Positions 1-64,000 of a stretch of 64,000 bases of DNA are shown piece after piece. Numbering within the stretch: the stretch's first letter is position 1; every line of letters begins with the position of its first letter. The stretch comes from Bolinopsis microptera (Eukaryota > Ctenophora > Tentaculata > Lobata > Bolinopsidae). The notes below the pieces were generated by a model. That model worked only from the letters and a program-made list of their open reading frames with translations, was not told the DNA's origin and searched no databases. The DNA lies in contig NW_026971778.1 in assembly GCF_026151205.1 (NCBI RefSeq), forward strand, positions 20,477-84,476, given 5' to 3'. Made by a program: the position numbers and the translations under genes.

Positions 1-854
1 GAAATTCGCCAAAAACCATTTTGGGCGTGGTGCTGAGCCCATTTTCGATAGGATCGTGATAGAGTCTTTAGACAGGGTGCAAAAGAACCGCAATTAGCAT
101 ATTAATATATGACTTACGAACAAACATATGCCTTAAAGTGCTTACTTTTTCAGTTATTGGCGAAAAACTGATTTTCGGTTCCAGAAATCATACAAAACTA
201 TGGGTATCTGGTAACTTGGGCTATGAAGGCCCTAAAGGTTTTTGAATGTGTGCAAATTGTGCAGAATGGCCATGTTTATATACAACTTATGAAGCAACAT
301 GTACCCTAAATTACTTACTTTTCGAGTTATTTGGGGGAAAAGATTGTATTATGTCCATTTTCTACCTGTAAAATACAGTCTCACGAGCTCTTCTGCGCGC
401 GGGAGGGACTTTATGACGTCATCGCCAAAATAATACAAACGCTATTTACACGCGTTAGAGAGCAGTTAGAGATTTAGGAATTTCGACTCGTTGCTTAGTT
501 TGCTATTTGTCACAATGTGTCAAAATATGAGGATAACTTTTTTTTCAGTTAACTGGTCCTTTAAATAATCACCATAAATTAACCACACGTAAAGTTACAG
601 GCCAACAAATGATATATCCACCAAACCCCTCTGAAAAGTATATCCACCATTATTAGCCCTGATTTAAATGCGTGTATCTCTGCTCATAGATATAGTAGAC
701 ATTTGATTCTTTTTGTAAAAGTTGAACTATCGCAAATCCTATGCTGAAAAAAAGTTTAATCAAAATATTGAGTTTATCCACCAAATGAGAGCTTCTAGAA
801 GTTGAAATTTTTCCCGTGACAGATTCGTTAACATAGTTTTTGAAAGTGCCCTTT
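1..854. other. Unassigned sequence before the first satellite
   Basis: I see no coding region, RNA gene or bounded repeat here. A GTGGTG/CCCATTTT stretch near 20-50 loosely resembles part of the 185-bp satellite unit that follows, so this may be a diverged edge of that array. That is a weak impression only. Confidence 0.4.
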
Positions 855-3621
855 AAAGTCTGGATTTTAGCTGGATTTCGGTCATTTTGGGATGGGCGTG
901 GCCCCTGGGAGTGGCCCGAGTGGGTTGAGAGGTCGAAACTTGATTTTTATGATGGTTTGGGACAGGCAGAACCCATTTTTAAACTAAAACATGTCCCACC
1001 TACCCCGGAACATAAAAGCACTACAGGGGTAAAGATTTTAAAGTCTGGATTTTAGCTGGATTTCGGTCATTTTGGGATGGGCGTGGCCCCTGGGAGTGGC
1101 CCGAGTGGGTTGAGAGGTCGAAACTTGATTTTTATGATGGTTTGGGACAGGCAGAACCCATTTTTAAACTAAAACATGTCCCACCTACCCCGGAACATAA
1201 AAGCACTACAGGGGTAAAGATTTTAAAGTCTGGATTTTAGCTGGATTTCGGTCATTTTGGGATGGGCGTGGCCCCTGGGAGTGGCCTGAGTGGGTTGAGA
1301 GGTCGAAACTTGATTTTTATGATGGTTTGGGACAGGCAGAACCCATTTTTAAACTAAAACATGTCCCACCTACCCCGGAACATAAAAGCACTACAGGGGT
1401 AAAGATTTTAAAGTCTGGATTTTAGCTGGATTTCGGTCATTTTGGGATGGGCGTGGCCCCTGGGAGTGGCCCGAGTGGGTTGAGAGGTCGAAACTTGATT
1501 TTTATGATGGTTTGGGACAGGCAGAACCCATTTTTAAACTAAAACATGTCCCACCTACCCCGGAACATAAAAGCACTACAGGGGTAAAGATTTTAAAGTC
1601 TGGATTTTAGCTGGATTTCGGTCATTTTGGGATGGGCGTGGCCCCTGGGAGTGGCCCGAGTGGGTTGAGAGGTCGAAACTTGATTTTTATGATGGTTTGG
1701 GACAGGCAGAACCCATTTTTAAACTAAAACATGTCCCACCTACCCCGGAACATAAAAGCACTACAGGGGTAAAGATTTTAAAGTCTGGATTTTAGCTGGA
1801 TTTCGGTCATTTTGGGATGGGCGTGGCCCCTGGGAGTGGCCCGAGTGGGTTGAGAGGTCGAAACTTGATTTTTATGATGGTTTGGGACAGGCAGAACCCA
1901 TTTTTAAACTAAAACATGTCCCACCTACCCCGGAACATAAAAGCACTACAGGGGTAAAGATTTTAAAGTCTGGATTTTAGCTGGATTTCGGTCATTTTGG
2001 GATGGGCGTGGCCCCTGGGAGTGGCCCGAGTGGGTTGAGAGGTCGAAACTTGATTTTTATGATGGTTTGGGACAGGCAGAACCCATTTTTAAACTAAAAC
2101 ATGTCCCACCTACCCCGGAACATAAAAGCACTACAGGGGTAAAGATTTTAAAGTCTGGATTTTAGCTGGATTTCGGTCATTTTGGGATGGGCGTGGCCCC
2201 TGGGAGTGGCCCGAGTGGGTTGAGAGGTCGTAACTTGATTTTTATGATGGTTTGGGACAGGCAGAACCCATTTTTAAACTAAAACATGTCCCACCTACCC
2301 CGGAACATAAAAGCACTACAGGGGTAAAGATTTTAAAGTCTGGATTTTAGCTGGATTTCGGTCATTTTGGGATGGGCGTGGCCCCTGGGAGTGGCCCGAG
2401 TGGGTTGAGAGGTCGAAACTTGATTTTTATGATGGTTTGGGACAGGCAGAACCCATTTTTAAACTAAAACATGTCCCACCTACCCCGGAACATAAAAGCA
2501 CTACAGGGGTAAAGATTTTAAAGTCTGGATTTTAGCTGGATTTCGGTCATTTTGGGATGGGCGTGGCCCCTGGGAGTGGCCCGAGTGGGTTGAGAGGTCG
2601 AAACTTGATTTTTATGGTGGTTTGGGACAGGCAGAACCCATTTTTAAACTAAAACATGTCCCACCTACCCCGGAACATAAAAGCACTACAGGGGTAAAGA
2701 TTTTAAAGTCTGGATTTTAGCTGGATTTCGGTCATTTTGGGATGGGCGTGGCCCCTGGGAGTGGCCCGAGTGGGTTGAGAGGTCGAAACTTGATTTTTAT
2801 GATGGTTTGGGACAGGCAGAACCCATTTTTAAACTAAAACATGTCCCACCTACCCCGGAACGTAAAAGCACTACAGGGGTAAAGATTTTAAAGTCTGGAT
2901 TTTAGCTGGATTTCGGTCATTTTGGGATGGGCGTGGCCCCTGGGAGTGGCCCGAGTGGGTTGAGAGGTCGAAACTTGATTTTTATGATGGTTTGGGACAG
3001 GCAGAACCCATTTTTAAACTAAAACATGTCCCACCTACCCCGGAACATTAAAGCACTACAGGGGTAAAGATTTTAAAGTCTGGATTTTAGCTGGATTTCG
3101 GTCATTTTGGGATGGGCGTGGCCCCTGGGAGTGGCCCGAGTGGGTTGAGAGGTCGAAACTTGATTTTTATGATGGTTTGGGACAGGCAGAACCCATTTTT
3201 AAACTAAAACATGTCCCACCTACCCCGGAACATAAAAGCACTACAGGGGTAAAGATTTTAAAGTCTGGATTTTAGCTGGATTTCGGTCATTTTGGGATGG
3301 GCGTGGCCCCTGGGAGTGGCCCGAGTGGGTTGAGAGGTCGAAACTTGATTTTTATGATGGTTTGGGACAGGCAGAACCCATTTTAAAACTAAAACATGTC
3401 CCACCTACCCCGGAACATAAAAGCACTACAGGGGTAAAGATTTTAAAGTCTGGATTTTAGCTGGATTTCGGTCATTTTGGGATGGGCGTGGCCCCTGGGA
3501 GTGGCCCGAGTGGGTTGAGAGGTCGAAACTTGATTTTTATGATGGTTTGGGACAGGCAGAACCCATTTTTAAACTAAAACATGTCCCACCTACCCCGGAA
3601 CATAAAAGCACTACAGGGGTG
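855..3621 (+). repeat. 185-bp tandem satellite, about 15 units
   Basis: The marker AAAGTCTGGATTTTAGC recurs at 855, 1040, 1225 and on to 3445, always 185 bp apart. That gives 15 head-to-tail units that differ only by isolated substitutions. The array ends where the unit runs into a short repeated AAAAGCACTACA at about 3620. Each unit has a GC-rich block (GGGCGTGGCCCCTGGGAG) in otherwise AT-rich DNA. A 71-codon open frame over the first unit is a by-product of the repeat. The near-identity points to recent amplification or ongoing homogenisation. Confidence 0.97.
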
Positions 3622-3698
3622 AAAAGCACTACAAATCCACTACAAAAATCAAGGAAACGTGCTCTCATCTAATTAGAATCTCAGAAATCGACGTTCTG

Positions 3699-3808
3699 CT
3701 TAATGAACACTCTTGCAGGTACCACCCGTATTCACACTCAGACCTGAGTTTAGTCCTTTCCCGATACGAGATTGGGGACGGGTTCTATAAACAAACAAAC
3801 AAACAAAC
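3699..3808 (+). mobile_element. Short SINE-like retroposon with (AAAC)n tail, copy 1
   Basis: A 110-bp element starts CTTAATGAACACTCTTGCAG and ends in a (AAAC)n tail. It is flanked by a perfect 13-bp direct repeat, AATCGACGTTCTG, at 3686-3698 and 3809-3821. An inverted copy of the same body lies at 48275-48379. A short body, a microsatellite tail and a long target duplication are the marks of a non-autonomous retroposon. I do not see a clear tRNA, 5S or 7SL promoter in it, so the class is an inference. Confidence 0.75.
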
Positions 3809-3821
3809 AATCGACGTTCTG

Positions 3822-5192
3822 AACAGCCGTGATCGATTAAGGCGCGCGTATTTTGAATGCGTTTCATAGTTTGTATTCCAAGTTATTATTTGATTCGGCA
3901 GTCGCGCCGGCCGACTAAGACAATAATTCCTCACCGTCCGTGTGAGTCGATATGATACACAGTCGTAGGTAGAGTTGGAGTTAAAAGGTTGGTTTTTTTG
4001 TAGGACTAGTGGCTACATGGGGTTGTTTACGAACCAATGGAAAATCAAAGTCTAAGAAGAGTTGAACACACTTAAATCGTATAAAAATAAAGCAGATTAG
4101 TTCGTCAATATGTTCATCTCAGATTCTGGAAGATTTTAAAACCATCTTTTGAGATCTGTTAAAGTGTTAGGTTCATAGAAGCGGATAAAACTGCGTGAAA
4201 AACTTTTAAAGATAAACCAGTTTGCTGTACATGTTACTGAACTGCTCAGAGAAAAATGATCACCATTTACAAAAATCAATTGAACGAAAAACAGATAGAC
4301 TTGAGTATAAATCTTAAACGTTAATCGTCACGAAACAAGATTCGTTCAATAAAGAATCAGCGCTAAATTAATGTTAACGGAGCTCAACGCCACAACTTCA
4401 TCAACAAAACTCAAATCGACTAGCGTAATATTCCAAACGTTAAGTACACAGGGTAACATTCAAAAATCAATATCCATGCGGTTAAGAGTCATCATCGCAG
4501 AATTTAATTAATAGCAAAATAAAGCTCATATACTTTGTGTCATACACTAGGTAGGTACACAATAAATCTCTGTGAATATCTAAATGAGTTCCTTAGTTCA
4601 CGCTACGTCGATTTGATAATATATATGAGAAAATAAGTCGACTAAATAAACACACAATGCATTAAACAGTGATATCCCCATCTATTGTTAAAACACGTGA
4701 CCGACATCGTGAGTGTTGGAAATTAAAACAATCAAATCGTGTTGGTCTACACCACACCATAATAATACAATCACGCGTCTTAGCAATAGTTGGGAACAAC
4801 ACGACAATCGCTCCAATTTCATCAGTCGGTTGGTTGGTTGGTAGGTATGGCACACTATTATTATAGATCTGAAATAGGGGGTAAGTGAGACATTTTGTAA
4901 TTGATTTAATGACCTATTATCTAGGGAAAGTTATAATTAAAGGTGTTTTGATCAGCATAAAATCAATCGAGCATGAGATTTCAATATTTTAGTACTAGCG
5001 AGAGACACTCTGCGTTGTTATTTGAACGGAATCCAACAATTACTTTTCGAGACCGTCATTAAATGGAAGGTCAGCTTAATATACTGCGCCATGATTTTAT
5101 TATATTGTAAGTTATTGTCATTCGTTATTTTATGATCAGTTCGAGGGCCAACACCAAATCAAATCCCAACCAAAATTATCCTATTTTGAGTA
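3822..5192. other. AT-rich stretch downstream of CRK, no gene seen
   Basis: Short opposing ORFs near 4662-4866 show no recognisable domain and overlap each other. I see no repeat boundaries. This is probably intergenic, lying between the satellite and the 3' end of CRK. Confidence 0.4.
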
Positions 5193-5198
5193 TTTATT
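5193..5198 (-). terminator. Candidate polyadenylation signal for CRK
   Basis: TTTATT on the plus strand reads AATAAA on the minus strand, about 100 bp beyond the CRK stop codon at 5300. The position fits a short 3' UTR. Without transcript data this is only a motif match. Confidence 0.45.
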
Positions 5199-5299
5199 CA
5201 AACGAATTTGCAAGTTCTGCAGTAAATTATTATCAAAGGGACGAAGGTGGCTGACTATAAAGAAAAAGTTTTATAAAAATGTAAAATACTGACCTAATC

Positions 5300-13871
<8,572 letters not shown>

Positions 13872-13971
13872 GGTACTCATACAATATTATTAGTCTCAGT
13901 ATTAATGAGACTATGTATTATATAATAATGCCACAAAATCTTTTGTTGAGTAAAGTTTAAAATAGCATATA

Positions 13972-13977
13972 TTTATT
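13972..13977 (-). terminator. Candidate polyadenylation signal for EXOC5
   Basis: TTTATT reads AATAAA on the minus strand. It lies about 165 bp past the EXOC5 stop codon at 14141 and about 100 bp before the CRK start codon at 13871. If it is used, the two transcripts nearly abut. Confidence 0.45.
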
Positions 13978-14140
13978 AATGAGATAAGTGGAGTTTGCAC
14001 ATCACTCACCTGTATCGTATGTTTTACAAATACATAATCACCGACTCAACAGCACTGTTCATTCAACTCAAATACAGCACGTGCGTGACTAAAACACAGC
14101 ACGTGCGTGACTAAGAACTAGCACATGCGCTCGTGACCGG

Positions 14141-17100
14141 TCATTGCTTCACCTGAGCACTATAACTCGGTAGCTTACTCTGAATGTTACTCTTCCTGTA
14201 ATCCGCGCGTAACTTTACAAACTGCACGAGGAAGCCGTGCTCAATGCGCGCCAAACTTCCCTCGTCCCAGATATCACGCAGCTTGTGGGGCTCTACAATC
14301 AGCAGCTGGGTAAGCTTGCTCAGACCTTCAAATAGCTCCTCTACAAACGGCTCCTGTAAATAACCTTGTTAAAACCCTTCGTCTGTTGATTTGATTAATT
14401 AGACTGTATTAATCGATAGACTAATAACAATAACGTCCGAGGAATTCCACAGTTGGAGGGAGATTGGGTTATTTTATCGAATCATTCAATTTAACCATTT
14501 TATATCCCATTCATTTCAACCAGTGACGTAATCAGTAATGTTGCCTGTTGCCTAAAATTGGACAAATTATATGATTTTAGAGAACACGCCATCAAAATCT
14601 CTAAAAAAGTGTGTTTCTAGAGCAAAACGCGCAGTTTTGCTAGTACCGTAGTGAAGTTTTTCCAAATTGTCCCTCATTCAAACGACGATTTGGCACTTCC
14701 CTAAGATGGCGCCCTCGGCCCCCTCTTCCCCCCCCCCTCGGCGGGGCCCTTCGTTACGCCACTGATTTCAACTACAGTGAAGCCTGTCTCTACCGGGCCT
14801 CTCGAGGGAAATGATAAATGCACGGTATAGAAAAGGCATGGTATAGCAAGGTTATCCAGTATAGCAAGGTTATCCAGTATTATACCCTCTCAAATAACCT
14901 GTCAGTGCACGCATCGTGATATGCTACAGCTCGATATAATGTACTCAATTGACCACCAAGTGCCTCAACATGCTACACAGGTTACGGACAGCTGAGTGGA
15001 GATAACTCACCTTGAAGTGGTGAACAGTCTGCTTGTAGCGGTGTAGATCCTGTATGAGCTGCAGGGCTCCCACTATACTGTACTGGTACTGTAGCAGGTG
15101 ATCAAGCAGAGCTCCGTGGAACCTGTAGAGTGTAGTTGTTATAAACTAAATTATATTATAGAACTTGTACATTACAGTTGATACACACCAAATTGTACAA
15201 GAATCATACATGTTAAACATAACCATACGGCATACATATTACATTTGTCATAATATAATATACACATGTAATCAAACACATATTATAGTATGTGACGCGA
15301 TAAACATATTCAATTTTACATACATATGATACTATGCCGAGTGTATATAATAGTAATACACACAGCACAGAGTAAACAAATATTCTTTTATTCACACTAT
15401 TTGCAGAGTGCACGTTATTTGAAGTCCAATACTGCATGGAGAATAATAATACAACATTATACAGGGTGGTCCAAAAGTCCGGCTAAGATTTACTTTTTAA
15501 TAATTCTAAAATGGTGAAAGATATTTCACTTCCCTAAAAAACCTAGAAATTATTGATGTTGAATTCCGAGTTTTGAAGGTCGCCATGACCACCAAACCAA
15601 ACACAATGCAATAATTTCGAACCTTCTAAAAAACACCTTCCAGAACGTGTGGTAACGAGTTCCCATCCTCGCCACTAAACACATACTAATTGCAATTAGA
15701 ACTGCCACTTTTACCTCACCACCTGGTTACTCCTGACCCAATAAATAGTGACCTCGTTTATCTTCACGAAACATTGGTATTTTATATTATGATGGTACTC
15801 GTTCAAATCAGTTAAAATGTACCGGAAAATCAGTTATTAGTGGGCACTCTTTTATCTGGTCACGTCAGCCCACAAAGTACAAACACGAACACAAAGACTA
15901 GACACTAAGCGTGTTCGTGGTTGACAATGTAAATCAGTCTGGAGGTAACACAACAACACATACTAATTAGGTGTACTACACGAGACAAGGTACAGTCAAG
16001 AGACAATTAGCCACCAACTAACACTACAACAAGTATTACAACACTGCAAATATTTGCGTGTTTCACTGTCGTCTAACCATGTACCAACTATTATTAACCA
16101 AGTTGAGTGATTGAGCGATTGTTTGTTAGCCGCATAGAATATATGCTCAAATGTTTTAAGAGCAGATTGTATTGTATTGTACATAATTATAGAATCTCTA
16201 ATTATAGATGCGTGGAGTACGTGCACGTGGTTCCTGACTTCCTGCACCTTTTCCACCTCAACATGGAGAAAAAACCTTCCTTCGTAACATTCATTCCTCT
16301 AAATTGAAAAACGACAGTTAAGCTGCCAAAATAAATATATAACATTCAACATACATTTGGACACGAGTCTTGAAACACCCTGTAACTATTAACTGCCACT
16401 AAAGTTACAACGTACCTGACACCTAGTTCCATCATGACATGCTGCAGGTTATCTCCGTCTACTGGTCCCTTGAAGGTGTCAATAACAGAAGAGGTGAGGA
16501 AGTTACACACTTCGTTACACGCCCGAGTGGAGCTCTGAGCTACACACAGAGAGTTGAAATCTTCCTGTGGGTGGAGTGAGAGTCAGCTGTGGTTAGAGAG
16601 TCAGTGAACTGGAGAGAAGCTGACTTTTTAAAACTTCTGCCTTTTTCCTTTCATGCATGTTCATTATTCAAGGCACAACTATGGGAACTATTATTATATG
16701 TGAAGCGTAAAGACTAAAGTGAAATTCATGAGAATTGTGTACCTTTTCCTGTTTAGACTTGAAGATAACTTTGATCCAGTTAATGATGATGTTAATCGAG
16801 TGGTTGATCTCGTTGGACACTTTCTCTTCTATTCTCTTCATCTCTGTTTGACGGATCTTTCTTACTTCGGTTTGAACCTGGACATCATCATGTTATACAC
16901 ACATTAATAGTGAACAAAACAGGTAAAATTATTGTATGATGTTGATGGCTTGAGGGATTCAAAAGGTGAAAATATTTCCCAACAAAAACTTACCTTGGGG
17001 TTTTGAATGTTGGGCAGGATGGTATCATTGAAGAATTTATCAAGGCTGTGGTATGTGATATTTGCATTTCCCACAATCGTTAGGAATGGACTGATGATTG

Positions 17101-18965
17101 GCTCATTCCGAGAATCAAGAGATGGCCTGCAAATTGTTGATGTGAGATTAAACTTACACCTGTTGTAATAGTGCCTTGAAATGAACTGCAGCATTTAAAA
17201 TTTTACAGTATTCAAAAAGTTGAAGTTCATTAATTCTGAATTTGTGTGTTGAATGAAAACCAACCTATTTGCTGTGTAGAAATCTATGGCATATTCTAAA
17301 TGATTTGCAACAAAGTGTGTTAACAATGAAGTTGCAATTTCCTTAAGAACATCTGAGCACGCTGTTTGGTCACTCAATAGCAGACATCTTTCAACTGCCT
17401 GTAAGAATAAATTGTATAATTATTGTATAATGTATTCTTCTACATTATACATGAGCATGGAACAACTATACAAACTATACAAACTATGTAAAGAAGATAT
17501 ATGATACATTGACGTTTATTATTTAAAATATGTACACATCACGTTTATAAATATGACAATTGGTTGACATATAATTTACCCGTTCATGAATTTTCAGAAG
17601 AGAGGTTGTTACATTGACGCTGAGAAGTTGGTCAGATGGCATTTCACTTGGCTCGTTGCTGAGCAGGTTGTTGCTACTTCCAATATTGTCTCGCAATTGA
17701 TTAAACCGACTTTTAGCATTCTTGAGATGAACTTGAAGGGCATCAGAATGCAAATTCTTCTCATGCTTGATTGAATTATAGAACTGATTTAGGATTTCCT
17801 CTGATGCTTTGAGTAGATATTCTTTTTCAGTGTCACTGTATTTAGAAAGATATGAACAAAATATTGACTTCTTTATGTCATTAGCAAATGAAATGTCGTT
17901 ATCATATTTTGAAAGATTTGATGAGAGCTCCATTGTCTGTGAATATAACTCTGCTAACGAGTCTAAAGACTGCTCAAGATCTTGAGATGATTGTTTTTCA
18001 GGTTCATCAAATGTATCCAGTTTAAGTGTAAGTCTCACTTTCTTCCAAATCTTGTCTTTGAATATTTTTTTGATAAACTTTGGCATGATAGTGTCATGAT
18101 CTGAAAAAACTTTTGAAACTATCCCTGAAGTTTCATTGATACAATCTTTTATAGCTGAAAAAATGTTCTCACCGTAGAAAGGTGCCTTCAGCCTTGCATC
18201 AATAAAGTAATCAACAACCTCTTTATAAGCTTGAAAACATGGTTGATTCAAAGTAGCAGCACATCTCTTCATATTCTCTAAATGTTCTTCATCAGTGTAA
18301 TGATGTAAAGACATTTTGAAATCTTGAACTAACTGTTTTTCAATCTCATCAGTAATCCGTGTCACCACACCTTGTAACCTAGAAAAGTCTTTGCCACCTT
18401 TATCTGGTAAGTCTTGGGTCACGAGAGTAATCTTGTGAAGTACTCTTGCTGACTCATGTATATTAGTAACATCTGTGAAAATAGAGCTTGATATACTACC
18501 AGTCTTTTGTGCTTCGTTAATATAATCAATCAATTCTTTTGCTTCTAGAGCACGTCTTCTTTTACCATCCATCTGCTTCAATTGATCACCCAAATGGACA
18601 ACTTTTGTGGATACAAAATTGATAACTTTATCCAAGTCCTGATATTGAGAGTCAACAACATTGAAAAACTGATCATGTTCCTTGGTCTTCCTCTTGAAAG
18701 ATTCCTGCTTCTTAAGATTGATTTCTTCAACTCGCTGAACTTGTTTAGTTTTGTTTTCAAACTGAGTTTCAAGTTCTGTTAGCCTCATCTTCAATTGATC
18801 CCGTAGTGGCTTTGGATCAAACTCTGAGCCATTTTGACCAAGTATGACATTGTCTGTATTAGGTCTGGCAAGTTTTTCAATATAATGTTCTGGATTGAAG
18901 GGTTCCTCTTGAAATTGAGCACTCAATGTGTCTCTTGCACTATAGGAATCGAATGGATTGGCCAT
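14141..18965 (-). CDS. EXOC5: Exocyst complex component 5 (Sec10), seven coding exons
   Basis: EXOC5/Sec10 is one of eight exocyst subunits that tether secretory vesicles to the plasma membrane. Minus-strand exons in order: 17580-18965, 17265-17398, 16994-17126, 16743-16877, 16416-16564, 15011-15122 and 14141-14353 (TGA at 14141-14143). All junctions are GT-AG with matching phases. The total is 2262 nt, or 753 residues; human EXOC5 is 708. The N-terminus has the EEPFNPEHYIEKL signature, then a predicted coiled coil at about residues 58-150 with STKVVHLGDQL, as in the CorEx region of exocyst subunits. Downstream exons carry HLEYAIDFY, MMELGVRFH and, near the C-terminus, VQFVKLRADYR, all colinear with animal Sec10. 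The start is the first Met of a continuous exon. An acceptor (TTATTCAG) about 12 nt upstream implies a 5' UTR intron. Introns carry a hAT-like MITE and a mariner-like element. Confidence 0.95.
14521..14764. mobile_element. 244-bp hAT-like MITE in an EXOC5 intron
   Basis: The ends are CAGTGACGTAA and, inverted, CAGTGGCGTAACG. They are flanked by a perfect 8-bp duplication, ATTTCAAC, at 14513-14520 and 14765-14772. A terminus starting CAGTG plus an 8-bp duplication is typical of hAT elements. No transposase is encoded. A degraded relative lies at 19379-19565, sharing the internal GTGTTTCTAGAGCAAAACGC segment. Confidence 0.85.
15462..16382. mobile_element. Tc1/mariner-like non-autonomous element in an EXOC5 intron
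   Basis: The left end CAGGGTGGTCCAAAAGT and the inverted right end CAGGGTGTTTCAAGACT share a perfect 7-bp start and then partial identity. Both are bordered by TA (15460-15461 and 16383-16384). The ends resemble mariner termini. Short ORFs inside show no recognisable transposase motif, so it is probably a non-autonomous or decayed copy of about 921 bp. Confidence 0.55.
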
Positions 18966-18981
18966 TAAATTTCCAGACCTG

Positions 18982-19378
18982 AATAATAGAGTTGATTAAA
19001 ATCAATATCATTATTACATTCTTAAAATTAGTAACCTCTGCCTGTCAAGGAAATGGTTTAAGGCAAATATTTGTCAGCTCATAGTGAGATGGTAAAGAAT
19101 TACAACTATAAATAACGACACCTCGACTAAAAATAACAACACATTAATAATTAACTAAGTTGCATTTCATAAAGTAAAGTAAAGTAAAGTAAAATTTACG
19201 ACATAACATCATCACTAATGTCTACAAAGTATCATCATGCATCAGTGAATGGAGCACAACACCAAGTATTTGTTATGGATGTGTTCTTAATATTAATCTC
19301 GGATTTCTAAGATATCAAACATTATTTTTAAGTCTTCGTGAAAGGATGGATACCACATTAAGGGCAAATGCCTTTGGA
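18982..19378. other. AT-rich sequence upstream of EXOC5 coding start
   Basis: No coding sequence is recognised. The non-coding first exon and promoter of EXOC5 probably lie here or in the repeats beyond, because a splice acceptor precedes the start codon. A short AAAGT pentamer run lies near 19171-19194. Confidence 0.35.
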
Positions 19379-19565
19379 ACCAATGGCGTAACGTTGCATG
19401 TTGGCGCCCCAAGAGAATACGCCGGCAAAATCTATTTGCACAATAATGTGTTTCTAGAGCAAAACGCACAATTTTGCTAGAACTGCAGTTAAGTTGTTCA
19501 AAATTGTCCCACATTCAAACGACGATTTGAAGCCGCGCCCTCCTAAGATGCCCCCCCCCCCCCCC
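19379..19565. mobile_element. Degraded relative of the hAT-like MITE
   Basis: It starts CAATGGCGTAACG, close to the CAGTGGCGTAACG terminus of the element at 14521-14764. It shares the internal GTGTTTCTAGAGCAAAACGC and CATTCAAACGACGATTTG segments. It breaks down in a run of C, and no duplication or second terminus is visible. Confidence 0.65.
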
Positions 19566-19732
19566 ACGCATATAGAAAAGGGAGATAAATCAAGTGCGAT
19601 GGTACTGAAAGTGCGATCTAAGATCAGTTTTGCCCGCCTTTTGGTTCAGTTCGACATGTTCAGTTTAAATTTAAATTTTGTTTTACTCAAATTTTGTTTT
19701 ACTTAGTGATATGTAAATTTTTGTTTTAAATA

Positions 19733-22700
19733 AAACAATATATACACATAATATAACAATTACCCTATATAAAATTCAATATAAATTCAATAGAAAACCC
19801 TTGAACACCCTTTAAGTAGTATAAGTAAGCCAGTTTAAAGAACTGGCTCCAAATTTATATCTAATTCTGCTATTTTTACTGCACTACTACTTTTAAACCC
19901 TCTCTCTCCTCTAAGAGCTATGATTGTTGTTCTCAATAGGTCAAATCTTACTCTCTTCCTAATAAATGTCATTGCCTCACTATATCGTTGGCCTGATTTC
20001 CTAGATAGTTTATCCGCTAACTTCTTGAAGAACTTATTAGCTTCCCTTCCCATACCCCCAGTGGTTGATAGGACTATCGGTGTAAACGTCCCATGTTCGA
20101 CTTCTACAATCCTTTTATTGTATAAATTCTTTTTCTGTCTCTCGTGGCTATTGTACATAGTGGTTGGAGATCCAAGAGCCTTATTGGAAGGAGCTTGAGC
20201 ATGAAATACTCTTACATCTAAAAATGCCCTTTCCAATGGGTTCCATACACTCCTAGCACTAACATCTAATCTAGCTCCATCTGCTTTGTTGGCCCCTGCA
20301 GGAAGTTCTCTCCCGTTGACAGGAATGAGGAGAGGTTCAGTGGTAACATCTTTACAGCCAGCAGTTTCTAATAGCTCTGCTATCACATCTCTCAATGAAT
20401 TGTGGCGGAGAGATACATACCCACCCCTTTTGCATATCAATGAGTGGTTTATTGAGTTGTCACTTCCACATACACATTTTCTTGCAGCATCTTTTATTCC
20501 AAAGTTGTACCTAAGGGCTAGGGCGTCATTGAATTCTTGTTTGTTGAGACAGAATCCAAATGATTTGAGTGGGAGTGATGAAAGCCAGGAACTTGCCCCT
20601 TTCTCTGATGTAAGATCTAATTGCAATTTTTGGGTTTCATTCAGGTCTTTTGTAACCTCTTCTTTTCTCTCTTTGAAAAACTCTATCCTTGATTTTCGGA
20701 TTTGGGTCTTGATCTCGACAAGTTTTTCCTGATCGTCATAAAAATCTGGGTTTTGTTTGTATATTGCTTCTGTCAGATCTGATGTTACTTGGCATGAGTA
20801 CTTGTACTCTAGGTCAGACATCAAACTTAGGTCATATATACCAAGACCTCCTTCTTTGACTGGTAATGCAAAGAGTTTTCTGCTTGTTTCGTTGGTTCCA
20901 AAAGATCTATCCAATATTGCTGGTATAAAGGATTCTTGAATTTTGTATTCTAGTCTTTTAAGGTATTGACTGATGCCAGGTGTTGTTCGGCATACATAAT
21001 TCCATCTTTTAGATAACCCATAGTTGAATGCAGAATAAGCTGCCTGAGGTTCCCTTTTAGCAATATCTGCTAGATCTTCAATGTCGTTATTCCATTCATC
21101 GACTTTTCTCTCCACAAATGATTTTGTCCCCTCCTCAGTTCCAATGAATGATCCAAGATATCTGTGCCCAACCTCTGATACTTGTATATTTGGGAACATT
21201 TTTTCTGCTTTCTCTTTGCAATGTGGTTTAACAATGAGCCATGTCTTGGCTGCTTTGGGATAATAGCCAAACAGTGGCCCAGTTTCATTGAGTTTTTCCC
21301 ACCATCTAAGAACATCATCCAATTTCCCTCCCCCTGCTGCGTCATCTGCATACCATACCTGTTTCACATTGGTCGCATCAGGTGTTGATTGTGCAACAGT
21401 TTGAACTAGAGGCATGAGGGAGCAAGAGTATTTTCCCATTGCACAATTATCTCCCTGAGTTACCCCTTCTTCACTTAGCAGTTCCTTGTCTGAGTTGGAG
21501 ATAAAGAGTCTCGCCGGATTCCTATAAGTGTTAATGAGGTAAGTAGCAATCTCTGGGCATATGAATTGTATGTTGTGTAGCGCTGCGGTTCGGTTAAGTC
21601 TGTTGAATGCATTGTCTGCGTCTACTAAGAGTACTGCTTCAGTTTCTTCGTCGTTAAATATCTTCCTTAAGCCATGTACAGCAGCCTCTACTCCACCTGA
21701 TAGCCCAGCGCAGACTTGGATGGGAGCTGTTGCTCCAACCATATCAGATTGAAGGACTCTTGATATTGCTTTGCCAATAATGCGTCTTAGTACCTCCCCT
21801 ATCCCCACAGGTCTCACTCCGGGTTTCTTATCAAGTGGTATTAATCGGCATGCTGTATAAGCTTCCAAATGTTCTGGAATGACATGTTTGGTGCAGAGTT
21901 TTCTGGCCATAGCTGCAATGTTGTCTGCCAACTGTTTTGACTTTGAGGAGAATTGTTTTGAGCAAAGAATACGCTTCCAGCCATCCGCATCAAGGCCAGA
22001 TGGACCAGCAGAACCACTCATTTTCCGAGCACATAACTCAATCAGATCTCCATCAATGTTTTCATAGATGACATCCTCAACATTTTGCTTCGCACCAAGA
22101 AGTAAGGAACCCTTTCCGGCTGGTGTTGGAGGTGGATGTTTGTCTTTAAGAGTTTTCACTACATCTGGGGTCACATCTAAGACTGATGTTGCCTGAGATC
22201 CTATCCATCTCATAGCATTTGATACTTTCCCTTGAAGCATTAGTCTGACAAATACTTTTTCTTTGTTCTCTTCTGTCTTCTTTCCCTTCGTCAGTCTCTT
22301 CTGAATTTCCATTCCTTCCCTTAGAAGTGATTGTAGGTCCCCATCTGTCCACCATTTCAGTCTCTTCTCCAAGTACTCAACATGCTTCTTTGTTTTAGAT
22401 TTCCTTGATGGCTTCTGCAATAGAAGTGGGGGCATAACCATGAGCAACTTGATAGCAACTTCTTCCATTCCTGTACCATTGGTGTAGTATCCTATAGTCT
22501 TTGACATCTCTTCAATTAAACGTTTTCCCGACTTCCCAGATGGAATTTTGAAGAGATTTATTTTCCACTTGATTTTCTCTGAATAGGCATCATTTACAGC
22601 CTTTATTATATCATTTCCCTTCAAAGAATTACCCCAACGGCAGTTTTCGATGTTACTAGTAGGTGTTGCTGGTGTTGGAATAGATGGTTGTATACTTTCT

Positions 22701-23160
22701 TCGACCTGTCTCTTTTCTTCGACCTGTCTCCTCAAAACTCGAATAGCTTTGGAGATGGGGTTGTCTTCGTCTTCCTCTTCGTTGCTCTTCTTCTCTTCGC
22801 TACATCTTTGACATGACCACTCAGAATCTTCATTTTCCGATAGGTCTTTAAATTCCAACTCCGACAGTCCACTACAAGCCATGTGGAACCATCGTCCACA
22901 CATCCCCTCACATAGAATACAGTCGTTCATGACTTCCTTTGAACAAGATCCACATATATCAGCTTCATTTTCAATTCGCTTTACTACTCTGGACCTAGTG
23001 TCCATTTTTCTAGTGTCCGGCATTCCAACCCAAAAACAGGTACCACTACTGTTGCCGAGTCGGTTACCAGCAGAAACTGAAGCTTACCGCTGTCAGTCTC
23101 TACTGGATACGGGTCTCCTTAACAGTAGTGGACCCAAATTCGGGATCTGATGGAGTAATC
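19733..23160 (-). mobile_element. Full-length PHD/RT/RLE-type non-LTR retrotransposon
   Basis: The element contains one large ORF (19835-23023). Its 3' end is placed at about 19733 because the truncated copy at 46584-47591 matches up to the same ATTGTTT, about 100 bp past the stop codon. The 5' end is approximate. No LTRs are seen, and I could not define a target duplication. Confidence 0.8.
19835..23023 (-). CDS. Retroelement polyprotein: PHD finger, reverse transcriptase, CCHC knuckle, restriction-like nuclease
   Basis: This intact 1062-residue protein would copy the element RNA into DNA at a cut genomic site. A PHD-type zinc finger lies at about residues 24-74 (CGSCSKE, CEGMCGRWFH, WSCQRC), a histone-tail reader fold in known families. 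RT motifs follow: LLVDADNAFNR (about 465-475), GVTQGDNCAMG (520-530), VWYADDAAGG (556-565) and HRYLGSFIG (620-628). A CCHC cluster, C850/C852/H860/C864, precedes ADGARLDV and FLDVRVF (914-940), which look like the acidic residues of a PD-(D/E)XK nuclease. This order matches RLE-type LINEs (R2/NeSL/HERO-like), but the PHD and the YADDAAGGG motif make the exact clade uncertain. It is intact and closely matched by a second copy, so it was recently active. Confidence 0.85.
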   Translation of the reverse strand: MPDTRKMDTRSRVVKRIENEADICGSCSKEVMNDCILCEGMCGRWFHMACSGLSELEFKDLSENEDSEWSCQRCSEEKKSNEEEDEDNPISKAIRVLRRQVEEKRQVEESIQPSIPTPATPTSNIENCRWGNSLKGNDIIKAVNDAYSEKIKWKINLFKIPSGKSGKRLIEEMSKTIGYYTNGTGMEEVAIKLLMVMPPLLLQKPSRKSKTKKHVEYLEKRLKWWTDGDLQSLLREGMEIQKRLTKGKKTEENKEKVFVRLMLQGKVSNAMRWIGSQATSVLDVTPDVVKTLKDKHPPPTPAGKGSLLLGAKQNVEDVIYENIDGDLIELCARKMSGSAGPSGLDADGWKRILCSKQFSSKSKQLADNIAAMARKLCTKHVIPEHLEAYTACRLIPLDKKPGVRPVGIGEVLRRIIGKAISRVLQSDMVGATAPIQVCAGLSGGVEAAVHGLRKIFNDEETEAVLLVDADNAFNRLNRTAALHNIQFICPEIATYLINTYRNPARLFISNSDKELLSEEGVTQGDNCAMGKYSCSLMPLVQTVAQSTPDATNVKQVWYADDAAGGGKLDDVLRWWEKLNETGPLFGYYPKAAKTWLIVKPHCKEKAEKMFPNIQVSEVGHRYLGSFIGTEEGTKSFVERKVDEWNNDIEDLADIAKREPQAAYSAFNYGLSKRWNYVCRTTPGISQYLKRLEYKIQESFIPAILDRSFGTNETSRKLFALPVKEGGLGIYDLSLMSDLEYKYSCQVTSDLTEAIYKQNPDFYDDQEKLVEIKTQIRKSRIEFFKERKEEVTKDLNETQKLQLDLTSEKGASSWLSSLPLKSFGFCLNKQEFNDALALRYNFGIKDAARKCVCGSDNSINHSLICKRGGYVSLRHNSLRDVIAELLETAGCKDVTTEPLLIPVNGRELPAGANKADGARLDVSARSVWNPLERAFLDVRVFHAQAPSNKALGSPTTMYNSHERQKKNLYNKRIVEVEHGTFTPIVLSTTGGMGREANKFFKKLADKLSRKSGQRYSEAMTFIRKRVRFDLLRTTIIALRGERGFKSSSAVKIAELDINLEPVL

Positions 23161-23278
23161 TCAACACCAGAGGATTTTACAGATTATCACACAAAATCAA
23201 GTCTTGTTTAAAGCATAGTGATATGTATGATAGGCTAGGTGAGGTGCTCAGCTCAGTTTGGAAATTAACAATATCAAA

Positions 23279-23330
23279 GATATCGGCTAGGTGGCCGATA
23301 TCACAGAAGGTCCAGGGTTCGAATCACCAG
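23279..23330 (+). other. tRNA-like segment with hairpin and B-box match
   Basis: GGCTAGGTGG resembles a pol III A box, and GGTTCGAATC at 23316-23325 is a perfect B-box core at tRNA-like spacing. The first part also forms a perfect 9-bp hairpin (GATATCGGC/GCCGATATC, 23279-23302). No full cloverleaf is evident, so this is a tRNA-derived relic or chance, not a tRNA gene. Confidence 0.35.
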
Positions 23331-23514
23331 TTATCAGTATCTCCTAGTTAAGGGAGATTGCCAATGATCTAGTTGGATCTTTGCTAAGTTACTCATTAGT
23401 GTAATGACACAGATATGTAACTTAGCCAAATGATCGGGAAACTGTGATTGAGGGTTAAATGAGAAATCTTGCCAAAAATCCAATCTACATAATGCGATGA
23501 TATTTTTTAGACAT

Positions 23515-23575
23515 TCTCGCTAATACTTCATTTGATTCAAATTTTAGGAATGTTTCAAATGAAGTATTAGGGAGA
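23515..23575. other. Strong stem-loop: 21-bp arms, 19-nt loop
   Basis: TCTCGCTAATACTTCATTTGA (23515-23535, with one further base at the edge) is complementary to 23555-23575 with a single mismatch, separated by 19 nt. It could be a palindromic MITE core or a small-RNA precursor. Nothing else in the flanks decides between them. Confidence 0.75.
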
Positions 23576-23589
23576 ATTAAAGGACCTAG

Positions 23590-24350
23590 CTTTTTTTTTC
23601 TTTTTTTTTTAACAAAATTTTTATTTACCACAAAACAATCAATACATATTTAATATTATTATACATTAACAAATAAATCTAAATTTAAATTCAGCTATAT
23701 ACAGAATACACAGCCCGCCGCGCAGACAGCCACACATTGCTGAGAGATTCTCAGGTGCAGATGTAAGCGCCGCGCGCGCGAGGTTTGTTATCTTACAATT
23801 ACATGTCACGATATATTATTAATTATCAGAGAATTTTAGAAGCAAAATAATGTTAGTAATAAAGAGAAGCATAACGATTATCTTTATTTCCACACTTTTG
23901 TGACAAAAAGCGATTTATAAATCTTTGTTCCACCAGGAAGTATGAATAAGGTTATCTTTTGGGGATGCTTTTTGAATTTATTTCAATTTTTAAAATAAAA
24001 TTGCCGTGTAAAATGTATTAATTTTTGTGGTAGGATATTTATATTTTTCCATATAATAATTTGATACTTTGTAGACGTACATGTTTAATTGACGATATCA
24101 ATTCATCGCAGCTCGGCGCGGCACAGTAACGCATCGCGCTACAACGTACATGTACGTGTGATGATCTTATATCATAATTTGTATTATATATATTATATGT
24201 CCAATGTCTATAACATATATTATATAAAGAATATGACCCCACAATTTTTGGTGTAAAATAATTAAGCACAAATATTTGTTGTAAATATCAAGACTGTTGA
24301 CGAATCCAACTCGGCGCGTGTACGCGCGTGTCTTGGTAGGTTATAAACCT
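23590..24350. other. AT-rich sequence with GC-palindrome islands, no gene
   Basis: A poly-T tract (about 23590-23612) is followed by AT-rich DNA with CGCGCGCG-type islands. The ORFs are short and unrecognised. Confidence 0.4.
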
Positions 24351-24359
24351 ACAAAAATA

Positions 24360-24456
24360 TTGTATCACGTTGCATGACACCCACGGTCGTTTCACTAAAT
24401 GACGATACAGGTGAAGCCGCGCACTTCGTGCGCGGCGAGTCATACAACGTATGACA
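24360..24456 (+). mobile_element. 97-bp MITE with 9-bp target duplication, copy 1
   Basis: The element runs from TTGTATCACGTTG to an imperfect inverted end CAACGTATGACA. It contains an internal palindrome CCGCGCACTTCGTGCGCGG and is flanked by a perfect 9-bp duplication, ACAAAAATA (24351-24359 and 24457-24465). A 9-bp duplication points to a Mutator-like mobilising transposase (inference). Confidence 0.85.
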
Positions 24457-24573
24457 ACAAAAATAAACATGCTAAAAAGTTATTGTCCATTGTTAATGAA
24501 CTAACACGGCGCGCGCTACGTTCGAGAAGAAAGCGGCGCCTACTACTTCGAAAAAAGTAGACGAGTAAAATCT

Positions 24574-24671
24574 TTGTCTCACGTCGTGACCCAATCGTCG
24601 TTTCACTGTAAAGTTTCTACGATACAGGGGAGCCGCGCACTCGTGCGCGGCGGGTAATACAACGTATGACA
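24574..24671 (+). mobile_element. 98-bp MITE, copy 2 of the same family
   Basis: It shares the termini, the TCGTTTCACT block and the GC palindrome of the copy at 24360-24456. The flanking 9-mers GTAAAATCT and ATAAAATCC match at seven central positions, consistent with an older 9-bp duplication. Confidence 0.75.
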
Positions 24672-24751
24672 ATAAAATCCGTAAAATAAAGTAAATGTCG
24701 GAATTTTTGTGTTAAATATTTGAAAAGGGCCGCGCACATTTTTGTTTTTAT

Positions 24752-26350
24752 GTGTTCATTATTAAATTAGTGAATTCTCGAAGTTATGGGGGTACTCTTG
24801 TTAAATCTGATCACAAAATTGTTATTACACGTTTCAACTTCAGTGACGCTCACCTTGTCTTCCCCAAACAGAAACCTAAAATGCATTTTGATATCACAAC
24901 CCTTGTCAGTAATCCTGCTGCTAAAATGCATTACAACAACACATTGAATGATATTCTAACAGACAGCCCTGTTAATCCTAACCCTGAGGAAGAAATGAAT
25001 AGTTTGTTTCACAATGTACATAAAGCTGCTGAGGTTAGTATTGGATACCTTCCTAGGAAACGCCCTAAAAACTTTTGTAATGACCTTGAAATTCGAGAGA
25101 TGTCTGATGAAAAGAAAGTTCTACAAGCTCTACTCAATCAGAACAACACCTCTGAAGATAGATCAGTTATACGTACCAAAATCAATCGTATTCAAAATGA
25201 CACTCGTAAGAGAATCAAGCTCCTTCAAGAAGAGCATGCAGACACTCTTGCTGAAGAGATAAACGAAACTGATAGTTCTAGAGCATACTTTGCAGCCACT
25301 CGCCAACTAGCAGGTATCAAACGTGCTCCAACCATAAGTGTGCATGATGAAAACTCTAACTTCATAGGTACAGACACTGGAAAAGCTGCTACACTAAAGA
25401 ACCACTTTGAAGAGAAGTTCACTGCAAAACATACAGTTGAGCCTATTGACACTTTCTTTGATCAACCTAGTCCTCTCGCTGACCCTATTACTGCTATTGA
25501 AGTTGAGATAGCTGCTAAAGCTTTGAAGAATGGTAGAGCCACTGGGCCTGATGATATCCCAAGTGAATTGATTAAGTATGCAAACAGAAGTGTATTTCAG
25601 AAATATGCAGACTGTATAAATACCGCATTTGAAACAAACACCACCATAACATCTATTGGAAAAGGCAACATTACTCCACTCCAAAAGCCTAAGAAACCAC
25701 TTGGTCCAGCAGCAAACATCAGACCTCTCACCCTCTCAAACTGCTCCAGAAAATTACTGTCAATGATTACCCTAAAACGTATCCAAGGCAAGCTAGATCA
25801 GTACACCGGTCCTACACAAAGTGCTCACAAGAGAGGTAGAAGTTGTGGCGATATAATTTGGTCTCAACGTATGCTAACCTCAGTGGTACTTAGAAAGCAT
25901 TGGAGCTACCACAGAATGAGTATAGACATGTCAAGTGCCTTTGACACCATCAGCAGAGAAACAGTACTCAATGTTCTTGAAGATGCTGGCTGTACTAGTG
26001 ATGAAATTAGGATGGTACGGCTCCTACTATCAAACACAGTGTTGAAAGTAAAAGTCAATAATACTGTATCAATTGAGTTCCAAAGCACAACTGGAGCATT
26101 TCAAGGAGATGCACTATCAGGTAATCTATTTACTGTTGTTGAAGCCGCTGCACTTATTCACCTCGGATCTGTACTCTCCCAAGTATCATCAACACCTTAC
26201 CCAGTGAATCATCCAATCCCTAATCCTCCTATCTCAGAAGAATTCATGCCACTCGAAACAGGATACTCTGATGATATTGACTTTAATAACACTGAACTTG
26301 CTCCACTCAAAGAAATGCTTCCTATCGCTAAAGATATATTCCAGCAGTGG
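24752..26350 (+). pseudogene. LINE D reverse transcriptase, first half
   Basis: Only the tail of the endonuclease remains (SYGGTLVKSDHKIVITRF, near residue 11). The RT follows, with ATGPDDIPSELIK, SIDMSSAFDTI (motif A), GAFQGDALSGN (motif B) and GYSDDIDF (motif C, YSDD rather than YADD). Coding ends at Trp (TGG, 26348-26350), which is also the last triplet before the Copia LTR. Beyond this point the frame enters the LTR and stops at once. The first Met may not be the native start. The family resembles RTE- or I-like LINEs, but I cannot assign it firmly. Confidence 0.8.
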
Positions 26351-26483
26351 TGTTAATCTTATATACCATTTACAGGATGGCAGAAACTCCAGGAGGTTTT
26401 GTCTGACTTGATTTGTATTCCTCGTTTGAAGTTTATGTTTCTATCATCCACTAGTGTTACTGTCTCACTTTATTGAATTAAAA
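26351..26483 (+). repeat. 5' LTR of the Copia element
   Basis: It is identical in length (133 bp), and as far as I can read in sequence, to the 3' LTR. It begins TGTTAATC and ends GAATTAAAA, an imperfect inverted match instead of the usual TG...CA ends. Confidence 0.92.
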
Positions 26484-26496
26484 GTGATAGCAGGAA

Positions 26497-29172
26497 ATGT
26501 CGGAAAATCAAGTGAACAGTAGTGGACCACCTATCCCTAAGTTAGGAGATTCTTATCTTTTGTTCAAGAAAGAAGTGAAATTGTGGTCGGCAACCACATT
26601 GATCGAAGAAAAGCGTCAAGCAGGATGTATTGTTTTTATGTTACCTCAGAAGGCTAAGTCTGAGGCAGTGGAAGTTCCACTTGAAGTATTACAAAATGGC
26701 AGAACAGACACAGTAGAAGGTGCTGAAGTAAAGACATCGGGATTAGACTGCCTCCTGGAGGTCCTTGATGGAATTTATCTTGAAGATTTGGCTAAGGAAA
26801 AGTTCAAGACTTATGACATGTTCAGAAAGTTAAGTCGGGAAGGAAGCCAAGATGTCAAGGAGTTTATTTCGTCATTCGAAAAAGTTGTAAAACGAATGGA
26901 AGAGCATGATATTAAGCTTCCACAACCTGTTCTAGCGTATGAATTACTTAGAAGTTGTAATGTTAGTGATTACAAGTATTCTGTTGCCATTACTATGTGT
27001 GGCGACTTAACATACACTAACATGAAAGAAACGATAAAGAAGATCACAACTATGAAAGATCCAGAAAGTTCACACCAGAGAATGATTGGTGTAGTTAAAG
27101 AAGACTCTACATTTTATACTGGTAACTCCTGTATTGAAAATCAGTTTAATATGTATGATGAATACGAAAATGAAAATGAAGTACTGAATGCTCAGGAAAT
27201 GGAGCAGCATGCATATTACAGCCAAGGAAGAAGTGGCTATTCGGGAAGAGGATACCGGGGATATGGCTTTAGAAGAGGAAATGGTAGAGGAGCCAGAGGA
27301 TACCGACAACAGAATCAACAGCAGGAAAGTCAACATCAGGTAGCTGCGGGTGTCAGAAGTGACAGAAAAATGAACCCAACAGACAAATATGGGCGGCATT
27401 TTACTTGTAATGTTTGCAAGTCGATTTACCACTTTTCTAGAGATTGTCCAGAACGCCGCAGAATAAACAAAAGTGGAAATCAGGTAACGAGTGAGAATGT
27501 AAATCTCTTTATGAATGCTCCTGCCCAAGAAGAGAACTCAAATGTTATGGACCAATTTACCAGTGACAACTTTGGGTTAGCAGTTCTTGACAGTGGATGC
27601 AACAAAACGGTTTGTGGAAAGGAATGGTTGAAAGTCTATCTTCAGTCGCTGTCTCCAGAAGATTTCATTAAGGTGTGCTATGAAGAGAAACATGTATCGT
27701 TTAAATTTGGAGATAATGCACCATCAAAGTCAAGGACATGCTGCACATTCCCAGCCGTTGTATGTGACAAACAGGTGAACATTGTGGCACAAGTTGTTGA
27801 TGATCAGATTCCATTACTGATTAGCAAACAGTCAATGAAAGATGCTAGAATGGTATTGGACTTTGGAGATGACACAGTGAAGGCTTTTGGTGTAAAGCAG
27901 AAAATCATCTTCAATGAATCAGGACACTGTAGCATCCCTCTGAGCAAGAATACTATCCATCAACAAGTCTGCTTATGTAAATCAGGAGAGGAAATTGTAA
28001 ACCTGACCATGGAAAGTACTGACAAAAGAAAGATAGCGATTAAGCTACATAAGCAATTCGCCCATCCCCCACCTGAAAAGTTAAAGTCACTCTTAAGAAC
28101 AGCAGGACAGCTTACCAAGGAAATTGCTCGAGAGATTGACACAGTATCGTCTAACTGTGATGTGTGCAAGAGATACAAGCGACCGAATAATCGTCCAGTA
28201 GTCTGTATGCCTTTAGCCAAAGACTTCAATGATACCGTTGCCATGGATATTAAGGTGTACGACAAGAATAAAAACATTTACATCCAGCACATGATTGACC
28301 ATAAAACCAGATTCTCTGCTGCAAAAGTTATCAGGTCAAAAGACAAGGAAACCATTGTGGAAAGTGTCTTTACACACTGGATCAACACTTTTGGACCACC
28401 GAAGAAGTTCATGAGTGACAATGGAGGGGAATATGTTAACAAAAGTTTTGTTGACCTCTGTGAGAAATTCAACGTTCATATCATCACTACTGGAGCTGAA
28501 GCACCTTGGAGCAATGCCCTTGTAGAACGGCACCATGCCCTTTTGTCTAACAGTATGATAAAGATCATGGAAGATACTAAATGCTCAGTTGAAGTTGCTT
28601 TAGCATGGGCCTGTCATGCCAAGAACACTTTGGCAAATGTAAATGGTTTCTCGCCATATCAGTTAATCTTTGGCAAAAATCCATCTCTCACTTCTATTGA
28701 TGATCCCTATGCTAGTCCAACGATTGTTGAAGATGAGAGTCCAAGTGAAACTGTTGCCAAGAACATCTCTGCCATCTACAGTGCTCGAAAAAGAATGATG
28801 GAAAGCGAAGCTAGTGAGATGATCAGACGAGCCATTAGATCAAAAACTAGAGAAGTGTACACTGATGAGATACAGTCGGGTGATATGGTATACTACAAAA
28901 GAAATGATGATAAGCGATGGCGAGGACCAGGAACAGTTATAGGTGTGGACAAGAAAGTTGTAGTTGTAAGACATGGTGGGTATATTGTTCGATGCCACCG
29001 GATTCATGTTGTCAATGTAAATGAACTGTACTCAAAAGATGTTTCCGAAGTAAGTGGGACCGATCCACCAGATGAGCCTAATCCCACTGTTGAAGAATTT
29101 TACAATGCAACTCAAATGCTGAAAAATGATGTTCTGTTGAACGCTTTCGATATTGCTCCTGCTGAAGAGGAT
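26497..29172 (+). pseudogene. Copia Gag, protease and integrase region
   Basis: Of the 892 codons before the break, Gag occupies about residues 1-330 and contains an Arg/Gly-rich stretch followed by a CCHC knuckle, CNVCKSIYHFSRDC. The aspartic protease has LAVLDSGCNKTVCG near residue 365. The integrase has HKQFAHPPP...CDVC as the zinc-binding HHCC region, then the catalytic Asp/Asp/Glu around AMDIKVYDK, FMSDNGGEYV and NALVERHH. An integrase C-terminal segment with MVYYKRNDDKRWRGPG follows. The reading frame is intact until a 683-bp element inserts after Asp892. The ORF then runs a few codons into the insert and stops at 29190. Confidence 0.92.
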
Positions 29173-29855
29173 CCCAGTGACATAAAGTGAGGAATCTAAG
29201 AATCTAATTCCTAGCCATATTAATTTCCATAGCCACGCCGACTAATTTTTGTCAACAAAATTATTAAATCAACTTTAAAATAGTCGCTCTCGGTTGTTAC
29301 ACACTGTAACGCCGCGCACTGTACTTTAATTCTATATTTATCTGAGAAGATGTTCGAATCGAGCGCAAATGCCAGATTCCTGTCAGGATCCTAGTTCTTG
29401 CGCTTAACTTGCGCGTTACCAAATAATCCAAGATATTTCTGTCAGGATCCAAGATTTTCCTACTACCAGTATGGTAGTATGGACTGTTTGGTAGTATGGT
29501 AGTATGGTAGTTGCAGGAACGCGCGAAGATCTATATGTAAATATTACTAAAGCGTACATGGAATCGTATCCTAGTCGGTTAATCCGTCGGTACTATACTA
29601 GCAGATCGCGAGTTCGAGACTCGGAAAGGAATTTTTTCACAATCTTTTGGCAATTATGAATAACTATACTAATGAATTAATAACTATACTAATGAATAAC
29701 TAAACCTCTGTAATATAACTAGCAAAGTAAAATGAAATCGTTATCCGGCCGCGGAGCGGCCGAAAAATTTATGGTAGTCGTTTTAAAAATATATGGTAGC
29801 CGTTTTTTCTTTCCAGACTGGATTCCTAGTCCCTTTTTAAATTTATGTCACTGGG
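29173..29855. mobile_element. 683-bp hAT-like non-autonomous element inside Copia pol
   Basis: Perfect 14-bp inverted termini (CCCAGTGACATAAA and TTTATGTCACTGGG) are flanked by a perfect 8-bp duplication AAGAGGAT (29165-29172 and 29856-29863). Removing it puts the Copia frame back in register. Inside are a duplicated TCTGTCAGGATCC-type segment, repeated GGTAGTATGGTAGTATGG, and a tRNA-like stretch. There is no transposase ORF. Confidence 0.88.
29561..29632 (+). other. tRNA-like segment within the 683-bp element
   Basis: TCCTAGTCGGTTAA resembles an A box. GAGTTCGAGACTC at 29610-29622 gives a T-arm-like hairpin with a TTCGAGA loop and four of five stem pairs. The acceptor stem is not clear. It is best read as a captured or degenerate tRNA sequence. 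Confidence 0.45.
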
Positions 29856-29863
29856 AAGAGGAT

Positions 29864-31228
29864 GATAATAATACTGTAAGCACAGATAATATACCACAAA
29901 GCAACGAAACTAATGTAGAGGAATCAATGTCTACAAAGGAGCAGAAGTTCTGCAAAGCTAAGTCAAAGTATGAGAAGAAGAAGGTCAGTATCGAAGTGTT
30001 AAACACTGACCCCTATAAGTCACAGAAGACTGACGAAATCGAAAAATGGAAGCAAAACAATGTGTATGAAGAGGTTGAGGCTCACGAAGTAGATGATCAG
30101 TTTGTCCCCATTTCGACAAGGTGGGTCACAAATGACAATGGTCATAAGAAAAAGGCCCGTTTGGTAGCTCGAGGTTTTGAGGAAATTCCTCTTGATAGTA
30201 CCGAAAGAGTCAGTCCTACTTGTCGAAAAGAATCTCTAAGACTTCTATTCACAGTAGCAGCATCAATGAAGTGGCCTATTCATTCTCTTGATATAACCTC
30301 AGCATTTCTACAAGGTAAACCAATTGAGCGACTAGTTTATCTTACCCCTCCAAAGGAATGCTATAAACCAGGAATACTGTGGAAGCTGAACACATGTGTT
30401 TATGGACTGTCAGATGCTGCAAAGATGTGGTACAGAAATGTAAAAGACCACAGTGAACAAGCTGGTTTAAGGAAATGTTTATATGATGATGCTCTGTTCT
30501 TTTCAAGAGTTGACAAAGAAGATCTTGCAGGAATAATGACTGTACATGTAGATGACTTCATCTATGCAGGGACCAAAGGTTTTGAGTCTAATATTCACAA
30601 AGATGTGCTGCATGGATTTGAGATTAAGTCACAGGAAGCATCGCGATTCACATATCTTGGACTTGAGGTGGAACAAGATCCAATCTCATATGAAATCACT
30701 GTTGGACAGTCAGATTATATCAGTGCTTTAAAGACCATAGGACTATCAAGTAACAGAAGAAGCCAGAAAACACATGCTCTGACTCACGAAGAGTATGTAC
30801 AGTACAGATCAGGTGTTGGACAACTTATCTGGTTATCTGTCCAAACCAGACCAGATATTTCGTTTGATGCTTGTCAGTTGAGCAATAATCTGAAAGATCC
30901 CAACGTCTCAGACATAATGCTTCACAACAAGATAGTCAAAAAGCTTAAAACTGATGAAGATGCCCCACTGACCTTCAGAGAACTGCCTAACATAAAGAAT
31001 GGAGTAAGACTACTTACATACAGTGATGCATCGTTTGGAAATCTTAGTAACAATGGTAGTCAGTGTGGGTATCTGATACTTATTTCGGATAAAGATAGTA
31101 GAGTCAAAAACCCTGTCTGTTGGAAATCTGTAAAGTTGGACAGAGTCTGTTACAGTACTTTAGCCGCTGAAAGCCTTGCACTCCTGAAAGCGGCTGATCA
31201 CACCATTTTTATTCAGCAAACACTACAA
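29864..31228 (+). pseudogene. Copia reverse transcriptase and first half of RNase H
   Basis: The native coding starts at the Asp codon after the 8-bp duplication; the open frame from 29732 has 44 extra codons that belong to the inserted element. RT motifs seen: RWVTNDNGHKKKARLVARGF, SLDITSAFLQGK, YGLSDAAKMWY and MTVHVDDFIYAG (catalytic VDD). RNase H begins around LLTYSDASFGN, with CWKSVKLDRV and STLAAESLAL. It is cut after the CAA codon at 31226-31228 by the CR1-like LINE A. Confidence 0.92.
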
Positions 31229-31820
31229 CAGGAAAACAACAATTTCAGGAAAACAACAATTTTATTTAGTATCAGTTACAGCAAACAAAAAATATATTTT
31301 ATATAATATAATATAACTAGGACGAACTTTAGTTTAGAAATCTTGGGGGACTTGGAGTAGCAAGAGATTGACTAGAAGGTATATACCTTTTACCAAAAAC
31401 GTCGAAAAGAATCCTGGGTGATACAGGATCGGAGAGTACAGACCATAAAGTTTACGCACCCACCTTTGCCTCCAGAATTCTTGGTTGGTTGAAAATGTAT
31501 GCTAACTTGGTCGTTTATACTCCAAGTCCCTTTGTTAAAAGAAGTAACATTATGTACGTCTGGAGTTAACTTCATTCAATAATAACAATATCAATATAGT
31601 CAATATCAATATCAGACTAAACTATCAAATAAATTATCAAATATTATTTGTTAATTCGATCTGAATAAAAATTTAGTTAAGTTAAGATATTAAATAATTA
31701 AAAACATTACAACAAGTGGTTAAAAACGCCCAAAATTGATCTGAGAGCTTTTCAGTCTATGATACAATCATGATAGTAATATTAAGTGTGTTAAGTGTGT
31801 GCTGCTGCGATAAGAATAGA

Positions 31821-34800
31821 TTACTGCAATTTAAAATTGTTTGGATTCCAAGTATCTTTTAAATCAGCAGCCTGTACTTGTAATAATAGTGCCTTGGTTC
31901 TCAATTTTATCAAGTTAATGGAAGTTTCTAGGCAATTGCTTGAGGTTAGAATTTTTTTATGAACAGTGTTCCAAAGCTTGGCTGCAGTGAACAAAAAAAT
32001 ATTTGATTTATTAAGAAGAATAACCGTTAAACTCGTTGTACGGTTTGAAATGTTGATGGCCTCATAAAGGGAGTATGGGCAGTGGTACTTGATAATCTTA
32101 GAGAATTCTGAAATGCAATGGTACTTGAACAAGTTTTGAACTGTAAGAATTTTTAGTCTATTAAAAATGGGTTTTGTATGCTCCTTTTCAAAATGTTTAT
32201 GGCCTAATCTTTGCATACCATATGGTCTAGTTCTTGCACATGTTGATTGTTTATCTAGATATGAGTCGAGATCACCAAAAAGGATCCTTATACAGTGCTT
32301 CTGAGTGATAAAAAGACTGTCATTGGACCGTTCCTTGATGACAACACCCCAAACACTTATACCATAACTGAGATGTGATTCAAAAAGAGCATTATATATT
32401 TTCAAGTATAGTTCAGCAGGTATAGAGTGCCGGATTCTACAGATTGCACCAGTCATGGTCCGCAGCTTTTTACGGATGTAGTGCATGTGGGCAATCCAGT
32501 TTAGCTTACTATCTATAACAACACCTAAGAATTTGGTATCCTTGACTTTAGTAATAACCTTACCATCGATGAATATTGATCTAGATTCATCTAGCAGGTT
32601 AGCAAATGGTCTAGTCCGCGCACAGGTGTCATCATATTCAGAGGCAGGTTTAAAATGTATGTAGCAGCATTTGGACATGTTGATATGAAGTAGATTACAT
32701 TTCATGTAAATCGAGACATGTTTAAGTACTAAGTTGGCTTTTTTATATGTTGCTTCTCTAGATGGTCCTGATATGAAGATATTAGTGTCATCAGCATAAA
32801 GTACAAATTTCACCTCACTGTCTGAAAAACAGTTTACTATATCGTTCATATACAGTAGGAAGAGTAGTGGCCCAAGAATTGACCCTTGTGGTACTCCAAA
32901 TTTCACGTCCATTGTTACTGATGGTACATCGTTATACATAACATACTGCTTTCTGTTAGTCAAATAGCTTTTAAGTAAGGTAAGTGCTGAACCCCTAATA
33001 CCGTAGGAATTTAACTTGCTTAGAAGAATATTGTGATCAAGGGTGTCAAAGGCTTTGCTCAAGTCAATGAATATGCCCAATACATGTTTATTGCTAGCCA
33101 GAGACTTTGTAACGGAGTCTATAGATTTGTGTAGAGCATGAGTGGTAGAATGGCCTTTTCTAAATCCAAACTGTGAGTCTGTTAGTACACCTTTAGATGT
33201 GAAGAAATTATAAAGGCGTTTGTAAATGATCTTCTCAAAGATTTTTCCAAATAAAGGTAATATTGATACAGGCCGATAATTTTCAATGCATTCCTTATTG
33301 TCTTTCTTGTAAATAGGAATAACTTTACCAGTTTTAAATATACTTGGGAATGTACCACTTTGTATACATGTGTTGTAAAGCCTGGCCAAGGTACCAGCAA
33401 TGAGCTTTGCCGATTTTTTTACAACGATTATAGGTATGTCACTCGCCTTGCCATTTTGAAAATCTCTGATGACCTCGACAATCTCGTCTTCATTAGTTTC
33501 TTCAAGGTATATGGAGTCAGATACTGAATTAGACATGAACTGAGCAAATGATTCTACTGGTTCCAGAGAAATACTATTGTTTGACAATACATTTTTATTG
33601 AGATTACTTGCAAGAGATGTAAAATATTCACAAAATTTGTTAGCAATTATTCGTCTGCAAGTAACTCTCTGGCCATCTATGACAAAATCGTCCTTACATC
33701 TAGACAAATTTTTACCACGGAGTTCATTTATAACTTCCCAAGTCTTTTTCGAATTCATGCTGTACTTCTCGAATTTTTGAGTATAGCACATAGCCTTTGC
33801 CATATTTATTGACCTTTTGAGAAACTTGTCGAATTCCTTGTAGTAGATGTGCTTGTTTGGGTCCCCGTCAGGTAGTTTTAATGTACAAGTCTTCTTCCAT
33901 TCGAAATACAACCTAGCTTTCTTATCGATGGAATTAATTAGGCCCTGGGTAATCCAAGGGTTGGTTATGCTGTTACGTTTAGTGGTTCTAGGAGTTAGAA
34001 GTTTGCAAGACAAATCTATCTTTTCTTGAAATAACTGCATGAAAGAATCAAATGTGTTACAGCTGTGGTGGAACCTATCTACATCGTTTTCTATTTCAAG
34101 ACAGAGCTTTTCTAAGTTAGCATTACTATAGTCGTAGTGTATAGTAATTTTGTCTGATGAATCAGGTGTTGGCACAGAGTCAGGGGAAAGTTCAATAAGA
34201 GTGAATATAGGGTGATGGTGGGAGATCTTGTCAGATATCACACCAGAAATAAGGGTTTGATCTACTACATTGGTATGGATATTGTCAATACAGGTCCTGG
34301 AACAGCCAGGCATTTGGTGAGTTGGTACTGATATGGTTGGTATGAAGCCGTTGTTGAATATTATTTCTTGGAATTTGTCCTCTGATGGAGATGGGTCCTT
34401 CAACATGTTTATATTGAAATCACCAAGAATATATACTTTTTTGCCATTCAGTTTTGAGAGAATACATTCATATGCTTCGTTGAACAGTTCAAGTGATGCG
34501 TTTGGGGGACGGTATATAACCCCTACAACAGTTGGGTCTTGCAAGCTAGTGATGGATACGAACAGTGATTCTATGTGTTCATTACAGAGAGATAAGCCAG
34601 GGATTTTGTTAAAGTTAAAGGAGTTGTGCAGGTAAAGACACACTCCTGATCCTTTACCCTTGAACTGGTTTTTCTTTTGACAAAAATAACGTGATTGGTA
34701 ACAGGAGGAGTATCCGTTAAGCTGATACAGAGTTCCATTTTCGGGATTAGTATTTGTTTCTGCAAGACCGATAACAGAGAATTTGTGGTCGATACAAGAC

Positions 34801-35225
34801 AGCTCAACTGCAAAGTTGTCAAAGTTTGATGCATTTCCATCAATATTTAGGAATAATTTGGACAAATATTTAGCTGAATTTTTAGGTAGGATGGTAGCAT
34901 TCAACTCAGTTATGGAGAATGTTTTGCAATTTTCAAGAATCTTTGAGCTATTGTAGATAGATTCAATATAATTAACTGGCTCATCATCAATGAGGCCATT
35001 GTTTGCAAAGTGTGGAGCTTGGTAGAAAGGGTTGTACCGTACAATATCATTGGCATCAGTGCATATTTTGCAGTATGTTGCATCTCGAAATTTGGTTATG
35101 TTATCATCAGTTTTACATTTTTTGTGCATTATTTTGTCACACATCTGACAAATCAAAAATGGATGTCCAGCACGCACAGGTCTATCGCAACAGCAGCAGA
35201 TTTCGCATATCAGTTTGACTACCAT
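31821..35225 (-). CDS. LINE A ORF2: zinc finger, APE-type endonuclease, reverse transcriptase
   Basis: This intact protein of 1134 residues starts with a Cys/His-rich PHD/RING-like finger (CEICCCCDRPVRAGH, CDKIMHKKC, CKIC). An APE-type endonuclease at about 110-345 shows IGLAETN, YILGDFNINM and a SHHHPIF segment in place of the usual SDH. The RT at about 560-850 has GIFIDLSKAFDTLDH, GVPQGSILGPLLFLLYMND and FVLYADDTNIF. The tail carries FLGVVIDSKLNW. The architecture matches CR1/L2-group LINEs. The start codon overlaps the ORF1 stop by seven nucleotides, suggesting coupled translation. It is intact although its ORF1 is broken by LINE B, so it can no longer work in cis. Confidence 0.92.
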   Translation of the reverse strand: MVVKLICEICCCCDRPVRAGHPFLICQMCDKIMHKKCKTDDNITKFRDATYCKICTDANDIVRYNPFYQAPHFANNGLIDDEPVNYIESIYNSSKILENCKTFSITELNATILPKNSAKYLSKLFLNIDGNASNFDNFAVELSCIDHKFSVIGLAETNTNPENGTLYQLNGYSSCYQSRYFCQKKNQFKGKGSGVCLYLHNSFNFNKIPGLSLCNEHIESLFVSITSLQDPTVVGVIYRPPNASLELFNEAYECILSKLNGKKVYILGDFNINMLKDPSPSEDKFQEIIFNNGFIPTISVPTHQMPGCSRTCIDNIHTNVVDQTLISGVISDKISHHHPIFTLIELSPDSVPTPDSSDKITIHYDYSNANLEKLCLEIENDVDRFHHSCNTFDSFMQLFQEKIDLSCKLLTPRTTKRNSITNPWITQGLINSIDKKARLYFEWKKTCTLKLPDGDPNKHIYYKEFDKFLKRSINMAKAMCYTQKFEKYSMNSKKTWEVINELRGKNLSRCKDDFVIDGQRVTCRRIIANKFCEYFTSLASNLNKNVLSNNSISLEPVESFAQFMSNSVSDSIYLEETNEDEIVEVIRDFQNGKASDIPIIVVKKSAKLIAGTLARLYNTCIQSGTFPSIFKTGKVIPIYKKDNKECIENYRPVSILPLFGKIFEKIIYKRLYNFFTSKGVLTDSQFGFRKGHSTTHALHKSIDSVTKSLASNKHVLGIFIDLSKAFDTLDHNILLSKLNSYGIRGSALTLLKSYLTNRKQYVMYNDVPSVTMDVKFGVPQGSILGPLLFLLYMNDIVNCFSDSEVKFVLYADDTNIFISGPSREATYKKANLVLKHVSIYMKCNLLHINMSKCCYIHFKPASEYDDTCARTRPFANLLDESRSIFIDGKVITKVKDTKFLGVVIDSKLNWIAHMHYIRKKLRTMTGAICRIRHSIPAELYLKIYNALFESHLSYGISVWGVVIKERSNDSLFITQKHCIRILFGDLDSYLDKQSTCARTRPYGMQRLGHKHFEKEHTKPIFNRLKILTVQNLFKYHCISEFSKIIKYHCPYSLYEAINISNRTTSLTVILLNKSNIFLFTAAKLWNTVHKKILTSSNCLETSINLIKLRTKALLLQVQAADLKDTWNPNNFKLQ

Positions 35226-35557
35226 GACTGGATTACAGATCTACGAGAACGTGGGGAAAATCTATTTTGGGCCTTGGTAACATCACTGAACAACCTCCCA
35301 TCAACGGGGCTACCTAGAATCTTATGGGCAATTGCCCGGGAGAGTTTGAAGATACCGCTTGACCCCAGGTGGATTGGGTCATCCGGCTTCTTGTACCTAC
35401 AAAACTGTTTGTTCAGTAGACCCTCCTCATCGACAAAACTATCAAAATCTAAATTTCCTATTCTAGCGTTGGTATTACAGTACCCAAACAATATACTATT
35501 AAACTCCATGGCTCTCTCATTTAGCCAGGAGGACCTAGTTGGTAGGATTGGTGAAAC
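35219..35557 (-). pseudogene. LINE A ORF1, C-terminal fragment (end of SGNH hydrolase)
   Basis: This piece starts at the Val codon in the 7-bp duplication AAACTAT and continues VSPILPTRSSWLN through the DDPIHLG block, which carries the catalytic Asp and His of SGNH hydrolases. Its N-terminal partner lies at 42203-43825, displaced by LINE B. The open frame extends a few codons into the LINE B tail up to 35581, but those are not native. Confidence 0.9.
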
Positions 35558-36093
35558 TATCAAGAAAACAACAATTTTCAAGAAAACAACAATTTTTTAT
35601 TTAAATCAATTATAGCAACAATTTGAATAACTTTAAAGTTCTTCTATTACCATGGAATATACTACGGGTATGGTGACTTGGGCTATTGGGTTGTTAAGTA
35701 GATTAAGATTAGTAAACCTGCACTTGCATTGTATTTATAAAAACTAGAAATTAGGCTTCACGGTAAAATGGAGAAGCAGGCTGATCTTGGAGAGAGCAGA
35801 CCGTAAAGTTTACGCACCCACCAGGGCTACCTACCTACCCCAGTTGTTCTTTTTGGTTTATCAGCTTGTATTGTTATATTTATGGACCCCAAGTCACCAC
35901 ACTAAGAAGGAGTATGTAAAAAAAAAAAAAAAAAATAATAATAAGTTAAGTTAATATCATCATATCAGTTTAAAACAGTAAATGCTAAGTAGAGGATTGA
36001 ATTTCCTAGTTAATTTAATGGTTCAAACGTTTGGGAATATAATAATGTTGGTATTTGTATCTGCTGCAGCAATAATATCGATATGTCATTTGT

Positions 36094-39000
36094 CTATAAA
36101 ATTTTCGCCACTTCAATAGATATTGGGTCGGCAATTTGGTGAGTGAGTGATGAACTGGTTTGGTCTGTGACTGAGTGAGGGGCGATGTGAAAGTTGTGGT
36201 AAGTCCAGGTGTTATTATTGTTGATGGATTGGGATCCCAGGATGATACTTTTACAGCGTAATTTAACCAAAGATACAGAAGTAGTGAGGATTTCCCCATT
36301 CTCATTTAGAATCCGTTTATGTATGCTATTCCACAATTTGGAGGCTATATAAAGAAACGTGTTGGATTTTCTTGGGAGGATTATGACATTACTTGTATCA
36401 CGTTTTGATGAGTCTATAGTACAATACAACGAGTATGGAGTGCGAAATTTCATAATTCGAAATATCTCAGATATACAGTGGTATTTGTACAAGTTTTGAA
36501 CAGTAAGCAATTTTAGTCGATTAAAAATGGGCTTGGTGTGCTCCTTTTCGAAAAAAGCAGCTCCTAACCTCTGTTTTGTATAAGGTCTGGCTCGTGCACA
36601 AGTGGCATGTTTGTCAAGGTATGCATTTAGGTCTCCAAAAAGGATTCTTATACAACGTTTCTGAGTTATGAACAGCTTATCGTTTGGTTGGTCTTTGAGG
36701 GCTGAGCCCCAAACACTTATTCCGTAAGCAAGATGTGATTCCAATAATGCAGAGTATATTTTTTGGTAGTGTTCCCCTGGAACTGAATGTTTAATCCTGT
36801 TAAGTGCTCCTGTAGTGGATCTAATTTTTTTTCTTAGATATTCTATATGTGGGCCCCAGCTAAGTTTTTCATCAATTACTACACCAAGAAATTTGGTGTT
36901 GCTAACCTTGACAATTTTGTGTCCATTTATAAATATTCCTTGTGATTTGTCATATTCATTGGCATACGGCCTAACTCTGGCGCAGGTTTCATCAGATTCG
37001 TATGCAGGTAGAAAATGTATGTAGCAGCATTTAGACATATTTATATGTAAGAGATTACTTCTCATGAATTTGCATACGAAATCAAGAACTTTATTGGCCT
37101 TCAAGTATGTTGATTCTTTGGACGGTCCAGTGATAAATATATTTGTGTCATCAGCATAGAGCACAAATTTGCATTCATCACCTTTGTAACAGTTTATTAT
37201 GTCGTTCATATATAATAAGAAAAGTAGAGGGCCTAGTATGGAACCTTGGGGAACTCCATATTTTACATTCATAGTCTCTGATGTAGTGTTGAGAAATGAA
37301 ACATACTGTGATCTATCCGATAAATAGCTTTTTAGAAGTCCTAGAGCTAGACCTCTAACCCCATAATTTTCCAGTTTCCTCAGGAGAATGCCATGGTCAA
37401 GAGTGTCAAAAGCTTTGCTTAGGTCAATAAAGATTCCTAGAACATGATTACCACTGGATGTTGATGTTGTGATTGAATGAACTGATTTGTGGAGTGCATG
37501 TGAGGTTGAGTGGCCTTTTCGAAAACCAAATTGTTCATTACTGAGAATGTCATTAGCAGTGAAAAAGGTATAAAGCCGTTTGTATATTATTTTTTCAAAT
37601 ATCTTACCAAAGATTGGCAATATTGACACAGGTCTATAATTTTCAATATTTTCTTTGTTATCTTTTTTATGGATAGGAGTTACTTTGCCTATTTTGAATA
37701 TGGATGGGAACGTGCCTTTTTGAATACATGTATTATACAAATTTGCTAATATGTTGGATAAGAGATAAGCCGGTTTCTTGATAACTGCTATTGGTATATC
37801 ACTGGCTTTTCCGTTAACGAATTCTTGAATTATTTCAAGAATCTCCTCAGGATGAGTTTCTTCTAGATGTATTGAACTGTTGACTGATTTCGACATAAAC
37901 TCAACAAATGATTGCATTGGTTGGATAGACAGTTGGTTGTCGGACAAAACTTTCTCATTTAAATTACTAGCTAAAGATGTAAAGTAACTATTGAATTTGT
38001 TTGCAATTGTCCGCCTACAAATTACTCTAGTTCCATCTATAATGAAGTCATCTTTTAGCTGATTCTTCTTTTTGCCACGAAGCTCGTTGATTATTTGCCA
38101 GGTTTTTTTGGAGTTATGGCTATTTTTCTCAAACTTTTCAGCATAATACCTGGTTTTGGCAGTTTTTATGGCAATTTTAAGATATTTTGAGTAGTCCTTG
38201 TAAACATTATGTTTTTCCGGATCCCCATCTGGAATTAACAATGTTTCTGTTTTTTTCCATTCAAAATAAAGTCTGGCTTTTTTCTCCACAGAGTTGATAA
38301 GGCCGTTTGTGATCCATGGATTTGTTATGTTATTTCGTTTGGTGGTTTTTGGTGAAGCCAATTTGCAAGATATATCTATCTTTTCTTGAAACAGATCCAT
38401 GAAGGATTCAAAAGAGTCACATCTGTGGTAGAATGTATCTATGTCGTTTTCAATTTCTTCACAGAGCTTATCAAGGTTTGCATTACTATAGTTATAATAA
38501 ATGGTTGTTTTTTCAGGTGGTTTATTCTGTTCCGAACTAGCATCAGAATTCATTACTTGAAGGCAGAAAATGGGCTGGTGATGTGAAGCACTATCCTGAA
38601 TTACTCCAGATATAGTTGATGAGTGAATGTCATTAGTGTGTATGTTATCAATGCACGTTTTTGAGCAGTGGGGCATTTGGTGTGTGGGAATGGATATTGT
38701 GGGCGTGAACCCATGACTATAAATAACTTCTTCAAATATATCTTCATCTGGGCCTGATAAATTGGTTATGTTAACATTGAAGTCCCCTAATATGTATGCT
38801 TTATGTCCTTTCAGTGCAGTAAGAACTTCTTTATACTGTGCATTGAAGTTAGCAAGTGGATTGCTTGGTGAGCGGTATACAACTCCAACTGTTACTGGTT
38901 CTGGAGCATTACTTATTGTTACAAATAGGGACTCAAAGTGCTCTGTACAAACAGATAACTTTTCAATCACACTAAAGTTAAAGGAGTTGTGAATGTAGAG

Positions 39001-39597
39001 AGAAACTCCACTTCCTTTCCTTTTTACCTGTTGTGTCTTATTAGAAACGAAGCGTTTTTGGTAACATGAAGTATAGTCTTTAAGTTGGTACAGCTGACTA
39101 TTGCAGGGATCAATGTTTGTTTCTGCTAGACCTATCACAGAAAATTTATGGTCTATGCAGGCTAATTCTAAAGCCAATTTGTCAAAGTTAGTACCATTTC
39201 CATCAATATTTCGAAAGTAGTGTGAGAAAATGCTCTTTGATGTTGATTGAGGAATCTGCTTTATGAGGTTGTTGAAGTTTTTAGTAGAATATGATTGACA
39301 GTTCTCAAGAGTTTTTGAGATTGTACCTATTGAGTCTATATAGTCGTGAGGTTCATTGTCAAGTAGTTCGTTGTTTGAAAAGTGAGGTGCTTGATAGAAT
39401 GGATTATAACGAATTATATCATGATTTTGAATACAGTTTGAGCAGTAAGTTTTTTCTCTAAAAGTGGCAATGTTTTCCTGTGTTTTACATCTCTTGTGAA
39501 TGATGCAGTCACACTTATTGCAATTTATAAATGGGTGTCCAGCACGAATAGGTTTGCTGCAGCAGACACAGTTCTCACATATACGTTTGGCTATCAT
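36094..39597 (-). CDS. LINE B ORF2: zinc finger, APE-type endonuclease, reverse transcriptase
   Basis: This intact 1167-residue protein is homologous to ORF2 of LINE A throughout. The Cys/His finger (CENCVCCSKPIRAGH, CDCIIHKRC, CSNC) fills residues 7-58. The endonuclease has IGLAETN, AYILGDFNVNI and SHHQPIF. RT motifs are GIFIDLSKAFDTLDH, GVPQGSILGPLLFLLYMND and FVLYADDTNIF. It is about 30 residues longer than the LINE A protein at the C-terminus. Its ATG overlaps the ORF1 stop as ATGA (39597-39594), a stop-start layout that would allow termination-reinitiation. With both ORFs open, this copy could be a source element. Confidence 0.95.
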   Translation of the reverse strand: MIAKRICENCVCCSKPIRAGHPFINCNKCDCIIHKRCKTQENIATFREKTYCSNCIQNHDIIRYNPFYQAPHFSNNELLDNEPHDYIDSIGTISKTLENCQSYSTKNFNNLIKQIPQSTSKSIFSHYFRNIDGNGTNFDKLALELACIDHKFSVIGLAETNIDPCNSQLYQLKDYTSCYQKRFVSNKTQQVKRKGSGVSLYIHNSFNFSVIEKLSVCTEHFESLFVTISNAPEPVTVGVVYRSPSNPLANFNAQYKEVLTALKGHKAYILGDFNVNITNLSGPDEDIFEEVIYSHGFTPTISIPTHQMPHCSKTCIDNIHTNDIHSSTISGVIQDSASHHQPIFCLQVMNSDASSEQNKPPEKTTIYYNYSNANLDKLCEEIENDIDTFYHRCDSFESFMDLFQEKIDISCKLASPKTTKRNNITNPWITNGLINSVEKKARLYFEWKKTETLLIPDGDPEKHNVYKDYSKYLKIAIKTAKTRYYAEKFEKNSHNSKKTWQIINELRGKKKNQLKDDFIIDGTRVICRRTIANKFNSYFTSLASNLNEKVLSDNQLSIQPMQSFVEFMSKSVNSSIHLEETHPEEILEIIQEFVNGKASDIPIAVIKKPAYLLSNILANLYNTCIQKGTFPSIFKIGKVTPIHKKDNKENIENYRPVSILPIFGKIFEKIIYKRLYTFFTANDILSNEQFGFRKGHSTSHALHKSVHSITTSTSSGNHVLGIFIDLSKAFDTLDHGILLRKLENYGVRGLALGLLKSYLSDRSQYVSFLNTTSETMNVKYGVPQGSILGPLLFLLYMNDIINCYKGDECKFVLYADDTNIFITGPSKESTYLKANKVLDFVCKFMRSNLLHINMSKCCYIHFLPAYESDETCARVRPYANEYDKSQGIFINGHKIVKVSNTKFLGVVIDEKLSWGPHIEYLRKKIRSTTGALNRIKHSVPGEHYQKIYSALLESHLAYGISVWGSALKDQPNDKLFITQKRCIRILFGDLNAYLDKHATCARARPYTKQRLGAAFFEKEHTKPIFNRLKLLTVQNLYKYHCISEIFRIMKFRTPYSLYCTIDSSKRDTSNVIILPRKSNTFLYIASKLWNSIHKRILNENGEILTTSVSLVKLRCKSIILGSQSINNNNTWTYHNFHIAPHSVTDQTSSSLTHQIADPISIEVAKIL

Positions 39598-41579
39598 GAC
39601 ATAACTACGGATCTACGAGAACGTGGGGAAAATCTTTTTTGGGCCTTGGTAACATCACTGAACAACCTCCCATCAACAGGGCTACCTAGGATCTTATGGG
39701 CAATTGCCCGGGAGAGTTTAAAGATACCGCTTGACCCCAGGTGGATTGGGTCATCCGGCTTCTTGTATCTACAGAACTGCTTGTCCAGTAGACCCTCCTC
39801 ATCAACAAAACTATCAAAATCTAAAGTGCCTATTCTAGTATTAGTATTACAGTACCCAAATAATAAACTATTAAACTCCATGGCTCTGTCATTCAGCCAG
39901 GAGGACCTAGTTGGAAGGATGGGTGAAACTATAACTTTAGAGTATGGACACATATCACAAATATTCTTGAGCTTCTTTGTCAGCTCATTAGCCCAATGTT
40001 TAACATCATCCCCTCCCCTCTTGATATTATTTACACCACAGTGTACTACAACGTTCTTGTATCCTACACAAAGAACAGGGTCTAACTGATCTATTGTGAA
40101 ACATTCAATTCTTTTCCCAGGCAGTTTGTGACCAAATGTTCCTTTTCCAGCCCCAAATTTGAGGAACCGGGTGTTTGAATCACCAATAATCAAAGTCGCA
40201 TTGGTGCTCCTGCTTACGTAGCGAAAGGTTATACTGTATCTCAATTCCCTCTTATCTGTGCTCTTATCAATACGGTGGTCCCACAGAAACTGGGACTGTT
40301 TGCTCATCACATAGAGACTACGTCCCTCTATTGTCTCTACGATTTCTCCTTCAAGTTGATCCTTTTTTGTGAATTTGACAGAACAATCACCACCTAAGGA
40401 TACTGTAAAAATGGAACTATCATGGACCAATGATTGCTCGTTATCAGAGTGCTTAGGAAGAAAGCTGTTCCCATCGGTGTACCGATTTATCAAGCACTGA
40501 TTGATTGTTGAACTAGGACATTCTTCCTTTATCTTGGAGACAAGCTGATTAAGAACCTCAGGAAATTCTGTTGATGTCGGTTTTTCAGCTTTAGCCCCCG
40601 GGTACTGATAAGGTTCGCCAAAGCTCACAACCCCATGTCCATTTTCGGAGTTACTATCAAAGGCTTCCTTCTGTTGGTCTAAGAAAACTGAAAGCTCAGA
40701 GTTCAATTTTTCATCTACAAATTCTGGGACATACGACAGAATGTGCTTGGACTTAGGGTCGTCTACACTTGCATGCTTCTGTGCATCTAGGAGAAGCTGT
40801 TCTTGGTCTGTTTCACATGGAGCAGGTGACCTTATATGGAAAGGAGGCATGGTCAGATCAGGGGTGGAAACATTTGACGACCTACTGTTTTTAAAACAGT
40901 TGATGTCAAGTTTGAGCTCAGCAAGCTTGTTGTTGATAGAGTCAAGAGTTTTGAGATGGCTATCATTGTCTTTGAGGTTCTTGATGGAGATCTGGATGGC
41001 TTCTAGAGAATGGTGTATAGAGCTACCATCAGATGTAGTGTGACCCGTTGGCATGCTCATGCTGCAGGGAGCTGACAAGTAGGAAGGGGACTTGACTTCG
41101 TTGTCAACTCTCTGTCCATTCACCACAGCGCAAACACTTTCAGCAAGACCTAGCAGGGATAGGAGACCTTCTGCTAGGGTGAGCTTGTTCAGAGATGAAC
41201 AGCTCTTGATCATGTGTGGAGTAATGATTGCAAACTTATTTATTTCAAGTTTTAAGATACTGCAAATGTTAATCTTGATTAAGTCTACCTCGGAGCGTAG
41301 GTTCTGTGCATGGGTTAACAGATAGGTGTCGAGGGGAGCAGATCTATTTGAGAAGAAACTAAGGAGACTGCTGACATTTTTGTCTTCTTCTGAGTCCTGA
41401 TTTTCTGAATGAATTATTTTATCGACATCTCGAAGCATTTCGTCAATATCATCAATGACTGAAGCTGAGGGGGTGGTGGGTGTATCCTGATCGGGAACCG
41501 TAGTGGACGAAGTCTGGTCTGCAGCAGGTTGAGGTTTCTCACACTTTTCTGTTTGAGTGTCAGTGGGGGTTTCCATCAT
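39594..41579 (-). CDS. LINE B ORF1: AlkB-type dioxygenase fused to SGNH hydrolase
   Basis: I place the start at the first of two Met codons at 41579, because LINE A aligns there. An in-frame extension to 41723 is possible; numbering below uses that longer form (709 residues). Residues 50-340 are low-complexity and partly helical, with no family seen. Residues 360-505 match AlkB Fe(II)/2-oxoglutarate dioxygenases: CLINRY, H425-S-D427 and H483 as iron ligands, R495 and R501 in RYSITFR as co-substrate ligands, and FTVSLG. Residues 509-680 are an SGNH hydrolase: IIGDSN (Ser516), HCGVNN and DDPIH (Asp658, His661). CR1 ORF1 proteins with an esterase are known, but the AlkB module is the unusual part. 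It may repair or demethylate element RNA or cDNA, or counter a host modification (inference). Confidence 0.92.
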   Translation of the reverse strand: MMETPTDTQTEKCEKPQPAADQTSSTTVPDQDTPTTPSASVIDDIDEMLRDVDKIIHSENQDSEEDKNVSSLLSFFSNRSAPLDTYLLTHAQNLRSEVDLIKINICSILKLEINKFAIITPHMIKSCSSLNKLTLAEGLLSLLGLAESVCAVVNGQRVDNEVKSPSYLSAPCSMSMPTGHTTSDGSSIHHSLEAIQISIKNLKDNDSHLKTLDSINNKLAELKLDINCFKNSRSSNVSTPDLTMPPFHIRSPAPCETDQEQLLLDAQKHASVDDPKSKHILSYVPEFVDEKLNSELSVFLDQQKEAFDSNSENGHGVVSFGEPYQYPGAKAEKPTSTEFPEVLNQLVSKIKEECPSSTINQCLINRYTDGNSFLPKHSDNEQSLVHDSSIFTVSLGGDCSVKFTKKDQLEGEIVETIEGRSLYVMSKQSQFLWDHRIDKSTDKRELRYSITFRYVSRSTNATLIIGDSNTRFLKFGAGKGTFGHKLPGKRIECFTIDQLDPVLCVGYKNVVVHCGVNNIKRGGDDVKHWANELTKKLKNICDMCPYSKVIVSPILPTRSSWLNDRAMEFNSLLFGYCNTNTRIGTLDFDSFVDEEGLLDKQFCRYKKPDDPIHLGSSGIFKLSRAIAHKILGSPVDGRLFSDVTKAQKRFSPRSRRSVVMS

Positions 41580-42202
41580 GGTGAAGAAGCAATGGGGGTA
41601 CCAGGCAGACCAGGGGGCACCTTCACGTCCAACCAGCACACTCACTGAAAAGAAGGAAGAGCAGAAAGTAGTTTGAAATGTTCTGTTGTGGAAAACAATG
41701 AAAGTGTAAACTGGATTAGTCAAAATGATTCAAAAGATTGAAAAATTGAACAGACTGACGGACTACGACACATGGGACAAGAGAGTGAGTGAGTATGAAA
41801 AATATGAGGTGGTTGGACTGGCAAGCCCTATCATTTAATCAGAATACATTACATATAATCCATAAGCCATATATGTCAGCCTGTTCTTGGAGCACAGCCC
41901 CAAAAGTTATCAGAAGTGATGTTCAAGTTTCAAGTTTAAAATTCTTTCAACACTATCTACACATTAATCAGGGTTGTCCAATTGTCCAATTGTGGATTGT
42001 GGTGTGAATGGAGTTATACATTGCCAAACAGAAACATTATTCACTACAACTACTTAACTTCTTAACAGGTTAAGAGTGCCAGTCTTCTGTTTCAGCACCC
42101 CCTGGACCATCATAGTACCCCCGATGCAGTTGACTTTAGCAAGCCATGGACATATTGGACATCCTCAAATTATTTGTTATATAGTAGTGTTGAAAGTATT
42201 AA

Positions 42203-43825
42203 AACTATAACTTTAGAGTAAGGACAAATTTCACAAATATTCGTGAGCTTCTTCGTCAGCTCATTAGCCCAGTGTTTAACATCACCCCCTCCCCTCTTAA
42301 TATTATTTACACCACAGTGTACTACAACATTCTTATATCCTACACAAAGGGCAGGGTCTAACTGATCTATTGTGAAGCATTCAAGTCTTTTTCCAGGCAG
42401 TTTGTGACCGAATGTCCCTTTTCCAGCACCAAATCGGAGGAACCGGGTATTTGAGTCACCAATAATCAATGTTGCATTGCTACTGCTGCTCACGTAGCGG
42501 AATGTTATACTGAATCTCACGTCCCTCCTTTCACTGCTCTTATCTATTCTGTGGTCCCAGAGGAACTGAGACTGCTTGCTCATGATATATAGACTGCGTC
42601 CCTCTATTGTCTCAATGACTTCCCCACTTTCTGATCCTTTCATTGAGAACTTAACTGAACACTGGCTTCCTAATGATACAGTGAAAATCGAACTATCATG
42701 CACAAGCGAGTTCTCGTTATCCGAGTGTTTAGGGAGAAAACTGCTCTCATCATTGTACCGGTTGATCAGGCATTGATTAATAACTGTTTCAGGGCAAAGC
42801 TTCTTTATCCTTGAGGCAAGTTCAGCAAGAACTTCAGGCAGGTCTTCTGATATGGGCTTAGCAGCTTTTGCCCCGGGGTAATCATATCGTTCACCAAAGC
42901 TTATAACTCCATGCCCGTTTTCTGTGTTCTTGACAAAATCATCGTTCTGTTGAGCAAGGAAATCTAATAGCTGAGAGTTCAAGGTTGTATCAATGAATTC
43001 TGGTAAATAAGACATGATGTGCTTAGACTTAGGGTCGTCTGCACTTGAAGGCTTCTGTGCATCTAGCAGGAGCTGTTCATGGTCTGTTTCACAGGCTGCT
43101 GGTGGCCCTATGATAAAAGGAGGCATGGGCAGGTCAGGAGTGGATACGTTTGAGGATCTGCTGTTTTTGAAACAGTTAATATCAACTTTGAGCTCAGCAA
43201 GCTTGGTGTTTATGGAGTCAAGAGTCCTAAGGTGGCTATCATTGTCTTTCAAGTTTTTAATGGATGTTTGAATATCTTCTAAGGACTTGTGTATAGAGCT
43301 TTCGTTAGAAGTAGTATGACCCATTGGAATGCTGGAGGGGGCTGACAAATAAGAAGGGGACTTAACCTCGTGGTCACATCTCTTGCCACTTATTACAGCA
43401 CAGACATTTTCTGCAAGGCCAAGCAGGGATAGTAGACCCTCTGCTAAGGTGAGTTTTTTAAGAGATGGGCAGCTCTTAACCATAGATGGCGTTATGATTG
43501 CAAATTTGTTCACATCAAGTTTTAGAATGTTACAGATGTTGAGCTTAATGATATCTACCTCTGAGCGCAGGCTCTGCGAGTGAGTCAACAGGAAGTTGTC
43601 AAGGGGGGTAGACCCTGAGAAGAAACTAAGGAGGCTGCTACAATCTTTATTTTCCTCTGATTCGTGGTATTCTGAAAGAATTATATTTTCAACATCCTTC
43701 AGTACTTCGTCAATTTCCACCATAATGGTAGGAGTCGTGGGTGCAGGTGTAGTCTGATCCGGAACCGTAGTAGTTGAAGTCTGGTCCGGAACAGATTGAG
43801 AAGAGTCAGTGGGTGTATCGTTCAT
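42203..43825 (-). pseudogene. LINE A ORF1, N-terminal fragment (AlkB domain and start of SGNH)
   Basis: It starts at the Met aligned with that of LINE B; an open extension reaches 43945. It keeps every AlkB landmark seen in LINE B: CLINRY, KHSDNE, WDHRI and RFSITFR. It also keeps the SGNH blocks IIGDSN and HCGVNN. It is cut within a Val codon by LINE B, and the remaining SGNH part is at 35219-35557. The two copies have diverged at many surface positions while catalytic residues stayed the same, which argues that both enzymatic domains were under selection. Confidence 0.92.
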
Positions 43826-44120
43826 GGCGTAGAAGCAATTGGGGGTACCAGGCAATCCAGGGGGCACCTTCACGTCCAACCAGCACACTCCCTGGAAAGA
43901 AAGAAAAGCAGATAACAATTTCAAATGTTCCGTTGTGGAAAACAATGAAAGTGTATTTAAACTGGATTAGTCAAAATGATTCAAAAGATTGAAAAATTGA
44001 ACAGACTGACGGACTACGACACATGGGACAAGAGAGTGAGTGAGTATGAAAAATATGAGGTGGTTGGACTGGCAAGCCCTATCATTTAATCAGAATACAT
44101 TAAATATAATCCATAAGCCA

Positions 44121-44372
44121 CAAATACTGGGAGATTCTTTAAATGTGACCATAGACTGTTTTATTGACAATAAAGGACTTCTAGAGCTTGTACAGAAGAC
44201 AAAGGACCCCATTGAAAAAATACTGATAGTTACCATGGCATCACTAAGGGAAATGGTTGAGAAGGGTGAAATAACTGTTAACTTTATGCCCTCAAGGACG
44301 ATGCCTGCTGATGTTTTGACTAAGAGAGGGCCTAGTTCTCAAAGTCTGCGTATGTGTTTTGAGAGGGACTAG
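44121..44372 (+). pseudogene. Copia RNase H, C-terminal end
   Basis: Coding resumes in the original frame after LINE A: CFIDNKGLLEL, MASLREMVEKGEI, FMPSRTMPADVLTKRG and then a stop at 44372. This is the usual C-terminus of copia RNase H. A frame open from 44040 has upstream codons that belong to LINE A and are not native. Confidence 0.9.
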
Positions 44373-44602
44373 TATTTTTAAAGAGTGAACATCGAATTTA
44401 TTTTTTATTTATGGATTTATCGTATATATTTTTAGCTTTTTCATACATTTTAATGTCATTTTTGTTTTGAGTCAGAATCTTTATTTTTTATTTTTGCAGA
44501 TTAGTTTTTAAAATCAGTGCGTGTGAGTTTCATGGGATTTTTAAAGTGCAAACTAAGTTATTTGACTAGTTTTGCTTATAGTTATGTTTATAAAAATGTT
44601 TA

Positions 44603-44643
<41 letters not shown>

Positions 44644-44764
44644 ATAATAATAATTTAAAGACCGAAGTCCCGGCCAATAGCCTGGTTCCCCTGGGTTGTT
44701 GTAAAATGATAATATAAAAATCCGAAGTCCCGGTCAGTAACCTGAACTGTGTTTAGGATAACTG

Positions 44765-44797
<33 letters not shown>

Positions 44798-45189
44798 AAA
44801 AGGGGATATATATTAGTCAGTTGAGACACCTGTTTAACCTCTCTCTGAAGTCCTCCTTTATGAGGCAGCCTTTTAGCCTGCATAACTCTTTGTGGAGCTG
44901 GTATTGATTTGTTTGTTTTGGTTCATTACCACTGGCTTTTAAGTTAGTTGAGAGGATTGCATAATCTATCCTCATATCACACCCATCTCATTTAATCATC
45001 ATTCACATTATATGGCCATTTATACACAGAAGAAAGAAGATTTATAAAGATCTACAGAAGAAGCATTTCTAAACAGCTGCCAACGCCTAACGAATAAGTT
45101 CTCCTGCTACATGTTCTGGTATCCGTGAAGATCGCCTAATAAAGCCGGATACCGTGAAGAAACAGAAAGAAAAACTAAAAGAGGACTGA
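44373..45189 (+). other. Copia 3' untranslated region
   Basis: The stretch between the end of pol and the 3' LTR has two A-rich tracts (about 44607-44642 and 44766-44796). A duplicated CCGAAGTCCCGG block (near 44663 and 44722) and the purine-rich tract at 45166-45186 also lie here. The purine tract is a candidate plus-strand primer. No gene is seen. Confidence 0.7.
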
Positions 45190-45322
45190 TGTTAATCTTA
45201 TATACCATTTACAGGATGGCAGAAACTCCAGGAGGTTTTGTCTGACTTGATTTGTATTCCTCGTTTGAAGTTTATGTTTCTATCATCCACTAGTGTTACT
45301 GTCTCACTTTATTGAATTAAAA
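45190..45322 (+). repeat. 3' LTR of the Copia element
   Basis: It is 133 bp with the same start (TGTTAATC) and end (GAATTAAAA) as the 5' LTR, with no difference that I can see. It is followed by the AGTGG duplication. LTR identity implies recent insertion relative to the substitution rate, even though three further elements later entered the same locus. Confidence 0.92.
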
Positions 45323-45327
45323 AGTGG

Positions 45328-46029
45328 GACCTTCATATCAATTCTTCCAAGACTGAATTTGTCCATTTTTATTTAGCAGATCCTAAACCCACTGTTAAAC
45401 GCAAGGTGATTGTTGGAAAAGTGTATAGGGGTGATGAAGAGTGGCGCTCTAACAAAACTTTAGGATCGTTGATGTGCACTGTTAAGGACATCAAGAATCG
45501 AATATTCCTTGGTAATGTTGCCTTTAGTAAATTTCAGAAAGTTTGGATGAAGAGCAAGATTTCAGTCCAAAGGAAGATCAAAATCTACGAGGCACAAGTA
45601 GTCTCTATTCTACTCTACAACTGCAACTCCTGGGCTGCACCACTAGCTTCGTTGAATGAACTTGATATTGCTCATCGCAAACACCTCCGAAGAATCCTCA
45701 ACATCAGATGGCCTAATGAGGCACTCTATGCTCGTTGTTATGTCACTCCCTTGTCTGTGAGAGTCTCTAAGTTTCGATGGAGAATGTTAGGACATATCTT
45801 AAGAGGACAGGAAGACTCACCAGCATACACCTCTATGTTATTTGCTATAAATTCTGATATTTTTATGGAAGGGAGACGGGGTAGACCATGTTTAAACTTA
45901 TTAGATGTTATTAGAAAAGACTTGACTAGTAGAAATCTTGATATTAGACTTAAGAATTTGACTGATTTCGAAGACCTTAGATTTTTAGCTTTAGATAGGG
46001 AGGAGTGGAAGAAGTTAGAAGATGGTTGA
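45328..46029 (+). pseudogene. LINE D reverse transcriptase, C-terminal half
   Basis: It continues the frame broken at 26350, starting with INSSKTEFVHFY (the RT thumb-side motif). FLGNVAFSKFQKVW, IYEAQVVSILLYNC and RWRMLGHILRG then follow, as in the C-terminal region of many LINE ORF2 proteins. It ends at a TGA at 46027-46029. A short CTA trinucleotide run at about 46120-46135 may be the microsatellite tail of the element. Confidence 0.85.
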
Positions 46030-46354
46030 TGTTTTTGTTTTTCTTTTTTATGCGTTTTGATATCTATAAGGTGCCTAGGATGCTCTTTTAAAGAGATATT
46101 TCGTACTTTGAAAGATTTACTACTACTACTACTATTAAATGTCAAAATGCAAAATGGGACGTCATTTTGGAATCTAAAAGATTTAAAAAATGCATTTTTA
46201 TTATCTCTTTTTGGACTATTTTACAGTTTAGTTAAGTTGCTGATACGAATTTCTGTAAAAAAGACAAAGTCGGTTATTTTGTTGTTCAGTTGTGAAACAC
46301 TACCCAACCTACTAATGCCAAGCAGAAATTAAATTAATTATGGTCGGTTAAATT

Positions 46355-46452
46355 TGTCATACGTTGTATGACCCGCCGCGCACGAAGTGCGCGGCTCCCC
46401 CTGTATCGTCAGGACCTAGTGAAACGACCGTGGGTGTCACAACGTGATACAA
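46355..46452 (-). mobile_element. 98-bp MITE, copy 3 of the 9-bp-duplication family
   Basis: It is inverted relative to the copies at 24360 and 24574 and has the same termini and GC palindrome. It is flanked by a perfect 9-bp duplication GGTTAAATT (46346-46354 and 46453-46461). Confidence 0.87.
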
Positions 46453-46583
46453 GGTTAAATTACGTTTGGATGTACCATAAAATTTGGGTGTACCACTAAA
46501 GTTATTGATTTAACAAAAAATAGAATCTAAACATCAAATACTTGTTCCACTATGATTATATTATAAATGGAATATTTGTAATA

Positions 46584-47591
46584 TTTATGACGATCAGGAA
46601 AAACTTGTCGAGATCAAGACCCAAATCCGAAAATCAAGGATAGAGTTTTTCAAAGAGAGAAAAGAAGAGGTTTCAAAAGACCTGAATGAAACCCAAAAAT
46701 TGCAATTAGATCTTACATCAGAGAAAGGGGCAAGTTCCTGGCTTTCATCACTCCCACTCAAATCATTTGGATTCTGTCTCAACAAACAAGAATTTAATGA
46801 CGCCCTAGCCCTTAGGTACAACTTTGGAATGAAAGATGCTGCAAGAAAATGTGTATGTGGAAGTGACAACTCAATAAACCACTCATTGATATGCAAAAGG
46901 GGTGGGTATGTATCTCTCCGCCACAATTCATTGAGAGATGTGATAGCAGAGCTATTAGAAACTGCTGGCTGTAAAGATGTTACCACTGAACCTCTCCTCA
47001 TTCCTGTCAACGGGAGAGAATTTCCTGCAGGGGCCAACAAAGCAGATGGAGCTAGATTAGATGTTAGTGCTAGGAGTGTATGGAACCCATTGGAAAGGGC
47101 ATTTTTAGATGTAAGAGTATTTCATGCTCAAGCTCCTTCCAATAAGGCTCTTGGATCTCCAACCACTATGTACAATAGCCATGAGAGACAGAAAAAGAAT
47201 TTATACAATAAAAGGATTGTAGAAGTCGAACATGGGACGTTTACACCGATAGTCCTATCAACCACTGGGGGTATGGGAAGGGAAGCAAATAAGTTCTTCA
47301 AGAAGTTAGCGGATAAACTATCTAGGAAATCAGGCCAACGATATAGTGAGGCAATGACATTTATTAGGAAGAGAGTAAGATTTGACCTATTGAGAACAAC
47401 AATCATAGCTCTTAGAGGAGAGAGAGGGTTTAAAAGTAGTAGTGCAGTAAAAATAGCAGAATTAGATATAAATTTGGAGCCAGTTCTTTAAACTGGCTTA
47501 CTTATACTACTTAAAGGGTGTTCAAGGGTTTTCTATTGAATTTATATTGAATTTTATATAGGGTAATTGTTATATTATGTGTATATTGTTT
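46584..47591 (+). mobile_element. 5'-truncated copy of the PHD/RT/RLE retrotransposon
   Basis: It matches the 3' third of the element at 19733-23160 almost base for base, including about 100 bp of 3' UTR, but in the opposite orientation. The 5' truncation is typical of incomplete target-primed reverse transcription. Confidence 0.92.
46586..47491 (+). pseudogene. RLE retroelement ORF, C-terminal fragment
   Basis: It corresponds to about residues 762-1062 of the full-length protein and retains the CVCGSDNSINHSLIC knuckle and the ADGARLDV and FLDVRVF nuclease blocks. Only about four residue differences are visible (for example FGMKD for FGIKD and GREFPAG for GRELPAG). It has no RT or PHD. Confidence 0.92.
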
Positions 47592-48274
47592 GAATAATTT
47601 CCCATATTTGTAATATACTCGTCCTTTTATGTTTTGTTGATGTATTCCGCTAAGTTCCAGTGGACTGCGTCCATAGAAAAATAAAATTGTGTCAACAAGT
47701 TAAGAGTTAATAATCGAGAATATTATTGCATCAGTTAAACACACATTTTTCAATTCTGTATCGCCAAGTGAAAAGTAGGTTTTCCTTAACCTGCCACAAT
47801 CATCGTTTATATTTTCAAGACCCCCTGTACTGGACCCTAACAATTCATTTACCTTACAATCAGCCTTTCACCTATACTATGTCTAGCACCCTGACATGAC
47901 CTGTTGCAATTAATCCAATGTTAATAATTGGGGGTTTATTAAGTCCTAGAGGGGGTGTTAACAACCTGTAGGGAGCCCCTAAAGAGGACATTTTTTCAGT
48001 GATGCTAAAATATCAGCAAGTTGCCCATGGCCATATTAATTTTAATGATATGCATCTAGGTCACTCTCTAAATAAGTGCTGCGAGAAAAAATTGAGTTTT
48101 CTTATTTGTAAATAATTTTGTGTAAAATAATCTATGATCAAAGTTATTTGTATTTACAATTTCCCCTGGTTTGGTATTGCCTTAGCGTATTAAATTTTGG
48201 TGTGTATTCTGTTTGCTTCTGGGTTCAGTACGTGCAATTAACAAACGCTTGCCAGTCCAAGCCTGTGCCATCTG
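47592..48274. other. Non-coding stretch, nothing recognised
   Basis: AT-rich sequence without a supported ORF, RNA gene or bounded repeat. Confidence 0.4.
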
Positions 48275-48379
48275 TTTGTTTGTTTGTTTATAGAACCCGT
48301 CCCCAATCTCGTATTGGAAAATGACTAAACTCAGGTCTGAGTGTGAATACGGGTGGTACCTGCAAGAGTGTTCATTAAG
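48275..48379 (-). mobile_element. SINE-like retroposon with (TTTG)n end, copy 2
   Basis: This is the reverse-oriented copy of the element at 3699-3808. It shares the GAACCCGTCCCCAATCTCGT and CAGGTCTGAGTGTGAATACG blocks and the tetranucleotide tail. I could not define a clear target duplication here. Confidence 0.75.
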
Positions 48380-48481
48380 CATTTAGAGTTCTGTAAAACT
48401 GCAGTTACAATTGTGCTAGAGTATTTTTAGTATATACGATTGGTATCAGAAATATATCCCTTCATGCTTCCAAAATTTTTA

Positions 48482-48645
48482 AAGCCGTAGTACATACATA
48501 TCACATTACACCAGAGCCTACACAGTGCAATCTCCTCCAGTCTATCTGCGCCGCGTATATTTGTATAAGCACACGGCGCAGACTGGAAAAAACCACACTC
48601 TGCAAGTTCAATCCAGTGCAATGCTACATGTACGTACTACGGCTT
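48482..48645. repeat. Long imperfect hairpin, candidate foldback MITE
   Basis: The outer 18-bp arms (AAGCCGTAGTACATACAT and its inverse at 48628-48645) match at 17 of 18 positions. Inner arms CCAGTCT...GCGCCG and CGGCGCAGACTGG pair as well. No flanking duplication was found. Confidence 0.55.
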
Positions 48646-49147
48646 CATCTCCAACTTTCTGCACAATGTACTGGAATGTTTTGAAGAAAATGAAAGAACA
48701 AAAAAAGTGATATATATAAATAAAATCAGCGATTTAATGTTAGCCTTAGGACAGTAACTTTAATTCCCTGGTTTCTAAAATCAGCTTTTAAAAAAATAAT
48801 AATAATAAAGTATGTAACGTCGATACCAAACCGATTATTGAGCGATAATAACTGAGTAGTTGATTCCTGGGTTGCAGAGTCATTCAGATGTTCCAGTCTT
48901 CGAATGTGGTTCTTGTTCAGTTCTTGACCAGAAGTGTCTAATGAAGTAAGTCAGACAAGCAAACTCTTCCTTAAATGCTCATATAAGTCGTTTCAATCCC
49001 AGAAATTATGAATGATGACCCAGTGTAAAAGTGCAGAAATCGGCCGAAAATAACAAAGACTAAAAACAGTTAAAAAGTGAAAGGATTCAAACACAAGGAA
49101 AATTAATAACTTAGAGCGTAATAAGGAATATCTCCAAACGGAGTTTT

Positions 49148-52100
49148 CTGAGAGGGTGAGAGGTTCTTTAATTAGAGCTAATGATTAAATGAGACCCACT
49201 AAAGGTACTAAATTAACCGGACTGCTAGCAAGGAATCGAGAGTGGGAATAAAACTAAAAGCGGAATAAATTTTAAGATAATGAAACAGAAACTGAAAGCT
49301 AAAATATATACCGTTCTAGAATGCCTCCGCAAACTATTGCTCCTTTGTAATGTGCACATGTTAGTAAGTGTAGTAAAAAGATAAAAATAATAAAGCTATA
49401 CAAATGAACGGAGCGGTGAAAATCTGAGAGGGTGAGAGGTTCTTTAATTAGAGCTAATGATTAAATGAGACCCACTTAAGGTACCGGATTAAATTAATTA
49501 ACCGGACTGCTAGCAAGGAATCGAGAGTGGGAATAAAACTAAAAGCGGAATAAATTTTAAGATAATGAAACAGAAACTGAAAGCTAAAATATATACCGTT
49601 CTAGAATGCCTCCGCAAACTATTGCTCCTTTGTAATGTGCACATGTTAGTAAGTGTAGTAAAAAGATAAAAATAATAAAGCTATACAAATGAACGGAGCG
49701 GTGAAAATCTGAGAGGGTGAGAGGTTCTTTAATTAGAGCTAATGATTAAATGAGACCCACTTAAGGTACTAAATTAACCGGACTGCTAGCAAGGAATCGA
49801 GAGTGGGAATAAAACTAAAAGCGGAATAAATTTTAAGATAATGAAACAGAAACTGAAAGCTAAAATATATACCGTTCTAGAATGCCTCCGCAAACTATTG
49901 CTCCTTTGTAATGTGCACATGTTAGTAAGTGTAGTAAAAAGATAAAAATAATAAAGCTATACAAATGAACGGAGCGGTGAAAATCTGAGAGGGTGAGAGG
50001 TTCTTTAATTAGAGCTAATGATTAAATGAGACCCACTTAAGGTACTAAATTAACCGGACTGCTAGCAAGGAATCGAGAGTGGGAATAAAACTAAAAGCGG
50101 AATAAATTTTAAGATAATGAAACAGAAACTGAAAGCTAAAATATATACCGTTCTAGAATGCCTCCGCAAACTATTGCTCCTTTGTAATGTGCACATGTTA
50201 GTAAGTGTAGTAAAAAGATAAAAATAATAAAGCTATACAAATGAACGGAGCGGTGAAAATCTGAGAGGGTGAGAGGTTCTTTAATTAGAGCTAATGATTA
50301 AATGAGACCCACTTAAGGTACTAAATTAACCGGACTGCTAGCAAGGAATCGAGAGTGGGAATAAAACTAAAAGCGGAATAAATTTTAAGATAATGAAACA
50401 GAAACTGAAAGCTAAAATATATACCGTTCTAGAATGCCCTCCGCAAACTATTGCTCCTTTGTAATGTGCACATGTTAGTAAGTGTAGTAAAAAGATAAAA
50501 ATAATAAAGCTATACAAATGAACGGAGCGGTGAAAATCTGAGAGGGTGAGAGGTTCTTTAATTAGAGCTAATGATTAAATGAGACCCACTTAAGGTACTA
50601 AATTAACCGGACTGCTAGCAAGGAATCGAGAGTGGGAATAAAACTAAAAGCGGAATAAATTTTAAGATAATGAAACAGAAACTGAAAGCTAAAATATATA
50701 CCGTTCTAGAATGCCTCCGCAAACTATTGCTCCTTTGTAATGTGCACATGTTAGTAAGTGTAGTAAAAAGATAAAAATAATAAAGCTATACAAATGAACG
50801 GAGCGGTGAAAATCTGAGAGGGTGAGAGGTTCTTTAATTAGAGCTAATGATTAAATGAGACCCACTTAAGGTACTAAATTAACCGGACTGCTAGCAAGGA
50901 ATCGAGAGTGGGGAATAAAACTAAAAGCGGAATAAATTTTAAGATAATGAAACAGAAACTGAAAGCTAAAATATATACCGTTCTAGAATGCCTCCGCAAA
51001 CTATTGCTCCTTTGTAATGTGCACATGTTAGTAAGTGTAGTAAAAAGATAAAAATAATAAAGCTATACAAATGAACGGAGCGGTGAAAATCTGAGAGGGT
51101 GAGAGGTTCTTTAATTAGAGCTAATGATTAAATGAGACCCACTTAAGGTACTAAATTAACCGGACTGCTAGCAAGGAATCGAGAGTGGGAATAAAACTAA
51201 AAGCGGAATAAATTTTAAGATAATGAAACAGAAACTGAAAGCTAAAATATATACCGTTCTAGAATGCCTCCGCAAACTATTGCTCCTTTGTATGTGCACA
51301 TGTTAGTAAGTGTAGTAAAAAGATAAAAATAATAAAGCTATACAAATGAACGGAGCGGTGAAAATCTGAGAGGGTGAGAGGTTCTTTAATTAGAGCTAAT
51401 GATTAAATGAGACCCACTTAAGGTACTAAATTAACCGGACTGCTAGCAAGGAATCGAGAGTGGGAATAAAACTAAAAGCGGAATAAATTTTAAGATAATG
51501 AAACAGAAACTGAAAGCTAAAATATATACCGTTCTAGAATGCCTCCGCAAACTATTGCTCCTTTGTAATGTGCACATGTTAGTAAGTGTAGTAAAAAGAT
51601 AAAAATAATAAAGCTATACAAATGAACGGAGCGGTGAAAATCTGAGAGGGTGAGAGGTTCTTTAATTAGAGCTAATGATTAAATGAGACCCACTTAAGGT
51701 ACTAAATTAACCGGACTGCTAGCAAGGAATCGAGAGTGGGAATAAAACTAAAAGCGGAATAAATTTTAAGATAATGAAACAGAAACTGAAAGCTAAAATA
51801 TATACCGTTCTAGAATGCCTCCGCAAACTATTGCTCCTTTGTAATGTGCACATGTTAGTAAGTGTAGTAAAAAGATAAAAATAATAAAGCTATACAAATG
51901 AACGGAGCGGTGAAAATCTGAGAGGGTGAGAGGTTCTTTAATTAGAGCTAATGATTAAATGAGACCCACTTAAGGTACTAAATTAACCGGACTGCTAGCA
52001 AGGAATCGAGAGTGGGGAATAAAACTAAAAGCGGAATAAATTTTAAGATAATGAAACAGAAAACTGAAAGCTAAAATATATACCGTTCTAGAATGCCTCC

Positions 52101-54105
52101 GCAAACTATTGCTCCTTTGTAATGTGCACATGTTAGTAAGTGTAGTAAAAAGATAAAAATAATAAAGCTATACAAATGAACGGAGCGGTGAAAATCTGAG
52201 AGGGTGAGAGGTTCTTTAATTAGAGCTAATGATTAAATGAGACCCACTTAAGGTACTAAATTAACCGGACTGCTAGCAAGGAATCGAGAGTGGGAATAAA
52301 ACTAAAAGCGGAATAAATTTTAAGATAATGAAACAGAAACTGAAAGCTAAAATATATACCGTTCTAGAATGCCTCCGCAAACTATTTGCTCCTTTGTAAT
52401 GTGCACATGTTAGTAAGTGTAGTAAAAAGATAAAAATAATAAAGCTATACAAATGAACGGAGCGGTGAAAATCTGAGAGGGGTGAGAGGTTCTTTAATTA
52501 GAGCTAATGATTAAATGAGACCCACTTAAGGTACTAAATTAACCGGACTGCTAGCAAGGAATCGAGAGTGGGAATAAAACTAAAAGCGGAATAAATTTTA
52601 AGATAATGAAACAGAAACTGAAAGCTAAAATATATACCGTTCTAGAATGCCTCCGCAAACTATTGCTCCTTTGTAATGTGCACATGTTAGTAAGTGTAGT
52701 AAAAAGATAAAAATAATAAAGCTATACAAATGAACGGAGCGTGAAAATCTGAGAGGGTGAGAGGTTCTTTAATTAGAGCTAATGATTAAATGAGACCCAC
52801 TTAAGGTACTAAATTAACCGGACTGCTAGCAAGGAATCGAGAGTGGGAATAAAACTAAAAGCGGAATAAATTTTAAGATAATGAAACAGAAACTGAAAGC
52901 TAAAATATATACCGTTCTAGAATGCCTCCGCAAACTATTGCTCCTTTGTAATGTGCACATGTTAGTAAGTGTAGTAAAAAGATAAAAATAATAAAGCTAT
53001 ACAAATGAACGGAGCGGTGAAAATCTGAGAGGGTGAGAGGTTCTTTAATTAGAGCTAATGATTAAATGAGACCCACTTAAGGTACTAAATTAACCGGACT
53101 GCTAGCAAGGAATCGAGAGTGGGAATAAAACTAAAAGCGGAATAAATTTTAAGATAATGAAACAGAAACTGAAAGCTAAAATATATACCGTTCTAGAATG
53201 CCTCCGCAAACTATTGCTCCTTTGTAATGTGCACATGTTAGTAAGTGTAGTAAAAAGATAAAAATAATAAAGCTATACAAATGAACGGAGCGGTGAAAAT
53301 CTGAGAGGGTGAGAGGTTCTTTAATTAGAGCTAATGATTAAATGAGACCCACTTAAGGTACTAAATTAACCGGACTGCTAGCAAGGAATCGAGAGTGGGA
53401 ATAAAACTAAAAGCGGAATAAATTTTAAGATAATGAAACAGAAACTGAAAGCTAAAATATATACCGTTCTAGAATGCCTCCGCAAACTATTGCTCCTTTG
53501 TAATGTGCACATGTTAGTAAGTGTAGTAAAAAGATAAAAATAATAAAGCTATACAAATGAACGGAGCGGTGAAAATCTGAGAGGGTGAGAGGTTCTTTAA
53601 TTAGAGCTAATGATTAAATGAGACCCACTTAAGGTACTAAATTAACCGGACTGCTAGCAAGGAATCGAGAGTGGGAATAAAACTAAAAGCGGAATAAATT
53701 TTAAGATAATGAAACAGAAACTGAAAGCTAAAATATATACCGTTCTAGAATGCCTCCGCAAACTATTGCTCCTTTGTAATGTGCACATGTTAGTAAGTGT
53801 AGTAAAAAGATAAAAATAATAAAGCTATACAAATGAACGGAGCGGTGAAAATCTGAGAGGGTGAGAGGTTCTTTAATTAGAGCTAATGATTAAATGAGAC
53901 CCACTTAAGGTACTAAATTAACCGGACTGCTAGCAAGGAATCGAGAGTGGGAATAAAACTAAAAGCGGAATAAATTTTAAGATAATGAAACAGAAACTGA
54001 AAGCTAAAATATATACCGTTCTAGAATGCCTCCGCAAACTATTGCTCCTTTGTAATGTGCACATGTTAGTAAGTGTAGTAAAAAGATAAAAATAATAAAG
54101 CTATA
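49148..54105 (+). repeat. 276-bp tandem satellite, about 18 units
   Basis: CTGAGAGGGTGAGAGGTTC recurs at 49148, 49424, 49709, 49985, 50261 and onward, mostly 276 bp apart. The second unit is 9 bp longer (an extra GATTAAATTAATTAACC-type stretch), and a few units differ by single indels. Units are otherwise nearly identical and have no ORF. The sequence contains many AT runs and a single CCTCCGCAAACTATTGCTCC block. It is unrelated to the 185-bp satellite at 855-3621. Confidence 0.97.
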
Positions 54106-54145
54106 CAATGAAAAACGGCAGCGGTGAAAAACCTATATAACAGCT

Positions 54146-57100
54146 ATTCATCGCTATTTCACCCTTTTACCGCTTATCCTATCATCATGGCCAGGTGAGC
54201 AGGAATTAAAAAGCGCTTATAAGCGTTTTTTTCGATGCGCCCCTACCTGGTCGGAACGGGGTAGTCCCCGGGAAAATTTAAAAAAGCGTTTAAAAACGAT
54301 TTCCAATTTCCCTTAACCGGGTTGGGAACTTTATGTGTTTTTCGAAAACCGGGGGTCCCCGGCAGAATCGGATTTAAAAAGCGCTTATGGGCGCTTATAT
54401 CGCTTTTAAAACCGCTTTTTCTATCCCCCATGGCCTGGTTGGAAAATTAAAAACGCTTAAAGGCTTTTTCAATGCCCCACTAACCTGTGGGAAGGGGGGG
54501 AGTGCCCGGAATTAAAAAAGCGCTCAGAGCCTTTTTAAATGCTCCCCCAAACCCGGGGCGGAACGGGAAATCAAGTGCCCGTTTTAAATGCTTTTTGAGC
54601 ACCGGGGGTACAGGGGCAAGTCGGGTTTTTAAAACCTTATATCGCTTTTCTACCGTTTTTTTCCTTTCCCCCAGGGCCGGTTTTTGGGAAGAATTAAAAC
54701 GTTAAAGGCCTTTTTCAATCTGCCACAAACCGGTGGGAACGGGGGGGCCCCGGAAATTAAAAAGGCTCTTTAGCGTTTTTTTAATGCGCGCTTAAAAGCG
54801 ATTTCTAAATTTCCCCTTTAACCGGGTCAGAACGGGGAAAATCATGGCCCGTTAAGTTTAATGCTTTTCGGCAACCTGGGGTCCCGGGCAGAATCAGGAT
54901 TTAAAAGCCTAAAAGGCCTCATGATCGTTTTTTATCCGCTTCTACTAAATCCTCCCCCCAAATTTTTAAAGGAAATTCGGGAAAAAGGCCCTTTGGGGCA
55001 TGAAAGTGATCTAAATGGTGTTTTTTTTGGAGCGATTCCGAACCCCCCCCATGACGTGGGTTTAAAATGCTTCCCTGGGGTTTAGGGCAAAAAAACCTTT
55101 TTGGGGTCACGGACGGCTAGTAAAATACAATTCGATTTTTAGGCCCCCGGGTTGGGGTTAGGCTTGGGGAAAAGGGGTTATGGTTAATTTGGGGGTTTGG
55201 TTGGGGTTGGGGTTGGGGATTAGGTTTTTTTAAAACCGTTTTGTAGCTGAAAAAACCTAAAAACCAAATCACGTAAATTTTTGGGGGCGGCGAATTAGTA
55301 AAACCGATTTGGGACCCAATAAGGGAACAAATTTTTTACGAGTGCCCCCGTCAATTCTCCAATCACATTAACATGCCTTCGCTAATTTTGGTAAAAATTC
55401 ACCACTAGACTGGGCCTCCCCAAAAGCGTAAATTTGAAAGTTTGACATCGCATTGGATCAATATTTTATTTTGTCCATGTTATTCATTTTAAAAAATGGG
55501 CATATCATTGTTTACCGTTTCCCAAGATTACCCGCAATTGTTTTTTTAACTTATGATAGTCACGCGGCCCTGAATGATCAAATAGCACCCAATCCCCAGG
55601 GTTAACAGCTGTGATACTCAAATTACGGAGTTTCGCAAAGTAGCGGGGCCCCCGCTTTCTTCTCGAAATCCACGGGGCACGTGCTATTGGGGCCAACCAA
55701 ACATTTTAACTCAATGGTAAGTATACTTTTAAAAAAATATTTATCCACAAATATAAGAAATTAGGCCGGCACAATTAGGTGTTTGCATGCTTATAAATAC
55801 GTTTTGCATGGTATAAATCTCTTGTATTTTTAAAAACACACAAACTTATGTTTTATATTGGGTGAAAAAATTTGCCCCAAAATTCTAAACCTGACTCGCG
55901 CGTGCAACATAACACGCGGCGCGCGCACAAAGGCGATTTTGATCTTTTCTTTACTTTAAACAAGGGGCGCAAATTTTTTACCAGGTGCCCCCAACAGTAT
56001 TCAAAGCAAGCCTGGCGTAATTAAACCCTCTAAAACGCGCAAATGGGCGTGTTTATGCGATTTTACAATCAAATAATCAGTTTTTTACAATCAAACTCGC
56101 GCCGGCTCGTATGCATACGTCACTTTTTTTATTGGTATTTGGCTGCACTGATTTTTTTGCGCGGTGAAATTTGGGGTTCTAAACGATCACGTGAAGCTAT
56201 CCATGACTTTCGAACTTTTTTAGGGCGATGAAAGTCGAAATTTTCCCTCACCCCGAAAAAGATTTGGGGGAATGCAGAAGGACAGGCTGAGCCCCCCGCC
56301 CATAACCGGAATTGTAAGCACCCCCCCCGACTTAAGGACGTCGAATTCTTTTAAAAAAAAAATTAAAAACTTTTTCGTTTCCCTGGTCTTTGGGACCGGT
56401 GAGCTTGCTGCTTGTGAATGGTTAAGATAGAATAGATTGTAAGTACGTGTACTAAAAAGTTTATCCCAAATTTACCCGGGGAAATTAGGCCCCAAAATTT
56501 CCCGCACTTTGCATTCTGATAGGGCCCTACGCAGAAACTGCAAAGTGGGGGAAAAATGGGAAACCCAATATAGGGTTCCCAAAAACGAGGGGGTTGGCGC
56601 GACCAAAGCCCCGGGCTCGGGATTAGGGGGGGGGACATAAAAAAACTTCTCAAAATTTAAAATTTTATTGTAACACTTTTTCTGGGAACTGTGAGAATTT
56701 TCACTCCAAAAATTTGTTATACTTTTAAAAGTCATGATTTTCGCCTCACTAGCTGGGTGCCTTTTTGCTCTACCGAGCCCTTGGCTTGCATTGCTTTGCG
56801 CGCGCCCACTCACTTCTTGAGTTTTTGTGAAACAAGCGCCCCCGAAGGGGGGCCCAAAAGCACATGGTTAGGTAATGGAAAAGGGGTAAAAACGACATAA
56901 GCGCCTTTAAGCGCTTTTTAAATCCGACTCTCCCAGTGCACCCCGGGTTTGCCAAAAAAGCACTTATAACGGGCACTCGTTTTTCTATTCCGCCCATTTA
57001 AGGGGAATTGAGAAATCGCTTATAACGCTTATTAATTCCGGGCCCCCCCGTTCCGACCGGGTTGGGGGGCAGAAATTGAAAAACGTTATAAGCGCTTTAA

Positions 57101-57395
57101 AAATTTCTTCCCAACCACCCAGGGGTGGGGAAAAAAAGGGGTAGAAAAGCAATCATAACCCTAAAACCCTTTTAAACCCTACTCTGCCGGTGCACCCGGG
57201 TTGCCAGAAAAGCACATGAAAGTTCAACCGGGTTAAGGGGAATTTGAAAATCGCTTATAACGCTTTTAAAATTCCGGCATACCCCTTTCCGACAGGCTGG
57301 GGCACATCGAAAAACGTTATAAGCGCTTTTTAAATTCCTGCCCCCCTGGCCATGGATGATAAAAAAGCGGTAAAAGCGGTGAAATAGCGATGAAT
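54146..57395. mobile_element. Foldback-like element with long repeat-built inverted arms
   Basis: The left arm (54146 to about 54960) and the inverted right arm (about 56830-57395) share ATTCATCGCTATTTCACC, ATGGCCAGG...GCAGGAATT, AAAAAGCGCTTATAAGCG and a GGGTCCCCGGCAGAATCGGATT block. Each arm is built from about 250-bp tandem sub-units. The core (about 54960-56830) is unique, with short ORFs that match nothing I know. It sits inside the 276-bp satellite, which reappears at about 57880. Exact ends and a duplication cannot be set because the local sequence looks error-rich. Confidence 0.55.
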
Positions 57396-57879
57396 TACCG
57401 TTAAAAAAGCGATTTTTTAAAAAAAAAGCATAAACATTTTAAGCGGGTTTTAAGAGTAAATACGTTTTCCTGACTCAATTTAAAAGCGCTTTAGCGCTTT
57501 TTTTGCCTTTACAAACAAAAAAATTGCACCCCAATATAACGTTTATAACGCTTATAAATGGTTTTAAAAAAGCGCCCACGAAACGCTTATCCCGGGCCAA
57601 CCGCTTATCCACCCGTTTTTTGGCCCAATCCACTGAAAACCGCTTTCAAATCGCTCACGACCCTTAAACGCTTAAAAGCGTATAAGCCTTTTAAATTAAA
57701 AAAGCGCTTTTTTGAATTAACACCAATTAAAGTCGTTATAAAATTTTTTTTTTAACCTTTAAAAACGTAAAAAAAAACGATTTTAAACGGTTTTTTTTTA
57801 AAAAAAAAAGGGCCCAAAAACGCCAATAAGCAATCGCGACGATCAAAAAAATGTTTTGGAAACTTCCGTAAAAAAATAA
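57396..57879. other. Low-quality AT-rich sequence with GCGCTT motifs
   Basis: Homopolymer-rich sequence with scattered AAGCGCTT strings, probably more of the foldback arm or noise. No gene is supported. Confidence 0.35.
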
Positions 57880-58290
57880 AAAAAAAAGCAACAAAGAAGG
57901 GAGCGGTTTAAAATCAGAGGGGTGAGAGGGTTCTTTTAGAGCTAATGATTTAAAAGAGACCCCCTAAAGGGACTAAAAAAACCGACTGTAGCAAAAAACG
58001 GAAATGGGAAAAAAACAAAAGCGGAATAAATTTTAAATAATGAAAAAGAAAATGAAGCAAAAATATACCCTTTTTGAATGCCCCCCGCAAACTTGCCCCT
58101 TTTTAAAGTGCACTGTTAGTAAGTGAAATAAAAAGATAAAAATAATAAAGCTAACAAAGAACGGGCGGTGAAAACGAAGGGTGAAGGTTCTTTAATTTGA
58201 GCTAATGATTTAAAAGAACCCATAAAGGACAAATTTTAAACCCGGTGCTCAAAGGAATCGGAGTGGGAAAAAAACAAAAGCGGGAATAAA
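57880..58290 (+). repeat. Degraded copies of the 276-bp satellite
   Basis: About one and a half units are recognisable (GGTGAGAGGGTTCTTTTAGAGCTAATGATT, in pieces, and AGATAAAAATAATAAAGCTA). They carry dozens of small deletions and homopolymer changes absent from the array at 49148-54105. Confidence 0.85.
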
Positions 58291-61200
58291 TTTTAAAATC
58301 GTTCTTTCTATTAATGTTTAATAATTTCCAGTAATAGGAAATTATTTAAAAATCATTAAAAAACGTAACTGTTCCCTTTTATTTAATAATTTCCAAAAAT
58401 AGGACAATTAGATTTAAAAATCATAAAAATCGTACTCTATTCCCTTTTATTAAAAATTTCCCGTAGAAAGGAAATTAAATTAAAGATCATTTAAAAAATC
58501 AGTACATTAGTTCCTTCTATTTTAAAAATTTCCATAGATAGGGACAATTTGATTTAAGATCATTAAGTAATCACACATCTAGTTCTTTTTATTTAAAAAT
58601 TTAATGATTTCCTGTAGTGGGGCAATTTCTTAATGATCTTTAAATCTAATTGTCCCTATCCGGAAAAAAAATTTAAATAAAGGAACAATGTACTGATTTT
58701 TTAAGTCTTTAAATCAATTGTCCCCATCTACTGGAAAATTATAAATAGAAGGAACTAATGTCTGATTTTTAAAAGATCTTTAAAAACTAATGTCCCCAAA
58801 CTACGGAAAATTATTAAATCATTAAATAGAAGAACTAGATTACGATTTATACTCTGATCTCAAAAAACTAATTGTCCCCGTTACGGAAATCTTTAAATAT
58901 TTAAAAATGTTACTTATGACTTTAAATTAATTGTCCCCACTACTGGAAATTATTAAATTATTAAAAAGAAAGAAATAAAAATAGATACTTAAAGATCTTT
59001 AAGTCTTATTGTCCCCATCACGGAAATTTTTGAATTATTTAAATAGAAGGAACAAAGACTTATTTTAATGATCTTTTTAAAACCAATTGTCCTATCACGG
59101 GAAATTTTTAAATTATTAAATAGAAGGGAATAGATTTATGATTACTTTTGATCTTTAAATCAATGTCCCTATTCGGGAAAATTTTTAAAAAGAAGGGAAA
59201 AATGTACTGATTACTTAATTCTTTAAAAACTAATTTTCCCCATCTCTGGAAATCATTAAACTATTAAAAAGTGATTATTTAAAGATCTTTAAAACTAAAT
59301 TTTCCCCCCTCTACTGGAAATTATTAAAAAGAAGGGAAAAATGTACGATTTCTTATGATCTTTAAATATAATTGTCCCATCTCTGGAAATTTTTAAATTA
59401 TTAAATTTTAAAAAAACGATGACTGATAATTTTCTCAATACTCTAAATCTAAATTTTCCCCATCTACGGAGATCATTAAACTATTAAAAAGGATTACTTA
59501 ATGCTTTAAAAATTTAATTTCCCTATCTATGAAAATTTTGAATTTTTAAATAGAAGGAACTAAATTATGATTACTTAAAGACTTTTAAACTTATTGTCCC
59601 CATCACTGGGAAAATTTTTAAATTATTAAATAGAAGGGAAATAAAGTACTGATTACTTAAGCTTTAATCTTTTTGTCCCCCTTTACTGGAAATTATTGAA
59701 TTTTAAATAAAGAAAAAAGATGTACTTATTTTTTAATGATCTTTAAACCAATTTCCACACTGGAAATTTTTTTAAATTATTAAAAAAAAGGGGAACTAAT
59801 GTAGTATTACTTAATATCTTAATTAATTGTCCCCCTCTACTGGGAAAATTTTTGAAATTTTTTTAAAAAAAGGGAAATTTTAATGTACTGATTACTTATA
59901 AATTTTCCCAAATCTAATTGTCCCCCATCAGTGGAACAATAAACATTAAATAGAAGGGGCTAGATGTCTGACCTAAATCAAATTTTCCCCCTCTACGGGA
60001 AAACATTAAATTATAAAAAAAAGGAACTAGAGTACTGATTACTTAATGATCTTTTTAAATTAAATTTCCCTATCTACTGGGAAAATTTTTGAATTGTTAA
60101 ATAAAGGAATAAAAAATAGAATTTTCTGTTAATTAAAAAAAATATAAATTCCCTACTACTGGAAATTTTTGAATGTTAAATAAAAGGAATAGAATACAGA
60201 AAAATACTGATTACTTAATATATTTAAACTAATTTTCCCATCAGGAAATCATTAAAATTAAAAAGTGATTACTTAATGACTTTAAATCTAATGTCCCCCC
60301 TTTTCGGAAATTATTTTAAAAAAAGGAACGATGTACTGATTGCCCCATCTCTGGAAATCATTAAAAATTAAAAATGATTACTTAAAAATCTTTTTAAACT
60401 AATTTTCCCCCAACACTGGAAAATTTTTGAATTGTTAAAAAAAAGGGAAATAAATACTGTGTACGGGTTACTTAAGATATTTAAAACTAATTGTCCCCCT
60501 CTACAGGAAATCATTAAATTATTAAATAGAAAGAATAGATGTAGTGATATTAATGACTCAAATCTAATTGTCCCCAACACTGGAAAATCATTAAACATTA
60601 AAAGTGTTTTTTTAATGATCTTTAAATCAATTTTTCCCCATCTACTGGAAATTATTAAAAAAAAGGAAATAGAGTACGTTACTTAAAGATTTTTTAAAAC
60701 AATTGTCCCCATTTACTGGGGAAAAATTAAACATTAAAAAAAAAGGAATAGATGACTGATTACTTTTTGATCTTTAAATCTAAAATTGTCCCCCTCATGG
60801 AAATTTTTAAACATTTAAAGAAGGAACAGATTACGGATTACTTAATGACTTTTAAATTAATTGGCCCCCTCTACGGAAATTATTAAAAAATTTAAAAGGG
60901 AAAAGGACTGATTACTTAATGATCTTTTAAAACAATTGTCCCCATTATGGGAAATTATTAAATTATTAAAAGAAGAAATAGATTTACTTTTTATTTAAAA
61001 TCTTTAAATCAATTTTCCCATCTACGGAAAATTATTAAATTATTTAAAAAAAGAAATTTGATTTTTAAGGTCTCAAAAACTAAAATTAATTTTCCCCCCC
61101 TATAGAAACATTAAATTATTAATGAAGACTAGATGTAAGATTACTTGTGATCTTTTAAAACGAATTGTCCCTATCTACTGGAAATTATTAAACTATTAAA

Positions 61201-61640
61201 TAAAGGAACTAATTACGATTACTTTTTGGCCTAAATCTAATTGTCCCCATCATTTGAAATTATTAAATTATTAGATAAAGGAAATAATTTCGATTCTTAA
61301 CTCTGACTTAAATCTAATTTTTCCCCATTACTGTTTCATTTAAAATATTAAATGAGGAACTAGATGTACGATAACTTTAAGATCTTAAATCTAAATTTTC
61401 CCCCCGCATCTACAGAAATTTTTGAAATTTTTGAATAAAATGAAAAAATTAGATAACTTAATGACTTTAAAACTTATTTTTCCCCCTACGGAAATTAATT
61501 AAAATTTTAAATAAAAAAGGGAAAAATTTCTATTTCTTAAAGATCTTTAAATCTTATTGTCCCCCCCCTACTGGAAATCCCTAAATTTTTTAAATAAAGG
61601 AACAAGTATGAAACTTAATGGGGTTTTAAAATCGAATTGT
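58291..61640. repeat. AT-rich repeat array, unit about 80 bp, with orientation switch
   Basis: Units built on TTTAAATCTAATTGTCCCC, CTACTGGAAATTATTAAA and TAGAAGGAACTAGATGTACT recur every 75-90 bp with heavy variation. From 58291 to about 58610 the unit reads on the minus strand. From about 58610 onward it reads on the plus strand, forming a giant inverted repeat. Confidence 0.85.
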
Positions 61641-62080
61641 CCCTATCTGAATCGTGCAGCTGAACGACTAAATTTGAAATAGTAAAACTTTGTCTGAAAT
61701 TTAAACCTCAAAAGCTGATCCGCAGTCTCCGCACTAAAAAAGTTTAATGACCTCAATCACTCATTACTTAACAGTTAACTTCAAAGTGAGTTTTTTACAA
61801 CAGATTTTTTTAAGACTGTATAGTGTAAAAAAAAGGACTTGATCGTTTTTTAAACTTCGATTTTACAATTTTACCCTAAAAAAACACACTGCCATTGGGT
61901 TTTTAAAAAGGGTCATTGTAAAACCTCCACGTAAAGGTCCTAAATCTCTGCCCATGTGGGGCCTGTCAGCATTGCAAAGAATAGCCCTAACAAACGACAA
62001 ACCACAAATTTGGTTTTTATAATATTTAAATTTTGAATAAAGAATTTGAATATTTAATTTTGTTTTATTTGAATATTTTT
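61641..62080. other. Spacer inside the AT-rich array
   Basis: A stretch without the array motif, including GAATCGTGCAGCTGAACGAC near the start. It may be an insertion or a different repeat class. No coding sequence is recognised. Confidence 0.35.
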
Positions 62081-62935
62081 TTTATTCTACTGGAAAAGAG
62101 AAACATTTAAAATATTAAAAAGAAGGGAAAAGAGTCTTTATTTCTTAATGTCCCCATCTTTTAAATCCAAATTTTCCCCAACTGGAAATCATTTAAATTA
62201 TTAAATAGAAGGAACTAGATGTATGTTACTTTTTGATCTCTAAAATTTAAATTTTCCCCATCTACTGGAAAATTTTTGAATTTTTAACTAAAAAGGAACA
62301 GAAATAGATGTACTTGTCCCCTATTTGAAAATCTAAACTATTAAAAAGAAGGAAACTAGAGTACTGATCTCTAAATCTAGTTTTCCCCCTCTACTGGGAA
62401 AACATTAAACATTTTTGAAGGAAAAATGTCGATTACTTAAAGATCTTAAACTAATTGTCCCCCCCTACTGAAATCATTTTAATATTAATTGAAGGAACTA
62501 GAGTACTGTTACTTAAAGATCCTAATCTATTGTCCCCATTTCTGGAAACATTAAACATTAATTAGAAGAACTAGATTCGATTTTCCAATGATCTTAAATA
62601 TTAATTTTCCCCCCCTACTGGAAATTATGAATTTTAAAAAAAAAAGGAACTAGAGTAAATGATTACTTATAATGGCTCTAAACTAATTGTCCTATCTAGT
62701 AGAAATCAATAAACTATTTAAAAAGAAGGGAAAAATGGGCTATCTTTAAAACAAATGTCCCATCTACTGGAAAACTTAAACTATAAAAAGAAGGAACTGA
62801 GACGTTACTTAAAGAACTTTTAATCTAATTTTCCCCACTCGGAATAAAATTAATTTTTTAATAAAAGGGAAATAGAATCTAAATTACTGATTACTTAATG
62901 AATTAAAAACTAATTTTCCCCATTTTGGGGGCCTT
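62081..62935 (+). repeat. AT-rich repeat array, continuation
   Basis: The same approximately 80-bp motif as at 58610-61640, in the same orientation, with equally heavy small-indel variation. Confidence 0.8.
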
Positions 62936-64000
62936 AATTAAAAGTAGCCTCCAAAAGAAAATGAAAAATCTTGCTTCTTCAAACTTTCAAGGTTAATAAT
63001 TTTTTTTCTGACATTAAAACCACAAAAACATACACATATAAACTTTCAAAAAGGAAAAGAACAGACCATGCATCGAAAAGTGCCCAAAAGAAAAATTTAA
63101 AACATTAATTTGCTTGCTTTTGGGTATAATTACGCGGGATTAAAACTTAGATAAAGTGAAAGAAACGATACTTAAAGAAAAATCAAATGACATGGATACA
63201 GATACAATTGTAATCAAGCGGCTTAAAACCAAAAAAGAAAGAAGCGTATGACTTTTAAAGACATACAAATAAATGACAGTGACAGCAATTGACGACCGTT
63301 TTCCCCACCGAATAAAATTTTAAATCCCTTTAAATTGGGGTTCTTTTTGGGCACCAACTACGGAAAACGACCTGAAAGATTTTTAAAAAATTTCAAATTG
63401 AAAAAAAAAAAATTTGCAAAAGGGTTGAAAGCTTAACCAACCCTTTTGGGAACAAAGCAACAGCAAATGTCGTGGAGTATCAGAAAAACTAGTTAAAATT
63501 GATCGAAAAAAGATAGAATCGATTTTAAAGAAAAATTTTTTCCCCAGACACCGCCACGCGGTTTCTTAGACCTTACCAAGCAAATTCAAATATGGCTCTT
63601 TTCGGAAATTGATGGCGAGTGAATTAGTAGGGCCCCGCGACGTTTTTGACAAATAGCGCGCTTGTGAAAAAAGTCGCCCCAAGGGCGCGAAAGCACAGGT
63701 TAGGGAAAAAGGCAACCCTTTAAAAAATTTTCGAAAACTGCAAATTTAAAAAAAATAGTAGATTACGACTAAAAAACATAAAACTAATATTTTAAAAAGA
63801 AGTTACTTTCACAAAAAAAAGCCTTGGAAAAAAATTTGTATTTTCAGAAAAAGTTTTTTTTGAGCGGCAAAGCACTTTACAGCGATTTCGAGGTTGTTCT
63901 AAAGGCCCCCCACCACTTTGCTCTAACCAACCCCCTCGCTTCAGTACGCGCGACACTGGATAGTAAACCACCACCCCGACAATAAAAATTAAACGCCCCT
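62936..64000. other. Unassigned sequence at the window edge
   Basis: No ORF is trustworthy here. The stretch at 63651-63705 (TTGTGAAAA...GCGAAAGCACAGGTTAGG) resembles 56825-56870 at the edge of the foldback core, suggesting a second, partial copy. Confidence 0.35.

Follow-up and report, generated by a model that had tools for sequence, protein, structure and literature searches.

Can a LINE carry, within the protein of its first open reading frame (ORF1), an AlkB-type dioxygenase fused to an SGNH hydrolase, and what would mobile DNA gain from such a pair? The question is raised by two elements, A and B, in the window, the whole stretch of 64,000 nucleotides of Bolinopsis microptera DNA analysed here.

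Nested LINE elements in the window

Two related LINEs with this ORF1 architecture had been predicted, and the ORF1s of both were found, on the minus strand (Table 1). Element A jumped into element B. The open frame of B at 42170-43966 stops after ...SKVIV, at the insertion point of A, and its ORF1 resumes at 35554-35222 with SPILPTRSSWLNERAMEF...DDPIHLG, followed by ORF2; the ORF1 frame of B is thus broken because A inserted there. LINE hallmarks present in A are a reverse transcriptase, with the L1 and R2 proteins as nearest solved structures, and the ATAGTTT target-site duplication. The ORF2 proteins of A and B are 63% identical.

In A, the ATG of ORF2 overlaps the TGA of ORF1 as ATGA, an arrangement that suggests termination-reinitiation. 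The start of A ORF2 is a Cys/His-rich stretch read as PHD-like by eye. In the Pfam search of A, PHD was not among the profiles listed, and in ORF2 of the related element L027 this profile reaches 16.8 bits, below cut-off. Two endonuclease profiles, Exo_endo_phos_2 (22.2 bits) and Exo_endo_phos (19.4 bits), also stay below cut-off in A ORF2. A near-copy of A on contig C6 has a common 3′ end with it, and the match on the 5′ side starts only at 41793; the 3′ tail of this copy, like that of A, is made of two short tandem units. From the surroundings, B may in turn lie inside an LTR element, which would make the nesting three deep.

Several further features were observed in the window. The 3′ ends of A and B (35561-35618 and 31229-31284) carry two short tandem units, AAATTGTTGTTTTCTTG and AAATTGTTGTTTTCCTG. 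A 5′ stretch is common to A (from about 41869) and B (from about 44120) inwards, the regions concerned being 41793-41869 and 43825-44120; read on the opposite strand, its outer part belongs to the copia-like RNase H frame 44040-44372 on the plus strand (by eye). Copia-like frames at 26491-31306, likewise assigned by eye, stop near 31.3 kb, and the RNase H frame resumes at 44.0 kb. A 1082-aa frame on the minus strand (19835-23083) reads like a reverse transcriptase preceded by a PHD-like start; its C-terminal part recurs as a near-copy at 46556-47491 on the plus strand. Proline-rich repeats at 8878-9408 are open in three minus-strand frames and look like a short-unit tandem array.

Table 1. Features of elements A and B in the window, and groups of AlkB loci in the genome
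Feature	Position or loci	Strand	Content or basis
Element A, LINE inserted in element B	35561..42201	-	ATAGTTT on both sides; 6641 bp between target-site duplications
Target-site duplication ATAGTTT, left copy	42202..42208	-	
Target-site duplication ATAGTTT, right copy	35554..35560	-	
A ORF1	39594..41579	-	661 aa counted from first Met, stop included
Helical region of A ORF1, residues 82-234	40878..41336	-	AlphaFold secondary structure and pLDDT; low-confidence stretch 158-185
AlkB-type 2OG-Fe(II) dioxygenase domain of A, residues 280-455	40215..40742	-	Pfam, structure, conservation, dN/dS
SGNH hydrolase domain of A, residues 460-632	39684..40202	-	Motifs, fold, sub-cut-off profile; S468, N517, D610, H613
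A ORF2	36094..39597	-	PHD-like Cys/His stretch (by eye), sub-cut-off endonuclease profiles, reverse transcriptase
RVT_1 reverse transcriptase domain of A ORF2	36874..37674	-	137.6 bits
B ORF1, N-terminal part	42202..43825	-	Holds AlkB and the beginning of SGNH; cut by the insertion of A
B ORF1, C-terminal SGNH part	35222..35554	-	DPIHLG; 111 codons
B ORF2	31821..35225	-	
Group (i)	Window group, L027, L040, L049-L052		
Group (ii)	L026, L030, L034, L048		Plus further subfamily of 630-aa frames
Group (iii)	L029, L032, L037, L039		
Group (iv)	L053		
Group (v), Helitron-type	L025, L028, L031, L033, L035, L038		
Helitron frame, 3388 aa, read in two pieces	L033:3283-9900 and L041:3-3746		SGNH, AlkB, DUF6570, Helitron_like_N, PIF1

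The AlkB and SGNH domains of ORF1

The AlkB profile PF13532 matches ORF1 of A with 68.3 bits (E 1.3e-18) and that of B with 61.5 bits (E 1.7e-16), against a curated cut-off of 31.2. The structural search proposed along with the original prediction placed an AlkB fold in ORF1 of A, by AlphaFold model and fold comparison. By homology, H377, D379 and H435 are assigned as iron ligands and N365, R447 and R453 as 2-oxoglutarate (2OG) residues; the ligands originally named as H425, D427, H483, R495 and R501 were rightly identified, being H377, D379, H435, R447 and R453 when counted from the first Met of A. In an alignment of 48 rows the HxD...H iron triad is kept in 48, 48 and 47 rows, and the Arg, Thr and Arg of the 2OG motif likewise in 48, 48 and 47.

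The strict motif RxNxTxR, the form in ALKBH2/3 and E. coli AlkB, is replaced by RxSxTxR, with Ser for Asn, in 47 of the 48 rows. AlkB homologues with Ser at this position exist. The looser motif RxxxxxR, given for the AlkB family (PMC9289625), is present in the ORF1 AlkB rows. HxDNE occurs in 28 rows and HxDDE, the form of ALKBH2/3, in the other 20. Because RxSxTxR and HxDNE replace RxNxTxR and HxDDE, substrate choice may differ from that of ALKBH2/3. The altered 2OG motif would also agree with a role of the AlkB fold mainly as a nucleic-acid-binding module of the ORF1 protein, with catalysis secondary or lost. Many other LINE ORF1s carry an RRM (PMC4120745), and Pfam gave none above cut-off in the LINE proteins of the window. 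Such a role is nevertheless improbable, since the iron and 2OG ligands are conserved in 47-48 of 48 rows. Catalytic activity, as predicted from these residues and the model, is very likely.

A phmmer search of A against the PDB returned ALKBH3 (best E 1.1e-6), ALKBH8 and ALKBH2. Similarity to ALKBH3 is weak, at 26% over the fold in the fold comparison, and ALKBH5 ranks below ALKBH3 and ALKBH2 among both fold and sequence neighbours. Sequence and model thus incline towards a repair enzyme of the ALKBH3/ALKBH2 type and away from an m6A enzyme of the ALKBH5 type. ALKBH8 is a tRNA enzyme, and its place among the sequence neighbours would fit a trans-acting domain that targets RNA or DNA of the host, such as tRNA or mRNA, and shifts the cell towards transposition. 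We consider this quite improbable: the domain is fused to the ORF1 protein, which normally stays with its own RNA, and this points to action in cis. Stand-alone AlkB relatives of the window domain amounted to three matches among 50 candidates.

The SGNH part of A carries the motifs GDSN, CGVNN and DPIH, and the SGNH fold was recovered by fold comparison, with the ZfL2-1 esterase not among its best 50 rows. Lipase_GDSL_2 scores 20.2 bits in A, below the cut-off of 32.9, and no match to it was listed for B in the Pfam search. S468 is kept in 46 of 48 rows, N517 in 45, D610 in 41 and H613 in 42; the remaining rows have gaps, except for two at D610 and one at H613. Both copies had been said to keep their catalytic residues. 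This holds for A; the B frame 42170-43966 lacks DxxHL, and DPIHLG is found only in the distant piece 35222-35554, so the statement applies to B only when that piece is included. That a LINE ORF1 fuses AlkB with an SGNH hydrolase is borne out by profile, motifs and fold, and the identity of the two domains is practically certain.

Ratios of dN/dS were determined by the Nei-Gojobori method on AlkB residues 280-455, with bootstrap intervals. The values were 0.159 (0.079-0.249) for A-B, 0.079 (0.016-0.211) for A-L047, 0.120 (0.060-0.214) for A-L044 and 0.159 (0.083-0.250) for A-L046; the A-L045 pair was saturated and gave no value. These ratios, 0.08-0.16, lie well below 1, and neither of the two refuting outcomes named at the outset, a failed structural placement or a dN/dS near 1, was observed. 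Outside AlkB, the A-B ratio is 0.155 in the N-terminus and 0.134 in SGNH, so the low dN/dS is not special to AlkB, the other two parts being equally constrained. In a second LINE family (L026-L034) the AlkB ratio is 0.123 and the SGNH part is saturated.

In a search of the genome with ORF1, 63 matches were scored of 956 candidates, the window copy included. Twenty-seven of these span from residue 69 or earlier to residue 697 or later, and 25 of the 27, again with the window copy, have no internal stop. The C6 copy differs from A ORF1 in 8 of 661 codons. Near-full-length intact ORF1 copies, together with the C6 near-copy and its 3′ tail, are marks of recent activity. A chance motif match, a pseudogene or an assembly artefact is extremely improbable given the E-values, the fold, dN/dS far below 1 and many copies on different contigs, the C6 near-copy among them; the break in B is due to A having nested in it. 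The element is a LINE that shows signs of recent activity. Its ORF1 runs from a low-confidence N-terminus through helices and AlkB to SGNH, and both enzymes have complete catalytic residues kept by purifying selection.

Synonymous divergence between A and B is uneven, with dS of 0.295 in SGNH, 1.30 in AlkB and 0.97 in the N-terminus. A general nucleotide constraint was considered for the low SGNH value; A-L046 is also low (0.296), but A-L044 is not (0.808), and C-terminal exchange between subfamilies fits better for this reason. The SGNH part of A and B (39684-40202 and 35222-35554) is probably a mosaic arising from such exchange. In L026 and L034 the ORF2 pieces are 99% identical over 527 aa and the ORF1s strongly diverged. 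An ORF1 swap between these two is not claimed, as the two frames of L034 are set apart by extra DNA, which may reflect a separate insertion.

AlkB-SGNH pairs across the genome

PF13532 was searched in 264.65 Mb on 232 contigs, where 150 of 587 candidates were scored. There are at least 151 matches; the window copies are absent from this count, so the true number is higher. Three of the loci examined are host-like genes: L021 (ALKBH2, E 3.9e-60) and the ALKBH3-like L022 and L023. The other loci that were read fall into five groups (Table 1). Reverse transcriptase frames are present at L026, L027, L029, L032, L034 and L037; for L048-L053 the ORF1 piece alone was taken, and LINE status is assigned by ORF1 similarity. 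ORF2 identity between groups (i), (ii) and (iii) is 24-32% in partial alignments, and 41-63% within group (i).

Helitron domains in group (v) are displayed at L033+L041 only, in the frame with SGNH (26.8 bits, below cut-off), AlkB (76.4), DUF6570 (52.3), Helitron_like_N (80.1) and PIF1 (79.8). At L031 DUF6570 lies in an adjoining frame and Lipase_GDSL_2 passes the cut-off with 36.0 bits; L025, L028, L035 and L038 were placed in the group by similarity of SGNH and AlkB. AlkB precedes SGNH in the LINE frames and comes after it in group (v). The SGNH domain is seen through profile or Pfam matches, many of them weak, in groups (i), (ii) and (v), and through tblastn or reading in L050-L053. In L029 it was found by reading only (HDS, GVND, DQLH) and in L032 it scores 17.2 bits, below cut-off; a purpose-built SGNH profile found no match in L029, L032 or L037. 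Frames are broken or short at L024, L036, L038, L039 and in one case at L040.

Ten Helitron-type pairs gave dN/dS of 0.12-0.29 in AlkB, where the pair at 0.290 shows hardly any synonymous change and its interval reaches 0.853, 0.19-0.51 in SGNH, where one interval goes above 1, and 0.39-0.70 in the linker. With L031 as query one clear homologue was found, P0047 from Mnemiopsis. Another match, P0048, is a bacterial signalling protein with 4% of the query matched and was taken as spurious.

Two AlkB trees were built, both without L039 and P0033, which have no motif for cutting the domain, and without P0048-P0051. The first, with 69 rows including E. coli AlkB, has long branches, and in it the group of L029, L032 and L037 joins the host ALKBH2/3 rows (95/90). 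For the second, 22 rows were dropped (21 near relatives thinned, and E. coli AlkB). Here 42 transposon or homologue rows stand opposite five host and human ALKBH2/3 rows (98/93), a split seen in this tree without E. coli AlkB but not in the tree with it. On the 47 rows, neither a single LINE clade (AU p 0.063) nor a grouping of the window group with L026/L034 (AU p 0.251) was rejected. AlkB may have been acquired once or several times.

The prediction of AlkB-SGNH in a LINE ORF1 holds for this family, and the pair extends beyond it, to other LINEs and a Helitron frame. The AlkB-SGNH pairing is thus recurrent in the mobile elements of this genome. Its recurrence in unrelated jumping genes suggests that mobile DNA gains from carrying the pair.

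Possible roles of the pair and related systems

ORF1 proteins of LINEs coat and bind their own RNA in cis, and Helitrons are generally held to transpose as single-stranded DNA. In the mechanism proposed here, the ORF1 protein would bind its own RNA in cis and AlkB would oxidatively remove lesions of the N1-methyladenine or N3-methylcytosine type from the single-stranded template, and perhaps also from nascent single-stranded cDNA. Lesions in the template would hinder the reverse transcriptase, and AlkB would clear them before target-primed reverse transcription. SGNH would bring the RNP to membranes or release it there, in line with the proposal that the SGNH esterase of ZfL2-1 targets membranes (PMC3905857). 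E. coli AlkB acts preferentially on m1A and m3C and on single-stranded DNA, and AlkB removal of a methyl mark that stops reverse transcriptase restores read-through in the case of m1G (PMC7968990). Virus AlkBs have been proposed to repair RNA (PMC9289625). The same pair in a Helitron, a mover through single-stranded DNA, which this enzyme type likewise favours, would agree with a need linked to single-stranded intermediates and not to RNA alone. That AlkB directly reverses methyl lesions on the element's own intermediate is, judging by sequence and model, slightly less than an even proposition, though the most probable of the readings considered here.

Alternatively, AlkB could strip a host mark, m6A on element RNA or 6mA on element DNA, that sequesters or silences the element. 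AlkB in several element types is the expected outcome of such an arms race. Dabe and colleagues reportedly described 6mA in ctenophores in 2015, which counts for this reading. A precedent is the AlkB-bearing orchid Gypsy element, which demethylates m6A in vitro; its domain, however, is of the ALKBH5 type (PMC9289625), and the nearest fold and sequence neighbours here are ALKBH3 and ALKBH2, with ALKBH5 lower. We regard the removal of a host mark as rather unlikely.

Published systems share parts of this architecture, and an SGNH domain in LINE ORF1 and an AlkB in the orchid Gypsy element are already known. The Phalaenopsis Ty3/Gypsy element likewise is a retrotransposon with an AlkB-type 2OG dioxygenase whose cofactor residues are intact, but it is a plant LTR element with a separate ORF of ALKBH5 type, and here AlkB lies within ORF1 of a non-LTR element, next to SGNH, and is of ALKBH3/2 type by fold (PMC9289625). 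CR1/L2 LINEs with esterase (type IV) ORF1, such as ZfL2-1, also combine an SGNH ORF1 with an endonuclease-reverse transcriptase ORF2, and an L2 subgroup has a PHD at the start of ORF2, comparable with the PHD-like stretch read here by eye (PMC3905857, PMC4120745); they differ in that AlkB precedes SGNH in the present elements. In the available text of a 2014 survey of 448 Jockey-superfamily elements with five ORF1 types, AlkB or dioxygenase has 0 occurrences (PMC4120745). A platyfish Helitron with a captured SGNH hydrolase has this domain in common with the Helitron frame described here, which differs in that AlkB is present too, sharing a single long frame with Helitron_like_N and PIF1 (PMC4021074). 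AlkBs of positive-strand RNA viruses and giant viruses (BFVD matches) also place the fold in selfish elements, in another protein context. Human ALKBH3 and ALKBH2 are the closest folds and sequence neighbours, but are stand-alone host repair enzymes. Among the matches listed from the open-access literature, none described AlkB in a LINE or a Helitron, and the orchid Gypsy element was the one published transposon with an AlkB; an earlier note may exist in subscription papers, preprints or Repbase reports.

More speculatively, AlkB and SGNH may form a functional unit, taken up or exchanged by Helitrons and by three or more LINE groups that are deeply separated, because all pass through a single-stranded intermediate. 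Such a unit would keep the intermediate readable or strip host marks from it, and would be a general counter-measure of selfish elements, not a peculiarity of a single LINE family. The esterase pairing in unrelated elements is a pattern calling for a common cause. A candidate nucleic-acid demethylation activity is added to LINE ORF1 proteins and Helitrons, and the elements of this genome, natural and present in many copies, lend themselves to studying whether transposition is limited by methyl lesions or by methyl marks of the host.
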